Part shown: positions 1 to 62,607 of the stretch, one piece after another
Layout: each line of letters opens with the position of its first letter
Numbering within the stretch: the first letter of the stretch is position 1
Virus record (IMG/VR): IMGVR_UViG_3300017728_000004
Coordinates: 1-62,607 of that record
Reading direction: 5' to 3' (one strand)
Length of the DNA: 62,607 nt
Source of the DNA: a virus
The notes under the pieces: generated by a model
What the model saw: the letters and a program-made list of their open reading frames with translations, nothing else
Database searches by the model: none
Told to the model about the DNA's origin: nothing
Made by a program: the position numbers and the translations under genes

Positions 1-1
1 T

Positions 2-2278
2 GATAGGGACAAACCTGATAAGCCTCCCATCGATGGCAAACCTGACCCTGATGGCAAAAAACCTCGCGTAAAACCAGGAGAGATAGATCCAGCAACTGGC
101 AAACCTCGCCCAAAAAGAACAGGAATTCTTGGTGCGTTTGATAATGCAAGAGACGGACTTAAGAGAACAGCAGAGAAGTTTAATCCTTTTGCTGATAATA
201 GGTCTCGTTTAGACAGATATTATGATGATGCAACTGGTTACAAACCAAATGCACTTCAAAATCTTAGAGATAATGCTTCAAGAACTGGACGGGCAATTAG
301 TGATGATGTAGCAGAAAGATTAACAAAGGTACAGATTAAAGGGAAACCTCTAACTGATGTTATTGCAGAAACTTCTGAGGCAACTCTCAGTGGTATGGGT
401 CTTGATAAGGAAAGACGCCAAGCAATCAGATCATCATTGGATACTAGTTTAGAAAAATTAACTAAAAAGAAGAACAAAATACAAGGGGGTATCTTTAGCG
501 GTTTACAAACACTTCAAAGAAATTTAACCTTCCAAGAGGGATCTACCTTTAGGAAAGGTGCAGCACGCGCTGGTCAGGAACTTACATTTGCAGAGGGTTC
601 AACATCTCGAAAAGCTGCTTCAGCAACAGGTAAATTTCTAGGAGAACAAGGAACAAGATTTACTAATGCTATAAAGGCGCAGTACGGTAGATTTAATGAT
701 TGGGCAGGCAGTCTTCCTGATAAAGCAAGAAATGCTTTAATGGAGAGGATTTTAAAACCTATATTATCTGCTATAGAACCTGTCATGAACACCGTTAAGG
801 GTGTTGGTGGTAAGATCACAGGTGCATTCGGCAAATTGGGTTTTGTTCCTAAAATTCTAGAAGCATTAAAGAAAAAAGGCATTTCGGGTTTTACCGACAT
901 TAAAGGTGCAGCTAAAGAACTAGGACCTACAATATGGCCAATTATTGGTAGTGTATTCAGTTTAATTTCTGGTTATGATCGTTTAACAAACCAGGATCCA
1001 ACTGGTGCCCTGATGGATACGGTATCAGGTCTTTTTGAATTATCTGTAGCACCTCCTCCTGTTGGTTTTGCTTTTCTTCCTGGTAGCGGCATTTCAACAT
1101 TCATTGATATTGCAATGCTAGGTAGAGACTTAGCAGGTGCTCTCTTCCCAGATTTTGATCCGAGAACTGAGGAAGACAAACTTATTAATAATTTAGGTCT
1201 AGGTAGTGCACAGACATTTGTAAAGAGTGTTGGGGCAAAACTACCTAAATTGAGTGCTCTCACTAAAATCTTTGGTGAGGCAGAGAAAGAAGGACCTAAA
1301 AGAGAAGATTTTAAAGACGGTGATGACGGAGATAAAGATTTTGAGGAAGCAAAACAGGCATGGTTAGTAACTCAACCCGATGGCAAGGAAGAGGAGATAA
1401 ATGCTGACGCTCAAGCATCAGCACTTGGTGGTCCTATTAGAGAACCTCAAGAGTTATTCTTAGGTGGTGTTGTAAAAGGTATTGGTAAAGCAATTGGTAG
1501 TGTAGGTAAAACTGTTAGTAATGTACTCAGTAATCCTATTGTTTCCACTGGGTTATCATTGATTCCTGGTGCTGCTCCAATTGTAGGAGCAGTAAGTGGT
1601 ATTGCCAATCTAGCTGCTGGTGGGAACCCCCTAGGAGCGATCATGTCAGGCGTTAGCATGATTCCTGGAGTTGGGCAAGCGATGGGTGGTTTTGGTGATT
1701 TTATGGGAAAAGCCGCTGGAATCATTAATAGTCCGCTCGGACAGGCAGGAACGAGTTTACTTCAGGGTAATTTTATGGGTGCTGCAAGTTCAGCATTGGG
1801 TATGCTTGGAGGACCATTAGCTGGTATTGGACAATCACTATTAGGTGGTAATTTTGGCGGTGCTATTTCTTCTGGATTGGGAATGGTCAATCCTATGCTT
1901 GGACAAATGGCAGGCAGTATATTATCTGGTGGATTCCAACCAATGAATATAATTTCAAATGTGGCAGATAGTTTTGGGTTATCTGGTGTTATGCAGGCAG
2001 TTACTGGTCTGGCAGGTGGAGATCCAACTTCAGCAATTAAAGCGATTGGTTCAGAACTTGGAGTAGATCCAAAAATTCTTGGAGCAGTCGATAAGGTTTC
2101 TACTAAAGCATTAGGTGAAAAAGGTATATCTGCAAAGTATGCTATGCAGCAAGCGTTAGAGTTTGTACCTATTCCTGTAGTTCTTGAAAAAGTTGTTCCT
2201 ATGTTGCAAGCAGTTCCCATAAATATAACACAGACGAAAGTAGTTCAAGCAACCGAATCTGTTTTAGGTTCTTTCTAA
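2..2278 (+). CDS. Virion structural protein, 5'-truncated; candidate tail tape-measure or hub-internal protein
   Basis: The frame is open from base 2, so the gene begins before the window; the first internal Met (base 395) is not the real start. At least 758 residues are visible. The N-terminal part is charged and rich in Lys, Asp and Pro. The middle and C-terminal parts alternate Gly/Ala-rich hydrophobic stretches (about residues 480-660 of the visible part, with repeated LGG, GMLGG and SIIPG-like turns), typical of tape-measure or membrane-interacting tail proteins. Four bases separate it from the next structural gene, which carries cell-wall hydrolase domains, and a gp27-like hub follows. 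The position suggests a tail or baseplate hub component. T4 gp29 is a possible functional counterpart, but I see no decisive motif. Structural class is likely; exact role is uncertain. Confidence 0.6.
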   Translation, partial: DRDKPDKPPIDGKPDPDGKKPRVKPGEIDPATGKPRPKRTGILGAFDNARDGLKRTAEKFNPFADNRSRLDRYYDDATGYKPNALQNLRDNASRTGRAISDDVAERLTKVQIKGKPLTDVIAETSEATLSGMGLDKERRQAIRSSLDTSLEKLTKKKNKIQGGIFSGLQTLQRNLTFQEGSTFRKGAARAGQELTFAEGSTSRKAASATGKFLGEQGTRFTNAIKAQYGRFNDWAGSLPDKARNALMERILKPILSAIEPVMNTVKGVGGKITGAFGKLGFVPKILEALKKKGISGFTDIKGAAKELGPTIWPIIGSVFSLISGYDRLTNQDPTGALMDTVSGLFELSVAPPPVGFAFLPGSGISTFIDIAMLGRDLAGALFPDFDPRTEEDKLINNLGLGSAQTFVKSVGAKLPKLSALTKIFGEAEKEGPKREDFKDGDDGDKDFEEAKQAWLVTQPDGKEEEINADAQASALGGPIREPQELFLGGVVKGIGKAIGSVGKTVSNVLSNPIVSTGLSLIPGAAPIVGAVSGIANLAAGGNPLGAIMSGVSMIPGVGQAMGGFGDFMGKAAGIINSPLGQAGTSLLQGNFMGAASSALGMLGGPLAGIGQSLLGGNFGGAISSGLGMVNPMLGQMAGSILSGGFQPMNIISNVADSFGLSGVMQAVTGLAGGDPTSAIKAIGSELGVDPKILGAVDKVSTKALGEKGISAKYAMQQALEFVPIPVVLEKVVPMLQAVPINITQTKVVQATESVLGSF

Positions 2279-2282
2279 TTAA

Positions 2283-5200
2283 ATGGCAAAAGTAAAGAAA
2301 GGTGCAAAAATTGATTTCTATAAGTTTGTGGCGATCACTCGCCCAAGCTCAGAGAAACAAATGTCTTCGGATGCTAAGGAGACTATAACTGCTGTTAATT
2401 CTCAGATAGAAGCAACTAATCGTCTGGGAAAAACATTAAATTCGATTGGTAAAACTCTTGTTGATATTAAGAAACTTCAACTTTCTAGATTAACATTAGC
2501 ACAGAAAAATAGTAATAAATTTGACGCTAGATATTCAACACCAAGTAAAAGCACATCTTCAGGATTTATAAAATCTTTCCGTGCAGCTAAAATTCCTGGT
2601 TTCTTAGAAAGTTTATTAGGTCTTTTAGGAGGATTATTTAAGTTATTCATTGTTGTACCTGCACTTAAATGGTTAGGGGATCCAAAGAATCAAAAGAAAG
2701 TTAAGAAACTTGTAGATACTTTAGTCACGGTTGCGAAATTTATATTTGATGTTGCTAAATTTGGTGTAGTTAACACCATCGAAGGTTTATACAAATTATT
2801 TGATGATGAGACTAGTTGGTTAGATAAGATGGGAGGATTCCTGCAAGCAGCAGCAGGACTCGGAACATTATTACTTGGTATTCGTTGGTTATCTAATCCA
2901 CTAAAACTTGTTACTGACTTTGGTGGCGTTCTAAAGTTCCTTGCTTTCAATCTAAACAGAGCTAGGACAGGAATGCTAGCGCGTGCGAAGACAAAGGGTT
3001 TTGGAAAGGCAGCTCTCCTTTTAACCACCGTGGCAGTGGCAGGTGCAGGAATGCGCGTTGGCGCAGGTGAGGGAGAAAATAAATCCCAAGATGATCCAGA
3101 AAAGAAATCCCAAGATGATCCAGAAAAGAAATCCAAAGATGATCCAGAAAAGAAATCCAAAGATGATGCAGAAAAGAAATCCCAAGGAGGTTTAGTACAG
3201 AGTCTTCCAAGCAGATCACAAGGAGGATATATTAATGGACCTCAGTCAGGATACCCAGTATCACTGGATGGAGGAAAATCAACTTCGTTCATCGGACATG
3301 GACGTGAATATGTTGCTAGAAAGGCAAATGGGGGAGCTTTCGTCGTTCCTCTTAATACTCCTGGAACAAAAACACAACCCCACTTAACTAGTAAGAGACT
3401 TGGTGAAGCAAAGAGTCAGGGATATAAAGTTCCTAATGCTATGAGACAGGAATATCCTGTTGGTAGATCTTTAGGTGGGAAACTTCCTCAATTCTCTCAA
3501 GGTGGCGCTTATCTTAATAAAGTCAAAGCAAATGACAGTACTTCGGGTGATAATGCAAATAAGCAAATCTTCTTACATTGGAGTGGTGGTCATAGAAGTA
3601 ATACTGAGTTCCATAATGGTAATGGATACCATACCTTTATTCCTGCATCTGGTCAACCAGTTCGTAAAGCAAGGTTTGGACAAAAGGGAAGACCCTATCA
3701 CACTTATGGTCAAAACCAAGCAACGTCTGCTGCTATTGCCGTTTCTGGTATGAATGGTTTTGGTAGTGAGAGTGCTTCAAGTTGGGGTGCTCAGGCAATT
3801 ACACCAAACCAATATAAAGGTATGGCAAAAGAGGCAGCAGGACTTGCTACTGCCTGGGGATGGAAACCATCAGATATTACTGATAAGAGAGTAAGAACTC
3901 ACTACGAAGACTATAGAGACCGTCCAGATTGGTATCTCCGCTCAGAACCTTCACATTATCGTTGGGATTTGAATAGATTGTATGCAGGTGATCCCGAGAA
4001 TAGTGGTCCTGGAAAGATCCGTAAGATGATCAAGCAGCAAATGTCATCTTTTGGTGCAAAACCAACAAAGACTGAGGATCCGACTAGAGATGGATCTGAT
4101 AATAGAAATACAGCACCATGGAATCCTGGATTGGGGGTATTGGATGCTGTAACAGGAAATCTGTTTGACTTTGATGGTGCTGGTAAAAAGACTCCACCAC
4201 AGCCACCATCTAGTACGTCAGATCCTTCTAAGAAACCAAGAGAGAAAGCTAAAGTAGAAAAGAAAGGAACCCGAGGATCACCTTTCTGGACTCTTGCTGC
4301 TGTCGCTGGAACAGAAGATGGTGATCCTCAAGCATGGGCAGACGTTGCACAATCTGTATATAACAGATCCAAGTCTGGAAAGTACAGTTCAAGAGATATT
4401 AGAAAACTTCTATTATCTAAGGATCAATATGAACCTACTTGGAAGTTCCCCAAGTATGGCAGAAAAGGCGTACCAAATCCAGAGTGGCATAACATCACTG
4501 ATGCTGCATCTGCAGCTTTGGCATCAGGAACAAATGTCACTTATATGGAGAAAGTTGCCAAAGCACTAGAAAATAAAACATTACAGCAAAATGCTGCTAA
4601 ATTTGTTGGTGGTAGAACCGACTTTATGGGTGGTAATGAAATAGCAAACTTTGAGGATGGTGATGTTAGAAGAAAGGAAAACATGCCAAACAACTTCTTT
4701 GGTTGGTTTGTTGGACCTGGTTCTAAAGCTTATAAAAAGACAAATCCTACGGCAGCAGGTATTCCTGATATGACAGGTACTACAAGTGGCACACCTCCTG
4801 CTACTTCTATAACAGATGATATTTCTGGACTAGATACAACATCAGATGCTGCAACTGGTGCTTCTGCTGCTGAGGGTGAACAGACAAGACCATACGTCTC
4901 AGCGTTTAGAACTCCAGCATCCGACTCAAGGGATGTTAGAACCCGTCGTGGGATGAAAGCAGAAGATGGTAATTACTCAAGCGTTATGTCTAGTACAGGA
5001 CAAAGAGATTTATTAAAACAAACTGAAAAGAGAAATGCTGCTCGTACAGAAATAAATGATAGGTCACAAGCAATGATTCAAACCGCAATTGAAGCAGTTT
5101 CACAAGCAAATGGTAGTAATCAAGAAAAAATCGCTGCTGCTGCTCGTTCTGTTCAGCAAATGATGGCAGCAGCAAGAGCGGCATCTTCACAACCTGCAAC

Positions 5201-5348
5201 AACTATGATTCCTAGTTCAACCACTGGTGGTGGTAGTTTTGGCGGTGGTGGTGGTTCTGGTGGTGGTGCAGGCAGTGCAGGCAGTGGTAGATCTACAGCA
5301 GCAAAACTGGGATCTGCAATTAACGCAGTAGGTAGGATTTTCTCATGA
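2283..5348 (+). CDS. Tail/baseplate structural protein with amidase-like and SleB-like cell-wall hydrolase domains
   Basis: This 1021 aa protein has hydrophobic segments near residues 95-125 and 185-260, then a tandem KSQDDPEK-type linker near residues 267-300. A zinc amidase/PGRP-like region follows at about 425-575 (FLHWSGGH, YHTF, HTYG and RTHYED supply candidate zinc histidines). A SleB/Hydrolase_2-like region lies at about 660-790 (GTEDGDPQAWADVAQS then VYNRS, with the Glu as candidate catalytic residue). The tail end is Gly-rich (about 975-1000). Family knowledge: amidases and SleB-type enzymes cut peptidoglycan. Here they probably open the host wall during tail contraction, the job done in T4 by the gp5 lysozyme domain, which the gp5 of this phage lacks. 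It starts 4 bases after the previous stop and overlaps the next start by 4 bases. Confidence 0.75.
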   Translation: MAKVKKGAKIDFYKFVAITRPSSEKQMSSDAKETITAVNSQIEATNRLGKTLNSIGKTLVDIKKLQLSRLTLAQKNSNKFDARYSTPSKSTSSGFIKSFRAAKIPGFLESLLGLLGGLFKLFIVVPALKWLGDPKNQKKVKKLVDTLVTVAKFIFDVAKFGVVNTIEGLYKLFDDETSWLDKMGGFLQAAAGLGTLLLGIRWLSNPLKLVTDFGGVLKFLAFNLNRARTGMLARAKTKGFGKAALLLTTVAVAGAGMRVGAGEGENKSQDDPEKKSQDDPEKKSKDDPEKKSKDDAEKKSQGGLVQSLPSRSQGGYINGPQSGYPVSLDGGKSTSFIGHGREYVARKANGGAFVVPLNTPGTKTQPHLTSKRLGEAKSQGYKVPNAMRQEYPVGRSLGGKLPQFSQGGAYLNKVKANDSTSGDNANKQIFLHWSGGHRSNTEFHNGNGYHTFIPASGQPVRKARFGQKGRPYHTYGQNQATSAAIAVSGMNGFGSESASSWGAQAITPNQYKGMAKEAAGLATAWGWKPSDITDKRVRTHYEDYRDRPDWYLRSEPSHYRWDLNRLYAGDPENSGPGKIRKMIKQQMSSFGAKPTKTEDPTRDGSDNRNTAPWNPGLGVLDAVTGNLFDFDGAGKKTPPQPPSSTSDPSKKPREKAKVEKKGTRGSPFWTLAAVAGTEDGDPQAWADVAQSVYNRSKSGKYSSRDIRKLLLSKDQYEPTWKFPKYGRKGVPNPEWHNITDAASAALASGTNVTYMEKVAKALENKTLQQNAAKFVGGRTDFMGGNEIANFEDGDVRRKENMPNNFFGWFVGPGSKAYKKTNPTAAGIPDMTGTTSGTPPATSITDDISGLDTTSDAATGASAAEGEQTRPYVSAFRTPASDSRDVRTRRGMKAEDGNYSSVMSSTGQRDLLKQTEKRNAARTEINDRSQAMIQTAIEAVSQANGSNQEKIAAAARSVQQMMAAARAASSQPATTMIPSSTTGGGSFGGGGGSGGGAGSAGSGRSTAAKLGSAINAVGRIFS
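3081..3185 (+). repeat. 24-nt in-frame tandem repeat (4 copies plus 9 nt)
   Basis: Four tandem 24-base units starting at 3081, 3105, 3129 and 3153, plus a 9-base partial unit, encode KSQDDPEK-type octapeptides. The first two copies are identical; later ones carry single changes (Gln to Lys, Pro to Ala). They form a charged, probably flexible linker between the hydrophobic N-terminal part and the amidase-like domain. Copy number could vary by slippage or recombination. Confidence 0.95.
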
Positions 5349-6718
5349 CATTAAAACAAGAACAAGTAGGTGAAGTTGTTTACAAGGTCTTTGTCTTTAG
5401 AGATGGTAAAATAGTTACTAATGATGATGGACAATCTAATATTGCGGAATTTGTCAGAGGTATTGAAATATTAGAAAGCATTACTACTGCATCGATTGAA
5501 GCAACTATGGTTATTCAAGATTCTGCTGGTTTCTTAGGTGCAATGACAGGATCTGAATTATTTAAAATTCAATGTATTGCCACGAATATTGATAGAACTT
5601 ATTATGTCCGTGCATATGCAATGGAGTCAAGATCCAGATCAAAGCAACAACAAGATATGTTTGTCATCAGAGCATGTTCTGATGAGTTTATTAAGAATGA
5701 AGTGACAAATGTATTTGGAAATAGTAATACGATTTTTGCAGGGGAAGGTGAGGCATCGGCAATTATTAAACAAATTCTTACAGATAAAAGATATTTGAAG
5801 TCTAAGAAGAAATTCTTTAGTGAAACAACTTTAAACAAACAACAATTTATTGCTACAAATTGGAGACCATATGATGCAATTTACTGGGTAGCACAGAGAG
5901 CAGTCAGAAAATCTAGAAAGGGTGGCAGCTTACAAAATGGTTTCTGTTTCTGGGAAAATGCATTAGGTTTTCATTTTAAATCTATTGATACGATGATTTC
6001 GGATGTCAATAAACAGAAGGACAATGGTCAGTCAAACTACTCTAAAAATGATATTAAACTTTATAAGTATGTTTACTCACCTAAGAGCACTGATGAAGGT
6101 GGTTCTGATTCATATAAGATTCAAAGTTTAGTATTTCCAGATGAAAGAAACTTTTTAATGGGTTTAAGACATGGTGAATGGTCTGGTTTTAGTGTTGGAT
6201 TTGATCCTGTAACAGTTTCCAATTCTGTCATGGGTGGTAGTAAAGATCTTAATGTTGATGCATTTCGATATAGTCTTAAGGATTCTTGGAATAAAATGGA
6301 ACACCTAGATGGTAAGAAGGCAAAAAATCCTATCAAATCTATGGATACTGGTATTCAGGCAATGATTGATTATCCAAAGAGAGTTCGTTATACGATGCTG
6401 CCTGCTCAAAATTTTGATGCTGAAAATAAAGATAATCCACAATCAACTTACTCAGAACTTATAGAACTTCAGTCATATCAATGGATGCGTATTGCATCAC
6501 TTAAAAATATCAAATTGATCGTCAAAATTCCTGGCAACTTTGATCTATATGCTGGTTCTGGAATTAGTATTACAATTCCTGCTACTTTTAGAGACGGAGA
6601 TAAAACACCTGTAGATAAAAGATACAGTGGACGCTACCTAATTGCCTCTGTAAAGCACGATATGGTAGATCAAAAACTATCGACAGAACTTTTGTTACTG
6701 AGAGACGCAGTTATCTAA
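5345..6718 (+). CDS. Baseplate hub protein, gp27-like
   Basis: A 457 aa protein whose ATG overlaps the upstream stop. The centre has a block beginning RPYDAIYWVAQRA that continues to NGFCFWEN and GFHFKSID. The C-terminus has a strand-rich stretch (SGRYLIASVKHD followed by LSTELLLLRD), a pattern shared with gp27/gpD-type hub proteins that form the ring above the spike. T4 gp27 is 391 aa, so this one is slightly longer. Its place between the tail-hydrolase gene and the gp5-type spike gene fits a hub that holds gp5. The family call comes from overall pattern and context rather than a diagnostic residue. Confidence 0.6.
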   Translation: MTLKQEQVGEVVYKVFVFRDGKIVTNDDGQSNIAEFVRGIEILESITTASIEATMVIQDSAGFLGAMTGSELFKIQCIATNIDRTYYVRAYAMESRSRSKQQQDMFVIRACSDEFIKNEVTNVFGNSNTIFAGEGEASAIIKQILTDKRYLKSKKKFFSETTLNKQQFIATNWRPYDAIYWVAQRAVRKSRKGGSLQNGFCFWENALGFHFKSIDTMISDVNKQKDNGQSNYSKNDIKLYKYVYSPKSTDEGGSDSYKIQSLVFPDERNFLMGLRHGEWSGFSVGFDPVTVSNSVMGGSKDLNVDAFRYSLKDSWNKMEHLDGKKAKNPIKSMDTGIQAMIDYPKRVRYTMLPAQNFDAENKDNPQSTYSELIELQSYQWMRIASLKNIKLIVKIPGNFDLYAGSGISITIPATFRDGDKTPVDKRYSGRYLIASVKHDMVDQKLSTELLLLRDAVI

Positions 6719-6721
6719 CAC

Positions 6722-6769
6722 TTGACAGAGTGGGTAATTCAATGTACAATAACACTGTAAGGGTTCAAA
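6722..6769 (+). promoter_or_regulatory. Consensus sigma70 promoter with conserved leader (early)
   Basis: TTGACA (6722-6727), a 17-base spacer and TACAAT (6745-6750) form a near-perfect host-type promoter. The transcribed leader AACACTGTAAGGGTTCA (6751-6767) recurs almost exactly after the second consensus promoter at 40981. It lies just after the hub gene and 54 bases before a late promoter, so cp12 and cpeT could be expressed both early and late. Confidence 0.8.
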
Positions 6770-6790
6770 GACAACTTTTAGAGCTCTTTC

Positions 6791-6797
6791 ATAAATA
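6791..6797 (+). promoter_or_regulatory. T4-type late promoter
   Basis: ATAAATA in the context TTTCATAAATAAAA, 26 bases before the cp12 ATG. It matches the T4-like late promoter core (TATAAATA) recognised by gp55-type sigma factors. Confidence 0.55.
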
Positions 6798-6822
6798 AAA
6801 CTACAAAGCACAATTGTTACAT

Positions 6823-7050
6823 ATGGAAAGTATTGAAAAGCATATCGAGAAAGACAGGGAAATTCTGGATAATCCTATGACTTCTCCTAATCAACGCCGT
6901 CACATTGAGGGCGAACTTCATGAATTAGAAGAGTATGCTGAGCATCATAAAAAAGAGATTGAAGCAGGAGACCATCACGATCCTAGTTACATAGAACTAT
7001 TTTGTGATCAAAATCCTTCAGAACCAGAGTGTTTGGTATATGAAGATTGA
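6823..7050 (+). CDS. cp12: CP12-like Calvin cycle regulator
   Basis: A 75 aa protein, taking the ATG at 6823; an upstream in-frame TTG at 6814 would add only three residues. The C-terminus has a cysteine pair spaced C-x8-C in CDQNPSEPEC and ends VYED, the hallmark of CP12 where the disulfide loop binds GAPDH. A central acidic helix (ELHELEEYAEHH) corresponds to the CP12 core. The N-terminal cysteine pair of plant CP12 is absent. CP12 ties GAPDH and PRK into an inactive complex and so slows the Calvin cycle. Cyanophages are known to carry it, probably to divert NADPH and carbon toward nucleotide synthesis. cpeT overlaps it by 11 bases. Confidence 0.85.
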   Translation: MESIEKHIEKDREILDNPMTSPNQRRHIEGELHELEEYAEHHKKEIEAGDHHDPSYIELFCDQNPSEPECLVYED

Positions 7051-7492
7051 TGATTATATTTTAGGACATTGGTCAAATAAATTTCAAGCACAATCTGCTC
7101 CTCACCATTTTTCTACAGTAGAGATAGTATGGGAGAAAGTAGATGGAGGATATCATTCAAAAAATTATTTCAGGTCTGATGGTCCTGACAAACCTTATAG
7201 AGAAAGGTATCATAAAACTATTACCGTATCAGACACAGAAGTTCGTTTTGAGAACTATGACTTAGACTGGACAAGATGCGAAAACTGTGATATGATATTT
7301 AAGTTCGATGATAATATCTGGCATGGAAAATTGATTGGCGATCTATGCACAGGTGTTAGAGGGCATAAAGTTATATCTGAGATCCACCTCTATGGAGACA
7401 AACTACATAGTAAAGATCAAGGATATAACACGGAGGGTGAAATGATGTGGGGTTCAGAATGCCTTTACAAATTCATCCGACAGGGAGAATAA
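7040..7492 (+). CDS. cpeT: CpeT-like phycobiliprotein lyase
   Basis: A 150 aa protein starting at ATG 7040 inside the end of cp12; a 12-codon upstream extension lies within cp12 and is unlikely to be used. It shows the CpeT/CpcT pattern: GHWSNKFQAQ near the N-terminus, PYRERYHK, a Cys-rich CENCDMIFKFD, NIWHGK, and near the C-terminus SKDQGYNTEGEM followed by WGSECLYKF. CpeT-type lyases handle bilin attachment to phycoerythrin, and phage versions are known in marine cyanophages. It forms one transcription unit with cp12. Its last 10 bases are also the first bases of tRNA-Val. Confidence 0.85.
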   Translation: MKIDDYILGHWSNKFQAQSAPHHFSTVEIVWEKVDGGYHSKNYFRSDGPDKPYRERYHKTITVSDTEVRFENYDLDWTRCENCDMIFKFDDNIWHGKLIGDLCTGVRGHKVISEIHLYGDKLHSKDQGYNTEGEMMWGSECLYKFIRQGE

Positions 7493-7554
7493 CTCAGCGG
7501 TAGAGTGGCTCGTTTACACCGAGTTTGTCGGGGGTTCGATCCCCTCTTTTCCCA
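7483..7554 (+). tRNA. tRNA-Val (UAC)
   Basis: Full cloverleaf by eye: acceptor GGGAGAA/TTTTCCC with one G-U pair, D stem ACTC/GAGT, anticodon stem GCTCG/CGAGT with loop TTTACAC (anticodon TAC), T stem GGGGG/CCCTC with loop TTCGATC, discriminator A. No CCA is encoded. The 5' end overlaps the last codons of cpeT, so processing of this tRNA would cut the cpeT message at its stop codon. Confidence 0.92.
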
Positions 7555-7595
7555 TAGTTGTTATTAACAACTTCAAACTTAAATGAGAATGAATT

Positions 7596-8276
7596 ATGAA
7601 ACGACTTCGTAATGTTATTGCGGCAGGTCTTATGTTAGGCATGACGTGTGGAATGAGTGTAAATGCGGAATCGAATAAAATTAGGAGTTGGAAAACAAAT
7701 CATTCTATGGGGTGTATGTTGCTCCGTGAATGTAAAGAAGATGTAGAAGAAGTGTTTTCTCTATTGGATATCTCTGGACAGTATCCTAATACCGAAGAAT
7801 ATACCAAACACAGTCCTGAATTCAATTCGATGTTGGTGACATTGAATCAGATCGGTGTCAAAGTATTCCTTGCTGATGAGAAGTATTTCCCTGTAGGACA
7901 TCGTGGTGTTTATCATACAGTAACTAATAACTTCTATTTGAATAGGGATCATATGGGTGATCCTGGTGTATTGATGATGTTGATGCGTCACGAAGGTTGG
8001 CATGCTGCACAAGATTGTATGGCAGGCACCATTGATAATAGTATGATTGCTATTATCAAACCTGAGGATGAAGTTCCTATGCTGTGGAGAGTCCTAGCAG
8101 AACGTACTTATCCTAAGTCTGCTGTGCCATGGGAAGCAGAAGCACAATGGGCAGGTCGTACAGATGGTATGACACAAGCAGCACTTGAATCCTGTGCTCG
8201 TGGTAGCATGTGGAGTGATTATGAACCCACCCCTAAAACTGGAGAGTGGTTGAGGAGAAATGGTTTTATTCAGTAA
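7596..8276 (+). CDS. Secreted HExxH putative zinc metallopeptidase
   Basis: A 226 aa protein with a clear signal peptide: a basic start (MKRLRN), a hydrophobic core, and probable cleavage after VNA near residue 24. A zinc-binding HExxH motif appears as HEGWH at residues 132-136 within LMRHEGWHAAQDC. A downstream PWEAEAQWAG supplies candidate third-ligand glutamates. Several cysteines (about residues 40, 46, 141 and 201) fit an exported, disulfide-bonded protein. The motif suggests a metallopeptidase acting in the periplasm or thylakoid lumen. I do not recognise the family and the substrate is unknown. The 3' end overlaps the next gene by 17 bases. Confidence 0.65.
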   Translation: MKRLRNVIAAGLMLGMTCGMSVNAESNKIRSWKTNHSMGCMLLRECKEDVEEVFSLLDISGQYPNTEEYTKHSPEFNSMLVTLNQIGVKVFLADEKYFPVGHRGVYHTVTNNFYLNRDHMGDPGVLMMLMRHEGWHAAQDCMAGTIDNSMIAIIKPEDEVPMLWRVLAERTYPKSAVPWEAEAQWAGRTDGMTQAALESCARGSMWSDYEPTPKTGEWLRRNGFIQ

Positions 8277-8718
8277 GAATGCTTACCAATTGGTGAAGCA
8301 AATAACATGGGATGATGTCATCAAAAAGATGGAAAATGAGTTTGAACTTGAAACTTGTGTATCCTATGTTAACTCTACAAGCGCACCAACAATCATCTTA
8401 CATAATGAAAACCAACCAAAGAGTATATTTGATGCAGTAAAAGAAATTGAGAAAGATTGGGTAACAAATAGTTGCCATGTATATACCTCGTTTGCTAAAT
8501 CTGCTCTTACCTTTGGAAGACATAACGATAACGTAAATGTTTTAATTGTTGGTGCTATTGGAAAAGTCTCTTATAAATTTGATGATGGTTCTACATATCT
8601 CGTAGAACCTGGTGATAGTTTATACATTCCAGCAGGAGAATATCATGATCCAATAGTTCATTCTGCTAGAGCAACGCTGAGTATATCAACTCCATCACTT
8701 CCCCCACTTCAAACATAA
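8260..8718 (+). CDS. Cupin-fold protein
   Basis: A 152 aa protein starting at ATG 8260 just after a strong GAGGAG ribosome site that lies inside the previous gene. The C-terminal half shows a cupin barrel pattern: GRHNDNVNVLIVG, then GDSLYIPAGEYHD, with histidines placed as in small metal-binding cupins. Such proteins bind iron or other metals and may be dioxygenases or sensors. It sits directly before two 2OG-Fe(II) oxygenase genes and its stop overlaps the next start (TAATG), so it probably belongs to the same functional group. Confidence 0.6.
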   Translation: MVLFSKNAYQLVKQITWDDVIKKMENEFELETCVSYVNSTSAPTIILHNENQPKSIFDAVKEIEKDWVTNSCHVYTSFAKSALTFGRHNDNVNVLIVGAIGKVSYKFDDGSTYLVEPGDSLYIPAGEYHDPIVHSARATLSISTPSLPPLQT

Positions 8719-9281
8719 TGAGTAACGCAAGAGACTACCTGTTCAAAGTTCCTTTTAGGCAATACAGTATGCCTAATTGGGAAGCAAATAAGAAAAAAAT
8801 CTTAGAGACTTTACCAATCAATTCATACACCGATTTTTATGAAAATAAAAAGAACGGTCTTCCTTTTTACATTGATGTTGTAGGAGGTATAATTGATGAG
8901 GCAATGTCAGATTTCAAAAACACATATCCACCAGGTGTGATGATCACTTCTATGTGGTATGAGAGATCTAAGAAGGGAGATTACCATGGACCCCATAATC
9001 ATGGTGCAACAGGATTCTCTGCTATACTGTATGTTCAATACAATGGTGCAGATCATGAACCAACTAAGTTTCATTCACCATTTCTAGATGCTGCAACAGG
9101 TGAAAACATGAAGTATCAACCTGTTGTTAGAGAGGGAGATCTATTAGTATTCCCCTCTTATATTTTACATGAGGCACCTATTAATAATAGCGATACTGAT
9201 AGAACTATCGTGTCATTTAATATTATGGGTGAAGACGTGGCAAAGGCATGGAAAGCAGGATTCCTCAATGCTAAAAAATAG
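8718..9281 (+). CDS. 2OG-Fe(II) oxygenase-like protein (first of a tandem pair)
   Basis: A 187 aa protein with the putative 2OG-Fe(II) oxygenase pattern common in cyanophages. MWYERSKKG is followed by an iron-ligand histidine cluster near residues 90-95 (HGPHNHG), a strand FSAILYV, then GDLLVFPSYILHEA with the distal histidine, and RTIVSFNIM with the 2OG-binding arginine. The substrate is unknown. It shares the whole core layout with the next gene, indicating tandem duplication. It is translationally coupled to the cupin gene upstream. Confidence 0.75.
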   Translation: MSNARDYLFKVPFRQYSMPNWEANKKKILETLPINSYTDFYENKKNGLPFYIDVVGGIIDEAMSDFKNTYPPGVMITSMWYERSKKGDYHGPHNHGATGFSAILYVQYNGADHEPTKFHSPFLDAATGENMKYQPVVREGDLLVFPSYILHEAPINNSDTDRTIVSFNIMGEDVAKAWKAGFLNAKK

Positions 9282-9876
9282 AGAAATATTTAAAATTCCA
9301 TATTCGCATTATAGTATCGATAACTGGGAAGAAAAGAAATCTAAAATTCTAGACCAGTTAGATGATAAGTTTACTGATTATGGTGACTATGAACTACCAC
9401 CATATGAAAGTATAGTAAGACAAAATATTTCTAATGAACTGATAGATTTTAGTTCATATCTAGATTTTCCTCTATCTATTATGTGTATGTGGTATGAGAG
9501 ATCTAAACGATCACATCGTCATCCTGTTCATAATCATGGAGGAGCAGGATTTTCTGCAGTGATGTATGTTGAATTTAATCCTGAAGTTCATGAATCTACA
9601 GTGCTCTATAGTCCATATGGAAATCCTTTTACTGGTGCTTTGATGTCATATAGACCTGATGTAAAGGAAGGTGATATTATATTTTTTCCATCATCATTCC
9701 TACATGAAGCACGACCTAATGAATCTGATGAGGTCAGAACTATCATCTCATTCAATATGTTTGATACTCAATTGTTATTTGCTAAAAAAGATGAATTGTT
9801 TGGTGATAAAGCAGATGAAGCAGTAAAGAGAATTGCTGAGAGAGCATACGATCATACCCCAAACTACGATAAATAA
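9268..9876 (+). CDS. 2OG-Fe(II) oxygenase-like protein (second of a tandem pair)
   Basis: A 202 aa protein using ATG 9268. A longer in-frame extension begins inside the previous gene, but this start gives an N-terminus (REIFKIPYSHYS) that aligns with that gene. Core motifs match the preceding paralogue: MWYERSKRS, HPVHNHGGAG, GDIIFFPSSFLHEA and RTIISFNMF. The C-terminus carries an extra Lys/Asp-rich tail. It overlaps the previous gene by 14 bases. The stop codon lies within a late promoter serving the gp5 gene. Confidence 0.75.
   Translation: MLKNREIFKIPYSHYSIDNWEEKKSKILDQLDDKFTDYGDYELPPYESIVRQNISNELIDFSSYLDFPLSIMCMWYERSKRSHRHPVHNHGGAGFSAVMYVEFNPEVHESTVLYSPYGNPFTGALMSYRPDVKEGDIIFFPSSFLHEARPNESDEVRTIISFNMFDTQLLFAKKDELFGDKADEAVKRIAERAYDHTPNYDK
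9869..9875 (+). promoter_or_regulatory. T4-type late promoter for the gp5-like gene
   Basis: ATAAATA in CGATAAATAAAG, 19 bases before the spike ATG and overlapping the last two codons and stop of the oxygenase gene. Confidence 0.6.
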
Positions 9877-9894
9877 AGAAAAACTCAAAACGAA

Positions 9895-12447
9895 ATGAGC
9901 ACCATTGACGGCATTATTAATGAACCTACCGTAAATTTCGTCGGTAAAGATGGATTTTTCTGGTGGGTTGGTGAGGTTGAAAGTAATAAAGACCCGATGA
10001 CTCTAGGACGAGTTAAAGTCCGAGTTTTAGGGTATTATACTAATGTGAGAGGAGAAACTACCTCTAATCTGCCTACGGATGATCTTCCTTGGGCGACTGT
10101 GTTACAACACACATGTCAACCAGGTAATGATAACCAAGGTGAAAGTTCTGGACAGTTGCAACCAGGTGCAATTGTTATGGGATTCTTTATGGATGGTGAG
10201 AATGCTCAGATGCCAATTGTTATTGGTGTTCTGCGTGTTAAGAAATCTTCTGAGACTAGAGATGAGAAGACTTTTGCTTTTACTGGTGAAGCAATGGAAC
10301 CTGGTGTTGCACCTAATCCTGCAACTACACACCCTATGAATCCTAATGCCACCATGGCAACTACAAAGGAAACAGGGTATAGAAGACCATCAGATGATAA
10401 TACTGTTGCGTTACCTAACAATCCCAAATCGGATGTTGGTGGTAAATCATCTCCTAACAATGTCTCAACTAAACTAGCTGGTAGTTCGGGCAATCCTGGA
10501 AAACCTAGACAACCAAAGGACCCAATTCCTGCTGCAAATGGTGTTGGTGGTCCTTGGAAAACATTGGAATATAAACTAGGATATCTCTTAGAAGATCTTG
10601 CTGATCATGCAGGATCATTAATGAAAGCAGAAGATGGTGACTACTTAGATATTGTCACTGGTAAACTTGTCTCTGCTAAAGCACTGACTGCAAAACTTCA
10701 AAACTTTTTAAGTGCAGTATTTACTCAGGTTGTTTCTGCTGTTAGGGCGCAAATATCTGCCCTTACAGAATCTTTGAACCTAGTTGAAATTCTTGGTGGT
10801 GCTACTGGCGTTCCAATGTTAGTTTTTGGTATTATTCAGACAGCAGTAGCAGCACTTCTTAAGGCACTTTGCATGGAAGACTCTAAGTTGATGCAATTTG
10901 TTCAGTCACCTGTCAATACAATTTTAGGTCTTCTTGATGGTCTTCTTGATGGTTTGATTGATAAGGCAGCATTTGTTCTTCAAGGTGTTCAGGGCGCTAT
11001 TGATGGTGTTGTATGTGAAGTTCAGGCAATGCTTGATAGACTTCTACAAGTTGTTGATACTGTAAAGACTATTGTTGATAGCGTACAGCAAGCAAAAGAA
11101 ATCATTGAGGCATGGCAATCTGCTAGTGGTATTTTTGAAGAGGGAACTGATCTTTTCAAGAAAGGTATTACCAGTCTTACTGGATTGATTGCACTGTTCA
11201 TCAAATTTGCTAGTGGGGGTTGTAATCGAACACCTGATGGTGGTGTGGATACAGTTGGTTGGTATCCTTTATTTGGTATCACTCATTGTACTCCAGAAGA
11301 ATTGGAGGAAATTAATAAAATTAGAGGTAAGAGTAGATCTGAATGTGGTGAGGATGGACCAGGTAGTCTCTTAGATAGTGTTTTTAAAGAAACTAGTCCT
11401 TACTTAACTGCTGCTAAAACATTCATCGATGGTTCATATGAGATGTATGTTGGAACACCTGGTAGAACTGCAAGTGTGCAAAAAGCTGCTAGTGGTACAA
11501 CACGACATTCATATAATCTCAATCAGAATCAGTATGCTGAATATGTTGCTAGAAAAACAATTGCAGAAAAACATCCTAATGCAACCCCAGAAGAAATTGA
11601 AAAAAAGGTTGCATCATATTCTAAATCTCAAAACAAATCAGGAGGCAAAGGTCAAGGTGATAACGGTTCCTTAATTGCTGATCATACTTCATATGCTGGT
11701 AATTATACAGAAGAAACTCATGGTGATAACTGTAGAACCATTGATGGTGATAATGCAATTAATATTGAGGGAGACTACTTCTTAAAGATTACTGGTGATT
11801 GTCACATTGAAGTTGGTGGAGGATTCTTCTTTGGTGCTGAAGGTGCCCCTAAAATTGTTGATAATAAAGGAGAGAGTAAGAATACTAAAATTCAGAAACA
11901 TACAGTCAGATTTGGTTCTGACGTTGATATCTCAACTGTTGGTGCTGCTCTCGCAATTCAAGGTTCTGAGTTTAATGTTGGATCTGTTTCTTCTAAATTT
12001 ACTAGTAGTATTTTTGAAGCAAGTTCTGGAAGTGTTAACATATCGGGAGGAGAGACAATCATCAGTGGTGACAACTCAATTGAACTTGTTACACCACACT
12101 TAGTTGAGATGATTAACTTTCCACCATCAGGACTTCAACTTGGTTTGTCGGGTATTCGTAGATTTGTTGGTGGTTCAGTAGAAACTGTAATGAAACCTGC
12201 TAGTATTGGTGCAGATACAATTCCCAGATATACTATTGTTAATCCTGCTGGTCCTTACTCACTTACATGTGGTGCTACAGGATACAACTGCAATGTCACT
12301 ACGGGTGCATATAACGTCAATGTTGTTGCTGGTTTGATCTATATGCAAGCGAGTGCTGCTGCTACCCTTGCGGCGGGTGGAGCAATGCTGCTCAGTGCTC
12401 CTGCAGGCGTCGTTACGGTTATTGGACTATCGATCTTCCTGAATTGA
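9895..12447 (+). CDS. 5: Baseplate central spike, gp5-like (OB domain and beta-helix, no lysozyme)
   Basis: An 850 aa protein. Residues about 15-115 form the gp5/VgrG OB-fold domain: FWWVGEVES, then LGRVKVRVLGYY, DLPWATVLQ, and a GAIVMGFFMDGE strand ending IGVLRVKK. A long helical and hydrophobic middle (about 260-430) follows. The C-terminal third (about 600-850) is Gly/Asp/Ile-rich with HGDNCRTIDGDN and INIEGDYFLKITGD turns, typical of the trimeric beta-helix needle. T4 gp5 has 575 residues and a lysozyme insert between these parts; none is visible here. It should sit under the gp27-like hub and carry the PAAR tip encoded at 44.8 kb. Confidence 0.85.
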   Translation: MSTIDGIINEPTVNFVGKDGFFWWVGEVESNKDPMTLGRVKVRVLGYYTNVRGETTSNLPTDDLPWATVLQHTCQPGNDNQGESSGQLQPGAIVMGFFMDGENAQMPIVIGVLRVKKSSETRDEKTFAFTGEAMEPGVAPNPATTHPMNPNATMATTKETGYRRPSDDNTVALPNNPKSDVGGKSSPNNVSTKLAGSSGNPGKPRQPKDPIPAANGVGGPWKTLEYKLGYLLEDLADHAGSLMKAEDGDYLDIVTGKLVSAKALTAKLQNFLSAVFTQVVSAVRAQISALTESLNLVEILGGATGVPMLVFGIIQTAVAALLKALCMEDSKLMQFVQSPVNTILGLLDGLLDGLIDKAAFVLQGVQGAIDGVVCEVQAMLDRLLQVVDTVKTIVDSVQQAKEIIEAWQSASGIFEEGTDLFKKGITSLTGLIALFIKFASGGCNRTPDGGVDTVGWYPLFGITHCTPEELEEINKIRGKSRSECGEDGPGSLLDSVFKETSPYLTAAKTFIDGSYEMYVGTPGRTASVQKAASGTTRHSYNLNQNQYAEYVARKTIAEKHPNATPEEIEKKVASYSKSQNKSGGKGQGDNGSLIADHTSYAGNYTEETHGDNCRTIDGDNAINIEGDYFLKITGDCHIEVGGGFFFGAEGAPKIVDNKGESKNTKIQKHTVRFGSDVDISTVGAALAIQGSEFNVGSVSSKFTSSIFEASSGSVNISGGETIISGDNSIELVTPHLVEMINFPPSGLQLGLSGIRRFVGGSVETVMKPASIGADTIPRYTIVNPAGPYSLTCGATGYNCNVTTGAYNVNVVAGLIYMQASAAATLAAGGAMLLSAPAGVVTVIGLSIFLN

Positions 12448-12448
12448 C

Positions 12449-12477
12449 TTGACAGGTGCCTAGCAGTCTGCTATACT
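12449..12477 (+). promoter_or_regulatory. Consensus sigma70 promoter
   Basis: TTGACA (12449-12454), a 17-base spacer and TATACT (12472-12477), starting just after the gp5 stop. It would drive the three small genes that precede tRNA-Leu, probably early in infection. Confidence 0.8.
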
Positions 12478-12500
12478 ACATAGGTACAGAAGAGACATTC

Positions 12501-12692
12501 ATGGATTCCCTCGCACACATCTTCATTAACTTCTCTAAACGCAAGATGACTCTTGTCGATGATGAAGGATATGAGAAAGAAGTTCGATGGAATTTTAACA
12601 CTACAGGTGCCAATGGTTTCTCTGAAACAATCTCTGAAATACAAGAGATTGTTGATAACGACTTGATTACTTATTGCTTTGCTGTAAAATGA
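12501..12692 (+). CDS. Small conserved-type phage protein
   Basis: A 63 aa protein from ATG 12501. The in-frame ATG at 12456 lies inside the promoter spacer and is rejected. It is acidic in the middle (VDDEGYEKEVRW) with a C-terminal stretch ISEIQEIVDNDL. No known domain is recognised. The stop overlaps the next ATG (ATGA), and it is first in a sigma70-driven cluster. Confidence 0.65.
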   Translation: MDSLAHIFINFSKRKMTLVDDEGYEKEVRWNFNTTGANGFSETISEIQEIVDNDLITYCFAVK

Positions 12693-12916
12693 TTGGACCT
12701 ATTGGAATTACTCTGCAAGAAGCAGAGGATCATTTTGACTTCTTGGTTGATCTTACTGACAGATCTCGTATCTGTTGGAAAATTACTCGTGAAGATGGTA
12801 AGTCTGTCTTGATGGTTCCTGTTAATGAAGTCGCTCCTGTACCTGAAGAACTTCAGGATGAGGTTGAAGATTTTCGTAAAAAGTTTTTGGAAAAAGTAGG
12901 TGTCAATGAGACCTGA
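12689..12916 (+). CDS. Small phage protein of unknown function
   Basis: A 75 aa protein starting at ATG 12689 within the ATGA overlap. It has a short beta-rich N-terminal half (ICWKITREDGK, VLMVPVNEV) and an acidic helical C-terminus (PEELQDEVEDFRKKF). No family is recognised. It is translationally coupled on both sides. Confidence 0.65.
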   Translation: MIGPIGITLQEAEDHFDFLVDLTDRSRICWKITREDGKSVLMVPVNEVAPVPEELQDEVEDFRKKFLEKVGVNET

Positions 12917-13145
12917 AACTCGTGAATCAATGGAAATGCTATTTGCTGCAAAGTGGAATCTTCCTAAAGCAGCAAAAAATTGCAATCTAACTGAAAAAGA
13001 AATGAAAATTACTTTTAACGAATATTGTCATTTTCATCCTCCCACTTGGGAAATTGGTAATAGTAAACAAATTGGAGTACTCTACACTGATGGGAGTGTG
13101 GCGGAATTGGTAGACGCACCAGACTTAAAATCTGTTGAGAATTAA
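12906..13145 (+). CDS. Small phage protein whose frame ends inside tRNA-Leu
   Basis: A 79 aa protein from ATG 12906, which overlaps the previous stop. The first ~60 residues look like a real protein (MRPETRESMEML, then NLPKAAKNCNLTEKEM, a helix-turn-helix-like pattern with the ending FHPPTWE). The last ~17 residues (VAELVDAPDLKSVEN) are the direct translation of the tRNA-Leu gene, and no earlier stop exists in frame. Either the tRNA was inserted at the 3' end of an older gene, or the C-terminus is truly read through the tRNA. A role in DNA binding is possible but unproven. Confidence 0.6.
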   Translation: MRPETRESMEMLFAAKWNLPKAAKNCNLTEKEMKITFNEYCHFHPPTWEIGNSKQIGVLYTDGSVAELVDAPDLKSVEN

Positions 13146-13176
13146 TCTCGTGGGGGTTCAAGTCCCCCTTCTCCTA
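13092..13176 (+). tRNA. tRNA-Leu (UAA)
   Basis: A class II tRNA: GGGAGTG acceptor arm, GCGGAATTGGTAGACGC D-arm signature, anticodon loop CTTAAAA (anticodon TAA), a long variable arm with GAGA/TCTC stem, T arm GGGGG-TTCAAGT-CCCCC, discriminator A. The acceptor stem has weak positions (G-T at 1-72, T-T at 6-67). Positions 13092-13145 are also coding in the gene upstream. No CCA is encoded. Confidence 0.88.
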
Positions 13177-13178
13177 CT

Positions 13179-13742
13179 ATGACACATTATCTCTTTCCTA
13201 CTACCTTCTATTGGCAATTCAGAGCACCAAACGCTCAAGAATTTATTGACAAAATCAGTGCTACTGCTGTAGAAGAAAACATTGACAACTCTCCGTTCTC
13301 ATGGGGAAAAGAATGTGTCATTGACCGTATTCCCTTGCCATGGGAAGATTGGTTGCCACTCGTTACACCTAGTCTTCAAATCCTAGGAAAAAAACTCGGC
13401 AAAAAATTTCAATTCTGGATGTATGATCCATGGATTAACTACTACAAACGAGGGGCATATCAAGAAGTTCATGATCATGTTGAACAAGACTTAGCATGTG
13501 TATTCTTTGCAAATCAAGGTGAAGGTTTTTCAGACTTTACTTTTATTGATAGATATAACGTAACTCTAGCACCTCAAGCAAAGAAACTAATTGATTACCA
13601 TAATGTATGGGGCATTGATTATGAACCTGGAGATATAATTTTCTTTCCAGGAACATGTATGCATCAAGTAACACAGCATAAAAGTGATACAGTTAGAACA
13701 ACATTTGCATGCAACTTCAACATCAAAGTTCCTAATGAGTAA
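13179..13742 (+). CDS. 2OG-Fe(II) oxygenase-like protein
   Basis: A 187 aa protein that starts two bases after tRNA-Leu. It shows the same fold pattern as the oxygenases at 8.7-9.9 kb but is clearly divergent: MYDPWINYYKRG, an iron-ligand cluster QEVHDHVEQD, a strand ACVFFA, then EPGDIIFFPGTCMHQV with the distal histidine, and VRTTFACNFNI with the 2OG-binding arginine. The start supplies an N-terminus MTHYLFPTTFYW typical of the group. Substrate unknown. It overlaps the next ATG by 8 bases. Confidence 0.72.
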   Translation: MTHYLFPTTFYWQFRAPNAQEFIDKISATAVEENIDNSPFSWGKECVIDRIPLPWEDWLPLVTPSLQILGKKLGKKFQFWMYDPWINYYKRGAYQEVHDHVEQDLACVFFANQGEGFSDFTFIDRYNVTLAPQAKKLIDYHNVWGIDYEPGDIIFFPGTCMHQVTQHKSDTVRTTFACNFNIKVPNE

Positions 13743-13926
13743 GTACGATTTTGGAGGGTTAGAACAACACCCTGCCAATATTTTAAGATTGATAAGTGAA
13801 CTTGAAGGAGCATATCAACTTTGTAAGTGGATGGGATTCAAAGAGGATATGGAGGTCCTTGACAAAATGAAGAAACCATACTATAGTATGTACTTCAAGA
13901 AGAAAAAAGAAGAACGTTACAAATAG
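13735..13926 (+). CDS. Small basic phage protein
   Basis: A 63 aa protein from ATG 13735, inside the end of the oxygenase gene. An N-terminal SKYDFGGLEQHP precedes a helical region LRLISELEGAYQLCKW, and the C-terminus is strongly basic (FKKKKEERYK). No family recognised. It is followed by a short structured spacer and tRNA-Asn. Confidence 0.6.
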   Translation: MSKYDFGGLEQHPANILRLISELEGAYQLCKWMGFKEDMEVLDKMKKPYYSMYFKKKKEERYK

Positions 13927-13969
13927 AGGGAGTACCCAAAGACTCTGTGTAGAAAGAGCGCCCTCTCAA

Positions 13970-14041
13970 TCCTCTTTAGCTCAGCGGTAGAGCGATTGAC
14001 TGTTAATCAATTAGTCCCTGGTTCGATCCCAGGAAGGGGAG
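13970..14041 (+). tRNA. tRNA-Asn (GUU)
   Basis: Acceptor TCCTCTT/AAGGGGA, D arm GCTC-AGCGGTA-GAGC, anticodon stem ATTGA/TCAAT with loop CTGTTAA (anticodon GTT), T arm CCTGG-TTCGATC-CCAGG, discriminator G. No CCA encoded. The discriminator base is also the first base of the GTG start of the next gene. The upstream spacer (13927-13969) contains AGAGGG and CCCTCT arms that could form a hairpin relevant to processing. Confidence 0.93.
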
Positions 14042-14604
14042 TGTCTTTTACAAACAAACTATTATACAAGATTCCTAGTAAGTTTCCAGAACTGCTTATA
14101 AGCAACATGGTAACTTATGTTGAAACACTACATTATCAAAATGCAAAAATTGCTAATGATGTAGAGGATAATGTAACTAGATCTACTAGTGTATCGTGGA
14201 TACCTTGGGACGAATGGATCCCTGGTATCATGCACAACATGCTTATATGTGCCAATAAATCACATTTCAACTATGATCTGAATTACTTCCAAAGTAAGAT
14301 TCAATCTACCATTTATTATGGTGAAACTAGTGATCATTATGATTGGCATGTTGACAATGATGACGCAAGTATCTGTGGAGATATGGAAAGAAAACTTTCT
14401 TGTTCTTTATTACTGAGTAGTCTTGATGAGTATGATGGTGGTGAATTTGAAATAGATTATCGACCTAACTTGAATACCAAGATCAAACCCAATAAGGGTG
14501 ACTGTATTGTTTTTCCTGCATGGGTTCCACATAGAGTATTACCAGTAACTAAAGGCAGACGTATATCTCTAGTCGCATGGATGATGGGGCCGATGTTTAA
14601 ATAG
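14041..14604 (+). CDS. 2OG-Fe(II) oxygenase, prolyl-hydroxylase-like
   Basis: A 187 aa protein. The GTG at 14041 is chosen because the purine-rich tRNA acceptor end (GGAAGGGGA) lies directly upstream as a ribosome site; an upstream in-frame ATG at 13996 would read through the tRNA body. Motifs: HYDWHVDNDD (the HxD iron triad), SLLLSSLDEYDGGEFE, GDCIVFPAWVPHRV with the distal histidine, and GRRISLVAW with the 2OG-binding arginine. This is closer to the P4Hc/PiuC type than the tandem pair at 8.7 kb. Substrate unknown. Confidence 0.78.
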   Translation: MSFTNKLLYKIPSKFPELLISNMVTYVETLHYQNAKIANDVEDNVTRSTSVSWIPWDEWIPGIMHNMLICANKSHFNYDLNYFQSKIQSTIYYGETSDHYDWHVDNDDASICGDMERKLSCSLLLSSLDEYDGGEFEIDYRPNLNTKIKPNKGDCIVFPAWVPHRVLPVTKGRRISLVAWMMGPMFK

Positions 14605-14623
14605 TGCAGCACTGGAGAACATA

Positions 14624-14968
14624 ATGGGGATTTACGATACCATTCATTCATCATATGATTTGGGACCTGGTTTTTGGAATAGAGAATTGCAAACCAAAGA
14701 TCTTGATGGATATATGTCATATAATTGGATCGATCCAAAGGGGCAACTATGGACAGTTGATCATAGTGGAACCTATGCCTTTGAAGATACTGGATCATTC
14801 AAGGTTGTGAAGAGTATAAATCATGGTAGAGTTACACCATACACCTTAACAAAACAAATAGAGTTGTATCCAGCACACTGGAATGCTCACTATGCACCTT
14901 GCCCAACGGCAATGGTTAGTTTTTTTGAAGGTATTGTTGAACAAGTATTATTTGCATCTAATCATTAA
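14624..14968 (+). CDS. Hypothetical phage protein
   Basis: A 114 aa protein with an aromatic-rich sequence (YDLGPGFWNREL, GYMSYNWIDPKG, QLWTVDHSGTYAF). I recognise no domain; the composition suggests a small beta-rich protein. It overlaps the next ATG by one base and lies among oxygenase genes. Confidence 0.6.
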   Translation: MGIYDTIHSSYDLGPGFWNRELQTKDLDGYMSYNWIDPKGQLWTVDHSGTYAFEDTGSFKVVKSINHGRVTPYTLTKQIELYPAHWNAHYAPCPTAMVSFFEGIVEQVLFASNH

Positions 14969-15612
14969 TGGCATTTCTCGTACATCCAGTTCCACCTAAT
15001 CCAGTATTTGTCAAGAAAGAATATCTGTATGATTTAAAAAAAGGTCATGGAGAGTTAACACCTGGTATTTGGATTTCTGTTAAAAGTGTTCAAACTAAAG
15101 CATTATATTTTGAAACTCTTCTTACTGAATATGGAGCATTATTTGATAAATTGCCTTTAAGTGCATTTGTTTGGAAAAAAGATTTTAATCCAGAAGATCA
15201 ACTTCCTTTAGATGTACTTGAACTTTGGGACTGTTTCGACTATAATATCACTGTAGTTCGCAAACCTCTTCTGGGACGATGTGAATTCTTTGGTAAAGAT
15301 AAAAAAATGCACCCTGGTGAATATGAATTTACAATTGATAGTGCTCATCCAGATCATTCTATTATCGATACTAATTTCTCTGAGTTGGACCCAGAGCACA
15401 AATCTTTTAATATTATCGCCCTTGATAATGGACAGTTTGCTGCACAACCAAACAATAGGGTTATCTGGAGAGATAACTCATTAATTCCAGGAACACTTAA
15501 ACAACCCGATTTTAAAGTTTGCTCACAAAATTATGCAGTCGAAACAGAATCTAAATGGTGGACAGTCGGACACACCGAAGAATGGAGTTACAAAACCGAA
15601 GATGGTGCCTGA
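14968..15612 (+). CDS. Hypothetical phage protein
   Basis: A 214 aa protein starting in the TAATG overlap with the previous gene. It contains TPGIWISVKSVQ, an acidic middle (PLDVLELWDCFDYN) and many aromatic residues; the C-terminal part (ESKWWTVGHTEEW) resembles the style of the previous protein. No known domain. Its stop overlaps the start of a 46-codon gene. Confidence 0.6.
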   Translation: MAFLVHPVPPNPVFVKKEYLYDLKKGHGELTPGIWISVKSVQTKALYFETLLTEYGALFDKLPLSAFVWKKDFNPEDQLPLDVLELWDCFDYNITVVRKPLLGRCEFFGKDKKMHPGEYEFTIDSAHPDHSIIDTNFSELDPEHKSFNIIALDNGQFAAQPNNRVIWRDNSLIPGTLKQPDFKVCSQNYAVETESKWWTVGHTEEWSYKTEDGA

Positions 15613-15742
15613 TGATATTGTTGTTAACATGGACGGAGGTGTAGGTGGTTCTTGGTCAGTACAAAAAACAGAACCAGAAGATATCATCAATCAGATTCGT
15701 AAGTTAGAATCTGAAGCACCTGATTATGGTATTGGTAAATGA
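15602..15742 (+). CDS. Very small phage protein
   Basis: A 46 aa frame from ATG 15602, overlapping upstream by 11 bases and downstream by 4 (ATGA). MVPDDIVVNMDGG is followed by a Gly-rich turn and a C-terminal helix (PEDIINQIRKLES). A longer frame starting at 15533 lies within the previous gene and is less likely. No function suggested. Confidence 0.5.
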   Translation: MVPDDIVVNMDGGVGGSWSVQKTEPEDIINQIRKLESEAPDYGIGK

Positions 15743-16359
15743 TAAACCCTGATCTCAAAGGTCATAGTTTTAACGAACCTTTTCCTATATTATTGATTGA
15801 AAATGTTTTCTCGCCAGATCAGTTAGATGTTATTTGGAAAGAACTAGATTATTACTGTGCTAATGATATTCTCTTAGCACCTGAAGATACTGGTGGTGCC
15901 TATAAAAAAGGTAAATACGTCAAACAAAATTCTGGATTGTTCTTAACTGATGCCTGGAAAGGAGCATCGTATTCGGCAATCAACAAACACATTTCTCCAA
16001 TATTACAATCTTTTCCTCATGCTGATTGGGTACAAGATAACAAATACTTTGAAGAATTTCAATTCAATAAAGTTAGTGTATTAGTCTCTAATTATACAGA
16101 TGGTGATTACTATGACGCACATAGAGATCTATCGTTAGCAACATGTTGTCTTTGGTTATATAAAGAACCAAAACAATTTGCAGGTGGAGAGTTTAGTTTC
16201 ACTCAGTATGATTTAGAAATAGAGTGTAAAAATAACTCAATGGTTATATTTCCTGGATTATATAAACATCAGGTATCTCCAGTTTCTGGTGTAAAAAATC
16301 CCATGGACGGTAGATTTTGTATATCATACTTTTTGTCGTGGATCGGCAATGAGAAATGA
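15739..16359 (+). CDS. 2OG-Fe(II) oxygenase, prolyl-hydroxylase-like
   Basis: A 206 aa protein starting in an ATGA overlap. An N-terminal FPILLIENVFSPDQ is typical of this superfamily. YYDAHRDLS gives the HxD iron ligands, FAGGEFSF a core strand, NSMVIFPGLYKHQV the distal histidine, and GRFCISYFLSW the 2OG-binding arginine. It is the fifth oxygenase in 7.6 kb. It may hydroxylate a virion or host protein; nothing here identifies the substrate. A late promoter follows immediately. Confidence 0.8.
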   Translation: MINPDLKGHSFNEPFPILLIENVFSPDQLDVIWKELDYYCANDILLAPEDTGGAYKKGKYVKQNSGLFLTDAWKGASYSAINKHISPILQSFPHADWVQDNKYFEEFQFNKVSVLVSNYTDGDYYDAHRDLSLATCCLWLYKEPKQFAGGEFSFTQYDLEIECKNNSMVIFPGLYKHQVSPVSGVKNPMDGRFCISYFLSWIGNEK

Positions 16360-16367
16360 TATAAATA
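16360..16367 (+). promoter_or_regulatory. T4-type late promoter
   Basis: TATAAATA, an exact match to the T4 late consensus, just after the oxygenase stop and 27 bases before the GTG start of the next structural gene. Confidence 0.75.
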
Positions 16368-16394
16368 GACAAGTAGCAAATAGTGTGATTATCT

Positions 16395-17714
16395 GTGGGA
16401 ACTCGTAAAATTTCTCAGTTAGAGACAATCTCAGATGCTAACCTCTCGGGCGAAGCAATTCTCCCAGTTGTTGTTTCTGATCCTTTGATTCCTAACCGAA
16501 AGGCAAAAGTTAATCAGTTGTTTAAAGGTGTTACTTCGGGCACCAAGAATGATCCTGGTCTTTGTTTCGATTTGGATCGAGATACTGGGTTATATCAAAA
16601 TGCATATGATCAATTAGGCGTAGCATTTGGTGATGGCGGTTTCTATATGACCCGCATTGACAATGGAAATAATAGCACATCATTGTATATGACTGCTACT
16701 GATGATGTTGAAAGTAATGCTGATATTGTATTTGCTCCAAAGGGCACAGGTGCTGTAAAGGTTACAGGTAACTTTGTTATTTCTGACCAAACTTTTATTC
16801 TTGAAGATTCGCAAGGACCTAAGGCAAGATTTGAAGTTTCTAATATTGGTACTGGTACTAACACTCGTATCTTCACCCTTCCCGCTATTACATCTGGTAA
16901 CGGAACTACCGTTGTTGGTGATAATACTACGCAGACTTTAACTAATAAAACTCTTCTTATTGATGAGGATAATTTAGTTATTGTTGATGGTACTGAAGAA
17001 GCAATCTTCCAGATTAACTGGGTTGATACTGTTGGTGCAAGACGTTCTTACTTCTTACCTGACGCAGGTACAGTAACTACAACTAACGAACCTACTGCTA
17101 CATCATCCACACTTCTTGACACTAAAGCAGAACAAACCGCGTTGAATAAGACGTTGGTTGACTTAAAACTTGCTACTGATGCTGAAGATGCTACAAACTG
17201 GGCACAGTTTAATACTGACGCAATCACAGCAAACAGAACAATCACTATGCCTGACACCAACATTACGTTGGTTGGTACAGATGCTACACAGATTTTATCC
17301 AACAAAACTATTCTCAGTTTGATTCTTGCAGATTCAACTGACAATACTAAGAAAGTAACATTTGATATTTCTAATCAAAATACACTTTCCAATCAGGTTT
17401 TCAAATTCCCTCCAACTAATTTACTAAATACTGGTAACTCCCCTAACGTTATTGTTAGTGAGGAAGCAACTCAGGATCTGAAGAATAAGTCTCTTTATGT
17501 TCCTTCAATTAAACAGGTTGGTAACACGGGCAGTGTCCAATTTAGTCTTGATAATATTTCAGGGAATAGAACAATCCGATTCCCTAATGCTAATGCGACA
17601 CTTCTCTCTACTGACAACGTGACTTTAGATGATGTTAACTTCGGTGGTGGTATTGGTGCAAACAACCTATCAGGGCAAACTAGACTTCAACAATTCTTTT
17701 ACGCAGGATTCTAA
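16395..17714 (+). CDS. Virion structural protein, repeat-containing, fibre-like
   Basis: A 439 aa protein with a GTG start at 16395, placed 27 bases after a perfect late promoter; no ATG gives the conserved-looking N-terminus GTRKISQLETIS. Tandem modules of about 75 residues each contain NKTL or NKSL turns (TQTLTNKTLL, TQILSNKTIL, TQDLKNKSLY) and NRTI(T/R) strands, typical of beta-structured phage fibres. No catalytic motif. The late promoter and neighbours support a virion role, probably a baseplate-linked fibre or adaptor. Confidence 0.65.
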   Translation: MGTRKISQLETISDANLSGEAILPVVVSDPLIPNRKAKVNQLFKGVTSGTKNDPGLCFDLDRDTGLYQNAYDQLGVAFGDGGFYMTRIDNGNNSTSLYMTATDDVESNADIVFAPKGTGAVKVTGNFVISDQTFILEDSQGPKARFEVSNIGTGTNTRIFTLPAITSGNGTTVVGDNTTQTLTNKTLLIDEDNLVIVDGTEEAIFQINWVDTVGARRSYFLPDAGTVTTTNEPTATSSTLLDTKAEQTALNKTLVDLKLATDAEDATNWAQFNTDAITANRTITMPDTNITLVGTDATQILSNKTILSLILADSTDNTKKVTFDISNQNTLSNQVFKFPPTNLLNTGNSPNVIVSEEATQDLKNKSLYVPSIKQVGNTGSVQFSLDNISGNRTIRFPNANATLLSTDNVTLDDVNFGGGIGANNLSGQTRLQQFFYAGF

Positions 17715-17720
17715 TTAACA

Positions 17721-19163
17721 ATGGCAGATCAAGGACTTTTAGGACAAGCAAAACCAGCGGGAACAACTAATACAGTCCTGTATAGTGCTCCTGCAGATCA
17801 ATCCGCTTCCGCAGTATTAACTATTGCCAATGATGGCACTGGTGCAGCATATGATGTTGCGCTCAAAGATTATGATCAAAAACTTACTTTAGATGCATCC
17901 ACATATAAACTTCACGAAGGTGATATTATTAGTGGTTACAGATTTACAGTAGGTACTCCAATTAGTAGTGGGTCAGGGTTTCAACCAGGACAACAATTTA
18001 CTAGCACAGATGGTGAGAAGAAATTTAAATTTGAATCATTTTATATTCCAACCACTACATCTGTCTTTGTAAAAGATATTGCTATTAGACAGGTTACTCT
18101 CGAATCTATTACTGGCACTCCCGCAGTTGGTGATACTTTAACCAAGGGAGCAGGTAGCGACACTACAACTGCCACAGTATATGCTTATAAGAACAATATT
18201 GTGCATATTGGACCATCCACTATTAATGGTTCTGGTGCAGAATTTGCTGATGGTGATTCTGTTACCTCTGGTAGTGCAACTGGAACTGTTTCTACTGGTG
18301 GTGTTGGATCTGCTCAGAATGAATTTGTGTTCTCAACCACCACCTCTGGTGGAACATATGATTTAGCACTTGATGGTGCCACTACACTGTTCTCTGATAG
18401 AACATATCGTTTTGATACATCTGATTCTTCTATGAGTGGTAGAGACTTTAGTCTTTCTACTACTGTTAATGGTCAGTGGGGTCCAGATAATACTGCTGGT
18501 AACTCTGACGATGGCACAGAATTTACCACTGGTAGGACTACTAATGGCACAGCAGGTTCTGGTGGTGCATATGTTCAATTTGCATTTGGTGCAAACGATA
18601 ACACTCCTGGTACTTTGTATTTCTATGATGGTGGCACTGGCACTGACGCTAATGCAAACTATGGTGGAAATGATCGTTACATTCAAACTAGTGACGTAGT
18701 TCAATATAGTGAGATCTATGTCTATGACATTGAAGGCACTTGGACAAACAGCAGCGATGGTTTCCTGAATGCTGGTATCACTTATACCGTAACAGCACAA
18801 ACTGCAGGACCTTTTGGTATTGTTCGTTCTTTTACTGGAACTACACTGTACGTTTTGAAAGGTATTGGATCTGTCGATTTTGCAGGTACTAATACATTCC
18901 AAGATGTTCCTGCAAGTAATGAACAGTCCAGAACGCTAGCAACAGTTAGCAGTGTTACTGTTGCATCTGATGCACTTGAAGTTGAGAATTATCTTTCAAA
19001 AGATAAGACAAATGCTGCGAACAATGTCGATAGACTTACATCTCTCGTCATTGGACCTGGTGAAAGACTAGTTGTTGAAAGTGCAACTCAAAATAATATC
19101 TTCAGTCTAGTTGGATTTCAAGATGCTTCTACAGCATTGACAACTAGAGTCTTCGGTTCCTAA
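17721..19163 (+). CDS. Virion structural protein, beta-rich
   Basis: A 480 aa protein starting 7 bases after the previous stop. Composition is Gly, Thr, Ser and Asp rich, with low Lys and almost no Cys. The N-terminal half has an immunoglobulin-like strand pattern (SASAVLTIANDG, AAYDVALKDYD), and the C-terminal part includes ERLVVESATQN and FSLVGFQD. No enzyme motif. It is likely an appendage component expressed with the preceding gene. Confidence 0.6.
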   Translation: MADQGLLGQAKPAGTTNTVLYSAPADQSASAVLTIANDGTGAAYDVALKDYDQKLTLDASTYKLHEGDIISGYRFTVGTPISSGSGFQPGQQFTSTDGEKKFKFESFYIPTTTSVFVKDIAIRQVTLESITGTPAVGDTLTKGAGSDTTTATVYAYKNNIVHIGPSTINGSGAEFADGDSVTSGSATGTVSTGGVGSAQNEFVFSTTTSGGTYDLALDGATTLFSDRTYRFDTSDSSMSGRDFSLSTTVNGQWGPDNTAGNSDDGTEFTTGRTTNGTAGSGGAYVQFAFGANDNTPGTLYFYDGGTGTDANANYGGNDRYIQTSDVVQYSEIYVYDIEGTWTNSSDGFLNAGITYTVTAQTAGPFGIVRSFTGTTLYVLKGIGSVDFAGTNTFQDVPASNEQSRTLATVSSVTVASDALEVENYLSKDKTNAANNVDRLTSLVIGPGERLVVESATQNNIFSLVGFQDASTALTTRVFGS

Positions 19164-19169
19164 TAAATA
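19163..19169 (+). promoter_or_regulatory. T4-type late promoter
   Basis: ATAAATA in CTAATAAATAATC, 22 bases before the ATG of the 1320 aa structural gene and directly after the previous stop codon. Confidence 0.55.
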
Positions 19170-19190
19170 ATCAAAAAAGCAGCGTAAGCA

Positions 19191-22100
19191 ATGTCCCTTA
19201 CTAGACTTAAGAATATTATTACGTCCAGAACTGGGCGTATTATATATGTTAACCCAGACGATTTTGATGCTTCTGATGCGATTGACAACAGAGGCAACTC
19301 TGCGTTGCGTCCGTTTAAGTCTATTCAAAGAGCATTTCTGGAAGTAGCAAGATTCTCCTATCGAGTTGGTTTATCAAATGACGAATTTGATGCCTTCTCG
19401 ATCATGTTATATCCAGCAGAATATGTTGTTGATAATAGACCTGGTGATGTTCTCTATACTAATGTTGCTCCTCTTGATGAGAACTCAAACCTTGACTTGA
19501 CTTCTCCTAATAATGTTCTGTATAAGTATAATTCAGTTGAAGGTGGTATCATCGTTCCTAGAGGTTGTTCTCTAGTTGGTACAGATCTTCGTCGTACAAA
19601 GATTATTCCTAAGTACGTTCCATATCCTACAACTCTTGCATCCAAAGGTATTAATACCGAATCTCAAGTACCTCCTCGTACTGCAATTTTCAAAGTTACT
19701 GGTGGAACATACTTCTGGCAGTTCTCTTTCTTTGATGGTGCTGAGGAAGGTGTATATTACAAACCCGATAGCACAGATACCTTAGCGCCTAAGTTCTCAC
19801 ACCATAGACTAACTTGTTTTGAGTTTGCTGATGGTGTTAATACTCTTTCAACTTTAATTAGTGGCGCAACAGTCCCTAACGCAGATTATTCTGCAGTTCC
19901 TAATATTCTTGAAAGAACAGATTTAGAAATTTATTATCAGAAAGTATCGAAAGCATTTGCTACAATTCCTGATACTTCTGGAGATCCTGCAACTGACCAA
20001 ATTCAGTTAAGAGTAGAAGAAAATAGAATTGTTGGTCCTATTTCTGATGAATATAGAGTCCTTCAGGTCACAAGAAATGGTCAGACAGCAACAGCAGTTA
20101 CTGTTGATGAGTTTGATAACCCTAGAGATCATGGATTCTCTGTTGGTGTTAACATCAACGTTAGTGGTGTTTCTGGATCAACTGGACCGCAATCAGAACT
20201 TGATGCTGGAATTTACAACGGATCTTTTACAGTCACATCAGCATCTGGTAACGTCTTTACTTACCAAATGCAAGGAGAACCATCAGGAAATGCTGTAGGT
20301 TCAAATATTACAGTTAAGACTGAGATTGATACTGTTGACTCTGCATCACCATATGCGTTTAACCTGTCACTGAGATCAGTGTGGGGTATGAATGGAATGC
20401 ATGCTAATGGTAGCAAAGCAACTGGTTTCAAATCAATGGTTGTTGCTCAATTCACTGGTTTGAGTCTTCAAAAAGATGATAGAGCATTCGTAAGATATAA
20501 TGCTTCTACTGGTAATTATGACAACGCAACTGCTGGTGATGGTGCTCACTTAGATGGTTTTGCTGAGTATCGTAAAGGTTGGGCACATGAGCACATTAAG
20601 TGTAGTAATGACTCCTTTGTACAGGCAGTTTCGGTGTTTGCTGTTGGATATGGCACACACTTTACTGCACTGAGTGGGGGTGATATGAGTATCACAAACT
20701 CAAACTCCAACTTCGGTAACACTGCTTTAAGAGCAGCAGGATTCAAAGCAAAATCCTTCTCTAAAGATAAAGCAGGTGCATTAACACATATTATTCCACC
20801 CAAATCATTAAACGTTATTTCTACCACTGCAACTGGTACGAATGCTGCATCCTCAATTACTCTTGCTAATGATGGTAACATCAATGGTGTTATTGAAGGC
20901 ATGACAGTTAGTGGTACTGGCATTGGTGCTGGTGCTATCGTGGGAACTGTCAATACAAACACTAGAGTTGTTACTTTAACAGCAGCAAATACTTCTACAG
21001 TTAGCGGTAATGTCATCTTCGGTGAAGAAACATCTGTCAATTGGGTGAACGTTGATATTCAAAGAACAAAAGTAATTAACGCAGCACTTGCTGGACAAGG
21101 AGGAACACCTGGCACAAGATTATATCTCTACGGATACACAGTTGAAGCAAGTCCGCCTACGACAAGAGTTCAAGGTTACACCGTTGGTGCACGTCAAGAT
21201 GGCACGGGCGGTAGTGCTATTCCCGATAAGATCAACTGCTTATTAGTAGCAAACGGTGCATCAACTGCAACTGTTCAAACTGCTAAAATTTCACCTTATG
21301 GTCCTTCTGTATCTGGTAAAGCAGCAGGTACGACTGGATCACCTATTCAATTTGATAGCACAACATATACAATCAATGGTGTTGCTGGTTCTATTGGTGG
21401 TTGGTATCTCGCTGTAGATTCCACTGACAATGCAATCTATACATCACTATCTACTAATACACAATACAATACAGTTAATTTCACTCCTACTACTTTCCTT
21501 AAGAGAATACCTGATCCTCGTGACTTGCAAGATAGAACATATCGTGTTCGTTATGTAATTGACAAGGATAAGACCAATCCTCTGCCTCGTGATCCTATTA
21601 GTGGTTATGTAATGCAACCGCTGAATAGTGACACAACATCGTATAGTTTGAATAAAGCATTCTACATTTACGATATTGAGATTGTTCAAAAATTTGAGAG
21701 AGGTGTTGCCGATGGAATCTACTATCTTACCCTGCTATGTGCATCTATTGCACCTACAACTTCTAACTTTAATGACAGGAAGTTCAGTCAAAACGTCAAC
21801 GAAGTCTATCCTACGTTTGACAGAGACAACCCTGTTGCTGACCCTGCTGCTTCGGTATCCGTCGCTGACAACGAAACTATCGGTCTTGTAAATTCTACTG
21901 ATGGTGCATCACCAACTCCTGCACTTGATCCTAAACGTTCTATTACTAAGGAAGCAGTTGAATTTATTCTTAGTGACACTGGTTGGACACAACCAGGAAC
22001 AACACCTAACTACGATAGTGTTAACGAGCGTCTTAGTAACGTTGAATTAACTGCTCGTCAGGGTGATGAAGAGACCAGAAAGATTAATATCAGACAGAAT

Positions 22101-23153
22101 ACTGATGGTACAGTAGCACCTATTGCTGTTGAATTTAGACGCCACTCAATTATGAGATCTGGTAACCATACTTTTGAGTATCTTGGTTTCGGTCCTGGTA
22201 ACTATTCAACTGCATTCCCTCAGACTCAAGTAGAGACGCTATCTACTGATCAGATTAAGTTCTCTCAGTCTATTAAAGAAGAAGGTGGTGTTGCATTCTA
22301 CTCTGGTCTTAACTCTAATGGTGACCTATTCATTGGTAACCAGATCATTAACCCAGTTACAGGTCAGATCACTAACGAAGATATTGCACAACTGAATGTT
22401 ATTGGTGAAGAGAATACAACAATTGAGACTTTCTCTGAGTTGGTTCTTACTGATAAACTCACTGTTATTGGTGGTGCATCTAACCAGTTAGAATCAATCT
22501 TTGCTGGTCCTGTTACATTCCAAGGACTGACTACATTCACAAACAATATTCAAGCAAGAAAGATTTCTTATTACAACCAAGATGGTACTGTAATCAAGCA
22601 AACTTTACTTGCACCTGAAGATGCAAACGGACTACCTAGTTTTGCTAATATCACAGGATATGATACTCCTGCTGATGGTGATCTTGTTTATAATATCAAC
22701 TGGTCACCTGGTAAATCTTTAGGTTGGATTTACTACAATGGAGCATGGAAAGAGTTTGGTCTTACTGACACTGGTGACATTAATATTAGTTCCTACAATA
22801 GTAGCACAATCATCGGTATTGGCACTGCTCCTAATAACAGTTTCAGAGTCAATGTAGATGGTGGTGTAAGAGTTGATGGTGACTTAGTTGTTACTGGAAA
22901 GGGTGGAGTTGGTGCTGATAAGTATATTACTAGAACCTACACTGGTGATGGTTCAACACTAACATTTGCTGTTACTACATATACTGGTGGAATTCAGCAT
23001 GCCGATGATTCAGTGTTGGTATTCTTGAATGGTGTTGCACAGATTGCAGGTACTAATTACACCGTAGATGGAAGCGGTGCGAATATTGTATTTGCTTCTG
23101 GTGATGCACCTTTATCAACTGATACAGTTCATATTTTAGAACTGCCTATCTAA
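19191..23153 (+). CDS. Large virion structural protein, putative tail-fibre backbone
   Basis: A 1320 aa protein. The N-terminal region (ITSRTGRIIYVNPDD, then SALRPFKSIQRAFLEVA and IIVPRGCSLVGTDLRRT) has the start pattern of a right-handed beta-helix (pectin-lyase-like) fold, in which one coil opens with a 'years of repeated events' type GRIIYV strand and a later coil with GCSLVGTD. The C-terminal end has a phage fibre module with VLVFLNGVAQ and TNYTVDGSG. No catalytic residues are identified. It has its own late promoter and sits just before the array of fibre-head genes, so it may form the shaft or docking platform for them. Confidence 0.6.
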   Translation: MSLTRLKNIITSRTGRIIYVNPDDFDASDAIDNRGNSALRPFKSIQRAFLEVARFSYRVGLSNDEFDAFSIMLYPAEYVVDNRPGDVLYTNVAPLDENSNLDLTSPNNVLYKYNSVEGGIIVPRGCSLVGTDLRRTKIIPKYVPYPTTLASKGINTESQVPPRTAIFKVTGGTYFWQFSFFDGAEEGVYYKPDSTDTLAPKFSHHRLTCFEFADGVNTLSTLISGATVPNADYSAVPNILERTDLEIYYQKVSKAFATIPDTSGDPATDQIQLRVEENRIVGPISDEYRVLQVTRNGQTATAVTVDEFDNPRDHGFSVGVNINVSGVSGSTGPQSELDAGIYNGSFTVTSASGNVFTYQMQGEPSGNAVGSNITVKTEIDTVDSASPYAFNLSLRSVWGMNGMHANGSKATGFKSMVVAQFTGLSLQKDDRAFVRYNASTGNYDNATAGDGAHLDGFAEYRKGWAHEHIKCSNDSFVQAVSVFAVGYGTHFTALSGGDMSITNSNSNFGNTALRAAGFKAKSFSKDKAGALTHIIPPKSLNVISTTATGTNAASSITLANDGNINGVIEGMTVSGTGIGAGAIVGTVNTNTRVVTLTAANTSTVSGNVIFGEETSVNWVNVDIQRTKVINAALAGQGGTPGTRLYLYGYTVEASPPTTRVQGYTVGARQDGTGGSAIPDKINCLLVANGASTATVQTAKISPYGPSVSGKAAGTTGSPIQFDSTTYTINGVAGSIGGWYLAVDSTDNAIYTSLSTNTQYNTVNFTPTTFLKRIPDPRDLQDRTYRVRYVIDKDKTNPLPRDPISGYVMQPLNSDTTSYSLNKAFYIYDIEIVQKFERGVADGIYYLTLLCASIAPTTSNFNDRKFSQNVNEVYPTFDRDNPVADPAASVSVADNETIGLVNSTDGASPTPALDPKRSITKEAVEFILSDTGWTQPGTTPNYDSVNERLSNVELTARQGDEETRKINIRQNTDGTVAPIAVEFRRHSIMRSGNHTFEYLGFGPGNYSTAFPQTQVETLSTDQIKFSQSIKEEGGVAFYSGLNSNGDLFIGNQIINPVTGQITNEDIAQLNVIGEENTTIETFSELVLTDKLTVIGGASNQLESIFAGPVTFQGLTTFTNNIQARKISYYNQDGTVIKQTLLAPEDANGLPSFANITGYDTPADGDLVYNINWSPGKSLGWIYYNGAWKEFGLTDTGDINISSYNSSTIIGIGTAPNNSFRVNVDGGVRVDGDLVVTGKGGVGADKYITRTYTGDGSTLTFAVTTYTGGIQHADDSVLVFLNGVAQIAGTNYTVDGSGANIVFASGDAPLSTDTVHILELPI

Positions 23154-23178
23154 ATAATACGGAGGATACCGCAATCAC

Positions 23179-23595
23179 ATGGCAATATCAAGAATTAGTG
23201 GCAATCAAATCGCCACCGCAACAGAAGCAATTCTTACCACTCTAAGTTTCCTTAATACTGGTAGTGTATTAAGGTTACCTGTTGGAACAACTGCACAACA
23301 ACCTACAGGTGTTTCACCAGGAACTATTAGATTTAATACTGATACTGATGCTGCTGAAATTTATAAAGCAGATAATGGTACTGGTAGTGCTGGATGGTCA
23401 GCAGTATCTGGTGGTGGTCCTGCATTAGGTGCAGATAGTGTTATTAGAACAAATCCAAATACTATCGATGAAAATATTACCGTTGGACCTACTGCTGGTG
23501 ATGAATTTGCTAATGGAATGAGTTCTGGTCCTATTACTATTAGTAACGGTTATACTGTTACTATTGAAAGTGGTGGTTCCTGGAGTGTGGTCTAA
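23179..23595 (+). CDS. Short fibre-anchor protein, member 1 of the fibre array
   Basis: A 138 aa protein carrying the anchor module found in the next six genes: RLPVGTTAQQP, PGTIRFNTDTDAAEIY and GWSAVSGGG. It lacks a large head; instead it ends with GPITISNGYTVTIESG and a short WSVV end. A GGAGG ribosome site (about 23160) precedes it. It could cap or dock the array members in the virion. Confidence 0.6.
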   Translation: MAISRISGNQIATATEAILTTLSFLNTGSVLRLPVGTTAQQPTGVSPGTIRFNTDTDAAEIYKADNGTGSAGWSAVSGGGPALGADSVIRTNPNTIDENITVGPTAGDEFANGMSSGPITISNGYTVTIESGGSWSVV

Positions 23596-23828
23596 TGTTA
23601 AATGTTGGATCTATACAAGGAAATTCTCCTAATTTTACAATAGATTTAGATGCTGGTAGTAGATTAAGATTAGCAAGTGATTTAAGAGTTAACCAACAGC
23701 AATATATTCCCCTACCTAGTGGAACTACTGCACAGAGACCTTCAGATTCTTATCCTGGAAGTATTAGATATAATACAACCATTAGTAAGTTAGAGATCTG
23801 GACAGGAACAACTTGGTTCAGTATCTAA
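23595..23828 (+). CDS. Minimal fibre-anchor protein, member 2 of the fibre array
   Basis: A 77 aa protein consisting of little more than the shared anchor module: PLPSGTTAQRP, PGSIRYNTT and KLEIWTGTTW. It starts in a TAATG overlap with member 1. It is either a headless decoy or adaptor, or the remnant of a fibre that lost its head domain. Confidence 0.6.
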   Translation: MLNVGSIQGNSPNFTIDLDAGSRLRLASDLRVNQQQYIPLPSGTTAQRPSDSYPGSIRYNTTISKLEIWTGTTWFSI

Positions 23829-23853
23829 ATATAGAATATAGGCACCTCACAAA

Positions 23854-25236
23854 ATGAGTCGAGTTACCACTGCAATACTAAAAGGAATCTCAGCAACTCT
23901 GGAACAAGTCACCATTCCTGGTGGTCATACTTTCAGGGTTAATGGTATATTGGATCTCACTGGAAATACAGGTGCATTTCAATTACCTACTGGAACAACA
24001 GCGCAACGTCCAGGTAGTCCTTCAACAGGATTTTTTAGATTTAATACTGATACAAATAAGATTGAACTTTATCGTAATGGTGCATGGGGATCGTATGAAG
24101 AAACGACCGATGTAGGCGGTGGTGGTGGCACTACTTCACAAATTGCTGATGAAATTCTAGTTTATGTTATGGATGAAAATGGTGATGCTAGAAGTCCGAC
24201 ATACAAACCATTAAATTCAGTAAAGGTATCAGATAATAGTGTAACTGCTACAGCATGGACAGATGTTCTGGCAAATAGTGACTGGAATGCTGTTGTATTC
24301 ACGAGTGATTCAAAACCATATATTCGTTGGAGATTTGATAGAAACAGTCAGAATATGGACACCATATTATCATCATTGATGAATAATTATTCATCATGGG
24401 GATCTGCCAACAATGCAACACAATCAGTAACACCAGTTGCAGGGTCTTCTGGTAAAGTTGGAGAAACAATGAACTTCCAACATAATAATGGTGGTGGTGA
24501 GAGTCATGATATTGTTACCTTAGGCAATAATGGTACTGTCTGGAGTTCGGGTATGTATTGGGGTAACATTGACTCCACAAGTAACTATGGTGGTATCTTA
24601 AACAAGGTTGAACCACACAGTGGTAGTGGCGGTGGTAATACTAACGAAAGAATTTTTGTATATTTAGATAATACACCTCTTGCCATTCAAGCAGGTGATT
24701 ATACAAACTATCTCACACCAACTGGTCCTTTAGGAAACGCTACTAATTTTAGTTGGTCTAACAATACAAGTTCTGGGGTGGGTAGTAGCAGTCCCAATAA
24801 TGTTGCTGATGCTGTTGATAGAAACACGACAAGTGATTGGCCCACATATGGCATTCAGCAGCAAGGTAACAATAACTGGATCTCGGTAGATTTGGGTGTT
24901 GGTAATGAAACTACGTTCGATTATACTTGGGTTATTGGTTATCCTAACGACAATCACTGGTCTGATCGGAACTTTGTACAAGGATCAAACGATAACAGTA
25001 ACTGGACCGATGTTGCAGAGTGGCGTTATCACAATGGATCTTCATCAAATGATGGTTATCTAATTCATAGTCAAGGTAGTCATCTTTATTCAAACACAGT
25101 TAATAATGTAGATAAGTGGCATCCTGTTGTCACTAGAGGTATTAAATATAGATATTGGAGATTATACGGTACTAACTTTAACCAATCCAATGGTTATATG
25201 CTGGTCATGAACTGGGGTCTAATGAAGAAAAACTAA
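23854..25236 (+). CDS. Fibre protein with discoidin (F5/8 type C)-like head, member 3
   Basis: A 460 aa protein. Residues 1-90 form the shared anchor (LPTGTTAQRP, GFFRFNTDTNKIELY, NGAWGSY). The last ~150 residues resemble an F5/8 type C/discoidin sugar-binding domain: NVADAVDRNTTSDW, then WISVDLGVG, YTWVIGYPNDNHW, FVQGSNDNSNW and RYWRLYGTN. Between them lies a LamG-like or unassigned beta region. Discoidin domains bind glycans or lipids, so this looks like a receptor-binding head. The family call rests on the WISVDLG and GSNDNSNW pattern. Confidence 0.65.
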   Translation: MSRVTTAILKGISATLEQVTIPGGHTFRVNGILDLTGNTGAFQLPTGTTAQRPGSPSTGFFRFNTDTNKIELYRNGAWGSYEETTDVGGGGGTTSQIADEILVYVMDENGDARSPTYKPLNSVKVSDNSVTATAWTDVLANSDWNAVVFTSDSKPYIRWRFDRNSQNMDTILSSLMNNYSSWGSANNATQSVTPVAGSSGKVGETMNFQHNNGGGESHDIVTLGNNGTVWSSGMYWGNIDSTSNYGGILNKVEPHSGSGGGNTNERIFVYLDNTPLAIQAGDYTNYLTPTGPLGNATNFSWSNNTSSGVGSSSPNNVADAVDRNTTSDWPTYGIQQQGNNNWISVDLGVGNETTFDYTWVIGYPNDNHWSDRNFVQGSNDNSNWTDVAEWRYHNGSSSNDGYLIHSQGSHLYSNTVNNVDKWHPVVTRGIKYRYWRLYGTNFNQSNGYMLVMNWGLMKKN

Positions 25237-26423
25237 TGAGCACACTAAACACTGATAACTTATACGGTCCAGACTGGAAAGATTTTACGATTGATATGCC
25301 TGCTGGTGCACATCTAAACGTAAGTGGTTCTTTAGAGTTTACATCTGGATCTCAATTTACTTTACCTAGAGGAACCACTGCTGAACGTCCATCATCACCT
25401 ACAGCAGGGATGATACGTTATAATATTACAACTTCTGGTGCTGAGTATTATAATGGTACTGAATGGATAGAGATGCCGTTGGGCGCATCGAATGATGGTA
25501 CTAGTCAAGAAACTGCTGCAAGTTCAGCAAGACAATTATTTGATGATGGTATTGTTACCAGTGGAAAATCTTTAAGATGGATTAATACCTCTGGTGGATT
25601 AAAACAAGTTTTTTGTGACTTTGATACTCAAGATGAGGATGGTAATAGTGGATGGATGTTAGTCGCATCATTCACTCAGGGAAATAAATGGGGTGGTGAC
25701 GGACAAAATATTATTACAACTGATGCCACTATTTTACCAAGTGGAGCACAAGATTATCAACCATCATCTAACTTTGCTGATATGAATATCACTGAGTTTA
25801 GACTGACGGCAAATAATGATATTGAAACTACGTTAGGTGCTCAGGCATCAGCAGATTGGTATTATCGATGGAATAATCCTATTACTTACAAAGAAATGTG
25901 GGCACCAACCGCAGGTAATACAAGATATTATTTGTCTAATGGTACTAATCCCAATGTTCAAAGATGTTCGATGAGAAAATTTGATAGTAGTTACAATCTC
26001 AAATATTCTTATAATAACCCTAATCACAGATATAATAATTTCAGTGACTATGGTTATACTAATAGTAGAGTTGATACTGCCGATTATAGTTATGGATTAG
26101 TTGGCGGTAGTCAAGCACCTGAAAGCGGGTTCTTTAACGTTTGGTATGCAATAAGTAATCCTGGTCAACAGTTTGAATGGTTCCGTATTGGTAGAACTGC
26201 AACTTACTCATCTAGATCTGGTGGTGATGTTGATGGAACATTTGCAATACCTCAACAGGGTGCCAACACTGATTCTACGGGACAAGATATTGATAGTAAT
26301 ATCAGTGTAAAAGTTGGTAACGATGATAATGTTGATTGGGGTGGTGCTGCTACTTCTGCGACACAAGATGCAGGAAATAATAGTGCAATTACCAACACAC
26401 CCTTATGGTGGTGGGTTAAGTGA
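25236..26423 (+). CDS. Fibre protein with fibrinogen/intelectin-like head, member 4
   Basis: A 395 aa protein starting in a TAATG overlap. Anchor at residues 25-90 (LPRGTTAERP, GMIRYNITTSGAEYY, GTEWIEMP). The head begins with LRWINTSGGLKQVFCDFDT and GWMLVASF, the strand-Cys-strand opening of fibrinogen-related (FReD/intelectin) lectin domains. Later parts are Tyr/Asn-rich (YKEMWAPT, YYLSNGTN). It is likely to bind surface sugar or lipopolysaccharide. Structure and family are inferred from this opening only. Confidence 0.65.
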   Translation: MSTLNTDNLYGPDWKDFTIDMPAGAHLNVSGSLEFTSGSQFTLPRGTTAERPSSPTAGMIRYNITTSGAEYYNGTEWIEMPLGASNDGTSQETAASSARQLFDDGIVTSGKSLRWINTSGGLKQVFCDFDTQDEDGNSGWMLVASFTQGNKWGGDGQNIITTDATILPSGAQDYQPSSNFADMNITEFRLTANNDIETTLGAQASADWYYRWNNPITYKEMWAPTAGNTRYYLSNGTNPNVQRCSMRKFDSSYNLKYSYNNPNHRYNNFSDYGYTNSRVDTADYSYGLVGGSQAPESGFFNVWYAISNPGQQFEWFRIGRTATYSSRSGGDVDGTFAIPQQGANTDSTGQDIDSNISVKVGNDDNVDWGGAATSATQDAGNNSAITNTPLWWWVK

Positions 26424-26429
26424 TAAATA
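26423..26429 (+). promoter_or_regulatory. T4-type late promoter
   Basis: ATAAATA in TGATAAATACT, right at the stop codon of member 4 and 28 bases before the next fibre gene, allowing separate expression of member 5. Confidence 0.55.
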
Positions 26430-26456
26430 CTAAAAGCATACAGATATTGAGTTGAC

Positions 26457-27566
26457 ATGCCAAGGTTAAACGTTACCAATGTAACCTCTTCGGGAACTTT
26501 ACAATCGGTTGATACTTTTAGTTCGACTGATGGATTTAGATTGCCGTCTTATTCTACAGCACAGAGACCTACGGGCATTCCTGATGGTACTATGATCTGG
26601 AATACTACAGCATCTGCTATTGAAATATATGGCAGTTCTCAATGGAATGAATTAGGTAGTGGTGGTGGTAGTGCTGCTATTGATACGTGGGCAGATGCTG
26701 CGGCAAGACCAACAACTAGTTTATCAGTTGGACAATTTGGATTTAATCAGGATACTAAACAATTTGAAGTTTATAATGTTAATGATGCTGGTACGGCAGA
26801 ATGGTTACTCTTAGGTAATGTTGTTGCTGCTGCACAATGGCATATCATAATGATGACACCTGGTGCTAAAGGTTCATCATCGAATACTCCAATAGGTAGT
26901 CCTGGTAGTAGCACTTGGAGAAGTATTACTTCCTCTAATACTGGTGCTAGTGGAAGAACTGCCTTTGGTGATGGTGAAGGATTGTATGAGGGTTATTTTA
27001 CTATTACTGGTGCAACTAAAGTCGCTCTTGTTAGTGGAAATGGTGATTTAACGGATCCATCAACACATTCTAAGTATCTTGTTTATGACTTAGTTGAAAC
27101 GGCAGGTGATACAACTCATAACATTTTAATTGCTATTGATGATTTCTGTAATGCATCGGGAAGTGGTATCACTGGCAGTGATGCTTCTGGATATACAACT
27201 CCTTCTGTTAATTCATTAACTGGTAATACTAATGGTTATAGCGGAACTTTAAGTGCCTCGGGTGGTACTTGGCAATCAAATAATGGTACTCAACCTGATA
27301 AATTTGTATATTGGGGTATCAATACCGAATCTGATGATGATACACAAGCACTCTGTGCATTCTCAGGGAACTTATCAAGCGGTAAAATGGATTCTTGGAG
27401 AAATAATAATCCAAATGAAACATTCTGGAGTTATTGGGGGCATGATTTTCACTCAGATGCTTCTAGTCAACGCCTTGGTAACAGTAGGCAAACTGAACCT
27501 GGCATTGCAACTGGTTCTTCACAAAGTAGTGAGACTGTTTATATGTTGGTTTATGTTCCTGGATAA
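26457..27566 (+). CDS. Fibre protein with unassigned head, member 5
   Basis: A 369 aa protein. It has the shared anchor (RLPSYSTAQRP, GTMIWNTTASAIEIY, SQWNELGSGGG) followed by a second shorter anchor-like unit (GQFGFNQDTKQFEVY). The head, about residues 120-369, is Ser/Thr/Gly-rich (TPGAKGSSSNTP, FCNASGSGITG, WSYWGHDFHSD) and ends ETVYMLVYVPG. I do not recognise the head family. Its place in the array suggests another receptor-binding variant. Confidence 0.6.
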   Translation: MPRLNVTNVTSSGTLQSVDTFSSTDGFRLPSYSTAQRPTGIPDGTMIWNTTASAIEIYGSSQWNELGSGGGSAAIDTWADAAARPTTSLSVGQFGFNQDTKQFEVYNVNDAGTAEWLLLGNVVAAAQWHIIMMTPGAKGSSSNTPIGSPGSSTWRSITSSNTGASGRTAFGDGEGLYEGYFTITGATKVALVSGNGDLTDPSTHSKYLVYDLVETAGDTTHNILIAIDDFCNASGSGITGSDASGYTTPSVNSLTGNTNGYSGTLSASGGTWQSNNGTQPDKFVYWGINTESDDDTQALCAFSGNLSSGKMDSWRNNNPNETFWSYWGHDFHSDASSQRLGNSRQTEPGIATGSSQSSETVYMLVYVPG

Positions 27567-27569
27567 ATA
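27563..27569 (+). promoter_or_regulatory. T4-type late promoter
   Basis: ATAAATA in GGATAAATAAAG, overlapping the stop of member 5 and 23 bases before member 6. Confidence 0.55.
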
Positions 27570-27591
27570 AAGTATAAGGTAATATCGAACT

Positions 27592-28695
27592 ATGTCACAA
27601 TTAACTGTTGGTTCAATAACTGCTGGTAGAGTCGTTGCATCTGGATATGTAGCAACAACAGGACAATTACAATTGCCTGCATATGATCAAGGTACTAGAC
27701 CTACTACATCAGCAGATGGTGTATTAATTTGGAATAAAACATCAAGTTCATTGAATTTGAAAGCAGGTGCTTCATGGATTGGTGTTGGTGGTTCTAGCAC
27801 TCCTACTTGGACTAATGCTACACAACCTTCTAGTAGTTCTGTTGGCGGTTATGGATATAATACAGAATTGGATAGATTTGAAGTATATCTTTCAACTGGT
27901 TGGAATGTTTTAGGTAGTGGCGGTGGTAGTGGAAATCCAAAAGGATTAAGTGCATCAACACCTGCTGTTGATGCTCAAGAAGTATTAAATACATCAGCAT
28001 CACCACCATCTGATGGTTTATATTATATTGACACTCCTAATGGTGGTGTTCAACAAATTTACTGTATCTTTGATAGGGGTGCAGGTTGGATGGTTGTTGG
28101 TAAGTTTGGTGGCGATGCATCAGATACTGTTGCAAACACTGTATCTACAACTAGAGCATTAACAGTTCAGAACAGCACTGGTACTGAATTTTCTGCTGAC
28201 TTTGGTGATTATTATCCGTCATTTGTTCGTCATATTGGAGTTGACAATATCAGTGATTGGTCAAATAATAGAAATCTAGATTTTTGGCATGGTGTGCCAA
28301 ATGATAGACAATGGAAAAGATATTGGACCAATGGTAGAAGTTCTGGAATGGATAGAGTTCGTCGACAAGGATTTACTACCCAAGGATCTTGGGATGGTAG
28401 AGGTAGATGGGCAAATCCTGATTATGGGTTTATGCAAATGTCTGACGCTGATACTAGTATTAGTGAAGGTGCATTTACTAGTTCAGGTAGTTTCTACTTT
28501 CATAATGCACAGGATGCTAAATTTAGTACAGATTCTCATAGGACTACATCTGGACAGGATGAAGAGGTTCAATGCCAGTACGGTTATGATGACTCTAGAA
28601 GATGCTTTATGGATAGATTTACGGATGGTGCTAGAGACGGTAATAATACAAACAGAAGAGATTACAGCAGTGCTGTATATGTCTTGCTTCACTAA
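27592..28695 (+). CDS. Fibre protein with fibrinogen-like head, member 6
   Basis: A 367 aa protein. Anchor: LQLPAYDQGTRP, GVLIWNKTSSSLNL, ASWIGVGG, then a second unit (GYGYNTELDRFEVY). The head opens DGLYYIDTPNGGVQQIYC and GWMVVGKFGGD, again the fibrinogen-related pattern seen in member 4 but otherwise diverged. The tail contains CQYGYDDSRRCF, a probable disulfide loop, and ends SSAVYVLLH. It is a second, independent copy of a lectin-like head in the same array. Confidence 0.65.
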   Translation: MSQLTVGSITAGRVVASGYVATTGQLQLPAYDQGTRPTTSADGVLIWNKTSSSLNLKAGASWIGVGGSSTPTWTNATQPSSSSVGGYGYNTELDRFEVYLSTGWNVLGSGGGSGNPKGLSASTPAVDAQEVLNTSASPPSDGLYYIDTPNGGVQQIYCIFDRGAGWMVVGKFGGDASDTVANTVSTTRALTVQNSTGTEFSADFGDYYPSFVRHIGVDNISDWSNNRNLDFWHGVPNDRQWKRYWTNGRSSGMDRVRRQGFTTQGSWDGRGRWANPDYGFMQMSDADTSISEGAFTSSGSFYFHNAQDAKFSTDSHRTTSGQDEEVQCQYGYDDSRRCFMDRFTDGARDGNNTNRRDYSSAVYVLLH

Positions 28696-28720
28696 ATATC
28701 ACTACAGAGTTATTTGAAAA

Positions 28721-29926
28721 ATGGGTCAATTTAACGTAGATCATCTACAAGCAACTAATATTACTAGTAGTGGTATTTTACAGGCACTCGGTGGATTTAA
28801 GTTCCCCTCTGTTACTACTTCAACTAGACCTAGTAGTCCTATCGCTGGTCAAACTGTTTATAATAGTGATGAAGTAGCACTAGAAGTTTATGATGGATCT
28901 GCATGGCAAACTATCGCTGGTGGTGGTGTGTTTCCTACATGGGCAAATGTTGCGGGAAGACCATCATCTGGTCTGGTGAATGCATATACAGGTATTAACA
29001 TTGCAGATTCAAAATTAGAAATTTATGACCTTGCTAATACTGAATGGATTCAAATTGGATTAGGTCAATCTAATCCTATTACTGCTAGTGGTGGTGATAA
29101 TGAATATACTCCTGGCGATGGTTTTAAGTATCACGTATTTACATCTGATGGAACATTAACAGTATCGGCAGGAAATGATGATGTTCAATATGTTGTAGTT
29201 GCTGGTGGCGGAGGCGGCGGTGGCGGTGACGTTGGTTGTGGTGGTGGTGCTGGTGGATATCGTTCTAATGTTCCTGGTTTCCCTTCGGGTGGCGGTAGTG
29301 CTGCTGAACCATCAATGACGCTCGCTCCTGGAACTTATCCTGTTGTTGTTGGTCCTGGTGGTCCTGGATCTAGTAGTTCTCCTTCTGATGCTAGTGACGG
29401 TGGCGAATCTAGTTTCAATGGCATCGTTTCCGCTGGTGGTGGTGGCGGTGCATCATGGGGTTCTGGAGAAGGTCGCTCTGGTGGATCTGGTGGTGGATCT
29501 GCTAGCACCCGTACTGGTGCAGCAGGAACAGCAAACCAAGGTTTCGCTGGTGCTAGTGGTCGTGGTGGTCCCCACTACCCTCAAGGCGGAGGCGGTGGCG
29601 CTGGTGGCGCTGGTGAACCCTCCAGAAATAATGATTTTGCTGGAAACGGTGGTTTTGGTCTTGTTAATCCCTTTGGCGCTGTTACTTCAATAGGAGAAAG
29701 AGTTAACAAAAGCTATTGGTTAGCAGGTGGCGGTGGTGGTGGAGTTGAATCCAACGCTGAGACTGGTCGCGGTGGTCTAGGTGGCGGCGGCATTGGTGGT
29801 CGTCAAAGTCCTAACACTGACCCGTCTCCAGGCAGTGCTAACACTGGTGGCGGTGGCGGTGGAGAGGATAGCGGCACGGGTGGTGCTGGTGGATCTGGTG
29901 TTGTGATGATCAGGTACGCAAACTAA
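28721..29926 (+). CDS. Fibre protein with glycine-rich adhesin head, member 7
   Basis: A 401 aa protein. Anchor: FKFPSVTTSTRP, GQTVYNSDEVALEVY, SAWQTIAGGG, then a second unit. The head (about 150-401) is built of polyglycine motifs alternating with short loops and ends GGSGVVMIRYAN, the usual end of glycine-rich phage adhesins. T2-type gp38 adhesins use similar polyglycine sandwiches to bind host outer-membrane proteins. DNA here is visibly richer in G and C because of the Gly codons. Final gene of the array, followed by a strong terminator. Confidence 0.7.
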   Translation: MGQFNVDHLQATNITSSGILQALGGFKFPSVTTSTRPSSPIAGQTVYNSDEVALEVYDGSAWQTIAGGGVFPTWANVAGRPSSGLVNAYTGINIADSKLEIYDLANTEWIQIGLGQSNPITASGGDNEYTPGDGFKYHVFTSDGTLTVSAGNDDVQYVVVAGGGGGGGGDVGCGGGAGGYRSNVPGFPSGGGSAAEPSMTLAPGTYPVVVGPGGPGSSSSPSDASDGGESSFNGIVSAGGGGGASWGSGEGRSGGSGGGSASTRTGAAGTANQGFAGASGRGGPHYPQGGGGGAGGAGEPSRNNDFAGNGGFGLVNPFGAVTSIGERVNKSYWLAGGGGGGVESNAETGRGGLGGGGIGGRQSPNTDPSPGSANTGGGGGGEDSGTGGAGGSGVVMIRYAN

Positions 29927-29945
29927 CCAACTCAACAACTGTCAC

Positions 29946-29970
29946 ACCCCCTTGCATAGGGGGTTTTTTT
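29946..29970 (+). terminator. Rho-independent terminator of the fibre array
   Basis: Stem ACCCCC (29946-29951) and GGGGGT (29959-29964), loop TTGCATA, followed by a run of T to 29970. The loop holds the -35 box of the following promoter. Confidence 0.9.
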
Positions 29971-29980
29971 ATGCTATGCT
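29952..29980 (+). promoter_or_regulatory. sigma70-like promoter nested in the terminator
   Basis: TTGCAT (29952-29957) forms the terminator loop. The 3' stem and T-tract form the 17-base spacer, and TATGCT (29975-29980) is the -10. It would start the small-gene cluster at 30006. Confidence 0.65.
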
Positions 29981-30005
29981 TACTAGGTAATCAAAGGTTA
30001 AACCG

Positions 30006-30218
30006 ATGCCTCAATTCACTCTCATTTGTACTGATGAGGACCAGACTGTAACAACTAAAGAATTTGAAGCATCTATTTTGCAGGAAGTTGTTGAAAAAAC
30101 TCAAGACTTTTTGAAGGGTGTTGGATACTGCTTTGAAGAATTGCACACTCAGATTTATCCTGTACCTGAAAGGGATGATACTGAGTACAGTTCTCTTTAT
30201 CGTAATGTTGATTCCTGA
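30006..30218 (+). CDS. Small phage protein
   Basis: A 70 aa protein, first in the small-gene cluster after the terminator/promoter unit. MPQFTLICTDEDQTV at the start and a helical middle (LQEVVEKTQDFLKG) suggest a small alpha/beta fold. No family recognised. Confidence 0.65.
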   Translation: MPQFTLICTDEDQTVTTKEFEASILQEVVEKTQDFLKGVGYCFEELHTQIYPVPERDDTEYSSLYRNVDS

Positions 30219-30259
30219 TACATATACCTGTAGTTTATCTTAACTTCAAATTCAAGACA

Positions 30260-30448
30260 ATGGGCAAGACTTTTCGACGTGGTGGTGCCGAAAGAGGTTA
30301 TTACTCTCCTGGAAAATCCATCCGTGATAAACGTCAACGAGGCGGAACTAATCGATCAAACTGGGGAGAAGATTCTAGTGACAATTACCAATCCAAAAAC
30401 AACAAAAAAGGAAAACGTGGAGTTGAGTTTGAAGATGATGGATGGTAA
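30260..30448 (+). CDS. Small basic phage protein
   Basis: A 62 aa, Arg/Lys/Gly-rich protein (GKTFRRGGAERGYY, SIRDKRQRGG, KNNKKGKRG) with a short acidic end. It probably binds nucleic acid or is disordered; nothing more can be said. It overlaps the following acidic mini-gene. Confidence 0.6.
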   Translation: MGKTFRRGGAERGYYSPGKSIRDKRQRGGTNRSNWGEDSSDNYQSKNNKKGKRGVEFEDDGW

Positions 30449-30542
30449 CGATCTCGATGAAATCGAAAACTTTTATGAAGACATAGAGTTTGACGATGGA
30501 TCCGAGATAGAATACGATCTAGACTACACTACTCAAGCATAA
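30435..30542 (+). CDS. Acidic mini-protein
   Basis: A 35 aa frame from ATG 30435 (a second ATG at 30438), overlapping the stop of the basic gene by 14 bases. It is almost entirely acidic (DLDEIENFYEDIEFDD). The coupling of a basic and an acidic small protein suggests they could pair. A longer frame from 30279 lies inside the basic gene and is unlikely. Confidence 0.45.
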   Translation: MMDGNDLDEIENFYEDIEFDDGSEIEYDLDYTTQA

Positions 30543-30554
30543 CTAACTAATCGA

Positions 30555-30740
30555 ATGGACTTCGACTCTGAATCTCAAGACGTAAAGTTTAATCGGGGAC
30601 TTGATCTCTTCATGGAGTCTGTTCTCAAACCTGACACTAAATTACGTCAATGTGCTCACAATCAACAATGCTATCACGAACTAATGTATATTCGTGAGTA
30701 TGTAATGGGTTACCTTAAAACTTTAAGGAGGGCAGACTAG
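30555..30740 (+). CDS. Small phage protein
   Basis: A 61 aa, mostly helical protein with three cysteine/histidine positions (LRQCAHNQQCYHE). No family recognised. An AAGGAGGG site near its 3' end serves the next gene. Confidence 0.6.
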   Translation: MDFDSESQDVKFNRGLDLFMESVLKPDTKLRQCAHNQQCYHELMYIREYVMGYLKTLRRAD

Positions 30741-30741
30741 C

Positions 30742-30936
30742 ATGCAATTTTTACACTCTGCAATCCTTGATCAGGAACAAAAAGTAGTTATAAAAGATGC
30801 GTTAGTCATGTATATTTCTAATTTGCAAAAGCGCTACTACCGTGATAAGATGATTGAAGAATCTCTATATCTTAAAAAGATGAGAGAGATTGAACAAATC
30901 GTTGAGGCACTACATCTATCTGACTTATATCGATGA
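30742..30936 (+). CDS. Small helical phage protein
   Basis: A 64 aa protein preceded by a strong ribosome site (AGGAGGG, about 30725). Helical and charged (YYRDKMIEESLYLKKMREIEQ), likely coiled coil. Its stop overlaps the next start (ATGA). Confidence 0.65.
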   Translation: MQFLHSAILDQEQKVVIKDALVMYISNLQKRYYRDKMIEESLYLKKMREIEQIVEALHLSDLYR

Positions 30937-31103
30937 AAAAAGACATTCAATTGCTAAAACATGCAATCAAAGCAGGCAATGCAGATCCCTTCCTCTATAC
31001 TGAAGAAGAGATGCATCGCTTAAAGAAAAAACTTCGTCAATTGAAAGATTGGCATCGCTCTAGTAACATTGCTCAAAAAGGTGGATTTGGTTATGAATTT
31101 TGA
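30933..31103 (+). CDS. Small phage protein
   Basis: A 56 aa frame starting in ATGA overlap: MKKDIQLLKHAIKAG, then a basic helix (HRLKKKLRQLKDW) and ends GGFGYEF. The next gene starts within its last codons. No family recognised. Confidence 0.55.
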   Translation: MKKDIQLLKHAIKAGNADPFLYTEEEMHRLKKKLRQLKDWHRSSNIAQKGGFGYEF

Positions 31104-31224
31104 TGAGAACTTTGACATCTCTTGGGATGACACTGATATCTGTCAGGCACCCGAAGATGATTGGATTTCTGCTGTTCTTGGCAGCGAATGTGAAGTAATC
31201 GATGAACTTATCTATGAACAATGA
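31093..31224 (+). CDS. Acidic mini-protein
   Basis: A 43 aa frame, acidic (NFDENFDISWDDTD), overlapping both neighbours by 11 bases. No family recognised; kept because the chained overlaps match the rest of this cluster. Confidence 0.5.
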   Translation: MNFDENFDISWDDTDICQAPEDDWISAVLGSECEVIDELIYEQ

Positions 31225-31369
31225 TCGCTGGCGTATTACTTGGCGTAAAGAAAAGAAAGTTGAAGGGTGCTTTTCAAATCAAGAGATCTTTGTATATGGT
31301 ATTGACAATGTTGAGTATGTGATTAAAACAATGGTCCCCACTGATGAATGGAGTGTAACACCTGCATGA
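31214..31369 (+). CDS. Small phage protein
   Basis: A 51 aa protein (MNNDRWRITWRKEKK, then FVYGIDNVEYVIKTM), probably a small beta sheet. It starts inside the previous gene and ends in ATGA overlap with the next. Confidence 0.55.
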   Translation: MNNDRWRITWRKEKKVEGCFSNQEIFVYGIDNVEYVIKTMVPTDEWSVTPA

Positions 31370-31659
31370 AATTGTCTGATCAACAACTTCAACCACATGA
31401 ACCCCCTGAAGGATATCGATATGAGACAGTTTGCTTTAAGACTAATGTTTGTGCAGTGTGGATTATATCTGATCATAGGTTCCTTTATAATGATAACAAT
31501 CCCTCTCGTTGTATCTGGGGTTTCTACAACACAAAGACCAAACATTACCACAGTCCAGTAACACATAAGAAGGTTGGAGATCGTGTTAACTTGAGTGATA
31601 CTTCTCCTTATTCGGCAATGGTTAAACACCTAGTCGGGTTAGAAAAGTTCTTTGTATGA
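31366..31659 (+). CDS. Hypothetical phage protein
   Basis: A 97 aa protein from ATG 31366. PPEGYRYETVCFKT and CAVWIISDHRFLYN suggest a beta-rich core with three cysteines. Last gene of this cluster; a terminator with an embedded promoter follows. Confidence 0.6.
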   Translation: MKLSDQQLQPHEPPEGYRYETVCFKTNVCAVWIISDHRFLYNDNNPSRCIWGFYNTKTKHYHSPVTHKKVGDRVNLSDTSPYSAMVKHLVGLEKFFV

Positions 31660-31673
31660 CAGTCGCTGAACTG
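31660..31673 (+). promoter_or_regulatory. CAGT-N5-AACTG element, copy 1
   Basis: CAGT, five bases and AACTG, 11 bases before the -35 of the R-M-like operon promoter. The same half-sites occur near four other promoters at 35.3-39.5 kb, so this is a likely operator. Confidence 0.55.
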
Positions 31674-31677
31674 GTTC

Positions 31678-31703
31678 GGATCCCTTGACGGGGGTCCTTT
31701 TTT
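31678..31703 (+). terminator. Rho-independent terminator with promoter in its loop
   Basis: Stem GGATCCC (31678-31684) with GGGGTCC (31691-31697, one G-T pair), loop TTGACG, then six T. It ends the small-gene cluster. Confidence 0.85.
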
Positions 31704-31713
31704 ATGCCATACT
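31685..31713 (+). promoter_or_regulatory. sigma70-like promoter of the R-M-like operon
   Basis: TTGACG (31685-31690) is exactly the terminator loop. The spacer is 17 bases, and the -10 is CATACT (31708-31713; TACTAT two bases later is an alternative). The leader ATAAGAGTCAA recurs at 35.4 and 36.9 kb. Confidence 0.7.
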
Positions 31714-31735
31714 ATAAGAGTCAAGCAGGCACCCC

Positions 31736-31957
31736 ATGACCCGCTCAACCAGACCATTGAAAATGTCTGAAGCATTCAAACTAGTGAAGCATGCTGGAGG
31801 CGTTGTAACCTCAGCAGGCAAGCATCTGAAGGTTTCACACCCTTCCATCCTTCAGACTTTTACGCTACCCTACGGGGGCAGCAGAGGACGCCCCACGCTC
31901 TCTCCAGGCATCTCATCTGAACTCCGTAAGTATCTCAAACTAACCCATGTATCCTAA
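31736..31957 (+). CDS. HicA-like small protein
   Basis: A 73 aa protein with a pattern like the HicA toxin double-stranded-RNA-binding fold: helix AFKLVKHAGG, a strand with GKHLKV where HicA has its catalytic GSH, a strand FTLPYGG, then PTLSPGISSELRKYL for the C-terminal helix. The His is kept but the Ser is replaced by Lys. No HicB-like partner is seen next to it. It overlaps the start of the putative nuclease by 11 bases, so they are co-translated. HicA call is tentative. Confidence 0.4.
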   Translation: MTRSTRPLKMSEAFKLVKHAGGVVTSAGKHLKVSHPSILQTFTLPYGGSRGRPTLSPGISSELRKYLKLTHVS

Positions 31958-32555
31958 TAAACTTAAAGAAGTTCTTGCCTTTCTTAATTCAATTCAGATT
32001 GATATTGCTGAAGGACATGAAGACGGACGTATTAACAGTATCACTGATGAGGACACACTAATTGATCTTCTGATCGAAGAGTTTGGTGCTGACAATATCA
32101 TCAAACCACCCCCAAGATGCTGGTGGGATGTTAAGATCTTCGGTTACTTCTTTAACATCAAGTCCTCTGGATATGATGCTGCTGATAACTTTTCTTCCAA
32201 GTCTGCTATTCTGTGGGCACTCACCTCATTAAGTGAGGAAGATGTAGTTATCAAGGGCAGAGATCAGTGGAAGCAGTTTCAAGATAGACTGAAAGATGCT
32301 AAGGATACTGACAACAATAGAGACTATTATATCTTATCAATTAATAAGAATACCAATGAAGTTCATCTGTCCTCACTGAAGACACTGAACAGAATCACAT
32401 CTAACGGTAACAATCTACCATTCCAAATCAATTGGAAGCATAACACTACTACGGTCAATCGTACTCATAGACAGGCATACGATTTTCTGGTACAATGTTA
32501 CAAGGAATCTGTACGCAAAAAACTATCACAGCATGACGACTATGAATCTCTTTGA
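31947..32555 (+). CDS. Putative PD-(D/E)XK-type restriction endonuclease
   Basis: A 202 aa protein overlapping both neighbours. Residues 59-75 (WWDVKIFGYFFNIKSS) fit the PD-(D/E)XK nuclease core: a catalytic Asp at 61 and NIK at 70-72 in the place of ExK. An acidic helix with Glu residues precedes it. Size and position directly before a DNA methyltransferase gene fit a type II restriction enzyme. NxK rather than ExK is unusual but tolerated in some families. The N-terminal half and target site cannot be assigned from sequence. Confidence 0.5.
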   Translation: MYPNKLKEVLAFLNSIQIDIAEGHEDGRINSITDEDTLIDLLIEEFGADNIIKPPPRCWWDVKIFGYFFNIKSSGYDAADNFSSKSAILWALTSLSEEDVVIKGRDQWKQFQDRLKDAKDTDNNRDYYILSINKNTNEVHLSSLKTLNRITSNGNNLPFQINWKHNTTTVNRTHRQAYDFLVQCYKESVRKKLSQHDDYESL

Positions 32556-33306
32556 GTTACATCAAGGTGACTGTCTTTCACTGATGAATGACATTCAGGA
32601 TAAATCCATCGATCTTATCTGCTGTGATCCCCCATACGGCACCACGAGCATCAAGTGGGATGAAGTTTTGGACTTTAACACTATGTGGGCACAATATGAT
32701 CGCATATTGAAACCCAAGGGTGTAATCGTGCTGTTTGGATCACAACCATTCTCGGCACAATTGATCTGCTCTAAGTTAGATTGGTTTCGCTATGAGTTAG
32801 TATGGAACAAGAACAAATGTGGTAGTCCTGGACTAGCAAAGAAGCGACCAATGAAGACGCATGAGAATATACTCATCTTCTACAAAGAAGCAGGTGGAAC
32901 ATATAATCCACAGATGGAAGTTGGAGAACCGTATGCACGGACTAGCAAGAATCCTGAGGGTTATGTAGGACGCAAGAATGACCATGGTTATGGTATGAAA
33001 CCGCGTAAATCTTTCGAGAACAAAGGAACACGCTATCCCAAGTCAATTGTTAACATCTCTAGAGACTTTAGCGCACAACAGCAAGTGCATCCCACGCAAA
33101 AACCTGTGCCTTTAATGGAGTGGTTGATCAAAACTTACTCTAATGAGGGTGAAACTGTGCTGGACAATTGCATGGGTTCAGGTTCTACTGGTGTCGCTGC
33201 GGTAAAACTTAATAGAAAGTTTATTGGCATTGACAATGATGCGGAATATGTTAGAATCTCTCAAGAAAGAATTGAATCAATCCCTATCGATATTACAAAT
33301 CTATGA
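32533..33306 (+). CDS. DNA methyltransferase (N6-adenine or N4-cytosine, beta class)
   Basis: A 257 aa protein starting at ATG 32533 (ATG 32542 is an alternative) inside the end of the nuclease gene. Motif IV is CCDPPYGTTS near residues 30-40. A target-recognition region in the middle has KNKCGSPGLAKK. HPTQKPVPLMEW and the AdoMet-binding motif DNCMGSGSTGVA (about 213-224) follow, then FIGIDND. Motif order IV before I marks the beta class. It methylates an amino group in a specific DNA sequence, protecting phage DNA, and pairs naturally with the putative nuclease. Confidence 0.9.
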   Translation: MTTMNLFELHQGDCLSLMNDIQDKSIDLICCDPPYGTTSIKWDEVLDFNTMWAQYDRILKPKGVIVLFGSQPFSAQLICSKLDWFRYELVWNKNKCGSPGLAKKRPMKTHENILIFYKEAGGTYNPQMEVGEPYARTSKNPEGYVGRKNDHGYGMKPRKSFENKGTRYPKSIVNISRDFSAQQQVHPTQKPVPLMEWLIKTYSNEGETVLDNCMGSGSTGVAAVKLNRKFIGIDNDAEYVRISQERIESIPIDITNL

Positions 33307-34568
33307 CATACACAGCATTGGACGAAAAGTTTTTGACTGAAAACACAGAAATCATCACAGAAGAGAATCTTAATGAGAATCTTTTCTTCAATAATGAGAA
33401 TCTTGCTCATCATCGTACTATGTCAGAACTACCTCAGGGTGGTTACTATCGTCTGACTACTGCACTCAATCGCAGGCAACGTCGTGCATATGGAAGACTG
33501 CTTAAAAAGCAACTTCAAGCAATCGATATCAGGCAAATTCATCCTCCTTGCGTACCACTTAGCAACCGTAAAACTGGTGAGGTTATCTATCCTAATGGAT
33601 TGCAGATTCGTGCGGATGTGACTACTAACGTTGATACTATTGCAAAGTTTCAGAAGGTAATCGCTGCTAATGAATGGGAGGCAACTAAAGATCAGATGAT
33701 GTTGATTGTGCTCCCTGAAGAATACCAATACATCGATGAATTGACTGGGGTTAAAGTTATCTACGGTTTGCTCGATGGCAATCATCGATTCAAGGCAATT
33801 AATGGTCTCGCGGAAGATGTTATCTTTGCATGGGTTCTTGATATGAATCTAGGAGAGATCTGGGAGTTTGGTAATGCCTTCTGCAATCGTGATACTAATG
33901 TAGTTCAACCCAGAACTAATGCTGATATCTCTAACGCACTGGTTAAAACTGTTACTGACCCTGAGTCCGATTTGCATCAGTTAGTAGAGGCAACTAAAGT
34001 AGAAGGATATACTGGAAAGAATATTGATGAGATTCTAGAGGCGAAACTTAGGGAAGATTATGATGTAGGTGGCACACAAATCAATGCCGTTCTTCGTATC
34101 TTCAATGCTAGTGAAGAGCATGAATATCACTCTGATATTAAACGCTACTATGCTCCTGAGGTTAGTGAGTGGGTCACTCGCAATCGTCCTGGATGGGTGA
34201 TTATGGATGGTGCTAAAACCTCCGAGGGAATTTATAGAAACCCCGAGACAGATCAGATCTGTCTTGTGTATATCGATAAAGGATCTGTTATGCTACACAC
34301 TGTTTTGAAACTTGCTAAGATGGTGCAACAATATCCTGACAAAGGTTTCATGGTGATTCATGTTGTTTCTCCTGAGGTTGCTAACTCCTTCACCGAGGAA
34401 AGTATTAAAGCAAAGGATAATGTTATCAAAAATGAATTCTATGAAATGATCCGAGATATTGCAGGTCTAGGTAATATGTTAGACACCGACAAAGGTATTC
34501 ACATTCGTCACGCTAGATTGCCTCTATATCCAAATGAAATGACTCGTAACAGTTTGATATATGTGTGA
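33303..34568 (+). CDS. ParB-like DGNHR-domain protein
   Basis: A 421 aa protein whose ATG overlaps the methyltransferase stop. The middle has YGLLDGNHRFKAING, the ParB/sulfiredoxin-like signature (DGxHR) found in ParB-type CTPases/nucleases and in DndB-like proteins. The C-terminal part (about 240-421) is helical with no domain I recognise (ESDLHQLVEATK, VLRIFNASEEHEY). Co-translation with an R-M-like pair suggests a DNA-binding or accessory function for that system. Alternatively it may be an independent host-takeover factor. Confidence 0.6.
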   Translation: MTYTALDEKFLTENTEIITEENLNENLFFNNENLAHHRTMSELPQGGYYRLTTALNRRQRRAYGRLLKKQLQAIDIRQIHPPCVPLSNRKTGEVIYPNGLQIRADVTTNVDTIAKFQKVIAANEWEATKDQMMLIVLPEEYQYIDELTGVKVIYGLLDGNHRFKAINGLAEDVIFAWVLDMNLGEIWEFGNAFCNRDTNVVQPRTNADISNALVKTVTDPESDLHQLVEATKVEGYTGKNIDEILEAKLREDYDVGGTQINAVLRIFNASEEHEYHSDIKRYYAPEVSEWVTRNRPGWVIMDGAKTSEGIYRNPETDQICLVYIDKGSVMLHTVLKLAKMVQQYPDKGFMVIHVVSPEVANSFTEESIKAKDNVIKNEFYEMIRDIAGLGNMLDTDKGIHIRHARLPLYPNEMTRNSLIYV

Positions 34569-34590
34569 CGATTGAACTAGTGGCACACGG

Positions 34591-34622
34591 TTGCCCCACA
34601 GCACCCCAAAATCGTGTATATT
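34591..34622 (+). promoter_or_regulatory. Weak sigma70-like promoter
   Basis: TTGCCC (34591) and TATATT (34617-34622), with a poor spacer of 20 bases; an alternative GTGTAT gives 17. The leader AGAGTCAAAGGAA matches the better promoters at 35.4 and 36.9 kb, which supports it. Confidence 0.4.
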
Positions 34623-34646
34623 AAGAGAGTCAAAGGAACACACCCC

Positions 34647-34919
34647 ATGCAACTCACAAACAACGTCACCACTGTTGATTTCTTCCCTGAGGCATTCATT
34701 GCTGAGGCAGATGAAGTCAAAGGCATGAAAGTTGTTGTCAAACGTTTCAACAAGCGTGTCACATTCAATGCTAACGGTCTCAAGTCTTACAGCACTGTGA
34801 CAGCACTTACCGCACGTAATGAGTGGAATGAGCGTATTGCTGGAGGTGCTGAGGTTACTAACTACAACCTCGATAAAATGCCTCGCTCTGAGTATGCTCC
34901 CATGGCATGTGTTGGTTGA
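34647..34919 (+). CDS. Small phage protein
   Basis: A 90 aa protein from ATG 34647. An in-frame ATA/ATG extension at 34614 lies in the promoter and leader. The body has a basic centre (KGMKVVVKRFNKRV) and a C-terminal YNLDKMPRSEY. No family recognised. It stands alone between two promoters. Confidence 0.6.
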   Translation: MQLTNNVTTVDFFPEAFIAEADEVKGMKVVVKRFNKRVTFNANGLKSYSTVTALTARNEWNERIAGGAEVTNYNLDKMPRSEYAPMACVG

Positions 34920-34996
34920 TTAAGTAACATTCAGGGCAGCATAGGATCGGGAGACCGATTCACAGCGTAAGACCCATTCCTTTCTTATCTAACATC

Positions 34997-35176
34997 ATGA
35001 TTCTCGATTTACCAGTTTACAAGAAACAACTCCCACAAATATGGATGGAGGATGGTAAGTTCATCATTGAATCTGACTCGTTTCGTTATGTTATTGAAGA
35101 TGACTTGAAACTCTTGTTTAAGTTATGCAGACGCTTTAAGTCTGACGCTATCGCACAAACTTACGCTACTAACTGA
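34997..35176 (+). CDS. Small phage protein
   Basis: A 59 aa frame from ATG 34997, with the short leader motif TATCTAACAT just upstream. Beta-rich start (LPVYKKQLPQIW) then DDLKLLFKLCRRF. No family recognised. Confidence 0.5.
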   Translation: MILDLPVYKKQLPQIWMEDGKFIIESDSFRYVIEDDLKLLFKLCRRFKSDAIAQTYATN

Positions 35177-35180
35177 CATC

Positions 35181-35354
35181 ATGGCAAAACAACTCATCGA
35201 AACTACACACCATGTGGTTGAATTTGAATCGAAGAAAGTATATAAGCAAGTCCTTGGTAAGTGTAAAGAATTAGACATCAGTTTGGACCACTATTTGTTT
35301 GAGTTTGATCTCAGCGAGAACGATCAAGAATGGATCGAGTCGCTGACCAGTTGA
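35181..35354 (+). CDS. Small phage protein
   Basis: A 57 aa frame starting 4 bases after the previous stop. HHVVEFESKKVYKQV, then LDHYLFEFDLSEN and EWIESLTS. Its stop codon sits inside the operator-like palindrome of the helicase promoter. Confidence 0.5.
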   Translation: MAKQLIETTHHVVEFESKKVYKQVLGKCKELDISLDHYLFEFDLSENDQEWIESLTS

Positions 35355-35403
35355 GGAACTGGACACAAAACCCCCTAAAGCACCTCAAAAGGTGCCATAC
35401 TAT
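35347..35403 (+). promoter_or_regulatory. CCAGTT-N4-AACTGG palindrome and sigma70-like promoter, copy 2
   Basis: Perfect palindrome CCAGTT-GAGG-AACTGG at 35347-35362. It is followed by ACAAAACCCC, a hairpin GCACCT/AGGTGC (35380-35395), and TACTAT at 35398-35403 with leader ATAAGAGTCAAAG. No clear TTG-type -35. It drives the SF2 helicase gene. Confidence 0.6.
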
Positions 35404-35426
35404 AAGAGTCAAAGAAACGCCCTCGC

Positions 35427-36665
35427 ATGCAACTCCGTCCCCACCAGCAACGCGCCTTCGATGCCATGCAAGAGCATGACTGTGGTCAGGTGATCATTCC
35501 AACTGGCGGCGGTAAGACTTACATTATGATCGCAGATGCTCTGCATCGTGCTGCACAGGGTCAAACGATTGTTGTTGTTGCTCCACGTATCTTGCTCGCT
35601 AATCAACTCTGTGAGGAGTTTATGGAGCATATCAGTGGCACCTGGACGCATGTCTGCCATGCACATAGTGGAGAGACTCACTACTTCAGCAGCACAAAAC
35701 CTGAGAAGATTGCACTCTTCAATGATACTGCGCGTGCTGCAAAAGAGTCCTGCATTATATTCACCACCTATCATTCTCTGCACCGCGTTGTAGATAGTGG
35801 CATCAATATTGACACTATCTATTTCGATGAAGCACACAATGGTTGCGGTCGTCACTTCCACAAAGCAGTATTTGCTACGGCACAGTATGCCAAGCGTCGT
35901 TACTATTTCACTGCTACTCCTAAGAATGGTCGTGGTGTGAGTCTTTCGCGTGGCATGAATAACACCTCTGTTTATGGTCGCACTCTGTGCAATGTTCCTG
36001 CTGCTGAGTTGATCGCTGCTGGTGCAATCGTTCCCCCTAAAATTGTTGCTTTCGAGACGAGTCGCACTCGTAACAAGTACAACGCGCACGAGGTTGATGG
36101 TGACAACCTGAAGGATATGTTCGAGCAACTCGATGTATTCCAGAATCCTAAAGTTCTGGTGGCAGCACCATCTAGCAAAGTCTTGGGTAACATGCTCGGA
36201 CAGACTGACATCCTTGATTACTTCTATCGCAAGGGATATGACGTGATGCATATCACCTCCAAGTTTGGTGCTATCATCAACGACAAGAAAGTAGGACGCG
36301 AGGAGTTCTTCAACACGCTGCAATCGTGGGGTGCTGATGACTCTAAGAAGTTTGTGATCTTTCACTATTCTATTCTGTCTGAGGGTATCAATGTGCCAGG
36401 TCTGACACATACAATCTTGCTGCGTAATCTGCCCATCGTAGAGATGGCACAGACAATCGGTCGTGTTATCCGTGTGCATCAAGATGACCGCCGTGATGTT
36501 GCTGAGGGTCGCATTCCTGCTGGTGCGTTTCATCTTTACAAGAAATCTGAGGGCATTGTTACTATGCCAACAGGTTACAAGATGGGCAACGCTATCGCAC
36601 AAAGATTGCAGAACGTTGTTAACGCCATCTTCATCGAAGGTATTCCTCCCGTCGCATTCTGCTAA
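35427..36665 (+). CDS. SF2 DEAH-box helicase / translocase
   Basis: A 412 aa protein. Motifs in order: RPHQQRAFDA, Walker A PTGGGKTY (about 26-33), APRILLANQL, motif II DEAHNGCG, motif III FTATPKN, and in the second lobe YSILSEGINVPG and motif VI QTIGRVIRVHQDD. This is the layout of SF2 helicases related to UvsW and type III/I restriction motor subunits. It may act in recombination-dependent replication or DNA handling. Two hand-counted 60-base lines of this gene give about 52% G+C, against 38% for a sampled line in the ParB-like gene, so composition differs from its surroundings. It is driven by its own operator-promoter unit. Confidence 0.88.
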   Translation: MQLRPHQQRAFDAMQEHDCGQVIIPTGGGKTYIMIADALHRAAQGQTIVVVAPRILLANQLCEEFMEHISGTWTHVCHAHSGETHYFSSTKPEKIALFNDTARAAKESCIIFTTYHSLHRVVDSGINIDTIYFDEAHNGCGRHFHKAVFATAQYAKRRYYFTATPKNGRGVSLSRGMNNTSVYGRTLCNVPAAELIAAGAIVPPKIVAFETSRTRNKYNAHEVDGDNLKDMFEQLDVFQNPKVLVAAPSSKVLGNMLGQTDILDYFYRKGYDVMHITSKFGAIINDKKVGREEFFNTLQSWGADDSKKFVIFHYSILSEGINVPGLTHTILLRNLPIVEMAQTIGRVIRVHQDDRRDVAEGRIPAGAFHLYKKSEGIVTMPTGYKMGNAIAQRLQNVVNAIFIEGIPPVAFC

Positions 36666-36859
36666 TGACACCAACAACAACTAACTCCACTTGGTTCACA
36701 CATACATCCGACAAATTGTATGATCGACATTATTACACCATCAACAAAAAACGATTCGATGACTATGATCAACTCAGAGCATATTGGTGGCAACAAACTA
36801 TCACTAATCAAACTGTGATTGTCCATGATTGCATAAAGAACAAAAAAGGGTTCCGTTAG
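36665..36859 (+). CDS. Small phage protein
   Basis: A 64 aa protein starting in a TAATG overlap with the helicase, so translationally coupled to it. Thr/Asn and aromatic rich (DKLYDRHYYTINKKRF, RAYWWQQT). No family recognised. Confidence 0.6.
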   Translation: MTPTTTNSTWFTHTSDKLYDRHYYTINKKRFDDYDQLRAYWWQQTITNQTVIVHDCIKNKKGFR

Positions 36860-36863
36860 TGTG

Positions 36864-36920
36864 CCAGTTGGGGAACTGTACAAAACCCCTTGCAAAATGC
36901 CTCAAAACCTGCAATACTAT
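36864..36920 (+). promoter_or_regulatory. CCAGTT-N4-AACTGT palindrome and sigma70-like promoter, copy 3
   Basis: Palindrome 36864-36879 (last base T instead of G), then ACAAAACCCC, TTGCAA (36890-36895), 17 bases, AATACT (36913-36918; TACTAT two bases later is an alternative), with leader ATAAGAGTCAAAGGAA. Confidence 0.65.
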
Positions 36921-36942
36921 AAGAGTCAAAGGAATTCAACCG

Positions 36943-37116
36943 ATGCGAACCATCACCAAAGCACAAGCACTCCAACAGTTTAAGTACAATTGGATGGTAA
37001 CCAAATCAACAGATAAGGTCGCAAAGCGTGAGGCATGGGGTATCTTCACTGATGAACTTTGCCGTGAAGGTTACATCACCATGAAGAAATACGAGTCCTG
37101 GACTAACCCTTTCTGA
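36943..37116 (+). CDS. Small phage protein
   Basis: A 57 aa protein from ATG 36943, directly downstream of promoter copy 3. It has a basic helical pattern (TITKAQALQQFKYNWM, KVAKREAWGIF) and a CREGYITMKKYESW end. A longer frame from 36829 crosses the promoter and is rejected. Function unknown. Confidence 0.6.
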   Translation: MRTITKAQALQQFKYNWMVTKSTDKVAKREAWGIFTDELCREGYITMKKYESWTNPF

Positions 37117-37147
37117 TCACCCTTAATTAACACTCACTCATCAAATC

Positions 37148-37300
37148 ATGCGCTACACTACACCATCAGGTCGCGAGTATTACTTCCCCGAGTCAATCTG
37201 TCGCGAAGAAGCACTCGAACGTATGGCACAGTATGCAAAGAAATATGAGAATGATGAGCGTTCTGGACAACAACTATTCGACGACATGTTCGGAGGTTGA
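37148..37300 (+). CDS. Small phage protein
   Basis: A 50 aa frame (MRYTTPSGREYYFPE, then EEALERMAQYAKKYEN). Helical charged C-terminus. No family recognised. Confidence 0.5.
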   Translation: MRYTTPSGREYYFPESICREEALERMAQYAKKYENDERSGQQLFDDMFGG

Positions 37301-37305
37301 TTGAT

Positions 37306-37473
37306 ATGAACTCACATCTTGACATGTTAATGAGTCGCGAACAACTTATGGAGGACATTGATTCTATTGTTGATGGATTTTTCAATGATCATCTTGAACA
37401 ATATCAGGGAGAACGTGATGATTTAACCCGCATCCTATGTGATGCTGTCTGTAATAACTTCCCTACTAAGTAA
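37306..37473 (+). CDS. Small phage protein
   Basis: A 55 aa frame with several Met residues near the start (HLDMLMSREQLMED), an acidic helix and LCDAVCNNF. It starts 5 bases after the previous stop. Unknown function. Confidence 0.5.
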   Translation: MNSHLDMLMSREQLMEDIDSIVDGFFNDHLEQYQGERDDLTRILCDAVCNNFPTK

Positions 37474-37477
37474 TACT

Positions 37478-37624
37478 ATGAACAACATACAAGATGTCAC
37501 TAACTCCCCTACAGATTGGGAGGACTTTTGGAACAGCGACGACGAAGAAGAAATCATTCGTCAGTTAATGCAACCGCGTGAAGAGTTCGCCTCTTCCGAT
37601 ACATATGACAACCTCCCTAACTAA
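37478..37624 (+). CDS. Acidic mini-protein
   Basis: A 48 aa frame from ATG 37478 (NSPTDWEDFWNSDDEEE). Strongly acidic; possible inhibitor or DNA-mimic type protein, but only composition supports that. Confidence 0.45.
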   Translation: MNNIQDVTNSPTDWEDFWNSDDEEEIIRQLMQPREEFASSDTYDNLPN

Positions 37625-37629
37625 CAACC

Positions 37630-37821
37630 ATGGACATGAACTTTGAACGCGAAACGTGTATCGACAACATGTCAGATACCCTCTTCCAAGTAATGCGAAA
37701 GGCAATGAAAGAGGACCGCAATGATGATGCTATCGCTCTATGTGAAGAGTGGTTAGTTGACGGAAAGGATCCGCAAGATAGCGACACTGAATTCACCTTT
37801 GTCAAAAACTACGCAATTTAA
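37630..37821 (+). CDS. Small acidic phage protein
   Basis: A 63 aa protein (FERETCIDNMSDTLF, KAMKEDRNDDAIALCEEW). Helical; resembles other short acidic phage early proteins. Overlaps the next ATG by one base. Confidence 0.55.
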   Translation: MDMNFERETCIDNMSDTLFQVMRKAMKEDRNDDAIALCEEWLVDGKDPQDSDTEFTFVKNYAI

Positions 37822-38009
37822 TGTTAACCAGAATGGATAAGATTGATACCCAGGGCATGAGTCTTCCTGGTGATGGTGATACTAACTCAGAACGTGAGTA
37901 TCCTCCAATGCCAGTAAAGAAGCGCACTATCTTCACTGCCGAGGAGAGAATAGAACTCAAAGAGATAATTAACGAAGCACTGGATGAGCGTAACGACGCC
38001 AGACGCTAA
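37821..38009 (+). CDS. Small phage protein
   Basis: A 62 aa protein with a Pro/Gly/Asp-rich first half (GMSLPGDGDTNSERE) and a helical end (AEERIELKEIINEAL). Starts in TAATG overlap. Unknown function. Confidence 0.55.
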   Translation: MLTRMDKIDTQGMSLPGDGDTNSEREYPPMPVKKRTIFTAEERIELKEIINEALDERNDARR

Positions 38010-38027
38010 CCGCGAGGGATCGTGTGC

Positions 38028-38091
38028 CAGTGGGCAAACTGTACCCAAAATCGGGAAAACCCGTTGCAAACGCCCTGAAAACTGCTATCAT
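38028..38091 (+). promoter_or_regulatory. CAGT-N5-AACTG element and sigma70-like promoter, copy 4
   Basis: CAGT-GGGCA-AACTG (38028-38041), hairpin CGGG-AAAA-CCCG (38052-38063), TTGCAA (38064-38069), 16 bases, TATCAT (38086-38091). An ATG at 38098 lies right at the expected transcription start. Confidence 0.65.
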
Positions 38092-38118
38092 ACAGACATG
38101 ACAAACAAAGGAACCGAC

Positions 38119-38397
38119 ATGACTGCCACCACCACCGCAAACGAGACCTTCCAAGGTTGGGCAAACTATGAGACCTGGAACGCTTCGCTGTGGATCGCAA
38201 ACGATGAGTTCCTCTACAACACCGCTCGCGCTTGTGTGACCTTCGCTGAGGACGGTGAGAGCGTATGGAGCAAGTTTCAACGCTGCATGACAGATGGGCA
38301 GATCGGCAGGATGCTAGGCAAGACTGAGGACGGCGTTTCATGGAACGATCCTAAGATTGACGCCGCTGAGATGGAAGAAATGATGCTAGACCTCTGA
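38119..38397 (+). CDS. Conserved-type phage protein (NYETWN family)
   Basis: A 92 aa protein. The signature NYETWNASLWIANDEFLYN is a pattern I associate with a widespread small phage protein family of unknown function. ATG 38119 is preferred because AAAGGA lies upstream; ATG 38098 would sit at the promoter start point. Acidic C-terminus. It is more G+C rich than its neighbours to the eye (GCC, ACC, CGC codons). Confidence 0.7.
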   Translation: MTATTTANETFQGWANYETWNASLWIANDEFLYNTARACVTFAEDGESVWSKFQRCMTDGQIGRMLGKTEDGVSWNDPKIDAAEMEEMMLDL

Positions 38398-38405
38398 ACA
38401 GAAAA

Positions 38406-38461
38406 CCAGTTGGGGAACTGGCACAAAACCCCTTGAAAATCACCCCAAAATCTGCAATAAT
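38406..38461 (+). promoter_or_regulatory. CCAGTT-N4-AACTGG palindrome and sigma70-like promoter, copy 5
   Basis: Perfect palindrome CCAGTT-GGGG-AACTGG (38406-38421), ACAAAACCCC, TTGAAA (38433-38438), 17 bases, AATAAT (38456-38461). The ATG of the next gene (38468) is at the predicted +1. Confidence 0.7.
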
Positions 38462-38467
38462 ACAATC

Positions 38468-38692
38468 ATGAACAAAACAAATCCAATGCTTCTCAACAAC
38501 TCCAAATTCATCGGTGCTTTACAAGGTCTGCAATCCTTTGTGATTGAAACTGGTGCCGACCTTGATATGGCGTTTGATTGGGTATGCGATCAGGCAAACA
38601 TTCCATCATTTGCAGGTGATTTAGATGCCTTTGATTGCTTCTATGATGTTTATAACGAAGCAGCAGATTCTGATCATGCTAACTGCGGATGA
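38468..38692 (+). CDS. Small acidic phage protein, possibly leaderless
   Basis: A 74 aa protein. The ATG lies 7 bases after the -10 box, so its message may have no leader. Acidic body (ETGADLDMAFDWVCDQAN, AFDCFYDVYNEAADSD). Unknown function. It couples to the next gene by ATGA. Confidence 0.6.
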   Translation: MNKTNPMLLNNSKFIGALQGLQSFVIETGADLDMAFDWVCDQANIPSFAGDLDAFDCFYDVYNEAADSDHANCG

Positions 38693-38928
38693 TTGATATC
38701 TTCTCCGATACGTTACAACAACTCTCAAACCTTTCTTTATACAAACCTATGACTACTTCCAATCCCTACGTTAACACCCTCATCGAGATGGGTTATGATA
38801 AGCAAGACTGCCAAGTCGCATCCACTATGTTTCAAAAGCATACTTTCCCATGTGTTATTCATGGTCGTCAATTTGACACTGAAGAGCAATACTATGAGGA
38901 GTTGCACGAGTACATGAATGGCATGTAA
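38689..38928 (+). CDS. Small phage protein
   Basis: A 79 aa protein in ATGA overlap with the previous gene. An internal Met about 20 residues in (MTTSNPYVNTLIEMG) is an alternative start. Contains CQVASTMFQKH and a C-terminal acidic helix (EEQYYEELHEYM). Unknown function. Confidence 0.55.
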   Translation: MIDIFSDTLQQLSNLSLYKPMTTSNPYVNTLIEMGYDKQDCQVASTMFQKHTFPCVIHGRQFDTEEQYYEELHEYMNGM

Positions 38929-38971
38929 TTGAAGCGCTTATCTAACTCTAATCACTTCACTATCTAACACA

Positions 38972-39133
38972 ATGCTTAAGCAAAATCTTCTCAAAGTTAT
39001 CAAAGAGTGTGCTACGGGTAAGGCACTCACAAAGATGGAAAAGTTTCAAGTCTTCTGTAATGTGTGTGACAATATGTTAGAAGAGGGAAGGATTACCCAG
39101 ATTCAACATCAACGATGGACTAACGTATTCTAA
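38972..39133 (+). CDS. Small phage protein
   Basis: A 53 aa frame (MLKQNLLKVIKECATG, KMEKFQVFCNVCDN) preceded by the leader motif TATCTAACAC. Two close cysteines (CNVC). Unknown function. Confidence 0.5.
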   Translation: MLKQNLLKVIKECATGKALTKMEKFQVFCNVCDNMLEEGRITQIQHQRWTNVF

Positions 39134-39161
39134 GCACTATCTAACACTCACTTCTCTCATT

Positions 39162-39296
39162 ATGCGAATCACTCAATACTTACTCAGTGGCATCTGTGTC
39201 TTCATGGGTCTCACTTGCTACCTGCTATTCCTTGCGGAACGTGATAGTAAGATGATGAACTATTTTGATTCCACTATGCAACAGACAGCACAATGA
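39162..39296 (+). CDS. Small membrane protein
   Basis: A 44 aa frame with one membrane span (YLLSGICVFMGLTCYLLFLA) and a short polar tail. The leader motif TATCTAACAC lies 15-24 bases upstream. Overlaps the next ATG. It is a candidate inner- or thylakoid-membrane protein. Confidence 0.55.
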   Translation: MRITQYLLSGICVFMGLTCYLLFLAERDSKMMNYFDSTMQQTAQ

Positions 39297-39496
39297 CTTA
39301 CACTAAGCAACAACTCATCGATGCACTTTGTCGTGAGTATGATTACCTTTGTCATGATGATTTCGATGCTGAGTTAGATGATACTCCTGAGGAATACCGC
39401 TTGAAACTTGAATGTTTCTCATTAAAAGATCTCATTGAAGAGTCATCAACTGGGGAAGGTTATACACTAGACGAATTTATGGAAAATTGGAATTGA
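39293..39496 (+). CDS. Small acidic phage protein
   Basis: A 67 aa protein, acidic (YLCHDDFDAELDDTPEE), helical ends. Starts in ATGA overlap with the membrane gene. Unknown function. Confidence 0.6.
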   Translation: MTYTKQQLIDALCREYDYLCHDDFDAELDDTPEEYRLKLECFSLKDLIEESSTGEGYTLDEFMENWN

Positions 39497-39504
39497 TACT
39501 GTGC

Positions 39505-39568
39505 CAGTGGGGGAACTGTACCCAAAATCGGGTTTTCCCGTTGCGTCACCCCTCGGATCTGCTACAAT
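39505..39568 (+). promoter_or_regulatory. CAGT-N5-AACTG element and sigma70-like promoter, copy 6
   Basis: CAGT-GGGGG-AACTG (39505-39518), hairpin CGGG-TTTT-CCCG (39529-39540), TTGCGT (39541-39546), 16 bases, TACAAT (39563-39568). Confidence 0.65.
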
Positions 39569-39615
39569 ACAGACAAGCGGGAAACGAAACCGCGTCAAAC
39601 CTTTTCTCTCTCATC

Positions 39616-39957
39616 ATGCGTAAAATCGAAACCCAAATGAATGCTGCTATCCAAAGCAACACAAACTGGAGTTCAGGAAACACTCAAGTAGTGACCAATA
39701 TGGGGGTTTCTACTGTATATCTCCACGGCAACAAGATTGCTATGGTTGATGATACTTCTCTCACACTCTTTGATGGTGGTTATCAGTCCAATACAACAAA
39801 GAGCAGACTCAATGCACTTTGTGATGAATTCTGCATCGCTGGTGAAGGCGTATTTCAAAAGGATTTCGTCTGGTATGTAAGAAAGTTCGTTGGTGCAATC
39901 AATGGTAAGAATGTATATAAGAACGAAGATTTCAAAGGTGGTTACGTCTTCGCATGA
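39616..39957 (+). CDS. Phage protein conserved among cyanophages (by recollection)
   Basis: A 113 aa protein from ATG 39616; the upstream in-frame start crosses promoter copy 6. MRKIETQMNAAIQSN, then NTQVVTNMGVSTVYL and HGNKIAMVDD, LFDGGYQSNTTKSR, and VWYVRKFVGAING. I recall a similar protein in many cyanophage early regions, but its function is unknown. Beta-rich with a basic patch. Confidence 0.65.
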   Translation: MRKIETQMNAAIQSNTNWSSGNTQVVTNMGVSTVYLHGNKIAMVDDTSLTLFDGGYQSNTTKSRLNALCDEFCIAGEGVFQKDFVWYVRKFVGAINGKNVYKNEDFKGGYVFA

Positions 39958-40007
39958 TAAAGTCTCTCACTAAATCACGCTCTCATTCTGATCTATTACT
40001 CATTCAC

Positions 40008-40145
40008 ATGAAATTTTTATTGATCGCTATTACTGGATTTTGTCTCTGGTCTAATCCAGACTTTCGTAGATTCGGTGCTGATAGACTTCAAGACGCATCC
40101 GATATCATGCGCCCTGAGTATAATGAAATTAAGGTAACATTCTGA
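40008..40145 (+). CDS. Small secreted or membrane phage protein
   Basis: A 45 aa frame from ATG 40008 with a signal-anchor-like start (MKFLLIAITGFCLW) and body SNPDFRRFGADRLQDAS. The in-frame ATG at 39954 adds 18 polar residues and is less likely. Overlaps the next ATG. Confidence 0.5.
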   Translation: MKFLLIAITGFCLWSNPDFRRFGADRLQDASDIMRPEYNEIKVTF

Positions 40146-40288
40146 TGAGACTTGCACTGTCTGCCCTTATTATCTTCGCAGGTGTTAACATCGGTCTAAA
40201 CTTACATAACACCATGTCTAAATATCAAGACAAGAAAATGAATCAACTCTGCCAGATTGATCAATCTTACTGTAATAACCAAAAATAA
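40145..40288 (+). CDS. Small membrane protein
   Basis: A 47 aa frame in TGATG overlap: one hydrophobic segment (LALSALIIFAGVNIGLNL) and a polar end with two cysteines (LCQIDQSYC), suggesting an exported disulfide. Confidence 0.5.
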   Translation: MRLALSALIIFAGVNIGLNLHNTMSKYQDKKMNQLCQIDQSYCNNQK

Positions 40289-40291
40289 GTT

Positions 40292-40504
40292 ATGCACCAT
40301 GTATTATATGAATGGAGTGAATTAGTGGAAATAGATAAACACGTAGAACAGTTAGATCTTGCCATTAATGCAATCGATCAACTCACTACATCATTACAAC
40401 TCACTGATAACAATTCTCTACTGAATGCATCCCTAGTTTCTATTAGATTAGAACTACAATCACAGGTAGATGAAATCCTCTCCCAATTCCCTAATTACAA
40501 ATGA
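40292..40504 (+). CDS. Small helical phage protein
   Basis: A 70 aa protein, leucine/isoleucine-rich helix pattern (VEQLDLAINAIDQL, LVSIRLELQSQVDEIL), likely a coiled coil. Overlaps the next ATG by 4 bases. Confidence 0.55.
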   Translation: MHHVLYEWSELVEIDKHVEQLDLAINAIDQLTTSLQLTDNNSLLNASLVSIRLELQSQVDEILSQFPNYK

Positions 40505-40740
40505 CAAAATCTACAATAGAGGACTTCCAGTTAGGTGAAACAATTACATACAGAAATACGACTGGATACATAACTTTCATTGATCAGCAATATATTACTT
40601 ACTGCGTCAAAGAAACTAATCTACCTCCCAAAGTAGCACAACATTCTAAACGTCCCACAAATCAAGTCAATGTCCTCATCTACCGACAATACTGGCACCT
40701 CATTCAGTCAACAACTCCAGTACATCAAAATGACAACTAA
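40501..40740 (+). CDS. Small phage protein
   Basis: A 79 aa protein with short beta strands (GETITYRNTTGYITF, YITYCVKETN) and a QVNVLIYRQYWHL end, as in small SH3-like or OB-like folds. Unknown function. Overlaps the next mini-frame by 11 bases. Confidence 0.5.
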   Translation: MTKSTIEDFQLGETITYRNTTGYITFIDQQYITYCVKETNLPPKVAQHSKRPTNQVNVLIYRQYWHLIQSTTPVHQNDN

Positions 40741-40822
40741 AGAGATCACTTCTATCCTGTGGAATAACTGGAGAGATTATATCATCAAACAACGTATAAA
40801 CAACCGTACAGACACTAATTAA
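40730..40822 (+). CDS. Mini-frame, possible peptide
   Basis: A 30-codon frame (TTKEITSILWNNWRDY) starting inside the previous gene. Kept at low confidence because it continues the overlap chain and ends just before the DnaA-box-like repeat. Confidence 0.3.
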   Translation: MTTKEITSILWNNWRDYIIKQRINNRTDTN

Positions 40823-40824
40823 TA

Positions 40825-40858
40825 GTTTTCCACAGATATCCGCGTAATTGTGGAAAAC
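40825..40858. repeat. Inverted pair of DnaA-box-like sequences
   Basis: GTTTTCCACA (40825-40834) and its exact complement TGTGGAAAAC (40849-40858) enclose 14 bases. TTTTCCACA matches the cyanobacterial DnaA-box type. There is no T-run after it, so it is not a typical terminator. It sits in a 231-base gap without genes (40823-41053), ahead of the consensus promoter at 40981. Confidence 0.7.
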
Positions 40859-40980
40859 CCTTTATAAACCTATTAGTGTTCTTTATCTCTCGTTAATGTC
40901 CTCTGCTGTTGTACTCTTAGCACGCATCCTATCAGATGTCAATGCCTGTCAGAATACGCAGATAATTATCAGAAACCCTC

Positions 40981-41030
40981 TTGACAATATCTGACTTATG
41001 CCCTATAATAACACTGTAAGGGTTCAGAAA
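40981..41030 (+). promoter_or_regulatory. Perfect sigma70 promoter with conserved leader
   Basis: TTGACA (40981-40986), exactly 17 bases, TATAAT (41004-41009): a full consensus. It is followed by AACACTGTAAGGGTTCA (41010-41026), the leader shared with the cp12 promoter at 6722. It drives the gene at 41054. Confidence 0.88.
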
Positions 41031-41053
41031 CACCCCTTGTATCTTTCCCACTT

Positions 41054-41257
41054 ATGCAATACATTATCTACGACAACACAGATACACTTAGAGCATCCTT
41101 TGTAAGTGTCTACGACCTTGAGAAGTTCATCGATGGTATCAGAAACTCTCGGGGAGATAACTACCCAAACACTCCGAGAATGTCAACCTTTGATTACATC
41201 AAGTCTATCGGATGGTTCTGGGAGGTAGTTGACAAAAGTGCAGAGGTTAGTGTATAA
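41054..41257 (+). CDS. Small phage early protein
   Basis: A 67 aa protein under the strongest promoter in the window. Start MQYIIYDNTDTLRAS, middle VYDLEKFIDGIRN, end SIGWFWEVVDKS; probably a small alpha/beta fold. Unknown function, but promoter strength suggests an immediate-early role. Confidence 0.65.
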   Translation: MQYIIYDNTDTLRASFVSVYDLEKFIDGIRNSRGDNYPNTPRMSTFDYIKSIGWFWEVVDKSAEVSV

Positions 41258-41447
41258 TAGTAGAAGCAATCGGAGGACCTGTGAGTAACACTTAGCGACA
41301 GTTGTTAAATGTTATAAATGGCAGTATATTGGCCCCCGTAAATATAAAAAAGGGCCATAACCTAACCTACAAAGGTTCCCCAGAGAGGGTTATATATTAT
41401 TCACTAAACGATTTACAAGGACCACAAAAAAATTCTGAGATAAAAAA
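41258..41447 (+). other. Structured non-coding region
   Basis: 190 bases without a convincing frame. A first hairpin pairs TGGCCC (41330-41335) with GGGCCA (41352-41357) around a 16-base A-rich loop. A second nested structure pairs ATAACC (41357-41362) with GGTTAT (41388-41393) and holds an inner hairpin AACCT-ACAA-AGGTT (41364-41377). GTTATAAATGG at 41311 is a poor late-promoter match. It may be a regulatory RNA, an RNA-processing site or part of an origin. Confidence 0.55.
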
Positions 41448-41666
41448 ATGGATTCTAAGACCCGTGTAGAGAGACAAGACATCAGAGTATGGGCAATAGA
41501 GCAATTAATTGGGCATGAGTCATTTTTAGATCCTCGGATGTATGCCTGTGCTGACTATTATGCATCGTCGTATGCATCTCAAGTTGTAGAAGATCTATAT
41601 ACCTTATGGGTAGAGTGGAAAACGAAAAACCCCACAGATAACCCTCAGATCAGAAATCGCCTATAG
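41448..41666 (+). CDS. Small phage protein
   Basis: A 72 aa protein (MDSKTRVERQDIRVW, then YACADYYASSYASQVVEDLYTLW). Helical and Tyr/Ala-rich. Follows the structured region; function unknown. Confidence 0.6.
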   Translation: MDSKTRVERQDIRVWAIEQLIGHESFLDPRMYACADYYASSYASQVVEDLYTLWVEWKTKNPTDNPQIRNRL

Positions 41667-41670
41667 AAGT

Positions 41671-41841
41671 ATGTCCCAAAGATTCACAACAACCTTAGAG
41701 GAAGACGACTACGGAGATCTCATCCTCAATATACCATATGATGTATGTGAAGCAATGGGATGGGATATTGGTACAAGTCTAGACTATGAAATGACCGAGG
41801 ATGGACTCGGATTTATATTAAGGAAAACAGCAGATGAGTGA
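41671..41841 (+). CDS. AbrB/MazE-like DNA-binding protein
   Basis: A 56 aa frame with the swapped-hairpin pattern of AbrB/SpoVT/MazE: LILNIPYDVCEAMGW, then IGTSLDYEMTEDG and LGFILRK. No toxin partner is adjacent, so a transcriptional regulator role is more likely than antitoxin. Its last bases overlap the next gene. Confidence 0.5.
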   Translation: MSQRFTTTLEEDDYGDLILNIPYDVCEAMGWDIGTSLDYEMTEDGLGFILRKTADE

Positions 41842-42088
41842 GAAGATTACAGATCAAGTTGAAGAGCAGGCAGAGGTTAATGTAGGGGAAACGTTACTCA
41901 CAGTCAATGAGTGCCTGATTGCCATCCACAAGCGCCTAGAAGCACTCGAAAAGCATGTGAGTGAGTTACCTACTCCAGACAAGACTTATTACAAACCAGA
42001 GGGGTATGAGGACTATCTCAATCTAGCTGGTAATTTGAAAGAAATCTATCGGAGGATCGGAGAGTTAGAGAATGGGATGCAAAACTAG
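41834..42088 (+). CDS. Small coiled-coil phage protein
   Basis: An 84 aa protein with heptad-like segments (LIAIHKRLEALEKHV and AGNLKEIYRRIGELE). It overlaps both neighbours (8 and 17 bases). It may be a structural accessory or chaperone for the following large virion protein. Confidence 0.55.
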   Translation: MSEKITDQVEEQAEVNVGETLLTVNECLIAIHKRLEALEKHVSELPTPDKTYYKPEGYEDYLNLAGNLKEIYRRIGELENGMQN

Positions 42089-44843
42089 AGGGTACAACTT
42101 TGGACTATGTGCTGGGTTCAGTGGAATTAACCCTGAGCATTGTGCTCATTACACTCCGATTGGTGGTGTAACATTTGAGTATAAAGAATATCCTCAGAAT
42201 GTAATTAGACAGGGGGACTACGAGATTCCTGATAGGGAAGATAATCGGGTAATGTATCCGTATAATCTGGAGTCAGTAACACCTGCAACGGGAGGAACCA
42301 CAGGATCAGGTAGTGGTATATCTGCAGCGAACTGTGGGAAGTTATCAAAACCCGATCCTTGTGCTTCTGGATTCGGAGGGGCCGACGGCGCGGTCTCCAC
42401 ACTGATCACAGACTGGTTTCCTACTGAGTTATCATTTGATTTTAACTTCTCAGACACTTGGTTTTCTTATTTGTATGATACTTCAGTCAAGTCAGGTATT
42501 GTAGGGACACCTTGTTATTATATTGAGACAGAAACTAGCAGCAGCAGTTCAGGAGGGAGCGGCAGTCGTCAGATTTGCCATCCTTGTACTTTGTTTACAT
42601 CTACACCTGCAGAGACTCAGATAACATATACAGCAGAAGAGGACCTTACAGGCGATCCTGATTGCCCTCATCCAACGTTATTTGCTATTGATACAAACTC
42701 TGACAAGATAGTCTTTTCTTATGATCAGTTATCTACGACTCTTCCTAATGGTGCAACTGACTTTGCATTAAGTTATGATGGTGTTACCTATACAGATGCA
42801 TGGGATCCAGATAATGAGAATCCTATTGAATATGAATCGAGTCAAAATCCTTGGCAGGCAGGTGATGAGGCAGCAAGTGAGTTTGAAATCTATGACTTCA
42901 CTAGTGGTGCAACTAAATCCGACTTCATTGTAAAGGCACGAGTTGAACCTATCTTTGATGATACAGGTGCTGCCACTGTGTTTAGTGGTACTAAATGGAT
43001 CATTACTGAGTTATTGAATCCTGGAACTGGTTATGCAGTTGGTGATGTATTCCAAATGACATTGTTGCATAGTCATCCTGATAACAGTCAGACGACTTTG
43101 ACTATGAATATCAAGGTAACTGGTATTGGTCCTGTAGATAATGTGACGAGTACAACTGGTTTTGATGTGCTACGAGTCAATGATAAGATCAATGGACATA
43201 CAATTACTCGTACATTCCATACAGATGATGAAAATTTCAAGTATCACGTTGTATATCTTGATGGGGACGGATTAGATTTTACCAAAGATACACAATACAG
43301 TTCAGATCGTAACCACGATATCACAGTAGTAGCGGGATATGGTATTAAAGATCGTGCATGTCTAGTAGGTCTGTATGAATTTCTAAACAAATCTATACAA
43401 TTTCTAACTGCAGACGTTAATAAGAATGCAGCAAGCGCATTTAATAGTATATTTCAACCTATTGGGTTTGCTACAGTCACTAATGGAGCAGTTACAGGAC
43501 TTTCCTTTGATGGGCAAGTCATGGGTTTAGATGTAACTAACATTAAAAGAAACCGAAGAAACTCATATAGTGACGCTGATAACGTTTCATTGACTGGTGG
43601 AGATGGATCTGGGTGTGTTGTTAACATCGTAACGGATGATAACGGGATGATTTCCGAAGTTATTATTGTAGATCCTGGTTCTGGTTATAACATTGGTAAT
43701 GTATTAGAGATTCCTGGTAGTCAGAGACCGTCAGGAACTCCTAAAAATGCTCTTATTGATGTCATTCTTGCATCTAGACCTGGTTCTGGGTTTGAAAATC
43801 TTAAGGTAGAACCCATTTTAGAGATTAGTCCGTCTCCACTTGCACCAATAGATGATAATAATGATGCAAAAGTGGATGCAACCTTCGTAGGTGGTTCTGT
43901 AAGTTCTGTACTTATCACAAAAGGCGGTATAGGGTATGATCAACTAAACCCACCTACGGTGACTGTTAACAATATTAACGATCCTATTCAGATTACTGTT
44001 GAAAATGATGGGTTTAATCCAAATTTGGTGGATGACTATCAAGGTATCTTAAACAGTTTACCCGAAGGAAGACCCGAATCACCAAAAATTTCCGCCGATG
44101 ATTTGCAAAGTATTGAAGATTCCTATAGTTTTGTTCCAGAATCGACGGATGTAGTCAATCAGAGTCCTAAATTTGAAGTAAAGATGGACCCTGAAAACGA
44201 AAGAGTCGAACAATTACCGCAACACAAGTATAGTTCTGATGCAACTACCCCTCTAAAGGAGATTATGAGGAATGATTGGGACACAACTTACCTAAAAGAT
44301 GTTCCAATTGATGCAGAATACAAGCAAGTGTTCCCTGATGAGATAGCAAGATCGAATGAACAGATCTCTGATGACATTGATTCTATAACACAACAGCAAA
44401 TTCCTGCATTTCAGGAACTTCCAGAGACTAAACTTGAGACCTGTGTAGGAAGTTTTACCAATTTACCTACCGCATCTCCGTTCACTAAATATATTATGCG
44501 TCAATATCGTCCTGATCCCGCAAAGGTCACGGAAATACAGGTTTCTTTGACTTGTACTCCTCAAGATATTGGTTGTGGTCACATTGTATGTGCTCCTCCA
44601 GCGCTATCGCCAGGATATTCTGAGACACTTGGTACGGGTACATTCACAACTGACCCTGAAACAGGTGAATCAACGGAAGATACGGAGACAACAACATACA
44701 GTTATGCAATGTCAGCATTACTTGGACCTGGAGCACAACCATGGACTGCTACTGGAAGTATGAAAATCTTCCATGACTTGACTAGAGACGCCCAAACTGT
44801 TATACTTGCAACTGATGCATACGGAAATCCCTTCGCAACTTAA
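42072..44843 (+). CDS. Large virion structural protein
   Basis: A 923 aa protein starting inside the preceding gene. A Cys-containing N-terminus (MGCKTRGYNFGLCAG, CAHYTPIGG), Gly/Ser linker zones (about 75-165), and beta modules with DPGSGYNIGNVLEI and GGIGYDQLNPPTVTV. These GxGY...PP repeats are the same type as those in the giant protein at 48.2 kb, so the two may share an assembly context. The end is acidic and Pro-rich. No catalytic motif. It precedes the PAAR tip and baseplate genes and is likely a baseplate or fibre component. Confidence 0.65.
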   Translation: MGCKTRGYNFGLCAGFSGINPEHCAHYTPIGGVTFEYKEYPQNVIRQGDYEIPDREDNRVMYPYNLESVTPATGGTTGSGSGISAANCGKLSKPDPCASGFGGADGAVSTLITDWFPTELSFDFNFSDTWFSYLYDTSVKSGIVGTPCYYIETETSSSSSGGSGSRQICHPCTLFTSTPAETQITYTAEEDLTGDPDCPHPTLFAIDTNSDKIVFSYDQLSTTLPNGATDFALSYDGVTYTDAWDPDNENPIEYESSQNPWQAGDEAASEFEIYDFTSGATKSDFIVKARVEPIFDDTGAATVFSGTKWIITELLNPGTGYAVGDVFQMTLLHSHPDNSQTTLTMNIKVTGIGPVDNVTSTTGFDVLRVNDKINGHTITRTFHTDDENFKYHVVYLDGDGLDFTKDTQYSSDRNHDITVVAGYGIKDRACLVGLYEFLNKSIQFLTADVNKNAASAFNSIFQPIGFATVTNGAVTGLSFDGQVMGLDVTNIKRNRRNSYSDADNVSLTGGDGSGCVVNIVTDDNGMISEVIIVDPGSGYNIGNVLEIPGSQRPSGTPKNALIDVILASRPGSGFENLKVEPILEISPSPLAPIDDNNDAKVDATFVGGSVSSVLITKGGIGYDQLNPPTVTVNNINDPIQITVENDGFNPNLVDDYQGILNSLPEGRPESPKISADDLQSIEDSYSFVPESTDVVNQSPKFEVKMDPENERVEQLPQHKYSSDATTPLKEIMRNDWDTTYLKDVPIDAEYKQVFPDEIARSNEQISDDIDSITQQQIPAFQELPETKLETCVGSFTNLPTASPFTKYIMRQYRPDPAKVTEIQVSLTCTPQDIGCGHIVCAPPALSPGYSETLGTGTFTTDPETGESTEDTETTTYSYAMSALLGPGAQPWTATGSMKIFHDLTRDAQTVILATDAYGNPFAT

Positions 44844-44846
44844 AAT

Positions 44847-45398
44847 ATGCCTGGATTGATGGCTGGAATATTCATGGGCACCTGTAGTGGTCATGGAACT
44901 GGTGTTGGAGCATCTCACCACCCTGGATTGGGTGGAGGTGTATTACCTAATTGCCCACACCCATCACTAAGCCCCACGGTCGTCGCCTCACCACTACCTG
45001 CAGTTAATGCAGTTGCTATTTGGCCACCAGTACCACAATTACCTTTGGGTGTCGCAAAAGCAGTTGCTGCTAAAGTCTTCATTAATAAGAAGGTTCCTAT
45101 TGTAGATTTGGATATTTTAACTCCTCATCCAACACCTACTCAGTTTACTACAACATCTGTAGGTGAAAAATGCCTTGTAACTCTCAACACACCTGCTTGG
45201 TGGTGTACTGTTGGTATAACTGGCGGTAGAGAAGCACCCATTGGGCATGCGAGGAAAGCACTGGCAACTAGCAAGACTGTCTTTATTGGCAAAGTCAATG
45301 CAACACGCTTTGGAGATCCTCTAGGAGACGGGACACCAGCGTTCCCGTGTCTGTCTGTCATCACTGGTTCAAGTCCTAATGTTTTTATTGGAATTTAA
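44847..45398 (+). CDS. 5.4: PAAR-type spike tip (gp5.4-like)
   Basis: A 183 aa protein rich in Pro, Gly, His and Cys. GHGTGVGASHHPGLGGG, then PNCPHPSLSP, LTPHPTPTQF, and late PIGHARKAL and GDPLGDGTPAFPC supply the His/Cys residues expected for the zinc site of a PAAR cone. PAAR proteins sharpen the tip of gp5/VgrG-type spikes. Typical gp5.4 is about 97 aa, so this form carries additional sequence. It lies 32 kb from the gp5-like gene. Confidence 0.65.
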   Translation: MPGLMAGIFMGTCSGHGTGVGASHHPGLGGGVLPNCPHPSLSPTVVASPLPAVNAVAIWPPVPQLPLGVAKAVAAKVFINKKVPIVDLDILTPHPTPTQFTTTSVGEKCLVTLNTPAWWCTVGITGGREAPIGHARKALATSKTVFIGKVNATRFGDPLGDGTPAFPCLSVITGSSPNVFIGI

Positions 45399-45401
45399 TT
45401 A

Positions 45402-45548
45402 ATGGCAAAAGTTACAAAAACGTTTTCTGGCGACAATATGATCGAAAGTCGTCCTAAGAAGACCCGCCAAGGTCGTGGAGCACATACCAAATATGCTTCG
45501 ACTAGTAGAAACAACGCTCGAAAGCGTTATCGTGGTCAAGGACGATAA
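45402..45548 (+). CDS. Small basic phage protein
   Basis: A 48 aa, Arg/Lys-rich protein (SRPKKTRQGRGAHTK, RNNARKRYRGQGR) likely to bind nucleic acid. The stop codon is inside a late promoter. Confidence 0.6.
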   Translation: MAKVTKTFSGDNMIESRPKKTRQGRGAHTKYASTSRNNARKRYRGQGR

Positions 45549-45551
45549 ATA
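45545..45551 (+). promoter_or_regulatory. T4-type late promoter
   Basis: ATAAATA in CGATAAATAAAAGG, overlapping the stop of the basic gene; it would transcribe the gp25-gp6-giant gene unit. Confidence 0.6.
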
Positions 45552-45557
45552 AAAGGG

Positions 45558-45584
45558 ATAGAACCCCTTAAAAAGTTCTATTTT
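45558..45584 (+). terminator. Hairpin with short T-run (weak terminator or leader structure)
   Basis: ATAGAAC (45558-45564) pairs with GTTCTAT (45575-45581), 10-base loop, then TTTT. It lies within the expected leader of the late promoter, so it may attenuate early read-through. Confidence 0.5.
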
Positions 45585-45601
45585 ATATTAAATGGAGGCA
45601 C

Positions 45602-45760
45602 ATGGGGTTAAATCACGTTCCCGATCACAATTCTGATATGATGAAACAGGATTTTGGCACGGTTGTATTAATTACAGACGTTAAATCCGATCAGTATCTC
45701 AATTTGTATAAGGGTAATCGACAAACACAAAAGACTGAGAATCTCAGAAAATGGCGTTAA
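45602..45760 (+). CDS. Small phage protein
   Basis: A 52 aa frame from ATG 45602 behind GGAGG (MGLNHVPDHNSDMMK, TVVLITDVKSDQY). It overlaps gp25 by 10 bases. An earlier ATG (45592) meets a stop soon. Unknown role; likely baseplate-linked because of coupling with gp25. Confidence 0.55.
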   Translation: MGLNHVPDHNSDMMKQDFGTVVLITDVKSDQYLNLYKGNRQTQKTENLRKWR

Positions 45761-46170
45761 AGAAAATTGGGGGTAAGGATCTAACCGTATCACGAAAATT
45801 CGTAGATTTGGCAATTAATTTCTCCAGAAATCCCTTTACAGATGATGTATCAGCAGTAAAGAATGAAGGTGCTATCAAACAGGCAATCAAAAACCTGATT
45901 TTGACGACACCTGGGGAAAAACCCTTTCAACCCATTTTCGGATCTAAAGTTAACGCCTTGTTATTTGAACCTTTAGATCCATTCACTGCAGATGCTCTTG
46001 AAGAAGAGATCATAAATACCATTAAACAACACGAACCTAGAGTACAACTTGAAAATGTTTTTGTGACTCCTGTTTATGAAGGTAATAAAATTAATATTAC
46101 TATTGAATATAAAGTAGTCGGGTTACCCATTGTCGAAACAATAAACTTTGTTTTACAGAGACCTGAGTAA
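45751..46170 (+). CDS. 25: Baseplate wedge protein gp25
   Basis: A 139 aa protein, close to T4 gp25 (132 aa). LAINFSRNPFTDDVSAVK, GAIKQAIKNLILTTPGEKP, FGSKVNALLFEP and INTIKQHEPRV match the gp25/lysozyme-like wedge family shared by contractile tails. gp25 binds sheath and gp6/gp53 at the wedge. Its stop overlaps the gp6 start (TAATG). Confidence 0.9.
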   Translation: MALKKIGGKDLTVSRKFVDLAINFSRNPFTDDVSAVKNEGAIKQAIKNLILTTPGEKPFQPIFGSKVNALLFEPLDPFTADALEEEIINTIKQHEPRVQLENVFVTPVYEGNKINITIEYKVVGLPIVETINFVLQRPE

Positions 46171-48203
46171 TGCAACCAACCAATTTAACAGCATTAGATT
46201 TTGATGATATCAAATCATCAATCAAATCTTATTTAAGGACACGACCCGAATTTACGGATTATGACTTTAATGGATCAGCGCTGTCGTATTTAATTGACAC
46301 CTTAGCGTATAATACATATTATTCTGCATTCAACGCTAATATGGCGATGAATGAAGCATTTTTACCCTCAGCAACGGTTAGGGATAATGTTGTTAATATT
46401 GCGAAGTTATTAAATTACCTTCCTAGGTCAATTACTACGTCTAAAGCATGTTTAGCGTTTGAATTGCAAACAGTACAGACAAATGGAGCATATCCATCTT
46501 CTGTAGTACTTAAAAAGGGCGCTGTATGTAGTGGTGGTGCTTATATTTGGAACGTTCTTGAAGATATAACTGTTAGTGTTAGTCCTACAACAGGAATTGC
46601 GATATTTGATGCCGTTACTGTTCGTGAGGGTGCTATTGTAACATTCTCATATGTTGTTAACACCTTTGCATCTCAAATTTATAAGGTTCCTTCCGAAGAT
46701 GCTGATATTGAAACTCTTTCTGTAAAAGTGAGACCTAATGAATCTACTACAGAATTTGATCTTTACAATAGAGTCAGTACTATTACGACTTTAACTCCAA
46801 CAACGCGAGCATATTTCCTCAATGAAGGTGAGGACATGCGTTATGAGATTAAGTTTGGTGATGATAGTGTTGGACGTGCTCTGAAAGATGGTGAGGTAGT
46901 AGAATTAGAATATTTGGTTACTTCTGGCACTGCAGCAAATGAAGTGTCTAGATTTAACTTTATTGGTAGAATGGTTGATAGTAATGGCGTTTCATATCAA
47001 GCAGCTCAGATTGAGATTACGGTAAAGGAGAAATCTCAACAGGGTCAACCTGCAGAAACCATAGAATCGATCAAATATAATGCTCCTAGATACTATTCCG
47101 CGCAATATAGAGCAGTCACAGCGCAAGATTACGCAATTATTACCAGAAATCTATATTCTAACGCTAGTTCTGTTGTTGCATATGGTGGAGATGCGTTAAA
47201 TCCTCCTATTTACGGAAAAGTCTATGTTGTCATCAAAACAAAGACGGGATCTTTGCTAAATGACGCTACTAAGAAAGAAATTGCCTCAGATTTAAGAAAA
47301 TATGCGATGGCATCTATCGATCCTGTGGTCATAGATCCTGATGATATGTACATTAATCTAAAACTGTTCGTTTCTTACGATACTGGTTGCGGATCTAACC
47401 CATCAGAAATTAAATCTGATATTAATCTTGCGGTTCAAGATTGGGGAAAACAGACAGCAATCAATAACTTTAACTCAACATTTAGAGCAACTGATTTTGA
47501 GAAAGCAGTAACACTTGCTAATAAATGCGTTAATGATGTTTCTCTTCAAACAACGATTCTAAAATATCTAAACCCAACTCCTAATCAAACTAATACTTAC
47601 TGTATTTCTACTGGATCTGATTTATATAACAGTGCTCCTAGTCAGGACGGCGGTGATGGAACTACTTGTAAGAAAGAACCAATTCTTCTTTCTGGAACTT
47701 TCAGAACTGCGGAAAGACCTGGTGTTGATCAACAATTTGAAGATGATGGTTTTGGTAATCTGAGATCCTTCTACAATACTGGTACTAGAAAGATCTATAC
47801 AAACGATACTGCTGGTACAGTTAACTATGATACGGGTCAAGTCTGTTTTGGTCCTGTTAATGTAATTGGTTCGGGCACTAATGTCCCTCCCGATAGTGCT
47901 ATTACAATCACCGATGTTTCTACTGGATTAGGTGGAGTTACGGATATAACACAAATACCTACTGACATCCAAATCCCTGTTGTATTTGTTCCTGCAAACA
48001 CTGCAACTATTCCTGGTTCTACTCCAGGAACGATCATTAATATTATTACTCCAACAATTACAGTTGTGCCGATTGGAACAAGACCAGTTCCTACAATCCC
48101 TCTAAATAGTTTGACGCCAACGGAATTCAATCAAACCCCTACCACGATTGATATTCCTGACATCGATACCAACGGAAATATCAGTAACACTAGTTGCTTC
48201 TAA
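46170..48203 (+). CDS. 6: Baseplate wedge protein gp6
   Basis: A 677 aa protein (T4 gp6 is 660 aa). The N-terminus DFDDIKSSIKSYLRTRPEF, then GSALSYLIDTLAYNTYY and ANMAMNEAFLPSA with AKLLNYLPRSITTSKA, match gp6/gpJ-type wedge proteins. The C-terminal ~150 residues are an acidic, Pro/Thr-rich extension (INIITPTITVVPIGTRP). gp6 forms the ring that holds baseplate wedges together. The giant gene follows after 8 bases. Confidence 0.9.
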   Translation: MQPTNLTALDFDDIKSSIKSYLRTRPEFTDYDFNGSALSYLIDTLAYNTYYSAFNANMAMNEAFLPSATVRDNVVNIAKLLNYLPRSITTSKACLAFELQTVQTNGAYPSSVVLKKGAVCSGGAYIWNVLEDITVSVSPTTGIAIFDAVTVREGAIVTFSYVVNTFASQIYKVPSEDADIETLSVKVRPNESTTEFDLYNRVSTITTLTPTTRAYFLNEGEDMRYEIKFGDDSVGRALKDGEVVELEYLVTSGTAANEVSRFNFIGRMVDSNGVSYQAAQIEITVKEKSQQGQPAETIESIKYNAPRYYSAQYRAVTAQDYAIITRNLYSNASSVVAYGGDALNPPIYGKVYVVIKTKTGSLLNDATKKEIASDLRKYAMASIDPVVIDPDDMYINLKLFVSYDTGCGSNPSEIKSDINLAVQDWGKQTAINNFNSTFRATDFEKAVTLANKCVNDVSLQTTILKYLNPTPNQTNTYCISTGSDLYNSAPSQDGGDGTTCKKEPILLSGTFRTAERPGVDQQFEDDGFGNLRSFYNTGTRKIYTNDTAGTVNYDTGQVCFGPVNVIGSGTNVPPDSAITITDVSTGLGGVTDITQIPTDIQIPVVFVPANTATIPGSTPGTIINIITPTITVVPIGTRPVPTIPLNSLTPTEFNQTPTTIDIPDIDTNGNISNTSCF

Positions 48204-48211
48204 ATTAAGAG

Positions 48212-51200
48212 ATGAATATTAATAAGGTTTCTCAGTCTATCGCCAGTCAGACTCCCGACTTTATCGGGTCTGAATATCCCCTGTTTAATAAATTCATAGA
48301 ATATTATTACAGGTCCCAAGAAAAAACAGGTCTTGGTCAAAATATAGTCAATAACTTCCTACAATATCTGGATATTGACAAACTTGACATTGGTATCCTG
48401 GACGGTTCAACTAAAGTTGTAGAAGAGATTACAGCAACTAGTGACACCATTGTTGTTGAGTCTGTTGATCAATTTTTAGACGCTAACGGTTCGATACTGA
48501 TTGGCGACGAAGTAATTTACTACGAGAGTACGACTACTTCTCCAAACATTGCTCTGACTCCTGGTATCTCTTATGAACAGGTAAAACTTAAGTGGACTCC
48601 TCTTGCTCAGATCATTGATTCTTTTGATGGCACTACTCGTTCCTTCCCTTTAACATCTCAGGCCAATCCCATTGGACCTCCTACTGCACAACACATTATT
48701 GTTAGTCTTTATGGTGATGTTTTAATCCCTAACACGGATTATACTATTAGTGGAACAAATATTGTCTTCACAAATCCACCTAGGAGTAGAATTGCATCTG
48801 ATGACAATTCATCTACCTATATTACCTTCCTGAGTGGTTTTATTGAAAATACTATCGTTGGTATCGATAATATTTCAAATTCGTTTGGTGAGGGTAAAAC
48901 CGAATTTAAACTGACTAGAAATGGTGTAAAATATGAACCTATTGTTGATGAATACCTAGTTGCTGTTTATGATAATGAACTCTTAGTTCCTAAGGTTGAT
49001 TATTTTTTAGATGGTGATATTTTTATCTTTAATACTGCTCCTCTAAACGGACGATTCTTATCTCTGTATTCTATTGAGGCACCTATCCCCTCATTCGGTA
49101 GTGGTGCAGTTGGTTATGCCCGTATCGACAATCTGGGTCAGTTAACTTCTATTTCGATCAATGAAAATGGAAGTGGTTATAGATTTCAGTATCCACCTAA
49201 AGTTAATATTAGTTCTGTCAAGTCTGGTGCTGGTGCAAATGCCACTGCATTGGTAAATGGTATCAAATCTTCCACTTTACTGTCTGGCGGTAAAGGTTAT
49301 AGCGATACTAACCCTCCAACCGTAGTTATTGAAAACCCTACTGTTGCTGGATCTAAACTTGCCGAACTGAAAGCTACTGTTACTGATGGTACTATCACTG
49401 CAGTTAATATTGTTGATTCTGGTAGTGGTTATACTTTTACTCCTAGAGTAACGTTTAGACAACCTGGTGGTGCTATTCTTGGCGCACCAACTATCAGTAG
49501 TGGTTCTATTTCAGGAACAGTCACCGTTATTGACGGTGGTCAAGGATATACTACTGCACCTACAATTTACGTTGATGAACCTCTGGGTGATAATCCAATT
49601 AGAGCAAATATCCAGGCAGTTCTTACTAATGGTGTAATTACTGGCACTAATGTATTGAATGCTGGTCAAGGTTATACCTCTGTTCCTAGAGTTGCTGTTA
49701 TTGATCCTACTGGTGCTCAAGTCCTCCAGACTCAAGTTGATGGTGATGGACGTGTTATCGGCATTGAAATTCTCAGTGGTGGCAATGGATTTGATGATGT
49801 CCCCTCTGTGTATATTGTTGATAATAGACCTAATGGTGGTATTGGAGCAACTGCAACAGCATCTATCTTTAATGGTAGAATTACCGATATCAATGTCACT
49901 AATTTTGGTAGTGGGTATAGTGCTGCAACACCTCCCTCAGTAGTCATTCAAGCACCACCTCAGGCAGAAGCATCTGTTGAGATTGGTTTGAATGAAATTA
50001 CTGGATTCTCTATTAACAAGTCTGGTAAAGAATATTCTAAAGCACAGTTTATTGGTTGTGCCAGAGCAGCAAGTGGTGTCACTTCATATACTGAAAGTGG
50101 TAATGCTGTGTTCTCTAATGACACAATGGCAATGCCTGCTGCTGCATCTGCAAACGTAAAGTGTCTTGATGCTTTATTTGTCAAGAGACTTTTAGACAAA
50201 TACACCGAACAATTCCTTCCTGATGTTCCTGAACTGGATTATAAGAAGATTGACGTTCGTACTGCAATTAAATCAGTAAAAGATTTCTATTCTTCTAAGG
50301 GTACATCCTTTAGTGTTGCATATCTGTTCAAACTTCTCTACGGGGAACAGATTAGCATCTCATATCCTAAGGACCAAATTATCAAGCCTTCTTCGGCAAC
50401 TTGGTCTATTGATACGATTCTTCGTGCAACTTTAGTAAGTGGCGATCCTACAAATATTAAAGATGGTCTGCTGACTCAAGAAGCAGATATTGCAGATCCT
50501 AACATTAGAGCAGCAAGTGCTCTGGTTGAAAATTATATCTCTATTAAAACTTCTGAAGTTGAGATCTTTGAACTTGTCTTATCTGAAGAGACCATTGTAG
50601 GTTCATTCACAGTTCCATATAAGACTAAGTTGGCAGAACCTCTTGGTATAGAAGATAATGTCATTACAGTTGACTCTACGATCGGTTGGCCAGAAAGAAA
50701 CGGTGAATTTGTCATTGGTTCTAGCGAAGTAGTACAATATAAGGAAAAATCTCTTAACCAGTTTATCGAATGTACTCGCTCTGTTAACAATATTGTTGAA
50801 GATTGGGATTCTGCTACTCCTGTAGCATCTAATTTTACAGTATTCATTAATAGAGGAACGGCTCAGGAAGTAGTTCTGAATGTTGTTGGTATTGTTGATG
50901 CTCAGCAAACTACCCTTACTGATACTGGATCTTATTATCTTTCTGGTGATAAACTTACTGTATCTAAACTTGGTGGTACATCTACCAAACCAGAACTCAG
51001 AACTTGGTTGTACAACGTTAAGAAACTGATTGAAGTCAGTTCTGTAACTTTTGGTGGTATTAATAATCGGTTTGCAACAATTACCTGCTCTAATGCACAT
51101 GGTCTTTTAGTTGGTGATCAGGTTACCGTTTATGGTGCAAACCCAATCATTTACAACGGATCATTCTTCGTTACTTCTAGGGACAGTGAAACTATATTCC

Positions 51201-54200
51201 AGTATCAACTTCCTCAACCCGCTACTGTTATTCCTCAGGGCAATATCTTAGTATCAGTTGACTTGAACAAAGGTAAGTCTGATAATATTGCGGTTCTTAA
51301 TTCTATTGGACCTTACACAACTAACGTACAAAACTCGTTCTTTAACGACGACTCCGTTTATGTTGCATCTACTGGTATTCCCAACTATGCAATTGGTCCC
51401 TTCCCTGGATCTGCACTATTACCTGGTAACCAGCGTAAGTTAAACAGATTCCCACTGAATCCTCTAACAATTTCTACCAAAAGTAGTATTTCTCCTGGAC
51501 CTGTTGGTACATGGGTTAATGGCGTATCTATTTGGTCTTATAAGTCGGATATTGCAAAAACCTTTGGTCCTGTAACATCTATTGGTATTACTGATGCAGG
51601 TTCTGACTATGACGCTGCGTCCCCTCCAACCATTACCATTTCTGGTGGTGGCGGTACTGGAGCAACTGCTAGTGTTGTAGTTGATGGGTCTATCACGTCG
51701 ATCACAGTCGATGCATCTGGATCTAACTATACTTCATCCCCACTAGTCTCTATCGTCGGTGGAGGCGGTTCTGGTGCCGCTGCAACGGCAATTATCACTA
51801 AGGGTGTTGTTTCTAGAATTCTTATGAATTCTGGTGGTACAGGATATACCTCACAACCATCAATCACTATTGTTGGTGGTGGTGGTACTGGAGCAACTGC
51901 GACAGCATCTGTTCGTGGTCCTATCAAATCTATTGGAGTTGATGAGGGTGGTGCATCTTATACCTCTCAACCCGATGTCTCTTTGAGTTCTGGTTCTGGT
52001 GCTGTTGCTCAAGCAATTGTTAGTAACGGAAGAATCATTTCTATTGCTATCATCTCTGCAGGTAGTGGATATACTACTGCTCCTGAGGTCACTATTCAAG
52101 GTGATGGTTTTGGTGCTCTTGCGCGTGCAACCATTGATACTGATGGTGAAAATGCTGGTAGAGTAACTGCTATTGAAATCCTTAACAGAGGTATTAACTA
52201 TGTTCAGGGTACAACTATTATTAACCTGACATCTGTCGGTAATAATGCAACCTTTAGTTCCAATGTATTCCAATGGACATACAACTTAGAACAAACTACT
52301 ACATTTGATGCTGCAAAAGGTGCGGTCTTTGCTGGATTTAATAACCAGTATGGTGGTGAGTATGCACACCTTGCTAATCCTCAGAAACTAAGATATATCC
52401 TGGGTGATAACCTGTTTGTCAATACTAACGGCGAAACCCTTGAGCAAGAAGATCAGTTAACACACTCTCCTATTATTGGTTGGGCATTTGATGGTAATCC
52501 CATCTATGGTCCTTATGGATATACCGATCCTACGGATCAGGCATCAGCAATCAGCAGACTTGATACTTCATATCGTCTTAAGACAAATCTTGTTTATAAT
52601 GAAACTACAAATCCATATCCTGTTAGAACTGCTGGTCCTCTCTTAACAGAAGAGACTGCAGGTAAGTTTATTGAAGACTATGAGTATGTCTTTGGTTTAG
52701 GTGATCTAGATCAATACAATGGTCGCTTCTGTAAGACCCCTAATTTCCCAGAAGGTGTATATTGCTATTTTGTTACTATTGACACTACCGAGAATGGTAA
52801 TGCACTATTCCCTTATGTTACTGGTCCAGATTTCAACTCAGTTGTTGATTCTTGGAATCTTAATAAGGATGCTGTACAACAGAATATTCCTACAGGTGTT
52901 GTCCGCTACAGAGATCCTTATGAGAACGTTGATATTGACGTTGAGAGGGCACCGAATGCCTCTACAAACGCTCTAACCACCGAGGGTGGTGAAATCCTAC
53001 TCTTTGATATAGAAGACGAGAATAGAGACGGTATTATTGATGCTGCAGAAACTGCAGATCCCGATCAATTATTTGAAGAGTCTCCTTTACAACTCTTTGA
53101 TTATTTCCCTTCAGTAAGATTCGATTCTAAAGTTGATATTGAAGTTGAAACGATTACTAAGTTTGAAGATGCAGCAGTAACAGGATTCACTGTTGAAAAT
53201 CCTGGTAAGAGTTATCAAGTTAATGATATCTTAACCTTTGATAATAGTGGTACTGAGGGTATTGGCGTATCTGCTCGTGTTTCTAGGATTACTGGTGAGA
53301 CTATCCAATCTTATGGATTTGAGACTGTAAATGATAAGAATTACGGTGTTGTTCAAACCACCGTCCCCCATAACATTACTGCAGGAGATACTGTTTTCGT
53401 TGATTATAGTCCTGTCATGGACAACACGAACAAGCAGTTTATTGTCCGTCAGTTAAAAGGTATTGAAGAACTTGTAATTGAGCAAAGTGGATCTGGATAT
53501 GATGATCAGATTCCTCCTACAATTATTATTGATGGCGATGGCGAATCTGCATCATTAGAGGCAGTAGTTACAACTGTTGGATCTATTGACAATGTTAACA
53601 TTATCAATTCTGGTTCTGGATATACTAAGAACCCTAGAGTTATTCTGAGTCATCCTCAAGTATTCAAGAAAGCGGATTATTACGTTTCTACTATTGCAAA
53701 TCAAAATTATGTCAAAGTTAATGATGCAATCGTAAATGGTGATAAAGAACTTTTTGTTTGTGGTAAAACCTTAGATAATAACAGTAACGAAGTAGCATTT
53801 ATTGCTAAATTCTCTGCTCTTGGAGTAAAAGAGTGGGAGAACTCTTTAGAGAGTCAAACAGGTCAAACTTATACCGAATTCCTCAAATTAGACGTTAGTG
53901 GCAATAATATTTGGGTAGTTGGTGAAAACAAACCAAATGCAACCATTCTTGCTGCATATAACCCAGATATCATTCTTGCAAAATACACTCAGGCTGATGA
54001 TGGTCTTAGTGCTACGTTGAATTTCCAAAAGGGTTATGCTGGTATCTCTGGTTCTACTCGTGCAGATAAAGTAACAGCAATTAAGAGATATTCTGATACT
54101 CGTTATATCATTGGTGGTTATACAAATACCAACTCAGCAAATCCATATGATGCATTCATCGCATCTATTGATTCAACTGGTAATTTTGCTGCAAAGAGAA

Positions 54201-57200
54201 AAATTTCGACTTCTTCTAAGTCGGAAAAACTTCTTGATCTGATTGTTCTTGATGATGCAGTTTATTTCGTCTTAGAAACTGCTGATAGTGATAGTGCTAC
54301 TGATATCAAACTATCTTTCGGTAAGGCACAGATCGGAACTAGTGCAATTACGATTGATTGGATCAAGGAAATCAATAACTCCTTGTATTCCTTCCTGAAT
54401 GTAAGTTTAGTCTCTGATGAATTTAATGAGTGTTATATTAATGCAACACTAAGACTCAAGTCGGACAATACTACTAAAGATAGTTTCTGGGTTGGTAAAT
54501 TTGATACCACTGGAGAGGTTCTTTGGAATTACAGATATGTTGCTCCTGCAGGTGAGTCTGTTGAAGTTGCACAGAAGGGTGTTATCGACATCTTTGGTGA
54601 TTTGAACGTAGCATTCACTAGAACTAATAACACTACCTTATATAAAACTGTAGATACTGTTAAAATTGGTTATGATGGTAAAATAAAGTCTCATACTAAT
54701 AATGAATTCAATAAGAATAATATTGAAGGTATTTCAGTACATGCTTTAACTGTTGATAACTCTGGTGATGTTTATGCCTTAGGTCAAACCTCTTGGAACA
54801 GAAATGAGTTCATCCTTGAGTTTACTTCAGGTGCAACTACCGATACTTGCGACCATTACACTCCAACATACACAGGAACTGCTGGTGCAATTCAATATCT
54901 TGCTAATGCAGCATATCTACCTGGATATCAAACTGCATCACCATCTTCTTGGGAAAATGCAAATATCACAATTCCTGCAGCACAGTTAGGAACTAAACTT
55001 AATGATGATTGGACCTGTGAATTCATGGTCTATAAGAATGGATCTGAATATAACGACTTTAGTCAAACTCAGGTCACTTTGATGGCAATTGGTGATGCTA
55101 CCGTCTCTACTGGTGGTCTGTGGTTGTATTATGATCTTTCTAGTGGCAAACTTGAATTAGTTGTTACTAACAACACCACTTCTATCAACTCTGCAGGTAG
55201 TGCATTACAATCTGTATCAACAACGATGTATGCAGATAATAACTGGCAGTTTGTTGGATTAACAAAAAGTGGCAATACCTTCACTGGTTATGTAAATGGT
55301 ATTCAGGTATTCACTGGAACTATCGCAGACACTAGTCTCGGTAATAAGGATATGTTCTTTGGTAATATTCCTGGCAGAAACACTACATTGGGTGATTTCC
55401 GTTCTAATGAACAGTTCCAGGGATATTTCGATAATATTAGACTTAGAAACAGATTAGTTACTCCTACAGTTCCTTCTGAGGTTTCTGCTCTACCTACTTC
55501 AGGTGGATATGGTCTTGCTTTCAGTTGGGTTGATACTGCTTGGTTCACAACTAATATGAATCGTTATGATTACATCGATTATATTGGTTGGGCTCTTAAG
55601 ACTGATAAGAACTCGGATTCTGCAAGAATTGGCGATCAGGGTGTTAAGACTAATACTGGAGTTGGTTTTGCTAGAACTACAGTTACCCCAGTCACGGGAT
55701 CCACTCTCACTGTAACTAATGTTGGACTTGCTCTGGGTGATGCTGGATTGCAAACTCTAGATTTTGATGATGCAACTATCACTCTTGCTCAGGATACAGA
55801 AGCATTAACTTATGCTGTAGATGACTGGAGTTCTAGAACATCCACAGTACCTTCACCTGGATCTCAAAAACTGAAAGTTACTGCGGTTGTCAGAAACAGA
55901 TACTATATTAAGGTTACTAACACTGTCAAAATTGATAATGTTCAGGAACTTACTATCAATCAACCGTTTGCTTTTACTGTTGGTTCAAAACTTCGTTTGA
56001 ATAGTGATTCAGGATCCTTTATCAACAGTGGTTATATCTTAAGAATTGACAGAACTAATAATAAAGTGTATGTTGCTGTTAATAATAATGCCTGGTCAGA
56101 TGATCTGAACACTGGTAATCTGCTTACTGAACAGTTTGCAGAGCAAAGCACTTATGGTATTACTGGTCCTGTTCCTCAGGATGTGAATATTATTACTGAT
56201 TATATCTTTGAGAAAATCGATAATACCACACCTGGTACGTTTGATATTGATCTAGACAAGTATAATTTAGATAATACCTATAACGCAGGCGGTGGTCAGA
56301 ATCTGGACTCCTTTGCTAAGTTCAAACCTTTCAATACTGATTTTTACGGTGTTAAGATTGAAGAGGTTTCTGGATCATCAACCTTTATTGTTGGATCTGT
56401 TGTTAATATCTCAGCTTCTGATATATCATTCAATGCAGCATATACTACTGCTCAGATTACAAATCTTACAGGTGTTCTAAAAATCACCCTAGTTGCTACT
56501 CTAGACAAGACTTTGCAATGCACTGCAGTTGCTAATACTGATGAAGTTTATGTAATTACTAACGATAAGCATTATCTGTCAGTTGGTGAGAACATTAGTG
56601 TAGATGGTAATCCATCTCAAGAATCAGGTGGTGTCACATATGACGAATATGACGGTTCATTCATTGTTGATAGTGTAGTAAGTTCTAAAGAGTTTACTTA
56701 TAAACTATCTGCTGCAGCAATCACTGCACCTGCAGTATCAGCAGGTTCCGTTAGTGTATTTGGTAAGTCTCCCGTCTTGAAGATGTACTATGGTCACCAG
56801 TATCTGTTTGACCTCAGTCACTCTTCTATGGCTGGTGCTAACCTGTCGTTCTCCAAAGATAATCTGTTTAAACTGGAGTATTCTTTCAACTCTATCGAAA
56901 GAATTGGAACACCTGGTTTGACTGGAGAAGGACAACCTACTCCTACTGTAAAATTAAAAGTTGGAAGAGGTACGGTAACTAATATCTCTTACTACTTCGA
57001 TCCTTCTAGAACTGGTAGTGAATCTCCTATTGCAGATGGTAGTTATCTTGATATTGTTGATTCCCCTTATTTGGGAACCTTTACTATCACAGATACTTCT
57101 GGTGGTACAATCACTACTGGCGATACCATTTATAAATTCTTACTTCCTGATGAACCTGAAGGTGTTGCAACAGTTTCTCAATCATCTTATAGCACCAGTT

Positions 57201-60200
57201 CGACAAAAGCAGTTGGACCTATTTCAGATATTAGAATCGTCAATGCTGGCGGTTTCTACTCCAGACTTCCTATTGTAACGGGCATTCAATCTTCTCGTAA
57301 AATTGAAAGAGTTGCTATCAACGAACCTGGTACTGAATACACTGTTGGTACTTACAATGCTGTTCCTATCGGTGGAGATGGTGAAGGTGGTTTAGTCTCT
57401 ATTACTGTCGCAGATGGAACAGATGACGAGGGTGTTTCAATTCCTGGTCAGGTACAAGAAGTTGTCGTTACTTCTCCTGGTAAAGGATATACAACAGCAA
57501 CAATTGATCTTGAAGCAATTGAGGGCATTCTTGGTGCTGGATTGACTGGATCTGGTGCTGAATTGGAAGTTGTTATTCCACCTTTCGGCATAGGTGCTTC
57601 TATCTTCACCAAAGGCGATAAAGTTGGTAAGATTAAGAAACTTAAGAACAACAACTTTGGTTATGATTATCCTCATGACTATACACTCCGTCCTGAGATC
57701 ACATTCCCGATCAACGCACAATTAACATCTACTAGTATTCTTGACAGTATTACTGTTACTAATCCTGGTTCTGGTTATTCACAAGCACCTGCTGTTGTTA
57801 TCACAGGTGGTGGTGGTACTGGCGCTATTGCTGAAGCATCAATTAGAAACGGTCGTATTGATCAGATCTTAGTGAAAGATCCTGGTGCAGGATATTCTTC
57901 TGAACCAACTGTTTCTTTGAAGTCTTCTTTCAACTATGTTGTTAACCTTGACTTGGGTCTTCTACAGTTTGCTTTCCCTCACGGAATTGTAAATGGATCG
58001 GAAGTTACTCTTAGTGTAACTGATACTGGAGATGGTGCTGATTTCCCTCTGGCAGCAGGTGCTTTGGGTAGATTGAATTCTACTACAACTTATTTTGCAA
58101 TCACAGGTTCTGCAAACTCTCTAGAAGATGATCAGTTAAAACTTGCAATTACTGCTGCTAACGCAGAACTTGGTGATTCAATCAGTTATGCTAACACTGG
58201 TGTTGGCAGACAATCATTACTAACCGAATCTTTTGGTGCTGCTGCATCTGCAAACGTTATCACTTCTACTTTCCTTGAAGGTGAGTTGGTTTATCAAGGT
58301 GATACACTTGAGACTGCAACTGCGACTGGTTATGTCTCTACTAACAGTGGTTGGCAGGTTGGTCCTAGAGTTCTTAAGATTGTTGATTACACTGGTGATT
58401 TCGCAAGCAATCAAAGAGTAACTGGTGTAATTTCTAAATCTTCTGGTATCATCAGCGATCTTAAGATTGCAAAGGGTGTTCTAGAGATTGGTTCTATCAC
58501 TAAGACCACAGGTCAGTTTATTGATGACGTTGGTAAGCCTTCGGAAATCATTCAGAAGATCCAAGACTCTTACTATTATCAGGACTTCTCTTACGCTGTT
58601 AAGTCTTCTGTTTCTATCGATGACTGGAAGGACATCTTAATCAAGAACGTTCATCCTGCTTCGTTCAAAGTATTTGGTGAGTTGAATCTGAATGAGTATG
58701 GTTCAATTCCCAACAAGATCACTGACTTCCAGTTAACTAAGTCTGTTGAACTTGCAAGAGAGTCCATTGTTCCTAACATTCAAAGTTTCTCTCTGGTTGA
58801 ACCTGTATATTCTGAGTTTAACAATACTGAGGTTCTTTTCCGTCAGAAGAGACTAACTTCCTCTGAGAATATTTTGACCTCTGTTGTACAGCGTATTGAT
58901 AATATCTCAAACTTGTTTGATGGCGAAAGAATTTCGTTCCCTCTGACGGTTTCTGGTAACAACGTTGTTGCTAACTCCAATCAGTTGATGATCGTCTTGA
59001 ATGGTGTTGCTCAAACTCCTAACACATCATTTGAGGTTCAAGGTGATTCGATTGTATTCAGCGAACCCCCTTCACCTCCTGCAAGTGTCAAGTATGTCAA
59101 TGTAACTATTGATCAAATTAATAATGTTAGTTTTGCATTCACTAATCAAAGTGGTATCTTCCCTTATGTGGGTGACACTCTGATTGGGGTATCTTCTACA
59201 GCAAGATTAACTGTAACTAAAGTCCTTGGTGATGTCATTCAAGGTTATGTAACTGAAGGAACGTTTATTATTGGAGAACTTTGCACAGTTGGTGCAACTG
59301 GATTCTCTGCTAACTTGGCAACTAATACTGCAATCACTAACATTGGATTGTTCGCTTTTGGTGAGACGGTTACTAATCTCCAAGGTGATACTGCTAAAGT
59401 TGAGCAAATCAACCTGCAAAGCGGTCAAGAAACACCTCTTGCTAAATTACGTTATACCATTGGTGCAGCAACTGCTAGTGTCGAAGTTGTAGCAATTGCT
59501 GATGTAGATGCACCTGTCCCTGCAGGCACATTTACCCAAGGTCAAAAGTATCAGTTCGGATCTGAAATCTTTACTGTTAATACTATCACTGATGGATCAG
59601 ATTCCACAACTCTGGGTCTGACTAGAGGCGAGGATGGTACTCAAGCAGTAGCACAACAGGAAGACATTCCTATCTACGGAACTCAAATTTCTGTCACTGA
59701 TGCTCTTACTCTGAGTAAGACTGCTGGTACATACAAATCAACACCTGGTCTATACGATATCGAACTCAATGATGTCATTATTGGGGCATCTTCAGGTGTT
59801 GTTGCTCGAATTACCTCTACATCAGCATATCAAGATCCCGTAACTCAAGAGTTCATTGGACAGGTTAATATCTCTGAGGGTTCTTCCTTCTTCGGTCTTC
59901 TGTTCAACAGAATTACATCTCAGACTTATCCAAATATTGTCTTGGATGATATTTCCAAATCAACTGTAAGTATTGTTGATTTCACTGATAATGCTACTGC
60001 ATTCGATATTCGCTTCCCATCAAATGAACTGATTAACAACTTTGTCATTCCTTATGACACTGCATCAGGTGCTTTACAGCAAGACGAATATATTCGCAAC
60101 TACAAATTAGAGTATGGTAGTTCTAGTGCTGACTTCTTTGCAAATGAAGGTGGTAAGACTAGAAAGTTAACTTTCACTGATAGTGTAGGTAGTGGATTCT

Positions 60201-62607
60201 TTAACGCTGGTCAAGTAATCAGAACCGCTGATACAAAGGCAGAGGTTATTGGTTATAATCAGGCAAGAAGAACTCTTTATCTTGGTAAGATTGGTAGAAC
60301 TCAATCTACAGGTCAAGACTATCATTCAGCAACCTTTACTGCTGGAGCTTCTCTCAATACTTACAATGAGAGATATGGAACGGCATGTTTATCACTTTCT
60401 CGTGGTACTGCTCCTCATACTTTTGTTAGTGGTGTTACTAATGCAATCACTGCATCTGTTGGTGCAAGTGGGACATTCACTGCTGCAACAGGAACAACTT
60501 ATGAACCTCTTTCTGGACTCTTAGTCCTTGAGATTGGAACTCACTCCTTGACCACCAGCAATAAAGTAACTATTGCCGATAATGGTGTCGTATTCACTTG
60601 TGCTTCAGATAATAACACCAATAACTATGCATATCCTCGTTCTGGTGATCCTGCATCTGGTCAAGCACTTACAATCACAGGAACCACTTCAACCACAATT
60701 ACGGTTAACGTTGGAGCAGTTCCTGTTGATGAGTATATTAGTTATGCCACCTCTACCGAATTTGGTTTTGGAACAGGTGCATTTACGGTCGAACTTTGGG
60801 TTAATCCTATTTCTGTTTCTGCAGGAAGCAAGTCACTCTTTGACTTTAGAACAGCAGCAACCGAACTGTCACCCTATCTGTATCTTGATGGTGCAAACCT
60901 AAAATACTACAATAATGGTAGTGTTACAATCACTGGTACAACAAACTTAGTTGCTGGAACTTGGTATCATGTTGCCATCAGCAGAAGCGGTAGTACAACT
61001 AAAATGTTCCTCAATGGAACACAAGAGGGTGGTGATTACAGTGACGCTAGTGATTATGGATCCACAAAACCAATTAGAATTGGTGCTGCTTATGACGCCA
61101 CTGCAGTATTGCCTGGTTATGTCGATGAGTTCCGTGTTTCCAATAATGCTCGTTACACTGGTACATTCACTGCACCTGCAGGTATCTTCCAAGGTGATGC
61201 TAATACAAAACTACTTCTCCATATGGATGGTGAAGATGGTCAAACTTATGTTGATGATTGGTCTGGCACCGAAGGATTTACTAAGGGTGAAGACTTCAAT
61301 AACGGTGCAATTCTTGCAACATCTAGACTTACAGGAGCACCTGCTGGATTCGCTGGTAGGTCTCAAAGATACTATGATGCTGCGAACCTGATTGAACTCA
61401 ACAAAGATTATATTGCTAAGGAAACAGTCTATCTATTGACTCAGCAATATCCATCATTGACAATTCCTGGTGGTAATGTCAATTGTGAAGATGATATTCG
61501 CGATATCTTATCTGCGATTATCGAAGATCTTCGCAATGGTTCTAATAGTCATCTATGGGATGCTGCAGCATTGTATGTCGATAGAACAACTGTTCCTATC
61601 ACTATCAGTCATGTTGATACTGAGATTACTGAAACCTTATGGGCATATGAAAAAGTTGATGATATTCTCCAGTACATCATTAATAATACTCTTTGGACAA
61701 CTGCTGGTTCTCATGGATTGACGCAGAGAACTGATACTACAATTACAGATTCTTCTACGTCATCTCTGACTAAATTTACACCTGTTGCACCAACAACATA
61801 TGCTGAGGATACAGGTCTGCTGACTCTATCCATTGGATCTCATTCACTAACAACAGCATCAAGAGTTTCTCTAGCAAGAGAATCAATTATATTCACTTGT
61901 GCTGATGATGGTAATGATCGTCAAATCGCTTATCCTGATCCTGGTAATGCAACTGCATATGATCAAGTTCTAGCAGTAGAAGCAGTCACTGCAACAACAA
62001 TCACTGTTAATGTTGGAGCATCTCCTGCTGGTCAGCAATATGCACACACATTCGTAAGTGCTGCAGCAAATGCAGTCACTGAACTGGATTACACGACAGG
62101 AGATTGTGCAGATGTTTATAGCACAATCGGTAACCTGATTGACATCCTTACTGATACGCTCACCAATGCAAATCTGAGTTCTCCTGTCGATCATTTAGCA
62201 AGTGTAACTAAGGTTGCTCCAGTATTTGAATTCCAGGGTGGTACAGTTAATGCATACCTAGAAACCGACTTTACAGTTAACTATCAAGACACTGTAAATG
62301 ATCTGATTTATACCAATCAAATTGATGGTGACGGTCAGTATAGATTTAGAGATGCCGCTGGATTGATTCGTGCTAACCGCACACCTATCGTAGATAAAGC
62401 AGCAGCAGATATGATCACAAGATATCCTGATCTCGCTCAGGATATGCCTAGAAACCAAAGTGGTGGTAGTACTGATGGTACTATTCGTTGTAAAACTGAC
62501 CTAGGACAAATTCTGGATGCGCTCGCGAATGATATTGAAAATGGTGGTAATAGAAATACCGTCACTGCTGGTAACTTCTATGTCGGTGCTAGTGGAGAAC
62601 TACAGCA
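48212..62607 (+). CDS. Giant virion/baseplate protein, 3' end beyond window
   Basis: An uninterrupted frame from ATG 48212 to the window edge: at least 4798 codons. It follows gp6, the T4 gp7 position, although no gp7 similarity is evident. Visible parts: N-terminal TPDFIGSEYPLFNKF; blocks of ~40-residue GxGY...PP...GGGGTGA beta repeats (about residues 307-597, 1120-1347, 1753-1817, 3003-3240); a YHYH-type motif (GWAFDGNPIYGPYGY, about 1423); a propeller-like region with FIAKFSALGVKEWEN repeats (about 1827-2207); LamG/concanavalin-like domains (about 2247-2423 and 4187-4350); and two copies of a SLTT...FTCA module (about 4097 and 4533). No hydrolase motif is obvious. It is probably a wedge or peripheral adhesin that reaches the cell surface. 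Confidence 0.75.
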   Translation, partial: MNINKVSQSIASQTPDFIGSEYPLFNKFIEYYYRSQEKTGLGQNIVNNFLQYLDIDKLDIGILDGSTKVVEEITATSDTIVVESVDQFLDANGSILIGDEVIYYESTTTSPNIALTPGISYEQVKLKWTPLAQIIDSFDGTTRSFPLTSQANPIGPPTAQHIIVSLYGDVLIPNTDYTISGTNIVFTNPPRSRIASDDNSSTYITFLSGFIENTIVGIDNISNSFGEGKTEFKLTRNGVKYEPIVDEYLVAVYDNELLVPKVDYFLDGDIFIFNTAPLNGRFLSLYSIEAPIPSFGSGAVGYARIDNLGQLTSISINENGSGYRFQYPPKVNISSVKSGAGANATALVNGIKSSTLLSGGKGYSDTNPPTVVIENPTVAGSKLAELKATVTDGTITAVNIVDSGSGYTFTPRVTFRQPGGAILGAPTISSGSISGTVTVIDGGQGYTTAPTIYVDEPLGDNPIRANIQAVLTNGVITGTNVLNAGQGYTSVPRVAVIDPTGAQVLQTQVDGDGRVIGIEILSGGNGFDDVPSVYIVDNRPNGGIGATATASIFNGRITDINVTNFGSGYSAATPPSVVIQAPPQAEASVEIGLNEITGFSINKSGKEYSKAQFIGCARAASGVTSYTESGNAVFSNDTMAMPAAASANVKCLDALFVKRLLDKYTEQFLPDVPELDYKKIDVRTAIKSVKDFYSSKGTSFSVAYLFKLLYGEQISISYPKDQIIKPSSATWSIDTILRATLVSGDPTNIKDGLLTQEADIADPNIRAASALVENYISIKTSEVEIFELVLSEETIVGSFTVPYKTKLAEPLGIEDNVITVDSTIGWPERNGEFVIGSSEVVQYKEKSLNQFIECTRSVNNIVEDWDSATPVASNFTVFINRGTAQEVVLNVVGIVDAQQTTLTDTGSYYLSGDKLTVSKLGGTSTKPELRTWLYNVKKLIEVSSVTFGGINNRFATITCSNAHGLLVGDQVTVYGANPIIYNGSFFVTSRDSETIFQYQLPQPATVIPQGNILVSVDLNKGKSDNIAVLNSIGPYTTNVQNSFFNDDSVYVASTGIPNYAIGPFPGSALLPGNQRKLNRFPLNPLTISTKSSISPGPVGTWVNGVSIWSYKSDIAKTFGPVTSIGITDAGSDYDAASPPTITISGGGGTGATASVVVDGSITSITVDASGSNYTSSPLVSIVGGGGSGAAATAIITKGVVSRILMNSGGTGYTSQPSITIVGGGGTGATATASVRGPIKSIGVDEGGASYTSQPDVSLSSGSGAVAQAIVSNGRIISIAIISAGSGYTTAPEVTIQGDGFGALARATIDTDGENAGRVTAIEILNRGINYVQGTTIINLTSVGNNATFSSNVFQWTYNLEQTTTFDAAKGAVFAGFNNQYGGEYAHLANPQKLRYILGDNLFVNTNGETLEQEDQLTHSPIIGWAFDGNPIYGPYGYTDPTDQASAISRLDTSYRLKTNLVYNETTNPYPVRTAGPLLTEETAGKFIEDYEYVFGLGDLDQYNGRFCKTPNFPEGVYCYFVTIDTTENGNALFPYVTGPDFNSVVDSWNLNKDAVQQNIPTGVVRYRDPYENVDIDVERAPNASTNALTTEGGEILLFDIEDENRDGIIDAAETADPDQLFEESPLQLFDYFPSVRFDSKVDIEVETITKFEDAAVTGFTVENPGKSYQVNDILTFDNSGTEGIGVSARVSRITGETIQSYGFETVNDKNYGVVQTTVPHNITAGDTVFVDYSPVMDNTNKQFIVRQLKGIEELVIEQSGSGYDDQIPPTIIIDGDGESASLEAVVTTVGSIDNVNIINSGSGYTKNPRVILSHPQVFKKADYYVSTIANQNYVKVNDAIVNGDKELFVCGKTLDNNSNEVAFIAKFSALGVKEWENSLESQTGQTYTEFLKLDVSGNNIWVVGENKPNATILAAYNPDIILAKYTQADDGLSATLNFQKGYAGISGSTRADKVTAIKRYSDTRYIIGGYTNTNSANPYDAFIASIDSTGNFAAKRKISTSSKSEKLLDLIVLDDAVYFVLETADSDSATDIKLSFGKAQIGTSAITIDWIKEINNSLYSFLNVSLVSDEFNECYINATLRLKSDNTTKDSFWVGKFDTTGEVLWNYRYVAPAGESVEVAQKGVIDIFGDLNVAFTRTNNTTLYKTVDTVKIGYDGKIKSHTNNEFNKNNIEGISVHALTVDNSGDVYALGQTSWNRNEFILEFTSGATTDTCDHYTPTYTGTAGAIQYLANAAYLPGYQTASPSSWENANITIPAAQLGTKLNDDWTCEFMVYKNGSEYNDFSQTQVTLMAIGDATVSTGGLWLYYDLSSGKLELVVTNNTTSINSAGSALQSVSTTMYADNNWQFVGLTKSGNTFTGYVNGIQVFTGTIADTSLGNKDMFFGNIPGRNTTLGDFRSNEQFQGYFDNIRLRNRLVTPTVPSEVSALPTSGGYGLAFSWVDTAWFTTNMNRYDYIDYIGWALKTDKNSDSARIGDQGVKTNTGVGFARTTVTPVTGSTLTVTNVGLALGDAGLQTLDFDDATITLAQDTEALTYAVDDWSSRTSTVPSPGSQKLKVTAVVRNRYYIKVTNTVKIDNVQELTINQPFAFTVGSKLRLNSDSGSFINSGYILRIDRTNNKVYVAVNNNAWSDDLNTGNLLTEQFAEQSTYGITGPVPQDVNIITDYIFEKIDNTTPGTFDIDLDKYNLDNTYNAGGGQNLDSFAKFKPFNTDFYGVKIEEVSGSSTFIVGSVVNISASDISFNAAYTTAQITNLTGVLKITLVATLDKTLQCTAVANTDEVYVITNDKHYLSVGENISVDGNPSQESGGVTYDEYDGSFIVDSVVSSKEFTYKLSAAAITAPAVSAGSVSVFGKSPVLKMYYGHQYLFDLSHSSMAGANLSFSKDNLFKLEYSFNSIERIGTPGLTGEGQPTPTVKLKVGRGTVTNISYYFDPSRTGSESPIADGSYLDIVDSPYLGTFTITDTSGGTITTGDTIYKFLLPDEPEGVATVSQSSYSTSSTKAVGPISDIRIVNAGGFYSRLPIVTGIQSSRKIERVAINEPGTEYTVGTYNAVPIGGDGEGGLVSITVADGTDDEGVSIPGQVQEVVVTSPGKGYTTATIDLEAIEGILGAGLTGSGAELEVVIPPFGIGASIFTKGDKVGKIKKLKNNNFGYDYPHDYTLRPEITFPINAQLTSTSILDSITVTNPGSGYSQAPAVVITGGGGTGAIAEASIRNGRIDQILVKDPGAGYSSEPTVSLKSSFNYVVNLDLGLLQFAFPHGIVNGSEVTLSVTDTGDGADFPLAAGALGRLNSTTTYFAITGSANSLEDDQLKLAITAANAELGDSISYANTGVGRQSLLTESFGAAASANVITSTFLEGELVYQGDTLETATATGYVSTNSGWQVGPRVLKIVDYTGDFASNQRVTGVISKSSGIISDLKIAKGVLEIGSITKTTGQFIDDVGKPSEIIQKIQDSYYYQDFSYAVKSSVSIDDWKDILIKNVHPASFKVFGELNLNEYGSIPNKITDFQLTKSVELARESIVPNIQSFSLVEPVYSEFNNTEVLFRQKRLTSSENILTSVVQRIDNISNLFDGERISFPLTVSGNNVVANSNQLMIVLNGVAQTPNTSFEVQGDSIVFSEPPSPPASVKYVNVTIDQINNVSFAFTNQSGIFPYVGDTLIGVSSTARLTVTKVLGDVIQGYVTEGTFIIGELCTVGATGFSANLATNTAITNIGLFAFGETVTNLQGDTAKVEQINLQSGQETPLAKLRYTIGAATASVEVVAIADVDAPVPAGTFTQGQKYQFGSEIFTVNTITDGSDSTTLGLTRGEDGTQAVAQQEDIPIYGTQISVTDALTLSKTAGTYKSTPGLYDIELNDVIIGASSGVVARITSTSAYQDPVTQEFIGQVNISEGSSFFGLLFNRITSQTYPNIVLDDISKSTVSIVDFTDNATAFDIRFPSNELINNFVIPYDTASGALQQDEYIRNYKLEYGSSSADFFANEGGKTRKLTFTDSVGSGFFNAGQVIRTADTKAEVIGYNQARRTLYLGKIGRTQSTGQDYHSATFTAGASLNTYNERYGTACLSLSRGTAPHTFVSGVTNAITASVGASGTFTAATGTTYEPLSGLLVLEIGTHSLTTSNKVTIADNGVVFTCASDNNTNNYAYPRSGDPASGQALTITGTTSTTITVNVGAVPVDEYISYATSTEFGFGTGAFTVELWVNPISVSAGSKSLFDFRTAATELSPYLYLDGANLKYYNNGSVTITGTTNLVAGTWYHVAISRSGSTTKMFLNGTQEGGDYSDASDYGSTKPIRIGAAYDATAVLPGYVDEFRVSNNARYTGTFTAPAGIFQGDANTKLLLHMDGEDGQTYVDDWSGTEGFTKGEDFNNGAILATSRLTGAPAGFAGRSQRYYDAANLIELNKDYIAKETVYLLTQQYPSLTIPGGNVNCEDDIRDILSAIIEDLRNGSNSHLWDAAALYVDRTTVPITISHVDTEITETLWAYEKVDDILQYIINNTLWTTAGSHGLTQRTDTTITDSSTSSLTKFTPVAPTTYAEDTGLLTLSIGSHSLTTASRVSLARESIIFTCADDGNDRQIAYPDPGNATAYDQVLAVEAVTATTITVNVGASPAGQQYAHTFVSAAANAVTELDYTTGDCADVYSTIGNLIDILTDTLTNANLSSPVDHLASVTKVAPVFEFQGGTVNAYLETDFTVNYQDTVNDLIYTNQIDGDGQYRFRDAAGLIRANRTPIVDKAAADMITRYPDLAQDMPRNQSGGSTDGTIRCKTDLGQILDALANDIENGGNRNTVTAGNFYVGASGELQ

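What the first reader, a model, noticed from the sequence alone, without database searches (positions are those of the whole stretch)
23179..29926. Array of seven tail-fibre genes sharing one anchor but carrying different heads
Seven consecutive genes each begin with the same module (T-T-A-Q-R-P, then G-x-I-R-x-N-T, then E-I/L-Y and W). Their C-termini differ: none, none, discoidin-like, fibrinogen-like, unassigned, fibrinogen-like and polyglycine. This looks like a cassette system in which a docking domain is kept and receptor-binding heads are exchanged. Lectin folds best known from animals are unexpected here. At least two array members have their own late promoters (26423, 27563), so mixtures of heads on one virion, or shifts in head ratio, are possible.
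Basis: partly seen in the sequence, partly recalled or inferred. Interest (0 to 1): 0.85.

Follow-up and report, generated by a model that had tools for sequence, protein, structure and literature searches.

The report
Slot-coded cyanophage tail-fibre tip array
A virus of marine cyanobacteria carries seven neighbouring genes for small tail-fibre tips; across related viruses the front ends of these proteins keep a fixed order while the lectin-like tips behind them are swapped or lost, and in a published co-evolution experiment with a related virus four of the seven base substitutions hit one such tip.

Summary
Seven consecutive late genes (23179-29926) of a T4-like cyanophage, close to Synechococcus phage S-MbCM100/ACG-2014a, share a homologous N-terminus (leave-one-out E<=2e-10) and mostly have unrelated C-termini. 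The model needs correcting. The conspicuous shared motif (TTAQRP...GxIRxNT...E-Y...W) is probably not a docking domain: it resembles a trimeric beta-sheet module at the C-terminus of tailspike CBA120 TSP3, and three genes carry it twice. What distinguishes the genes is the ~40 residues before it. In 24 distinct related arrays these N-terminal classes keep one order (234 ordered pairs, 0 inverted; shuffles average 73) and never repeat within an array, whereas heads move: one head family sits on three consecutive slots of S-TIM4, slot 5 carries three unrelated heads among near relatives, slot 2 has or lacks a head. Best reading: slot-specific, trimeric fibre tips with exchangeable receptor-binding heads. 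Selection evidence: chemostat isolate S-RIM8 A.HR5 differs from A.HR1 by seven substitutions; four, all nonsynonymous, lie within 75 nt of one array head. Fibrinogen/intelectin-like (genes 4, 6) and discoidin-like (gene 3) heads are supported but weakly; similar lectin-like genes are already known in marine phages. Late promoters precede every gapped array gene, not two. Virion incorporation is unproven.

The parts
19191..23153 (+). Upstream tail-fibre gene (1320 aa), probable scaffold next to the array
   Evidence: phrog_529 tail fiber, 2138 bits; Syn9 orthologue gp34 is annotated 'structural protein, putative fiber'
23179..23595 (+). Gene 1 (138 aa): N-terminal class 1 + core module + ~60-aa fibre C-terminus-like cap; always first in the array
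   Evidence: extended to 314 aa by an added C-terminal region in S-RIM8
23595..23828 (+). Gene 2 (77 aa): N-terminal class 8 + core module, no head; slot 2 carries a ~200-aa head in S-RIM2 and S-TIM4
23854..25236 (+). Gene 3 (460 aa): N-terminal class 2 + core module + head H with discoidin-like part (F5_F8_type_C_2 match at residues 320-395)
   Evidence: orthologue-sized ACG-2014a protein named F5/8 type C
25236..26423 (+). Gene 4 (395 aa): N-terminal class 7 + core module + head G, fibrinogen/intelectin-like family
26457..27566 (+). Gene 5 (369 aa): N-terminal class 9 + two core modules + head M, fold unassigned
   Evidence: AF2 model poor
27592..28695 (+). Gene 6 (367 aa): N-terminal class 10 + two core modules + head K, fibrinogen/intelectin-like
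28721..29926 (+). Gene 7 (401 aa): N-terminal class 11 + two core modules + Gly-rich head (Gly_rich_2, residues 142-399)
   Evidence: (E 3.2e-22)
19162..19169 (+). Late-promoter-like NATAAATA before the fibre gene
   Evidence: motif as described for S-PM2 (PMC2984593)
23150..23156 (+). Late-promoter-like CTAAATA before gene 1, sharing the upstream stop codon
23825..23831 (+). Late-promoter-like CTAAATA before gene 3, sharing the stop codon of gene 2
26422..26429 (+). Late-promoter-like NATAAATA before gene 5
27562..27569 (+). Late-promoter-like NATAAATA before gene 6, sharing the stop codon of gene 5
28692..28698 (+). Late-promoter-like CTAAATA before gene 7, sharing the stop codon of gene 6
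23264..23364 (+). Core module of gene 1 at DNA level; 101-nt direct repeat with 23972-24072 (gene 3, 70%) and 25351-25451 (gene 4, 60%)
   Evidence: family D2
26643..26673 (+). 31-nt Gly-linker repeat after the first core module of gene 5, 90% identical to 27901-27931 after the second core module of gene 6: candidate recombination seam
   Evidence: family D10
27901..27931 (+). Partner copy of the Gly-linker repeat at the module-head boundary of gene 6
   Evidence: family D10

Best explanation
The array encodes a set of small, probably homotrimeric accessory fibre tips made late in infection. Each has three parts: (a) an N-terminal segment of about 40 residues specific to its slot, inferred to be the docking address on the fibre/baseplate or on the neighbouring tip; (b) one or two copies of a ~38-residue beta-sheet module, inferred to trimerise the chain and hold it in register; (c) a C-terminal head that binds host surface glycans (inferred), of discoidin-like, fibrinogen/intelectin-like, Gly-rich or unassigned type, or absent. 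Recombination at the module-head boundary replaces, copies or removes heads while the addresses stay in order. Shown: homology, order, head mobility, late-promoter pattern, selection on one head in S-RIM8. Inferred: presence on the virion, docking role, trimer, glycan binding.
For: N-terminal homology. 24 distinct arrays: 30 N-terminal classes, 234 ordered pairs, 0 inverted, shuffles mean 73, minimum 48; no class repeats in an array, while a head class repeats in 6 of 24; stable at five thresholds for the 85-aa anchor or the first 38 aa, at most 5 inverted pairs of about 240. Segment before the module: 45% identity within a class with different heads, 21% between classes; module itself 57% and 40%. 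S-TIM4-type trio: N-termini 51-66% identical by slot across genomes for slots 2-3 (41-62% for slot 1) but 20-39% between slots of one genome, heads 63-83% regardless of slot; L006 slots 1 and 2 share heads at 80% (N-termini 30%) while the L005/L006 orthologues with 87% identical N-termini share heads at only 74%. Slot 5 carries three unrelated heads among close relatives; the gene-5 head recurs on an unrelated N-terminus in L039/L041/L064. Module resembles CBA120 TSP3 C-terminus by profile (E 1.1) and Foldseek (prob 0.96, rmsd 1.2 over 39 columns) and Gp49 (9d83, E 0.0065); TSP3 D4 is a three-stranded sheet trimer (PMC6517402); Foldseek also gives the collagen XVIII trimerisation domain, prob 0.84. 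Late promoters: 80 of 80 non-redundant gapped array genes against 106 of 276 other gapped ORFs and 3.4% of random positions. S-RIM8 A.HR1 vs A.HR5: 7 substitutions in the whole genome, 4 nonsynonymous within codons 182-206 of array gene SXDG_00096; P about 8e-6 after multiplying by 219 genes.
Against: In the deposited Syn9 annotation the three fibre genes upstream are 'structural protein' but the array genes gp35-39 are not, so the tips may be of low copy or not in the virion. Conserved order may in part be plain synteny. Structure models are poor (pLDDT 41 and 44); similarity of the module to trimerisation domains is weak statistically. Class contrast of N-termini is partly built in by the clustering. 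SXDG_00096 matches the window-only anchor profile only at E 8e-4. No receptor is known.
Confidence: 0.6

Rival explanations
1. One reading: one common docking domain (the TTAQRP module) for all seven, so heads compete for the same sites and virions carry mixtures.
For: All seven share the module; nearly every gapped gene has its own late promoter, so ratios could vary.
Against: Slot-specific N-termini in fixed order, never duplicated in an array; module tandem in genes 5-7 and similar to a C-terminal domain in CBA120 TSP3, so it need not dock.
Confidence: 0.2
2. Plain synteny: the array is a tandem paralogue cluster whose N-termini diverged after ancient duplications and stay in order by vertical descent; the N-termini carry no positional information and only the heads are under diversifying selection.
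For: Order is conserved as for many phage genes; head turnover with selection is ordinary for host-recognition regions (PMC3909814).
Against: With module DNA up to 70% identical between slots and heads converted between slots, unequal crossing-over should also shuffle or duplicate N-termini, yet none of 24 arrays shows it.
Confidence: 0.3
3. The products are not virion adhesins but secreted or surface glycan-binding effectors, or tail-fibre assembly factors, made late.
For: Not annotated as structural in Syn9; virion proteomes summarised in PMC3037559 could not be checked gene by gene.
Against: Directly follow three fibre genes; gene 1 ends like fibre C-termini; host-range-phenotype-related isolates differ in an array head.
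Confidence: 0.12
4. A programmed diversity system (diversity-generating retroelement or invertible segment) drives the variation.
For: Clustered nonsynonymous changes in one head.
Against: No reverse transcriptase or resolvase/invertase match in the 62.6-kb record; inverted repeats in the array are short, imperfect and far apart. The record is a genome fragment.
Confidence: 0.03

Closest known systems
Arrays of S-MbCM100 / ACG-2014a (Acionnavirus, Kyanoviridae)
   Same: Same seven genes, same order, genes 3, 4, 6 and 7 orthologous over their length
   Different: Slot-5 head is unrelated; gene-6 N-terminus only 38% identical though its head is 62-68%
Branched multi-tailspike complex of Kuttervirus CBA120 (TSP1-4) and of Alcyoneusvirus RaK2
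   Same: Several receptor-binding proteins from neighbouring genes, non-equivalent N-terminal parts that set assembly order, variable C-terminal specificity parts (PMC8825819, PMC10253068)
   Different: There: T4 gp10-like XD domains and depolymerase beta-helices. Here: short (~40 aa) slot-specific segments, lectin-like non-enzymatic heads; resemblance found only to the TSP3 C-terminal module
Modular receptor-binding proteins of Klebsiella phages (Przondovirus KP32 and others)
   Same: N-terminal structural module kept, C-terminal specificity module exchanged (abstracts of PMC6872550 and PMC8262889)
   Different: Here the moving heads are lectin-like and also travel between slots of one genome
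Metaviromic islands of marine phages
   Same: Host-recognition genes, including lectin-like, C1q-like and fibrinogen-like ones, are the hypervariable part (PMC3909814)
   Different: That work does not describe an ordered array with slot-specific N-termini in the passages read
T4-GC 346-354 cluster of cyanomyoviruses
   Same: Same locus, recorded as gene clusters in Syn19, P-SSM4, Syn33 and S-SM1
   Different: Full-length ortholog clustering hides the split between N-terminal class and head class

Membership tests
Branched multi-RBP tail complexes (Kuttervirus/Alcyoneusvirus type) | Several receptor-binding proteins encoded side by side | tested here: met
   Seven tandem genes after three fibre genes; function as RBPs inferred
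Branched multi-RBP tail complexes (Kuttervirus/Alcyoneusvirus type) | T4 gp10-like XD domains in the N-terminal region of the organiser protein | tested here: inconclusive
   No XD hit by profile search; Foldseek gives CBA120 TSP4-N only at prob 0.10-0.41 from poor models
Branched multi-RBP tail complexes (Kuttervirus/Alcyoneusvirus type) | Depolymerase beta-helix bodies | tested here: not met
   No Pfam or PDB match of that kind in genes 1-7
Branched multi-RBP tail complexes (Kuttervirus/Alcyoneusvirus type) | Physical branched complex on the virion | not testable with these tools
   Needs cryo-EM or proteomics
Fibrinogen-related / intelectin (X-type) lectin, genes 4 and 6 | Significant match to the family | tested here: inconclusive
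   No Pfam hit; PDB profile hit XEEL intelectin E 0.023; the nine best Foldseek PDB hits fibrinogen-like at E 0.0099-0.075; BFVD match to P-SSM4 'Fibrinogen C-terminal domain' protein E 7e-9
Fibrinogen-related / intelectin (X-type) lectin, genes 4 and 6 | Ca-dependent glycan-binding site | not tested
   Model too poor to place residues
F5/8 type C (discoidin), gene 3 | Pfam score above the curated cut-off | tested here: not met
   Window protein 16.4 bits against 27.8; best of six orthologues E 5.8e-4, five of six match
Gly_rich_2 (PF21722), gene 7 | Pfam score above the curated cut-off | tested here: met
   80.1 bits against 24.3
T4-type late genes of cyanomyoviruses | NATAAATA/CTAAATA upstream | tested here: met
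   motif from PMC2984593
Diversity-generating retroelement or invertible fibre switch | Reverse transcriptase or serine recombinase nearby | tested here: not met
   the record is a fragment

The most novel reading that the evidence does not exclude
The N-terminal segments are an ordered set of mutually exclusive docking addresses: each phage builds a composite fibre tip with up to seven distinct positions, and heads are written into any position by recombination, so a phage samples receptor combinations rather than one receptor at a time.
Probability: 0.35. Interest if true: 0.75.

Novelty: new variant of a known kind. Interest (0 to 1): 0.6.

Why it matters
The receptors and receptor-binding proteins of T4-like cyanophages are largely unknown; these phages lack recognisable T4 long-fibre genes (PMC2984593). 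The array gives a specific candidate, a rule for reading it (N-terminal class = slot, C-terminal class = head), and links it to a coevolution experiment in which the selected gene had no assigned role. It makes host range in these phages directly testable gene by gene.

Tried and rejected
AlphaFold2 of genes 5 and 6 with 7 and 13 sequences gave pLDDT 41 and 44; only the core module and the first part of the gene-6 head reached about 60-77, so no binding site was placed. PDB profile searches for genes 3, 4, 5 and the fibre found nothing; gene 7 found only an implausible kinase-subunit match. A naive search for 'same anchor, unrelated head' at >=65% identity found none, because anchors of different-head pairs are more diverged; the slot-class analysis replaced it. 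Marston et al. 2012 and Weigele et al. 2007 are not in the paper library; supplementary proteomics tables could not be opened. Mutated array genes of S-TIM4 could not be identified from the main text. Diversity-generating retroelement and invertase ideas rejected. The apparent lack of long ORFs after 48 kb is probably the giant gp7 gene running off the window (6.4 kaa in S-RIM8), not checked further.
Full report
What is there. The window (a 62,607-base IMG/VR fragment) is part of a T4-like cyanophage. Upstream of the finding lie baseplate and fibre genes, ending with a 1320-aa tail fibre (phrog_529); downstream come small genes beginning with phrog_935 at 30006. Between them are seven ORFs. 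The nearest named phages are S-MbCM100 and ACG-2014a, with the same seven genes in the same order at about 84% DNA identity over half of the 10.7-kb query.

The N-terminal homology is real. Leave-one-out profiles recover each of the seven at E 2e-10 or better and far above shuffled controls, and no other ORF of the window matches. Independent PHROG profiles built from other phages cross-match the same N-terminal stretch in the seven genes.

The shared motif is probably a structural fibre module, not the docking site. A profile of 24 diverse copies finds, in the PDB, Gp49 (9d83, E 0.0065) and, weakly (E 1.1), the C-terminus of tailspike TSP3 of phage CBA120. Independently, Foldseek places the modelled module on TSP3 (39 columns, rmsd 1.2, prob 0.96) and on the collagen XVIII trimerisation domain (prob 0.84). 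In TSP3 that region is the linker plus D4, a three-stranded sheet whose three copies form a beta-prism (PMC6517402). The module is tandem in genes 5-7. Each of these matches is weak alone; together they point to an oligomerisation module. This step is inference.

The slot-specific part is the ~40 residues before it. I called ORFs in 80 viral-contig loci holding the upstream fibre and in eight named phage regions, classed N-termini and heads separately, and reduced the arrays to 24 distinct ones. N-terminal classes keep one order: 234 comparable pairs, none inverted, against a mean of 73 and a minimum of 48 in 2000 shuffles; no class occurs twice in an array. The result holds at five clustering thresholds and with the first 38 residues alone (at most 5 of about 240 pairs inverted). 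Identity of the segment before the module is at chance level between classes (21%) while the module stays at 40%. Shared descent contributes to the order; the point is the contrast with heads.

Heads move. In S-TIM4 and three related contigs one head family (63-83% identical) sits on consecutive slots behind N-termini that are only 20-39% alike within a genome but match the same slot in other genomes. In contig L006 the heads of slots 1 and 2 are 80% identical although their N-termini are 30% identical, whereas the slot orthologues in L005 and L006 have N-termini 87% identical and heads only 74% identical: heads have been copied between slots. Slot 5 has three unrelated heads among the window, S-MbCM100 and L007/L008. 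The gene-5 head occurs on a different N-terminus in L039, L041 and L064. Slot 2 is headless here and in Syn33 but carries a ~200-aa head in S-RIM2, and slot 1 is extended from 138 to 314 aa in S-RIM8. A 31-nt, 90% identical Gly-linker repeat at module boundaries of genes 5 and 6 is a plausible seam.

Expression. NTAAATA, the late-promoter motif reported for cyanomyoviruses (PMC2984593), precedes every array gene that follows a gap, in the window (5 of 5) and in the non-redundant set (80 of 80), usually 28 nt before the ATG; other gapped ORFs of at least 80 aa have it in 106 of 276 cases. The window as a whole has fewer TAAATA than expected (31 against 61.5). So most units carry their own promoter, in the window often sharing the previous stop codon; genes 2 and 4 are read with genes 1 and 3.

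Selection. S-RIM8 A.HR1, A.HR3 and A.HR5 are isolates from a chemostat (record annotation). Over 40 kb A.HR3 equals A.HR1. A.HR5 differs from A.HR1 genome-wide by seven substitutions, two single-base indels and a 2884-base deletion. Four substitutions (G182R, E189Q, Q191H, S206R) lie in the head of the second array gene; the other three are in gp23, SXDG_00017 and SXDG_00176. The chance of four or more of seven in this gene is 3.6e-8, or 8e-6 after multiplying by 219 genes. A natural isolate shows the same trend: eight nonsynonymous and one synonymous codon change in this gene against one and four in the fibre (Fisher P 0.023). A later paper says the earlier RIM8 study found a poorly conserved gene of unknown function under strong selection (PMC9910659); that it is this gene is my inference, as the original could not be read.

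Heads. Gene 3: discoidin-like, below cut-off. Genes 4 and 6: homologous (hhalign 98.5%), fibrinogen/intelectin-like by three weak independent lines. Gene 5: unassigned. Gene 7: Gly-rich. Such domains are already named in relatives and in marine phage islands, so the folds are not a surprise.

What is missing. No direct evidence that these proteins are on the virion. In the deposited Syn9 record the three fibres are marked structural and the array genes are not. No structure of good quality, no receptor, no test of docking. Verdict: a real, general and testable array; a new variant of modular multi-receptor-binding systems.

Noticed in passing
L090/L091 and L114-L121 (S-RIM8 A.HR5 vs A.HR1): A.HR5 also lacks 2884 bases near record position 130408 of A.HR1, a stretch with genes annotated gp165, gp166, OMP1 protein, heat shock protein and gp169, and carries A459D in the major capsid protein gp23.
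   Followed up: partly
L086:5479-6060 (S-RIM2) and L111:18497-19725 (S-SM1): 2OG-Fe(II) oxygenase genes sit inside or right after the array, in S-RIM2 between slots 2 and 3; the window has two oxygenase-family genes upstream (8718-9281, 15739-16359).
   Followed up: no
L039:10269-12088: An alternative N-terminal module ('DVYIDAANDRVGIN..PT..LDI') replaces the usual one in arrays of L039-L041 and L064; a related stretch precedes the core module in class 4 genes.
   Followed up: no
window:1-62607: TAAATA is half as frequent as in shuffles (31 against 61.5), as if stray late promoters were selected against.
   Followed up: no
window:48203-62607: Few ORFs are listed because the following gene, probably a giant gp7 as in S-RIM8 (record 48783-67970), seems to run off the end.
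   Followed up: no
IMGVR_UViG_3300017786_000028 (L095, L099, L101, L106): A 41.6-kb contig encodes heads of genes 3-6 that are 100% identical to the window's, suggesting the same phage population was assembled again.
   Followed up: no
window:23179-23595: Gene 1 matches positions 1133-1275 of the 1452-position profile phrog_745, so in some phages it may be part of a much larger protein; the partner could point to its docking site.
   Followed up: no

Follow-up and report, generated by a model that had tools for sequence, protein, structure and literature searches.

Two probable compact PeSL-type boundaries in a T4-like cyanophage record: predicted terminators overlapped with predicted host-sigma-type promoters

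In PMC4503421, PeSLs (promoter-early stem-loops) are described as composite promoter-terminator motifs behind modular shuffling in T4-like phages. The titles cited there (Arbiol 2010, doi 10.1093/gbe/evq006; Comeau 2014, doi 10.1093/gbe/evu129) connect them to the phages RB49/phi1, T4/PST and KVP40/nt-1, and according to the same text the PeSLs in S-PM2 had earlier been judged too sparse for driving gene exchange. A related body of work concerns the polymerase itself: after termination the E. coli RNA polymerase can stay on the DNA and initiate again at a promoter close by (PMC6978322, PMC6978380), and secondary initiation after termination is usually antisense (PMC6978322).

The window, that is the whole stretch of DNA analysed here, is the 62,607-nt virus record IMGVR_UViG_3300017728_000004. 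Its nearest relative is Synechococcus phage ACG-2014a, a T4-like cyanomyovirus (Acionnavirus-like), with ~77% identity across 73% of the 6 kb compared. Two sites on the + strand were studied, both between codirectional genes. Site 1 (29946-29980) lies between an upstream stop codon ending at 29926 and the next start at 30006, and reads ACCCCC[TTGCAT]AGGGGGT TTTTTTATGC TATGCT. Site 2 (31678-31713) lies between a stop ending at 31659 and a start at 31736, and reads GGATCCC[TTGACG]GGGGTCC TTTTTTATGC CATACT. The predicted intrinsic terminator of site 1 (29946..29971, +) consists of the stem ACCCCC/GGGGGT, the loop TTGCAT(A) and a T7 run; the loop holds the -35-like hexamer TTGCAT (29952..29957, +), a weak match to TTGACA, which is separated by a spacer of 17 nt (29958-29974, +) from the -10 TATGCT (29975..29980, +), with TG just upstream (an extended -10). 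In site 2 the predicted intrinsic terminator (31678..31703, +; stem GGATCCC/GGGGTCC, loop TTGACG, T6 run) carries the -35 TTGACG in its loop (31685..31690, +), and the -10 CATACT (31708..31713, +), again with TG upstream, was found by direct reading and by a promoter scan; the promoter-like site spans 31685-31713 with a spacer of 17. The RNA folds have energies of -12.3 kcal/mol (z -2.5) for site 1 and -13.0 kcal/mol (z -3.0) for site 2, and the two sites have the top two terminator-like scores within the 22-42 kb scanned. Direct reading, folding and the terminator scan thus agree with the sequence-only reading, in which both loops are -35 hexamers followed by a 17-nt spacer and at once by the -10. 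Its further proposal, that one transcript ends and another starts within 35 bases, holds in so far as a putative terminator and a putative promoter overlap in ~35 nt. The stems of the two sites are unrelated sequences, and the two copies have in common only the block TTTTTTATGCYATRCT (about 16 nt), found nowhere else in the record when up to one mismatch is allowed, and the half-dyads described below.

The gene served by site 1 encodes a 70-aa protein (phrog_935; 30006..30218, +). Immediately upstream of cassette 1 is the gene of a Gly_rich_2 glycine-rich domain protein (28721-29926, +), the last of a run with similar N-termini. Directly 3' of cassette 2 lies a 73-aa gene (phrog_18430; 31736..31957, +), not present at this place in ACG-2014a; its PHROG is labelled 'toxin', host takeover, and it has no Pfam match; no Pfam model was found for the small genes adjoining the cassettes. 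It is followed by an endonuclease gene (phrog_3978; 31947-32555, +) that overlaps an N6/N4 DNA methylase gene (32533-33306, +), a restriction-modification-like pair under cassette 2. An Rfam search returned tRNAs only, and the window has three tRNA genes (7483-7554, 13092-13176 and 13970-14041, +).

A strict composite scan, which required 6 or more Watson-Crick pairs in the hairpin, a TTG at its loop, a T-run and a -10 at 16-18 and disallowed G-T pairs, found only site 1 in the window; site 2 was missed because it needs one G-T pair. The dinucleotide-shuffled window gave 0.01 such composites per shuffle (3/300 shuffles), and complete cyanomyovirus genomes contained 0-3 each, compared with 0-0.2 once shuffled. 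A pattern without the hairpin requirement (TTG at spacer 17, T6, ATGYNATRCT) matched the viral-contig collection in at least 91 distinct places, and a hairpin surrounds the TTG in 60 of the 91 distinct matches listed, whereas permuted 5' flanks give 18 (at most 26 in 500 permutations). At least 61 hairpin cassettes stand before at least 34 gene families, mostly with the start codon 3-40 nt away; counts collected by pattern are lower bounds rather than random samples, with near-identical loci collapsed and some relatedness remaining among those counted. Since this set was selected for TTG at 17, it says nothing on how common a spacer of 17 is. Among isolate genomes, S-PM2 and S-SM2 have such a cassette before hli03, and P-HM1 has one upstream of nrdC. 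TTG-loop composites that lack the dyad recur ahead of one family of ~55-aa proteins (MDRERLKLIVKNLKSL...ESEVYSD; loci L015, L029, L034, L053, L070, L079, L085, L088, L099, L113, L116 and L122).

Both sites were compared with the same places in relatives. In ACG-2014a site 1 is GAGGGG[TTACAA]CCCCTC-TTTTTTTATGC-TACAAT and site 2 is GGCACCC[TTGACG]GGGTGCC-TTTTTTATGC-CATACT, so that both stems are other than those of the window while the T-run and the position of the -10 are unchanged. For site 1, the 72 virus loci encoding its gene yielded 43 distinct upstream sequences. All 43 have the extended -10 and 42 have a box [CG]TG[GT]C[AC]; a T-run is found in 31 and is absent from 12. The C-rich arm comes first in the window and two neighbours, the G-rich arm in most others, and the base pairs of the site-1 stem therefore change on both sides. 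For site 2, 17 loci encoding the site-2 endonuclease were available. The stem is GGATCCC/GGGGTCC in the window, GGCACCC/GGGTGCC in ACG-2014a and GGGCAC/GTGCCC in locus L127, with TTGACG and the -10 retained. The close relatives keep TTGAC loops on other stems, and several of the more distant ones keep the hairpin and the -10 with loops such as CTAT, CAAA and ACAT. Since the stems change by compensation while the T-run and the -10 stay, selection on both functions, terminator and promoter, is supported by these comparisons. The overlap itself is widespread among the relatives. The earlier argument that different stems speak for selection is strengthened accordingly by the stem swaps among relatives, which show the opposite of a stem kept while loop and -10 are lost.

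The loop is less general as the seat of a -35. Among the 31 site-1 orthologs with a T-run, TTG occurs in the loop of 21, at spacer 17 in only 11 and at spacer 15 in 10, and is absent from 10, so that the sequence-only reading of the loop as the -35 holds as stated only for a subset. In eight genomes or fragments TTG lies in the loop of 14 of the 68 terminators followed by a -10 and of 19 of the 149 others (Fisher p = 0.16). TTG-loop hairpins with a -10, which the sequence-only reading proposed to look for in other cyanophages, are present in the places counted above; TTG in the loop is not significantly enriched among terminators followed by a -10. In the set chosen by box, T-run and extended -10, the loops of most simple hairpins are GNRA-like or of some other kind, and together with the Fisher test this loop survey led us to reject TTG-in-loop as a general rule. 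TTG does stand at spacer 17 in 24 of the 88 matches listed from this set, against 0-3 at other spacers; these cases come mostly from a sub-family with TTG beside an inner stem, not in the apical loop. A second cassette family (CGTCGCCGCAGAGGGG-AACTGGCACAATCCAGTTGAC-GCCCCTC-TTTTTT; e.g. L344, L346 and L369) has its box embedded in a longer terminator stem of two parts, with the -35 TTGAC next to the inner one. The loop as -35 is common, not obligatory, and in its TTGAC form (site 2) it does look like a true -35.

One might suppose that only the terminators are real and that the -35 and -10 letters arose by chance or simply follow from T-rich flanks, as the lack of significant enrichment and the poor -35s of some site-1 orthologs would allow. 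We consider this extremely unlikely, given that the 12 distinct orthologs without a T-run retain the box and the extended -10, that TTG prefers spacer 17 in the listed matches, and that the distance from the upstream dyad to the -10 is fixed.

It appears that the constant part is the promoter: a dyad GNCASTT-N4-AASTGNC (18 bp), ~32 nt, and then an extended -10 (TGNTATANT). The sequence-only reading missed both this conserved dyad and the hairpin-less sister promoters that carry it. The motif A[AC][CG]TG[GT]CAC, which lies upstream of most of the collected hairpins, is the right half of the dyad. In cyanomyovirus genomes this right-half box ends 30 nt before a strong -10; no such peak of box-to-minus-10 distances was found in T4, RB49, KVP40 or HTVC008M. 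When viral sequences were searched with a free gap (box, gap of 12-24, T-run, extended -10), the gap was 17-21 in all but one of the 88 distinct matches listed and 18-19 in 64 of them. The dyad followed by a -10 at the proper distance (dyad >=11/12) occurs 44 times in eight cyanomyovirus sequences, a count for which the dyad consensus was partly derived from the same genomes, which the reversed-sequence and non-cyanophage controls leave as it is and of which the free-gap test is independent. The unit was found 0 times in the reversed sequence and 0 times in T4, RB49, KVP40, HTVC008M and Syn5. In a listed set chosen without regard to T-runs, a T-run is present in 24 of 70 and a terminator is lacking in 46, and the -35 is little conserved. 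Many loops would lack TTG because the -35 is relaxed in the dyad form.

At site 1 the dyad is ACCAACT-CAAC-AACTGTC (29926..29943, +), with a good right half and a weak left half; from the right half AACTGTCAC to the -10 there are 29 nt, the same distance as in relatives. At site 2 it is GACAGTC-GCTG-AACTGGT (31658..31675, +), which overlaps the stop codon of the preceding gene and has the same half-sites in relatives. The dyad might instead be an RNA hairpin, acting as an anti-terminator or a processing site: pairing is possible (e.g. CAGU/ACUG at site 2) and one cassette family has its box within a longer terminator stem. The half-sites follow one motif without preserved pairing: of the 73 listed cases whose right half is AACTGGC, 0 have the fully complementary GCCAG, whereas 42 have the degenerate [AC]CA[GC], against 1.2 at other offsets. 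The distance to the -10 is, moreover, fixed even where the terminator is absent. On these half-site statistics the dyad as an RNA stem was rejected, and we regard it as very unlikely in comparison with a protein site.

At a looser threshold the window contains six co-oriented units on the + strand within ~9 kb (29.9-38.5 kb), starting at 29926, 31658, 34567, 35346, 36863 and 38405; three weaker matches from the same loose dyad scan elsewhere in the window look like chance. Only two of the six, sites 1 and 2, have terminators. The predicted hairpin-less sister promoters are 34567..34622 (+; dyad 34567-34584, -10 34617-34622), 36863..36918 (+; dyad 36863-36880, -10 36913-36918) and 38405..38461 (+; dyad 38405-38422, -10 38456-38461). 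The predicted sister promoter before the helicase gene (35346..35401, +; dyad 35346-35363, -10 35396-35401) has a GCACCT/AGGTGC hairpin but no T-run. A minus-strand terminator call at 38422-38405 was rejected, as it is the dyad itself. An identical ATAAGAGT follows the -10 in three of the six units.

The overlap has been suggested to couple termination to initiation: the polymerase would release its transcript in the T-run, stay at the -35/-10, bind sigma and restart there. The geometry does put a released polymerase on the promoter, and retention and reinitiation are known for the E. coli enzyme from the studies cited above. Since a terminator is missing from the majority of promoters in this class (4 of the 6 in the window and the 46 of 70 in the listed set), initiation would not need one; tandem, non-overlapping cassettes also exist in RB49, and the published secondary initiation is mostly antisense. 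We therefore hold coupling to be unlikely, although it remains testable because polymerase recycling after termination is known.

In 257 Gb of genome sequence from bacteria and archaea the pattern AACTGGCACA-N25-27-TGNTATAAT has 18 matches, roughly as many as chance would give, none of them in marine Synechococcus or Prochlorococcus; in viral contigs it is found in at least 120 stretches. With no marine cyanobacterial match, an ordinary host sigma70 promoter, or a host origin of the unit, was rejected. We found no description in the open literature of the dyad, or of a -35 in the loop, in cyanophages. It is possible, and we offer it only tentatively, that this is a phage-specific, activator-dependent class of cyanomyovirus promoter (an extended -10 ~32 nt after the dyad), to which a probably phage-encoded protein would bind. 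Terminators would be fitted in between the site of this activator and the -10, and within 60 bp the activator and the transcription arriving from upstream would then regulate each other.

Gene content differs around cassette 2 (31657-31724), a 68-bp island of 87% identity with ACG-2014a between genes that are not shared: the 103-aa gene upstream and the 73-aa gene downstream are both missing there in ACG-2014a, and homology returns at 31946 (92%). In locus L149 there is no 103-aa gene and the gap runs from 31368 to the cassette; L125 matches the window only from 31719 onward; L124, L127, L128 and L131 have a different upstream gene and no 73-aa gene. Breakpoints of gene content fall at the cassette in at least 4 relatives, with gene differences on one or both sides in ACG-2014a, L149, L125, L124 and L127. 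In these alignments the gain and loss of genes has its breakpoints at the sites, as is reported of PeSL cassettes. Such breakpoints, and the at least 34 downstream gene families, would also be expected if the cassettes were kept mainly as recombination joints for gene shuffling, with the transcription signals as shared homology. The stem, which is the longest paired part, differs between copies, however, so that the homology within the genome is short (~16 nt), and compensatory stem change is unnecessary for recombination. As the main reason for keeping the cassettes this seems quite improbable to us, but it can be compatible with the explanation that we prefer.

The two sites are probably compact PeSL-type boundaries of transcription units, in which the intrinsic terminator of the upstream gene is overlapped with a host-sigma-type promoter of the downstream gene. 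The promoter would be the stable object and the terminator an optional layer within it. Because little constraint acts on the sequence from the dyad to the -10, a terminator could fit there with its T-run against the -10; and because the 3' arm (6-8 nt), the T-run (6-7) and ATGC total ~17 nt, any -35 hexamer would fall in the loop, which would be the only part of the hairpin free to carry it. The cassettes would then block read-through and begin the next small cluster of genes in as little room as possible, and may act as break points for gene gain and loss, like PeSLs in T4-like phages. The sequences themselves show the anatomy and its conservation, the compensatory stems, the fixed distance from dyad to -10, the versions that lack a hairpin and the breakpoints of gene content. 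We infer from them that the hairpins act as terminators, the promoters are active and a protein binds the dyad, and the same applies to the time in infection at which the cassettes would act. If so, the boundaries of transcription units in highly abundant marine phages can now be defined concretely enough to be searched for, and their promoters predicted by a rule (dyad, 32 nt, extended -10, with an optional terminator between). The unit is not found in the tested coliphage and vibriophage relatives and looks virus-specific.

Finally, the cassettes can be set against the known systems. Polymerase recycling (PMC6978322, PMC6978380) offers a physical basis for passing a terminated polymerase to a nearby promoter; it differs in that single-molecule assays and RNA-seq showed it for the E. 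coli enzyme, where terminator and promoter are not built to overlap. If the overlap affects recycling, the cyanophage cassettes would be a natural test bed. With PeSLs they share the short intergenic cassette of an intrinsic terminator and a sigma70-like promoter, which recurs ahead of small variable genes and lies at gene-content breakpoints. Both window sites have a terminator-like stem-loop with a T-run and a sigma70-like promoter in the same short cassette; they are found in a T4-like phage, in the small-gene region between the glycine-rich-domain protein gene and the helicase gene; and the cassette is where inserted or deleted genes stop. We would file them as PeSL on account of their anatomy, their setting and the breakpoints, with the definition of the class taken here from titles and citing papers.

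In RB49 the cassettes are tandem (hairpin, T-run and then TTGACA, with the -10 ~49 nt from the loop), whereas the window sites are overlapped. Overlap is common to KVP40, where the -35 (TTGC/TTGAC) lies inside the terminator hairpin, the 3' arm and T-run serve as spacer and the -10 follows directly, as in the example AGGGTTGC[TTCG]GCAGCCCTTTTTGCGTATTATA; 7 such cassettes were counted by the strict pattern and ~10 in a listing, with the -10 17 nt from the loop centre. KVP40 differs from the window in that its -35 begins within the 5' arm instead of forming the loop, its -10 reads TATTAT/TATCAT, and its copies have nearly the same stem sequence. Since RB49 has the tandem form and KVP40 the overlapped one with TTGC/TTGAC in the hairpin, the window sites belong with the PeSLs in kind, and the overlap is one that KVP40 has as well. 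T4, RB49 and KVP40 lack the upstream dyad that the cyanophage form has. PeSL-kind promoter-terminator cassettes would thereby extend to cyanophages, and on the comparisons made here the loop-borne -35 with the upstream dyad appears to be the cyanophage variant of PeSL-type cassettes.

Follow-up and report, generated by a model that had tools for sequence, protein, structure and literature searches.

Restriction-modification (R-M) systems are usually regarded as bacterial defences against phages. Virus-encoded R-M enzymes are described for chloroviruses, where a role in the degradation of host chromatin has been proposed (PMC7019647). As in the cyanophage locus studied here, the chlorovirus methyltransferase and nuclease genes are adjacent, but their hosts are eukaryotic algae and the available excerpt of that source mentions no ParB-like partner (PMC7019647). 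Phage proteins of the ParB-CTPase fold fused to an N6_N4 methyltransferase (PMC12704722) combine a ParB fold with PF01555, like the cyanophage module. In the available part of that report they are single fused proteins detected by PF02195 (PMC12704722), whereas the ParB-like protein considered here, DGNHR, is encoded by a separate gene, has no Pfam match and adjoins a nuclease.

Similar pairs of nuclease and methyltransferase are present in GenBank for the Synechococcus phages ACG-2014a, S-MbCM100 and S-RIM12 and the Prochlorococcus phages Syn33 and P-HM2, and the R-M pair itself is already annotated in such relatives ('restriction endonuclease', 'DNA adenine methylase'). The nuclease is 95–99% identical in 38 records and 61% identical in P-HM2, and the methyltransferase, too, is shared. 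Three inspected GenBank records share the 23-base overlap of the two genes but, unlike the locus described here, have no HicA gene in front and no DGNHR gene behind.

The stretch of DNA analyzed (the window; 62,607 nucleotides, IMG/VR record IMGVR_UViG_3300017728_000004) is a fragment of a T4-like cyanophage, a virus of marine cyanobacteria. Four open reading frames (ORFs) overlap in series on the + strand between positions 31736 and 34568, as the earlier note had stated, with successive overlaps of 11, 23 and 4 bases. The features of the locus are as follows:

31678–31703, + strand: intrinsic-terminator-like hairpin and T run (hairpin 31678–31697, 8-pair stem, T6 tail), separating the operon from the upstream genes
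31707–31724, + strand: promoter-like leader CCATACTATAAGAGTCAA, recurring elsewhere in the window; putative promoter
31736–31957, + strand: HicA-like protein (accessory), 73 aa, with PHROG toxin matches
31947–32555, + strand: PD-(D/E)XK-type restriction endonuclease candidate, 202 aa (E35, D61, N70, K72; AlphaFold2 model and fold matches)
32533–33306, + strand: beta-class N6_N4 DNA methyltransferase, 257 aa (PF01555; DPPY at 32–35, motif I near 211–220)
33303–34568, + strand: DGNHR protein, probable ParB/sulfiredoxin-fold accessory of the R-M module, 421 aa (weak superfamily matches and linkage)

All four genes are under purifying selection when compared with their relatives (dN/dS 0.03–0.17 for the window's genes, where dS was computable). 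Contig 3300017786_000028 is nearly identical to the window, and the two were not counted as independent. We consider it fairly likely that the operon, as a transcription unit of the phage, codes for a type II-like R-M module in which the nuclease is exchangeable and a ParB-like protein is an accessory, and that this module would act on unmodified host or rival DNA. The 257-aa methyltransferase would mark the phage's own DNA, and the 202-aa nuclease, which resembles EcoRV, HincII and SwaI, would then cut DNA without the mark. In a lytic phage, the targets could be the host chromosome, the DNA of rival phages, or both. Given R-M activity, our first guess is host DNA breakdown, by analogy with the proposal for the chlorovirus enzymes, and we put it at slightly under an even chance. 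R-M belongs here to marine phages, with strong purifying selection acting on it, and in related modules the nuclease changes while the methyltransferase is kept. Since the carriers of the pair Syn33 and P-HM2 are named isolates, the module makes it possible to examine directly whether restriction serves lytic phages for consuming host DNA or for excluding rivals.

The AlphaFold2 model of the 202-aa protein (pLDDT 82.6) was matched best by R.SwaI (5tgq; Z 12.4, 170 of 202 residues, rmsd 3.4) and further by HincII (Z 10.8) and EcoRV (Z 8.0), and Foldseek also retrieved HincII (E 0.004). The protein is predicted to share with these type IIP restriction enzymes a fold that extends over almost the whole chain, at 9–15% sequence identity, in agreement with its previous description as a putative PD-(D/E)XK nuclease. 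A sequence match to ThaI (E 0.01) spans the active site, and the phrog_3978 endonuclease was matched with an E value of 7e-137. The motif residues quoted earlier (D61, N70 and K72) were correct; together with E35, they do not vary among the 19 aligned relatives. The middle position of the D-xn-(D/E)xK motif is D or E in most PD-(D/E)XK enzymes, and in all 19 relatives this acidic residue is replaced by N70; at this place the aligned stretch of ThaI carries S, which is non-acidic. An origin of the nuclease in bacteria or on plasmids was not adopted, as neither a scan of genome contigs with two peptide patterns (23 stretches, 0 relatives) nor tblastn against plasmids, both of low sensitivity, revealed a relative.

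The 257-aa protein matched PF01555 (E 1.3e-37; 130 bits, cut-off 26.7), the PADLOC model MTase_II (E 1.2e-72) and, over nearly its full length, M.MboIIA (1g60; E 3.1e-24). Its motif IV (DPPY, residues 32–35) stands before motif I (near residues 211–220), which is the order of beta-class methyltransferases, in line with the class assigned to it in the earlier note. It resembles M.MboIIA and other beta-class PF01555 methyltransferases, but is phage-borne. Because motif IV is DPPY, the methylated base is probably adenine. The earlier note had named the lack of a nuclease fold in the 202-aa protein and a lack of linkage in all relatives as fatal to its R-M reading. As far as the sequence shows, neither applies: a nuclease fold is predicted, and we found the methyltransferase gene adjacent to the nuclease gene in 25 of the 26 records having this nuclease. 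The exception is a Mycoplasma prophage, in which an annotated C5 methyltransferase lies 10 bases downstream of the nuclease. In P-HM2, the pair is located at another place in the genome and the 23-base overlap is kept.

A different explanation would be that the methyltransferase shields phage DNA from restriction by host enzymes, the 202-aa protein being a nuclease that is inactive or of the homing type. The N in place of the usual acidic residue would suit this, as would the second methyltransferase adjoining the first in P-SSM7 and the frequency of N6A methylases in cyanophages, according to a table for a 14-genome class (PMC3037559). However, the invariance of all four motif residues, the S of ThaI at the place of N70, the identity of the top fold matches as type II restriction enzymes and the nearly constant pairing of the two genes argue against a mere shield, which we regard as quite improbable.

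The nuclease position is occupied by three unrelated families, possibly four. In a tree of the methyltransferases, the partners of this nuclease (22 sequences, 74–100% identity) group in one clade, and those of nuclease families R2 (31 sequences) and R3 (five sequences) in another. The R3 partners occupy four separate positions within the R2 clade, and the partners of R2 and R3 are 77–97% identical. R2 and R3 swap beside nearly identical methyltransferases. No adjacent methyltransferase of the searched kinds was found in 38 of 81 uncut R2 locus records, and therefore the R2 nuclease can exist without one nearby. Taken together, the predicted nuclease fold, the methyltransferase family, the linkage and the nuclease swaps in related modules support the proposal that the second and third genes form a type II-like R-M pair with predicted site specificity.

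The fourth protein carries the DGNHR motif at residues 158–162, of which G159, H161 and R162 do not vary among the 14 aligned homologues. It is not detected by any Pfam model, and the search for the DndB/DGQHR models TIGR03187 and PF14072 gave no Pfam or NCBIfam match at E 1. Weak matches to GmrSD_N (the GmrS, DUF262, family) and SbnI were each obtained with 3 of 13 members and to the ParB model TIGR00180 and SerK with one member each; sulfiredoxin was matched with E values of 2–3. These independent hits, each individually weak, fall in one superfamily. Judging from its sequence, DGNHR is probably a ParB/sulfiredoxin-fold protein without a family model and probably binds nucleotide. The structure model was poor (pLDDT 65.7, pTM 0.45) and gave no reliable fold match. 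The DG[NS]HR motif of the family and its Q-x-R pair resemble the DGQHR/DGQQR motif of DGQHR/DndB, as given in the available part of PMC4619093. The partners noticed for DGNHR are a methyltransferase and PD-(D/E)XK nucleases rather than dnd genes or an HNH partner.

A nuclease function of DGNHR itself is not claimed: its C-terminal part (280–421) matched several PD-(D/E)XK proteins with Z values of 5–6.4, the range of a common arrangement, and by eye no acidic-acidic-lysine set is conserved in the alignment. Since this structure comparison barely covered the ParB-like region, the absence of ParB rows in it is uninformative. A common origin with phrog_2615, the second family that looks ParB-like, was not supported (hhalign probability 0.4%), and a low-sensitivity scan of genome contigs with one pattern gave 48 stretches and no relative of DGNHR.

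At the loci found by the DGNHR search, a methyltransferase and a nuclease candidate were both located at most 1.5 kb away in 12 of 12 assessable cases, compared with 14 of 80 (methyltransferase) and 0 of 80 (these nucleases) for a neighbouring control gene (Fisher test, 2.7e-8 and 2.8e-15, respectively). This count leaves out L029 and L031, which are cut at the DGNHR gene itself, L040, L041, L051 and L083, which originate from the nuclease search, and L185, which originates from the control scan. DGNHR follows the methyltransferase in one gene order and precedes the nuclease in the other, and it occurs with three nuclease families. This linkage is far stronger than could be known when the ParB-like gene was first noticed beside the pair, and a literature search outside preprints and most subscription journals found no description of it. 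DGNHR is a new part of the module.

It is unlikely, in our view, that the two enzymes are an ordinary phage type II R-M pair and that modular gene traffic near the UvsW-like helicase has kept DGNHR and HicA beside it as neighbours unrelated to it. Gene order around this helicase does differ among the window, L012 and L030, marking a plastic region; HicA is variable, and DGNHR accompanies this nuclease in 8 of 26 records and is absent from 18, some of them short contigs, which makes it dispensable. Against this reading stand the presence of both enzymes in all 12 assessable loci, across two gene orders and three nuclease families, and L185, where DGNHR is accompanied by a PF01555 methyltransferase and a PD-(D/E)XK-like ORF.

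L185 represents a fourth arrangement beyond the 12 DGNHR loci; a scan with its protein found only its own contig. In L083, where the end of the contig coincides with the start of DGNHR, a different methyltransferase-like ORF has its start 16 bases downstream.

Within the R-M module that we favour, DGNHR persists when one nuclease family replaces another; it is therefore less likely to serve one particular nuclease than to assist the methyltransferase or a process shared by all such modules, for example DNA loading or timing. If DGNHR works with the enzymes, R-M gains a third, perhaps nucleotide-dependent component. In a bolder reading, a new R-M subtype would have DGNHR as an obligate functional subunit: as an NTP switch with a ParB fold, it would load onto phage DNA and time the action of the methyltransferase and of an interchangeable nuclease, a possibility we take seriously but are inclined to doubt. 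If it were true, marine phages would have a module of three parts in which unrelated enzymes can fill the nuclease slot.

The 73-aa HicA-like protein matched phrog_18430 (E 7e-27) and phrog_353 (E 0.0038), both labelled 'toxin', and weakly HicA3 (4p78; E 0.48), with no match in Pfam. The PHROG label and the conserved His of the GKH motif, retained in the window, L012 and L004, might point to a toxin-antitoxin-like addiction unit formed by HicA together with the R-M genes. However, 23 of 26 records showed no HicA next to the nuclease, and two of the three that have it in the operon are near-identical contigs; in S-RIM8 and S-RIM50 it is placed elsewhere, away from the nuclease family. A HicB-like antitoxin, sought as PF15919, was not found in the 62.6-kb fragment, and a lytic phage would gain little from addiction. 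We give this explanation hardly any credence. The suggestion that HicA is a partner of the R-M genes is weak, its distribution rules it out as an essential part, and HicA is cargo or an accessory.

The earlier note had also proposed an operator-like element on the operon's promoter. The element TATAAGAGTCAA is real, with exactly three copies in the window (31713, 35401 and 36918; 0 expected in 100 shuffles) and a near copy at 34622, each directly upstream of an ORF. With two mismatches permitted it showed no excess (7 found, 10.35 expected), nor did a scan for the sigma-70 consensus (11 versus 11.6 expected). Other genes have the element as well, and a special operator for this operon was therefore rejected. 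Leaders resembling CCATACTATAAGAGTCAA also precede the nuclease gene in Syn33 and ACG-2014a, where, by eye, a hairpin-like leader similar to the hairpin at 31678–31697 is likewise placed in front of this gene.

The window, a T4-like cyanophage virus record of 62,607 bases, carries between 31736 and 34568 the four plus-strand genes described in the earlier note, with successive overlaps of 11, 23 and 4 bases. The protein of the helicase gene 3' of them is 98.5% identical to its counterparts in the cyanophages ACG-2014a and Syn33. The features are:

end at 31697, terminator-like hairpin ahead of the leader
31713, leader with TATAAGAGTCAA, after the terminator-like hairpin
31736-31957, plus strand, HicA-like gene (73 aa)
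31947-32555, plus strand, putative nuclease gene (202 aa)
32533-33306, plus strand, methyltransferase gene (257 aa)
33303-34568, plus strand, DGNHR gene (421 aa, named after its motif)

The operator-like element previously assigned to the operon promoter is indeed present at 31713 but is shared with other ORFs, three exact copies of TATAAGAGTCAA being found in the window versus none expected, every one directly ahead of an ORF. Since copies precede other ORFs too, it is probably an ordinary repeated phage promoter element and not operon-specific. Leaders with the element lie at 31713, 34622, 35401 and 36918 (three exact copies and one near copy, at 34622), each directly 5' of an ORF. In Syn33 and ACG-2014a, the nuclease gene directly follows a similar leader, so that HicA stands between promoter and nuclease in some relatives only. 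The HicA-like gene, proposed as a partner, is in the operon in only 3 of 26 records, and in the cyanophages S-RIM8 and S-RIM50 it lies 3' of the helicase, apart from the window-type nuclease family; judging by this distribution, we treat it as cargo.

The methyltransferase matches PF01555 (E 1.3e-37), with M.MboIIA as best solved relative. The glycine-rich motif I comes after DPPY, which is the beta-class order and agrees with the earlier assignment; we infer adenine as its target. The 202-aa nuclease matched no Pfam family at cut-off and is labeled endonuclease in PHROGs. A structure model built from 16 sequences (pLDDT 82.6) supports the predicted PD-(D/E)XK fold, R.SwaI being the top VIA-align match (Z 12.4, 170 aligned, rmsd 3.4), followed by HincII (Z 10.8) and EcoRV (Z 8.0), and a profile matches ThaI across residues 34-74 (E 0.01). 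E35, D61, N70 and K72 are invariant in 19/19 sequences, including a Mycoplasma prophage relative (~25% identity). One caveat for this predicted nuclease is that N70 takes the place of the customary D or E, although the aligned part of ThaI likewise lacks an acid there.

Among 26 distinct records with the window-type nuclease, window included, the methyltransferase adjoins it in 25, as expected for the proposed type II restriction-modification (R-M) pairing. The exception is the Mycoplasma prophage (L007:3923-4606), whose nuclease, ~25% identical to the cyanophage one, lies 10 bases 5' of a gene annotated as a cytosine-specific (C5) methyltransferase; the family therefore pairs with differing methyltransferase classes. 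In cyanophage P-HM2 the pair lies near regA and gp62, not the helicase, with a 23-base overlap identical to that of the window, and thus moves as a unit. The R-M module is real and already known as a pair, GenBank naming both genes in these phages. In two contigs, a phrog_5931 protein (L021:165-1091 and L022:165-1091) with an EKQHTLKAI motif, loosely DGQHR-like, lies directly 5' of the nuclease.

Comparison of the window genes with relatives gave dN/dS values of 0.03-0.17 (nuclease), 0.08-0.14 (methyltransferase), 0.07 (DGNHR) and 0.12 (HicA, versus L012, dS being saturated versus L004). Constraint is weaker within two DGNHR pairs, at 0.26 for L035-L036 and 0.45 for L038-L039. The lowest dS was found with ACG-2014a for the nuclease (0.19) and with L030 for the methyltransferase (0.44); these differing closest relatives suggest a mosaic origin.

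What appears to be new, judged from gene neighborhoods, is the linkage of DGNHR to the R-M pair, of which no report was found in the literature searched. Searches with the window protein or alignment as query gave 14 loci, and in all 12 remaining after omission of two cut at the gene, a methyltransferase and a nuclease candidate lie within 1.5 kb. For the control phrog_500, the gene directly after DGNHR, a methyltransferase lies within this distance in 14, and any of the three nucleases in none, of the best 80 of 241 viral loci found. The Fisher values (2.7e-8 for methyltransferase, 2.8e-15 for nucleases) are too small, because loci are partly non-independent: the window is nearly a copy of 3300017786_000028, and L035 is closely related to L036. 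The gene order is nuclease-methyltransferase-DGNHR in the window group and DGNHR-nuclease-methyltransferase in P-SSM7, AG-345-E15 and others, P-SSM7 having an additional 2OG oxygenase. The control scan also yielded L185, in which an ORF with PDFIVVHPDEIKFIECKS is followed by DGNHR (35% identical) and a PF01555 methyltransferase (E 4.1e-39).

Near another DGNHR-methyltransferase pair, a 230-aa ORF (L083:1705-2397) weakly matches a Lar-like restriction alleviation family (E 0.05). The uncharacterized phrog_2615 family (L024:6342-7412, L124:3468-4505, L125:3501-4631, L126:3432-4385), with a VDGHTR-like motif and no detectable homology to DGNHR, adjoins phage methyltransferases; in S-RSM4 a member is flanked by 'restriction endonuclease II' on one side and a methyltransferase on the other.

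DGNHR matched no family model in Pfam, PHROGs or NCBIfam, and its structure model is of poor quality. Scanning 13 members gave matches to GmrSD_N (3/13), SbnI (3/13), TIGR00180 ParB (1/13) and SerK (1/13), at best E values of 0.005-0.06 among unrelated matches of similar strength, while sulfiredoxin matches the profile over the DGNHR segment at E 2-3. Though individually weak, these matches all point to one superfamily, ParB/sulfiredoxin. Passages of PMC12704722 report phage ParB-fold proteins fused to PF01555 methyltransferases, and binding of ATP, CTP or GTP by several ParB-fold proteins; a ParB-like methyltransferase companion therefore has precedent, although those passages describe fusions and mention no nuclease gene, whereas DGNHR is a separate gene accompanied by a nuclease.

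In related modules, the nuclease seems to be exchanged and the methyltransferase kept. The nuclease slot of P-SSM7 and AG-345-E15 holds another protein, R2 (phrog_6927), in which the D...ExK pattern is clear (GHDR..DD..TEIKFS). Contig L038, whose DGNHR shares 92% identity with the P-SSM7 one, has in this slot a third protein, R3, a nuclease candidate by position and motif only, found in six contigs with a methyltransferase directly 3' in all five uncut ones. In a FastTree phylogeny of methyltransferases (58 distinct sequences of 77 collected), 22 partners of the window-type nuclease lie apart from 31 R2 and 5 R3 partners, and the R3 partners branch at four positions within the R2 clade, sharing 77-97% identity with R2 partners. 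R3 (L038/L127, L128-L132) has 193-195 aa and no family match, and takes the place of R2 beside closely similar methyltransferases in several contigs of phages. The 236-aa ORF directly 5' of DGNHR in L185 (1048-1758), without family match, carries a PD-(D/E)XK-like motif and is possibly a fourth nuclease family, being a nuclease by motif only.

For a lytic phage with a protective methylase and a cutter, the natural targets would be unmodified DNA of the host and DNA of rival phages. Chloroviruses may offer an analogous setting: according to passages of PMC7019647, their virus-encoded R-M nucleases are believed to break down host chromatin but were found not to be a cause of mutual exclusion. 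R2 lacks an adjoining methyltransferase of the searched kinds in 38/81 uncut locus records (duplicates kept), which weakens the claim that it is always half of an R-M pair; by pattern match, its motif is intact in 40/46 unlinked versus 33/45 linked records. The unlinked records fit a nuclease acting against DNA while the phage's own DNA is shielded by a gene located far away or in some other manner, and R2 is possibly a solitary phage nuclease there. Loci with an intact active-site motif but no such neighbor include L120, L121, L122 and many of L050-L118.

Follow-up and report, generated by a model that had tools for sequence, protein, structure and literature searches.

An enlarged gp7-family baseplate protein of a marine cyanophage and its phycobiliprotein-like domains

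A reading frame of several thousand codons at the end of a viral contig raises two questions: whether it is one gene, and what kind of protein it could encode. In the 62,607-base IMG/VR fragment analyzed here (the window), 4798 stop-free codons at 48212..62605 on the plus strand reach the end of the contig. A sequence-only reading of this DNA had proposed an open frame of at least that length running on outside the window, and both parts of the proposal held. The independent IMG/VR contig L017 shares residues 1043-4798 at 99.95% identity and then continues to a stop. This overlap recovers the full gene, as that reading had recommended; 1042 codons from the window and 5133 from L017 give a total of about 6175 codons. 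Because the independent contig is nearly identical and continues to a stop, the frame is not an assembly fluke. Homologs in isolates are also unbroken (6064 aa in S-MbCM100 and 6076 aa in syn9), and the first 1000 residues are matched in 482 phage records. The family is PHROG 701, a known gene of T4-like cyanophages. Taken together, the continuity in L017, the unbroken isolate genes and the matching records confirm the frame as real and place it in an established gene family. Size alone might prompt the thought that several separate genes have been fused or misassembled here, but we found no evidence in favor of this, and since the independent contig and many isolates all have the frame without a break, the idea is scarcely credible.

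We conclude that the phage is a T4-like marine cyanophage and that the gene very probably encodes its gp7-family baseplate wedge protein, which has grown by domain insertion (Table 1). The gene order in the window is gp25-gp6-giant gene. The same order occurs in other cyanophages, and in P-HM1, S-SM2 and P-SSM2 a gene named gp7 likewise comes after gp25 and gp6. The window protein contains the PF23786 wedge block and the W...HPxGF block, and three blocks (N, wedge and the C-terminal block with the HP motif) are common to all cyanophage homologs compared. A profile of the wedge block that was built without T4 matches T4 gp7 in the PDB (E 9.3e-6). T4 gp7 (sequence from NC_000866) has the wedge motif and a W...HPVGF motif, with W...HP at residue 875; the C-terminal block in T4 gp7 is recognized by this motif only. 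In gp7 of phiN3 (1006 aa), the N and wedge blocks almost adjoin and the third block is at the end. Family members range from 1454 aa (S-CRM01) to more than 7300 aa (P-TIM40), and the larger members have their surplus residues between the core blocks and behind them. Cyanophage records often already call these homologs gp7. Homologs have been found in virions by mass spectrometry (PMC3037559, PMC10665884), where the detected proteins are equated with the giant gene from position and cluster labels.

The sequence-only reading had suggested a multi-domain structural element beyond T4 gp7. Much of this stands: there is one giant multi-domain protein, in a baseplate position and with the kinds of domains proposed. 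The words "beyond gp7" do not stand, given the core blocks and the match to T4 gp7 itself. As the conserved blocks are present but split by large insertions, the protein is better described as gp7 with insertions.

The neighboring genes were also compared with T4 baseplate proteins. The ORF at 42072-44843 was considered as a gp7 ortholog, its counterpart in S-MbCM100 being labeled gp7. It has no gp7 wedge block and is weakly gp8-like, and is therefore not the gp7 ortholog; the RefSeq gp7 label of the S-MbCM100 counterpart looks wrong. The start of S-MbCM100_083 (38219-39445 in its record), the gene after the giant, is like T4 gp10 and gp9 (E 1.4e-6) and not like gp8. In this lineage, gp8 thus appears to have been relocated upstream.

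Between the core blocks lie beta repeats, a YHYH domain, a seven-bladed propeller and the first LamG domain, and after them come the second LamG domain and a duplicated module. All of these had been named from the letters alone, and each was recovered by repeat search, family profile or structure prediction. No beta repeats were found in a shuffled copy of the sequence. In the YHYH domain, H1386, H1418 and several Asp are invariant in a 19-row alignment; AlphaFold gave no usable model of its fold (pLDDT about 25). YHYH domains are predicted to be zinc-dependent hydrolases and are fused to tail and baseplate proteins (PMC7824862). The propeller model matches CylK in Foldseek (E 9e-15), followed by Sec12 and sialidases. 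Adhesion by the LamG domains and the propeller is plausible.

Table 1. Features of the giant gene and the CpeT-type gene, in coordinates of the window
Feature	Position	Strand	Basis
CpeT-type bilin lyase gene (ORF 7004..7492)	7052..7462	+	PF06206, over cut-off
Giant gene, probably gp7-family baseplate wedge, N-terminal 4798 codons	48212..62607	+	ORF list, contig L017 overlap, homologs
gp7-family block N, residues 5-57	48224..48382	+	Iterative HMM, all cyanophage homologs and phiN3
Beta-repeat block 1, 7 copies, residues 312-592	49145..49987	+	Repeat search
gp7-family wedge block DFYSSKGT...LFKLLYGE, residues 646-756	50147..50479	+	Pfam PF23786; profile match to T4 gp7
Beta-repeat block 2, 5 copies, residues 1122-1313	51575..52150	+	Repeat search
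YHYH domain, residues 1331-1526	52202..52789	+	PF14240, 112.6 bits, over family cut-off
Beta-repeat block 3, 2 copies, residues 1754-1830	53471..53701	+	Repeat search
Predicted seven-bladed beta-propeller, residues about 1835-2215	53714..54856	+	AlphaFold model, seven four-stranded sheets
LamG domain 1, residues 2305-2413	55124..55450	+	PF02210, E 3e-8
Beta-repeat block 4, 2-3 copies, residues 3083-3238	57458..57925	+	Repeat search
gp7-family C-terminal block W....IKNVHPxxF, residues 3370-3500	58319..58711	+	HMM, all cyanophage homologs and phiN3
LamG domain 2, residues 4177-4314	60740..61153	+	PF13385, E 1.4e-26
Phycobiliprotein-like domain 1, first part, residues 4384-4500	61361..61711	+	PF00502; profile A1 against PDB
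Domain 1, presumed last helix, after beta insertion	62084..62191	+	Sequence pattern, comparison with domain 2
Phycobiliprotein-like domain 2, cut by contig end	62351..62605	+	PF00502, E 0.0016, below cut-off

The sequence shows that the three conserved gp7 blocks, which by comparison with T4 probably build into the wedge, keep their order, with large domains inserted between them and added after them. We suspect that each virion bears six long outward arms formed by the inserts. The LamG and propeller domains may bind surface glycans or other receptors, and the YHYH domain, in line with the published prediction, may act as a metal-dependent hydrolase.

The duplication of the last module was correctly noted from the sequence, with copies at residues about 4384-4500 (plus about 4625-4660) and from 4714 to the contig end; the phycobiliprotein-type nature of the module was missed. 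The module recurs at a period near 160 residues. When a profile of 16 copies was compared with all PDB sequences, phycobiliproteins made up 60 of the 60 matches listed (best E 5.6e-6). The matches listed for two further profiles are likewise phycobiliproteins, apart from some names, such as smURFP, that belong to fluorescent proteins of this family. PF00502 matches domain 1 at 61346-61486 with an E-value of 8.6e-5, which is below the Pfam family cut-off. At the sequence level the phycobiliprotein match spans about the first 60 residues only (hhalign of the whole unit likewise aligned only the first part), and the second half rests on a model. A template-free AlphaFold prediction of copies 2 and 3 of L017 from a 45-row alignment has a pLDDT of 89.7 and a pTM of 0.85. 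Its best 20 Foldseek matches are all phycobiliproteins with a probability of 1.00, at E-values of only 0.04-0.15. The top match in VIA-align is phycoerythrin beta (7ap5_BBB; Z 17.8, rmsd 2.4 Å over 144 residues), with residues 1-157 of the model on residues 34-184 of the chain. All of the 50 entries listed are phycobiliproteins or derived from them, with Z of at least 15.6 and an rmsd of 2.0-2.4 Å over 129-144 residues; Z values up to 13-14 can be uninformative for helical models, and those of the module lie above that, in agreement with the sequence matches.

A generic helical bundle that resembles phycobiliproteins by chance is very improbable: helical bundles can reach high Z by chance and the matched stretch of sequence is short, but three profiles match only phycobiliproteins among the PDB matches listed, the conserved residues fit the CxRD motif, no unrelated fold is among the 50 structural entries, and the hosts of the carriers are cyanobacteria. 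The profiles and the model firmly support homology of the module to phycobiliproteins and a predicted phycobiliprotein fold. In phycobiliproteins, the N-terminal X/Y hairpin mediates subunit pairing in phycobilisomes. These helices are missing in the module, where the structural match begins at chain residue 34-37, and other domains precede the unit. No report of the relation to phycobiliproteins was found in the part of the annotations and literature that we covered. We regard this relation as the new point, the giant frame itself being a known gene, gp7 with insertions.

The residues of the bilin site are conserved to differing degrees. Phycobiliproteins and related globins usually attach bilin at a CxRD motif (PMC10151467). 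Domains 1 and 2 of the window keep its Cys and Asp and lack its Arg: C4425 (61484-61486) is in CEDD and C4760 (62489-62491) is in CKTD. L017 contains an intact copy of domain 2 and a third copy, in which the Arg is present. Copies from S-PM2, Syn1, S-RSM4 and B23 keep CxRD, often as KCxRDIGY, a string that occurs in phycocyanin alpha. Among 93 non-redundant copies, Asn is invariant, Cys is present in 89%, Asp three residues further on in 85% and a GG turn in about 85%. In a set of 94 non-redundant copies, 77 have C..D/N at the bilin site and 43 the full CxRD; the Cys counts of both sets come from an HMM over 176 loci that descends from a motif search seeded with C..D, and may carry some of the bias of that seed. 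A second Cys may be present as well. The presumed last helix of domain 1 contains GDCADV, whose Cys (62105-62107) appears from the sequence pattern to resemble the beta Cys-155 region, and model residue 138 would correspond to residue 158 of beta-phycoerythrin in an ungapped alignment of the last helix. A clear Cys at this model position is found in only 20 of the 94 copies. All three copies found in the gp7 region of P-SSM4 lack Cys, although this phage has CpeT, and the third copy lacks Cys in several relatives. Cys is therefore not always needed.

The module is present in 368 of 50,697 phage records, of which 367 are named Synechococcus, Prochlorococcus or cyanophage and one is titled "Marine". 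It is found in gp7, tail fibers and short tail fibers. In S-SSM5 the protein with the module is a member of T4-GC 969, and this cluster has been detected in S-SM1 virions after purification (PMC3037559); the S-SM1 modules lie within a 6180-codon frame after gp6. A putative short tail fiber of S-RSM4 carries at least seven phycobiliprotein-like copies in one protein, most with CxRD. Three very large frames of S-PM2, S-PM2d081, 088 and 218, acquired mutations in a chemostat coevolution study (PMC9910659). The first of these is the one that follows gp6, and S-PM2 has modules in frames of 3340 and 3792 codons, which fit 088 and 218 by length.

What do these domains do in a tail? One answer is that they are purely structural: the stable helical phycobiliprotein fold of the host would have become a repeated spacer, in which Cys persists through ancestry or for packing. 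The tandem arrays with their regular period, the spread of modules over several different tail proteins and the loss of Cys from some copies are consistent with this. Arguing against it, Cys and Asp are far above background in a protein poor in Cys (18 in 4798 residues), and both persist among copies whose identity is otherwise about 25-35%. We give a structural role a little less than an even chance. The domains would be host-derived helical modules, and where no bilin is held they could serve as stable spacers or binding surfaces.

The conserved bilin-site residues point to another answer, that the domains carry covalent bilin loaded by the phage CpeT during infection, so that baseplate and tail fibers are pigmented. 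We hold this more tentatively, as one possibility. The window phage encodes a CpeT-type lyase (Table 1), a possible partner of the modules. In 28 cyanophage records, CpeT is present in 19 of 21 with modules and in none of seven without (Fisher p 3e-5 for the raw table). A gp6 tree, however, yields just 1-3 independent contrasts for this pair of traits, which is not significant (sign test, p = 1). Since the association is not independent of phylogeny, we treat the link between CpeT and the modules as suggestive. For seven published genomes an expectation was set before testing, and six agreed. The seventh was Syn1, which has modules and no CpeT in the published table, yet a full-length CpeT was found there. 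This gene (NC_015288, 19950-20462; E 1.5e-35), unlisted in Table 3 of PMC3037559, is just upstream of a module-bearing frame of 4026 codons. S-PM2, S-RSM4 and Syn1 each have cpeT a few kb or less upstream of a tail gene that carries modules.

Several observations speak against loading by CpeT. In addition to P-SSM4, whose modules lack Cys despite a CpeT, B23 and ACG-2014f keep CxRD and have no CpeT, and P-SSM2 has a bilin reductase and neither module nor CpeT. T-type lyases act on Cys-beta155 (PMC2327270), and most copies have no clear second Cys. As for other partners, an S-type lyase (CpeS) that might serve the modules in phages without CpeT was found in none of 30 records, and co-occurrence of the module with bilin reductases followed no clear pattern. 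That the domains can hold bilin in part of the family has, in our estimate, slightly less than an even chance. The full picture, in which virions carry bilin-binding phycobiliprotein domains in baseplates and tail fibers, loaded by the phage's own lyase and pigmented, we consider unlikely. We offer the pigmented virion as a hypothesis, whereas homology and fold are firm.

Cyanophage genes for bilin synthesis and attachment have so far been read as aiding the host antenna, and what bilin genes and cpeT do in phages has been called unresolved or, for Prochlorococcus phages, a mystery (PMC3037559). A phycobiliprotein-type domain in virion tail proteins provides a substrate within the phage. If virion domains do bind bilin, this would explain cpeT and bilin genes in phages, including those of Prochlorococcus, which lacks phycobilisomes. 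Even without bilin, a light-harvesting fold used as a virion building block would be a striking capture of a domain from the host. In addition, the split gp7 core shows how a fixed baseplate scaffold can accept thousands of extra residues.

The giant protein resembles gp7 of T4 (5HX2, 5IV5) and phiN3 in its place after gp6, in the DFYxxKG...LFKxLY wedge block and in the C-terminal W...HPxGF. In contrast to these, it is about six times longer, insertions of roughly 590 and 2600 residues divide its core, a long extension comes after the core, and it has phycobiliprotein-type domains, which are not detectable in T4 and phiN3. The members of PHROG 701 and T4-GC 402/969 (S-MbCM100_082, syn9 gp101 and P-HM1 gp7) are the same gene, with 85% identity to the S-MbCM100 homolog over the first 1000 residues. 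PHROG 701 homologs are annotated only as "virion structural protein", "putative fiber", "YadA domain protein" or "gp7", and the relation to phycobiliproteins is absent. The module is like phycobiliproteins (PF00502), especially the beta subunits of phycoerythrin and phycocyanin, in its predicted fold from the end of helix A to helix H, the invariant Asn, the bilin-site Cys and Asp, and the GG turn. It differs from them in having no X/Y helices, in an identity of 15-22%, in its tandem arrangement within a tail protein and, in the two window domains, in having no Arg of CxRD. The globins and photoglobins associated with bilin biosynthesis (PMC10151467) are, like the module, relatives of phycobiliproteins outside the antenna, some with CxRD or CxQD. 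By their description they are set apart from it as free-standing bacterial proteins encoded beside bilin genes.
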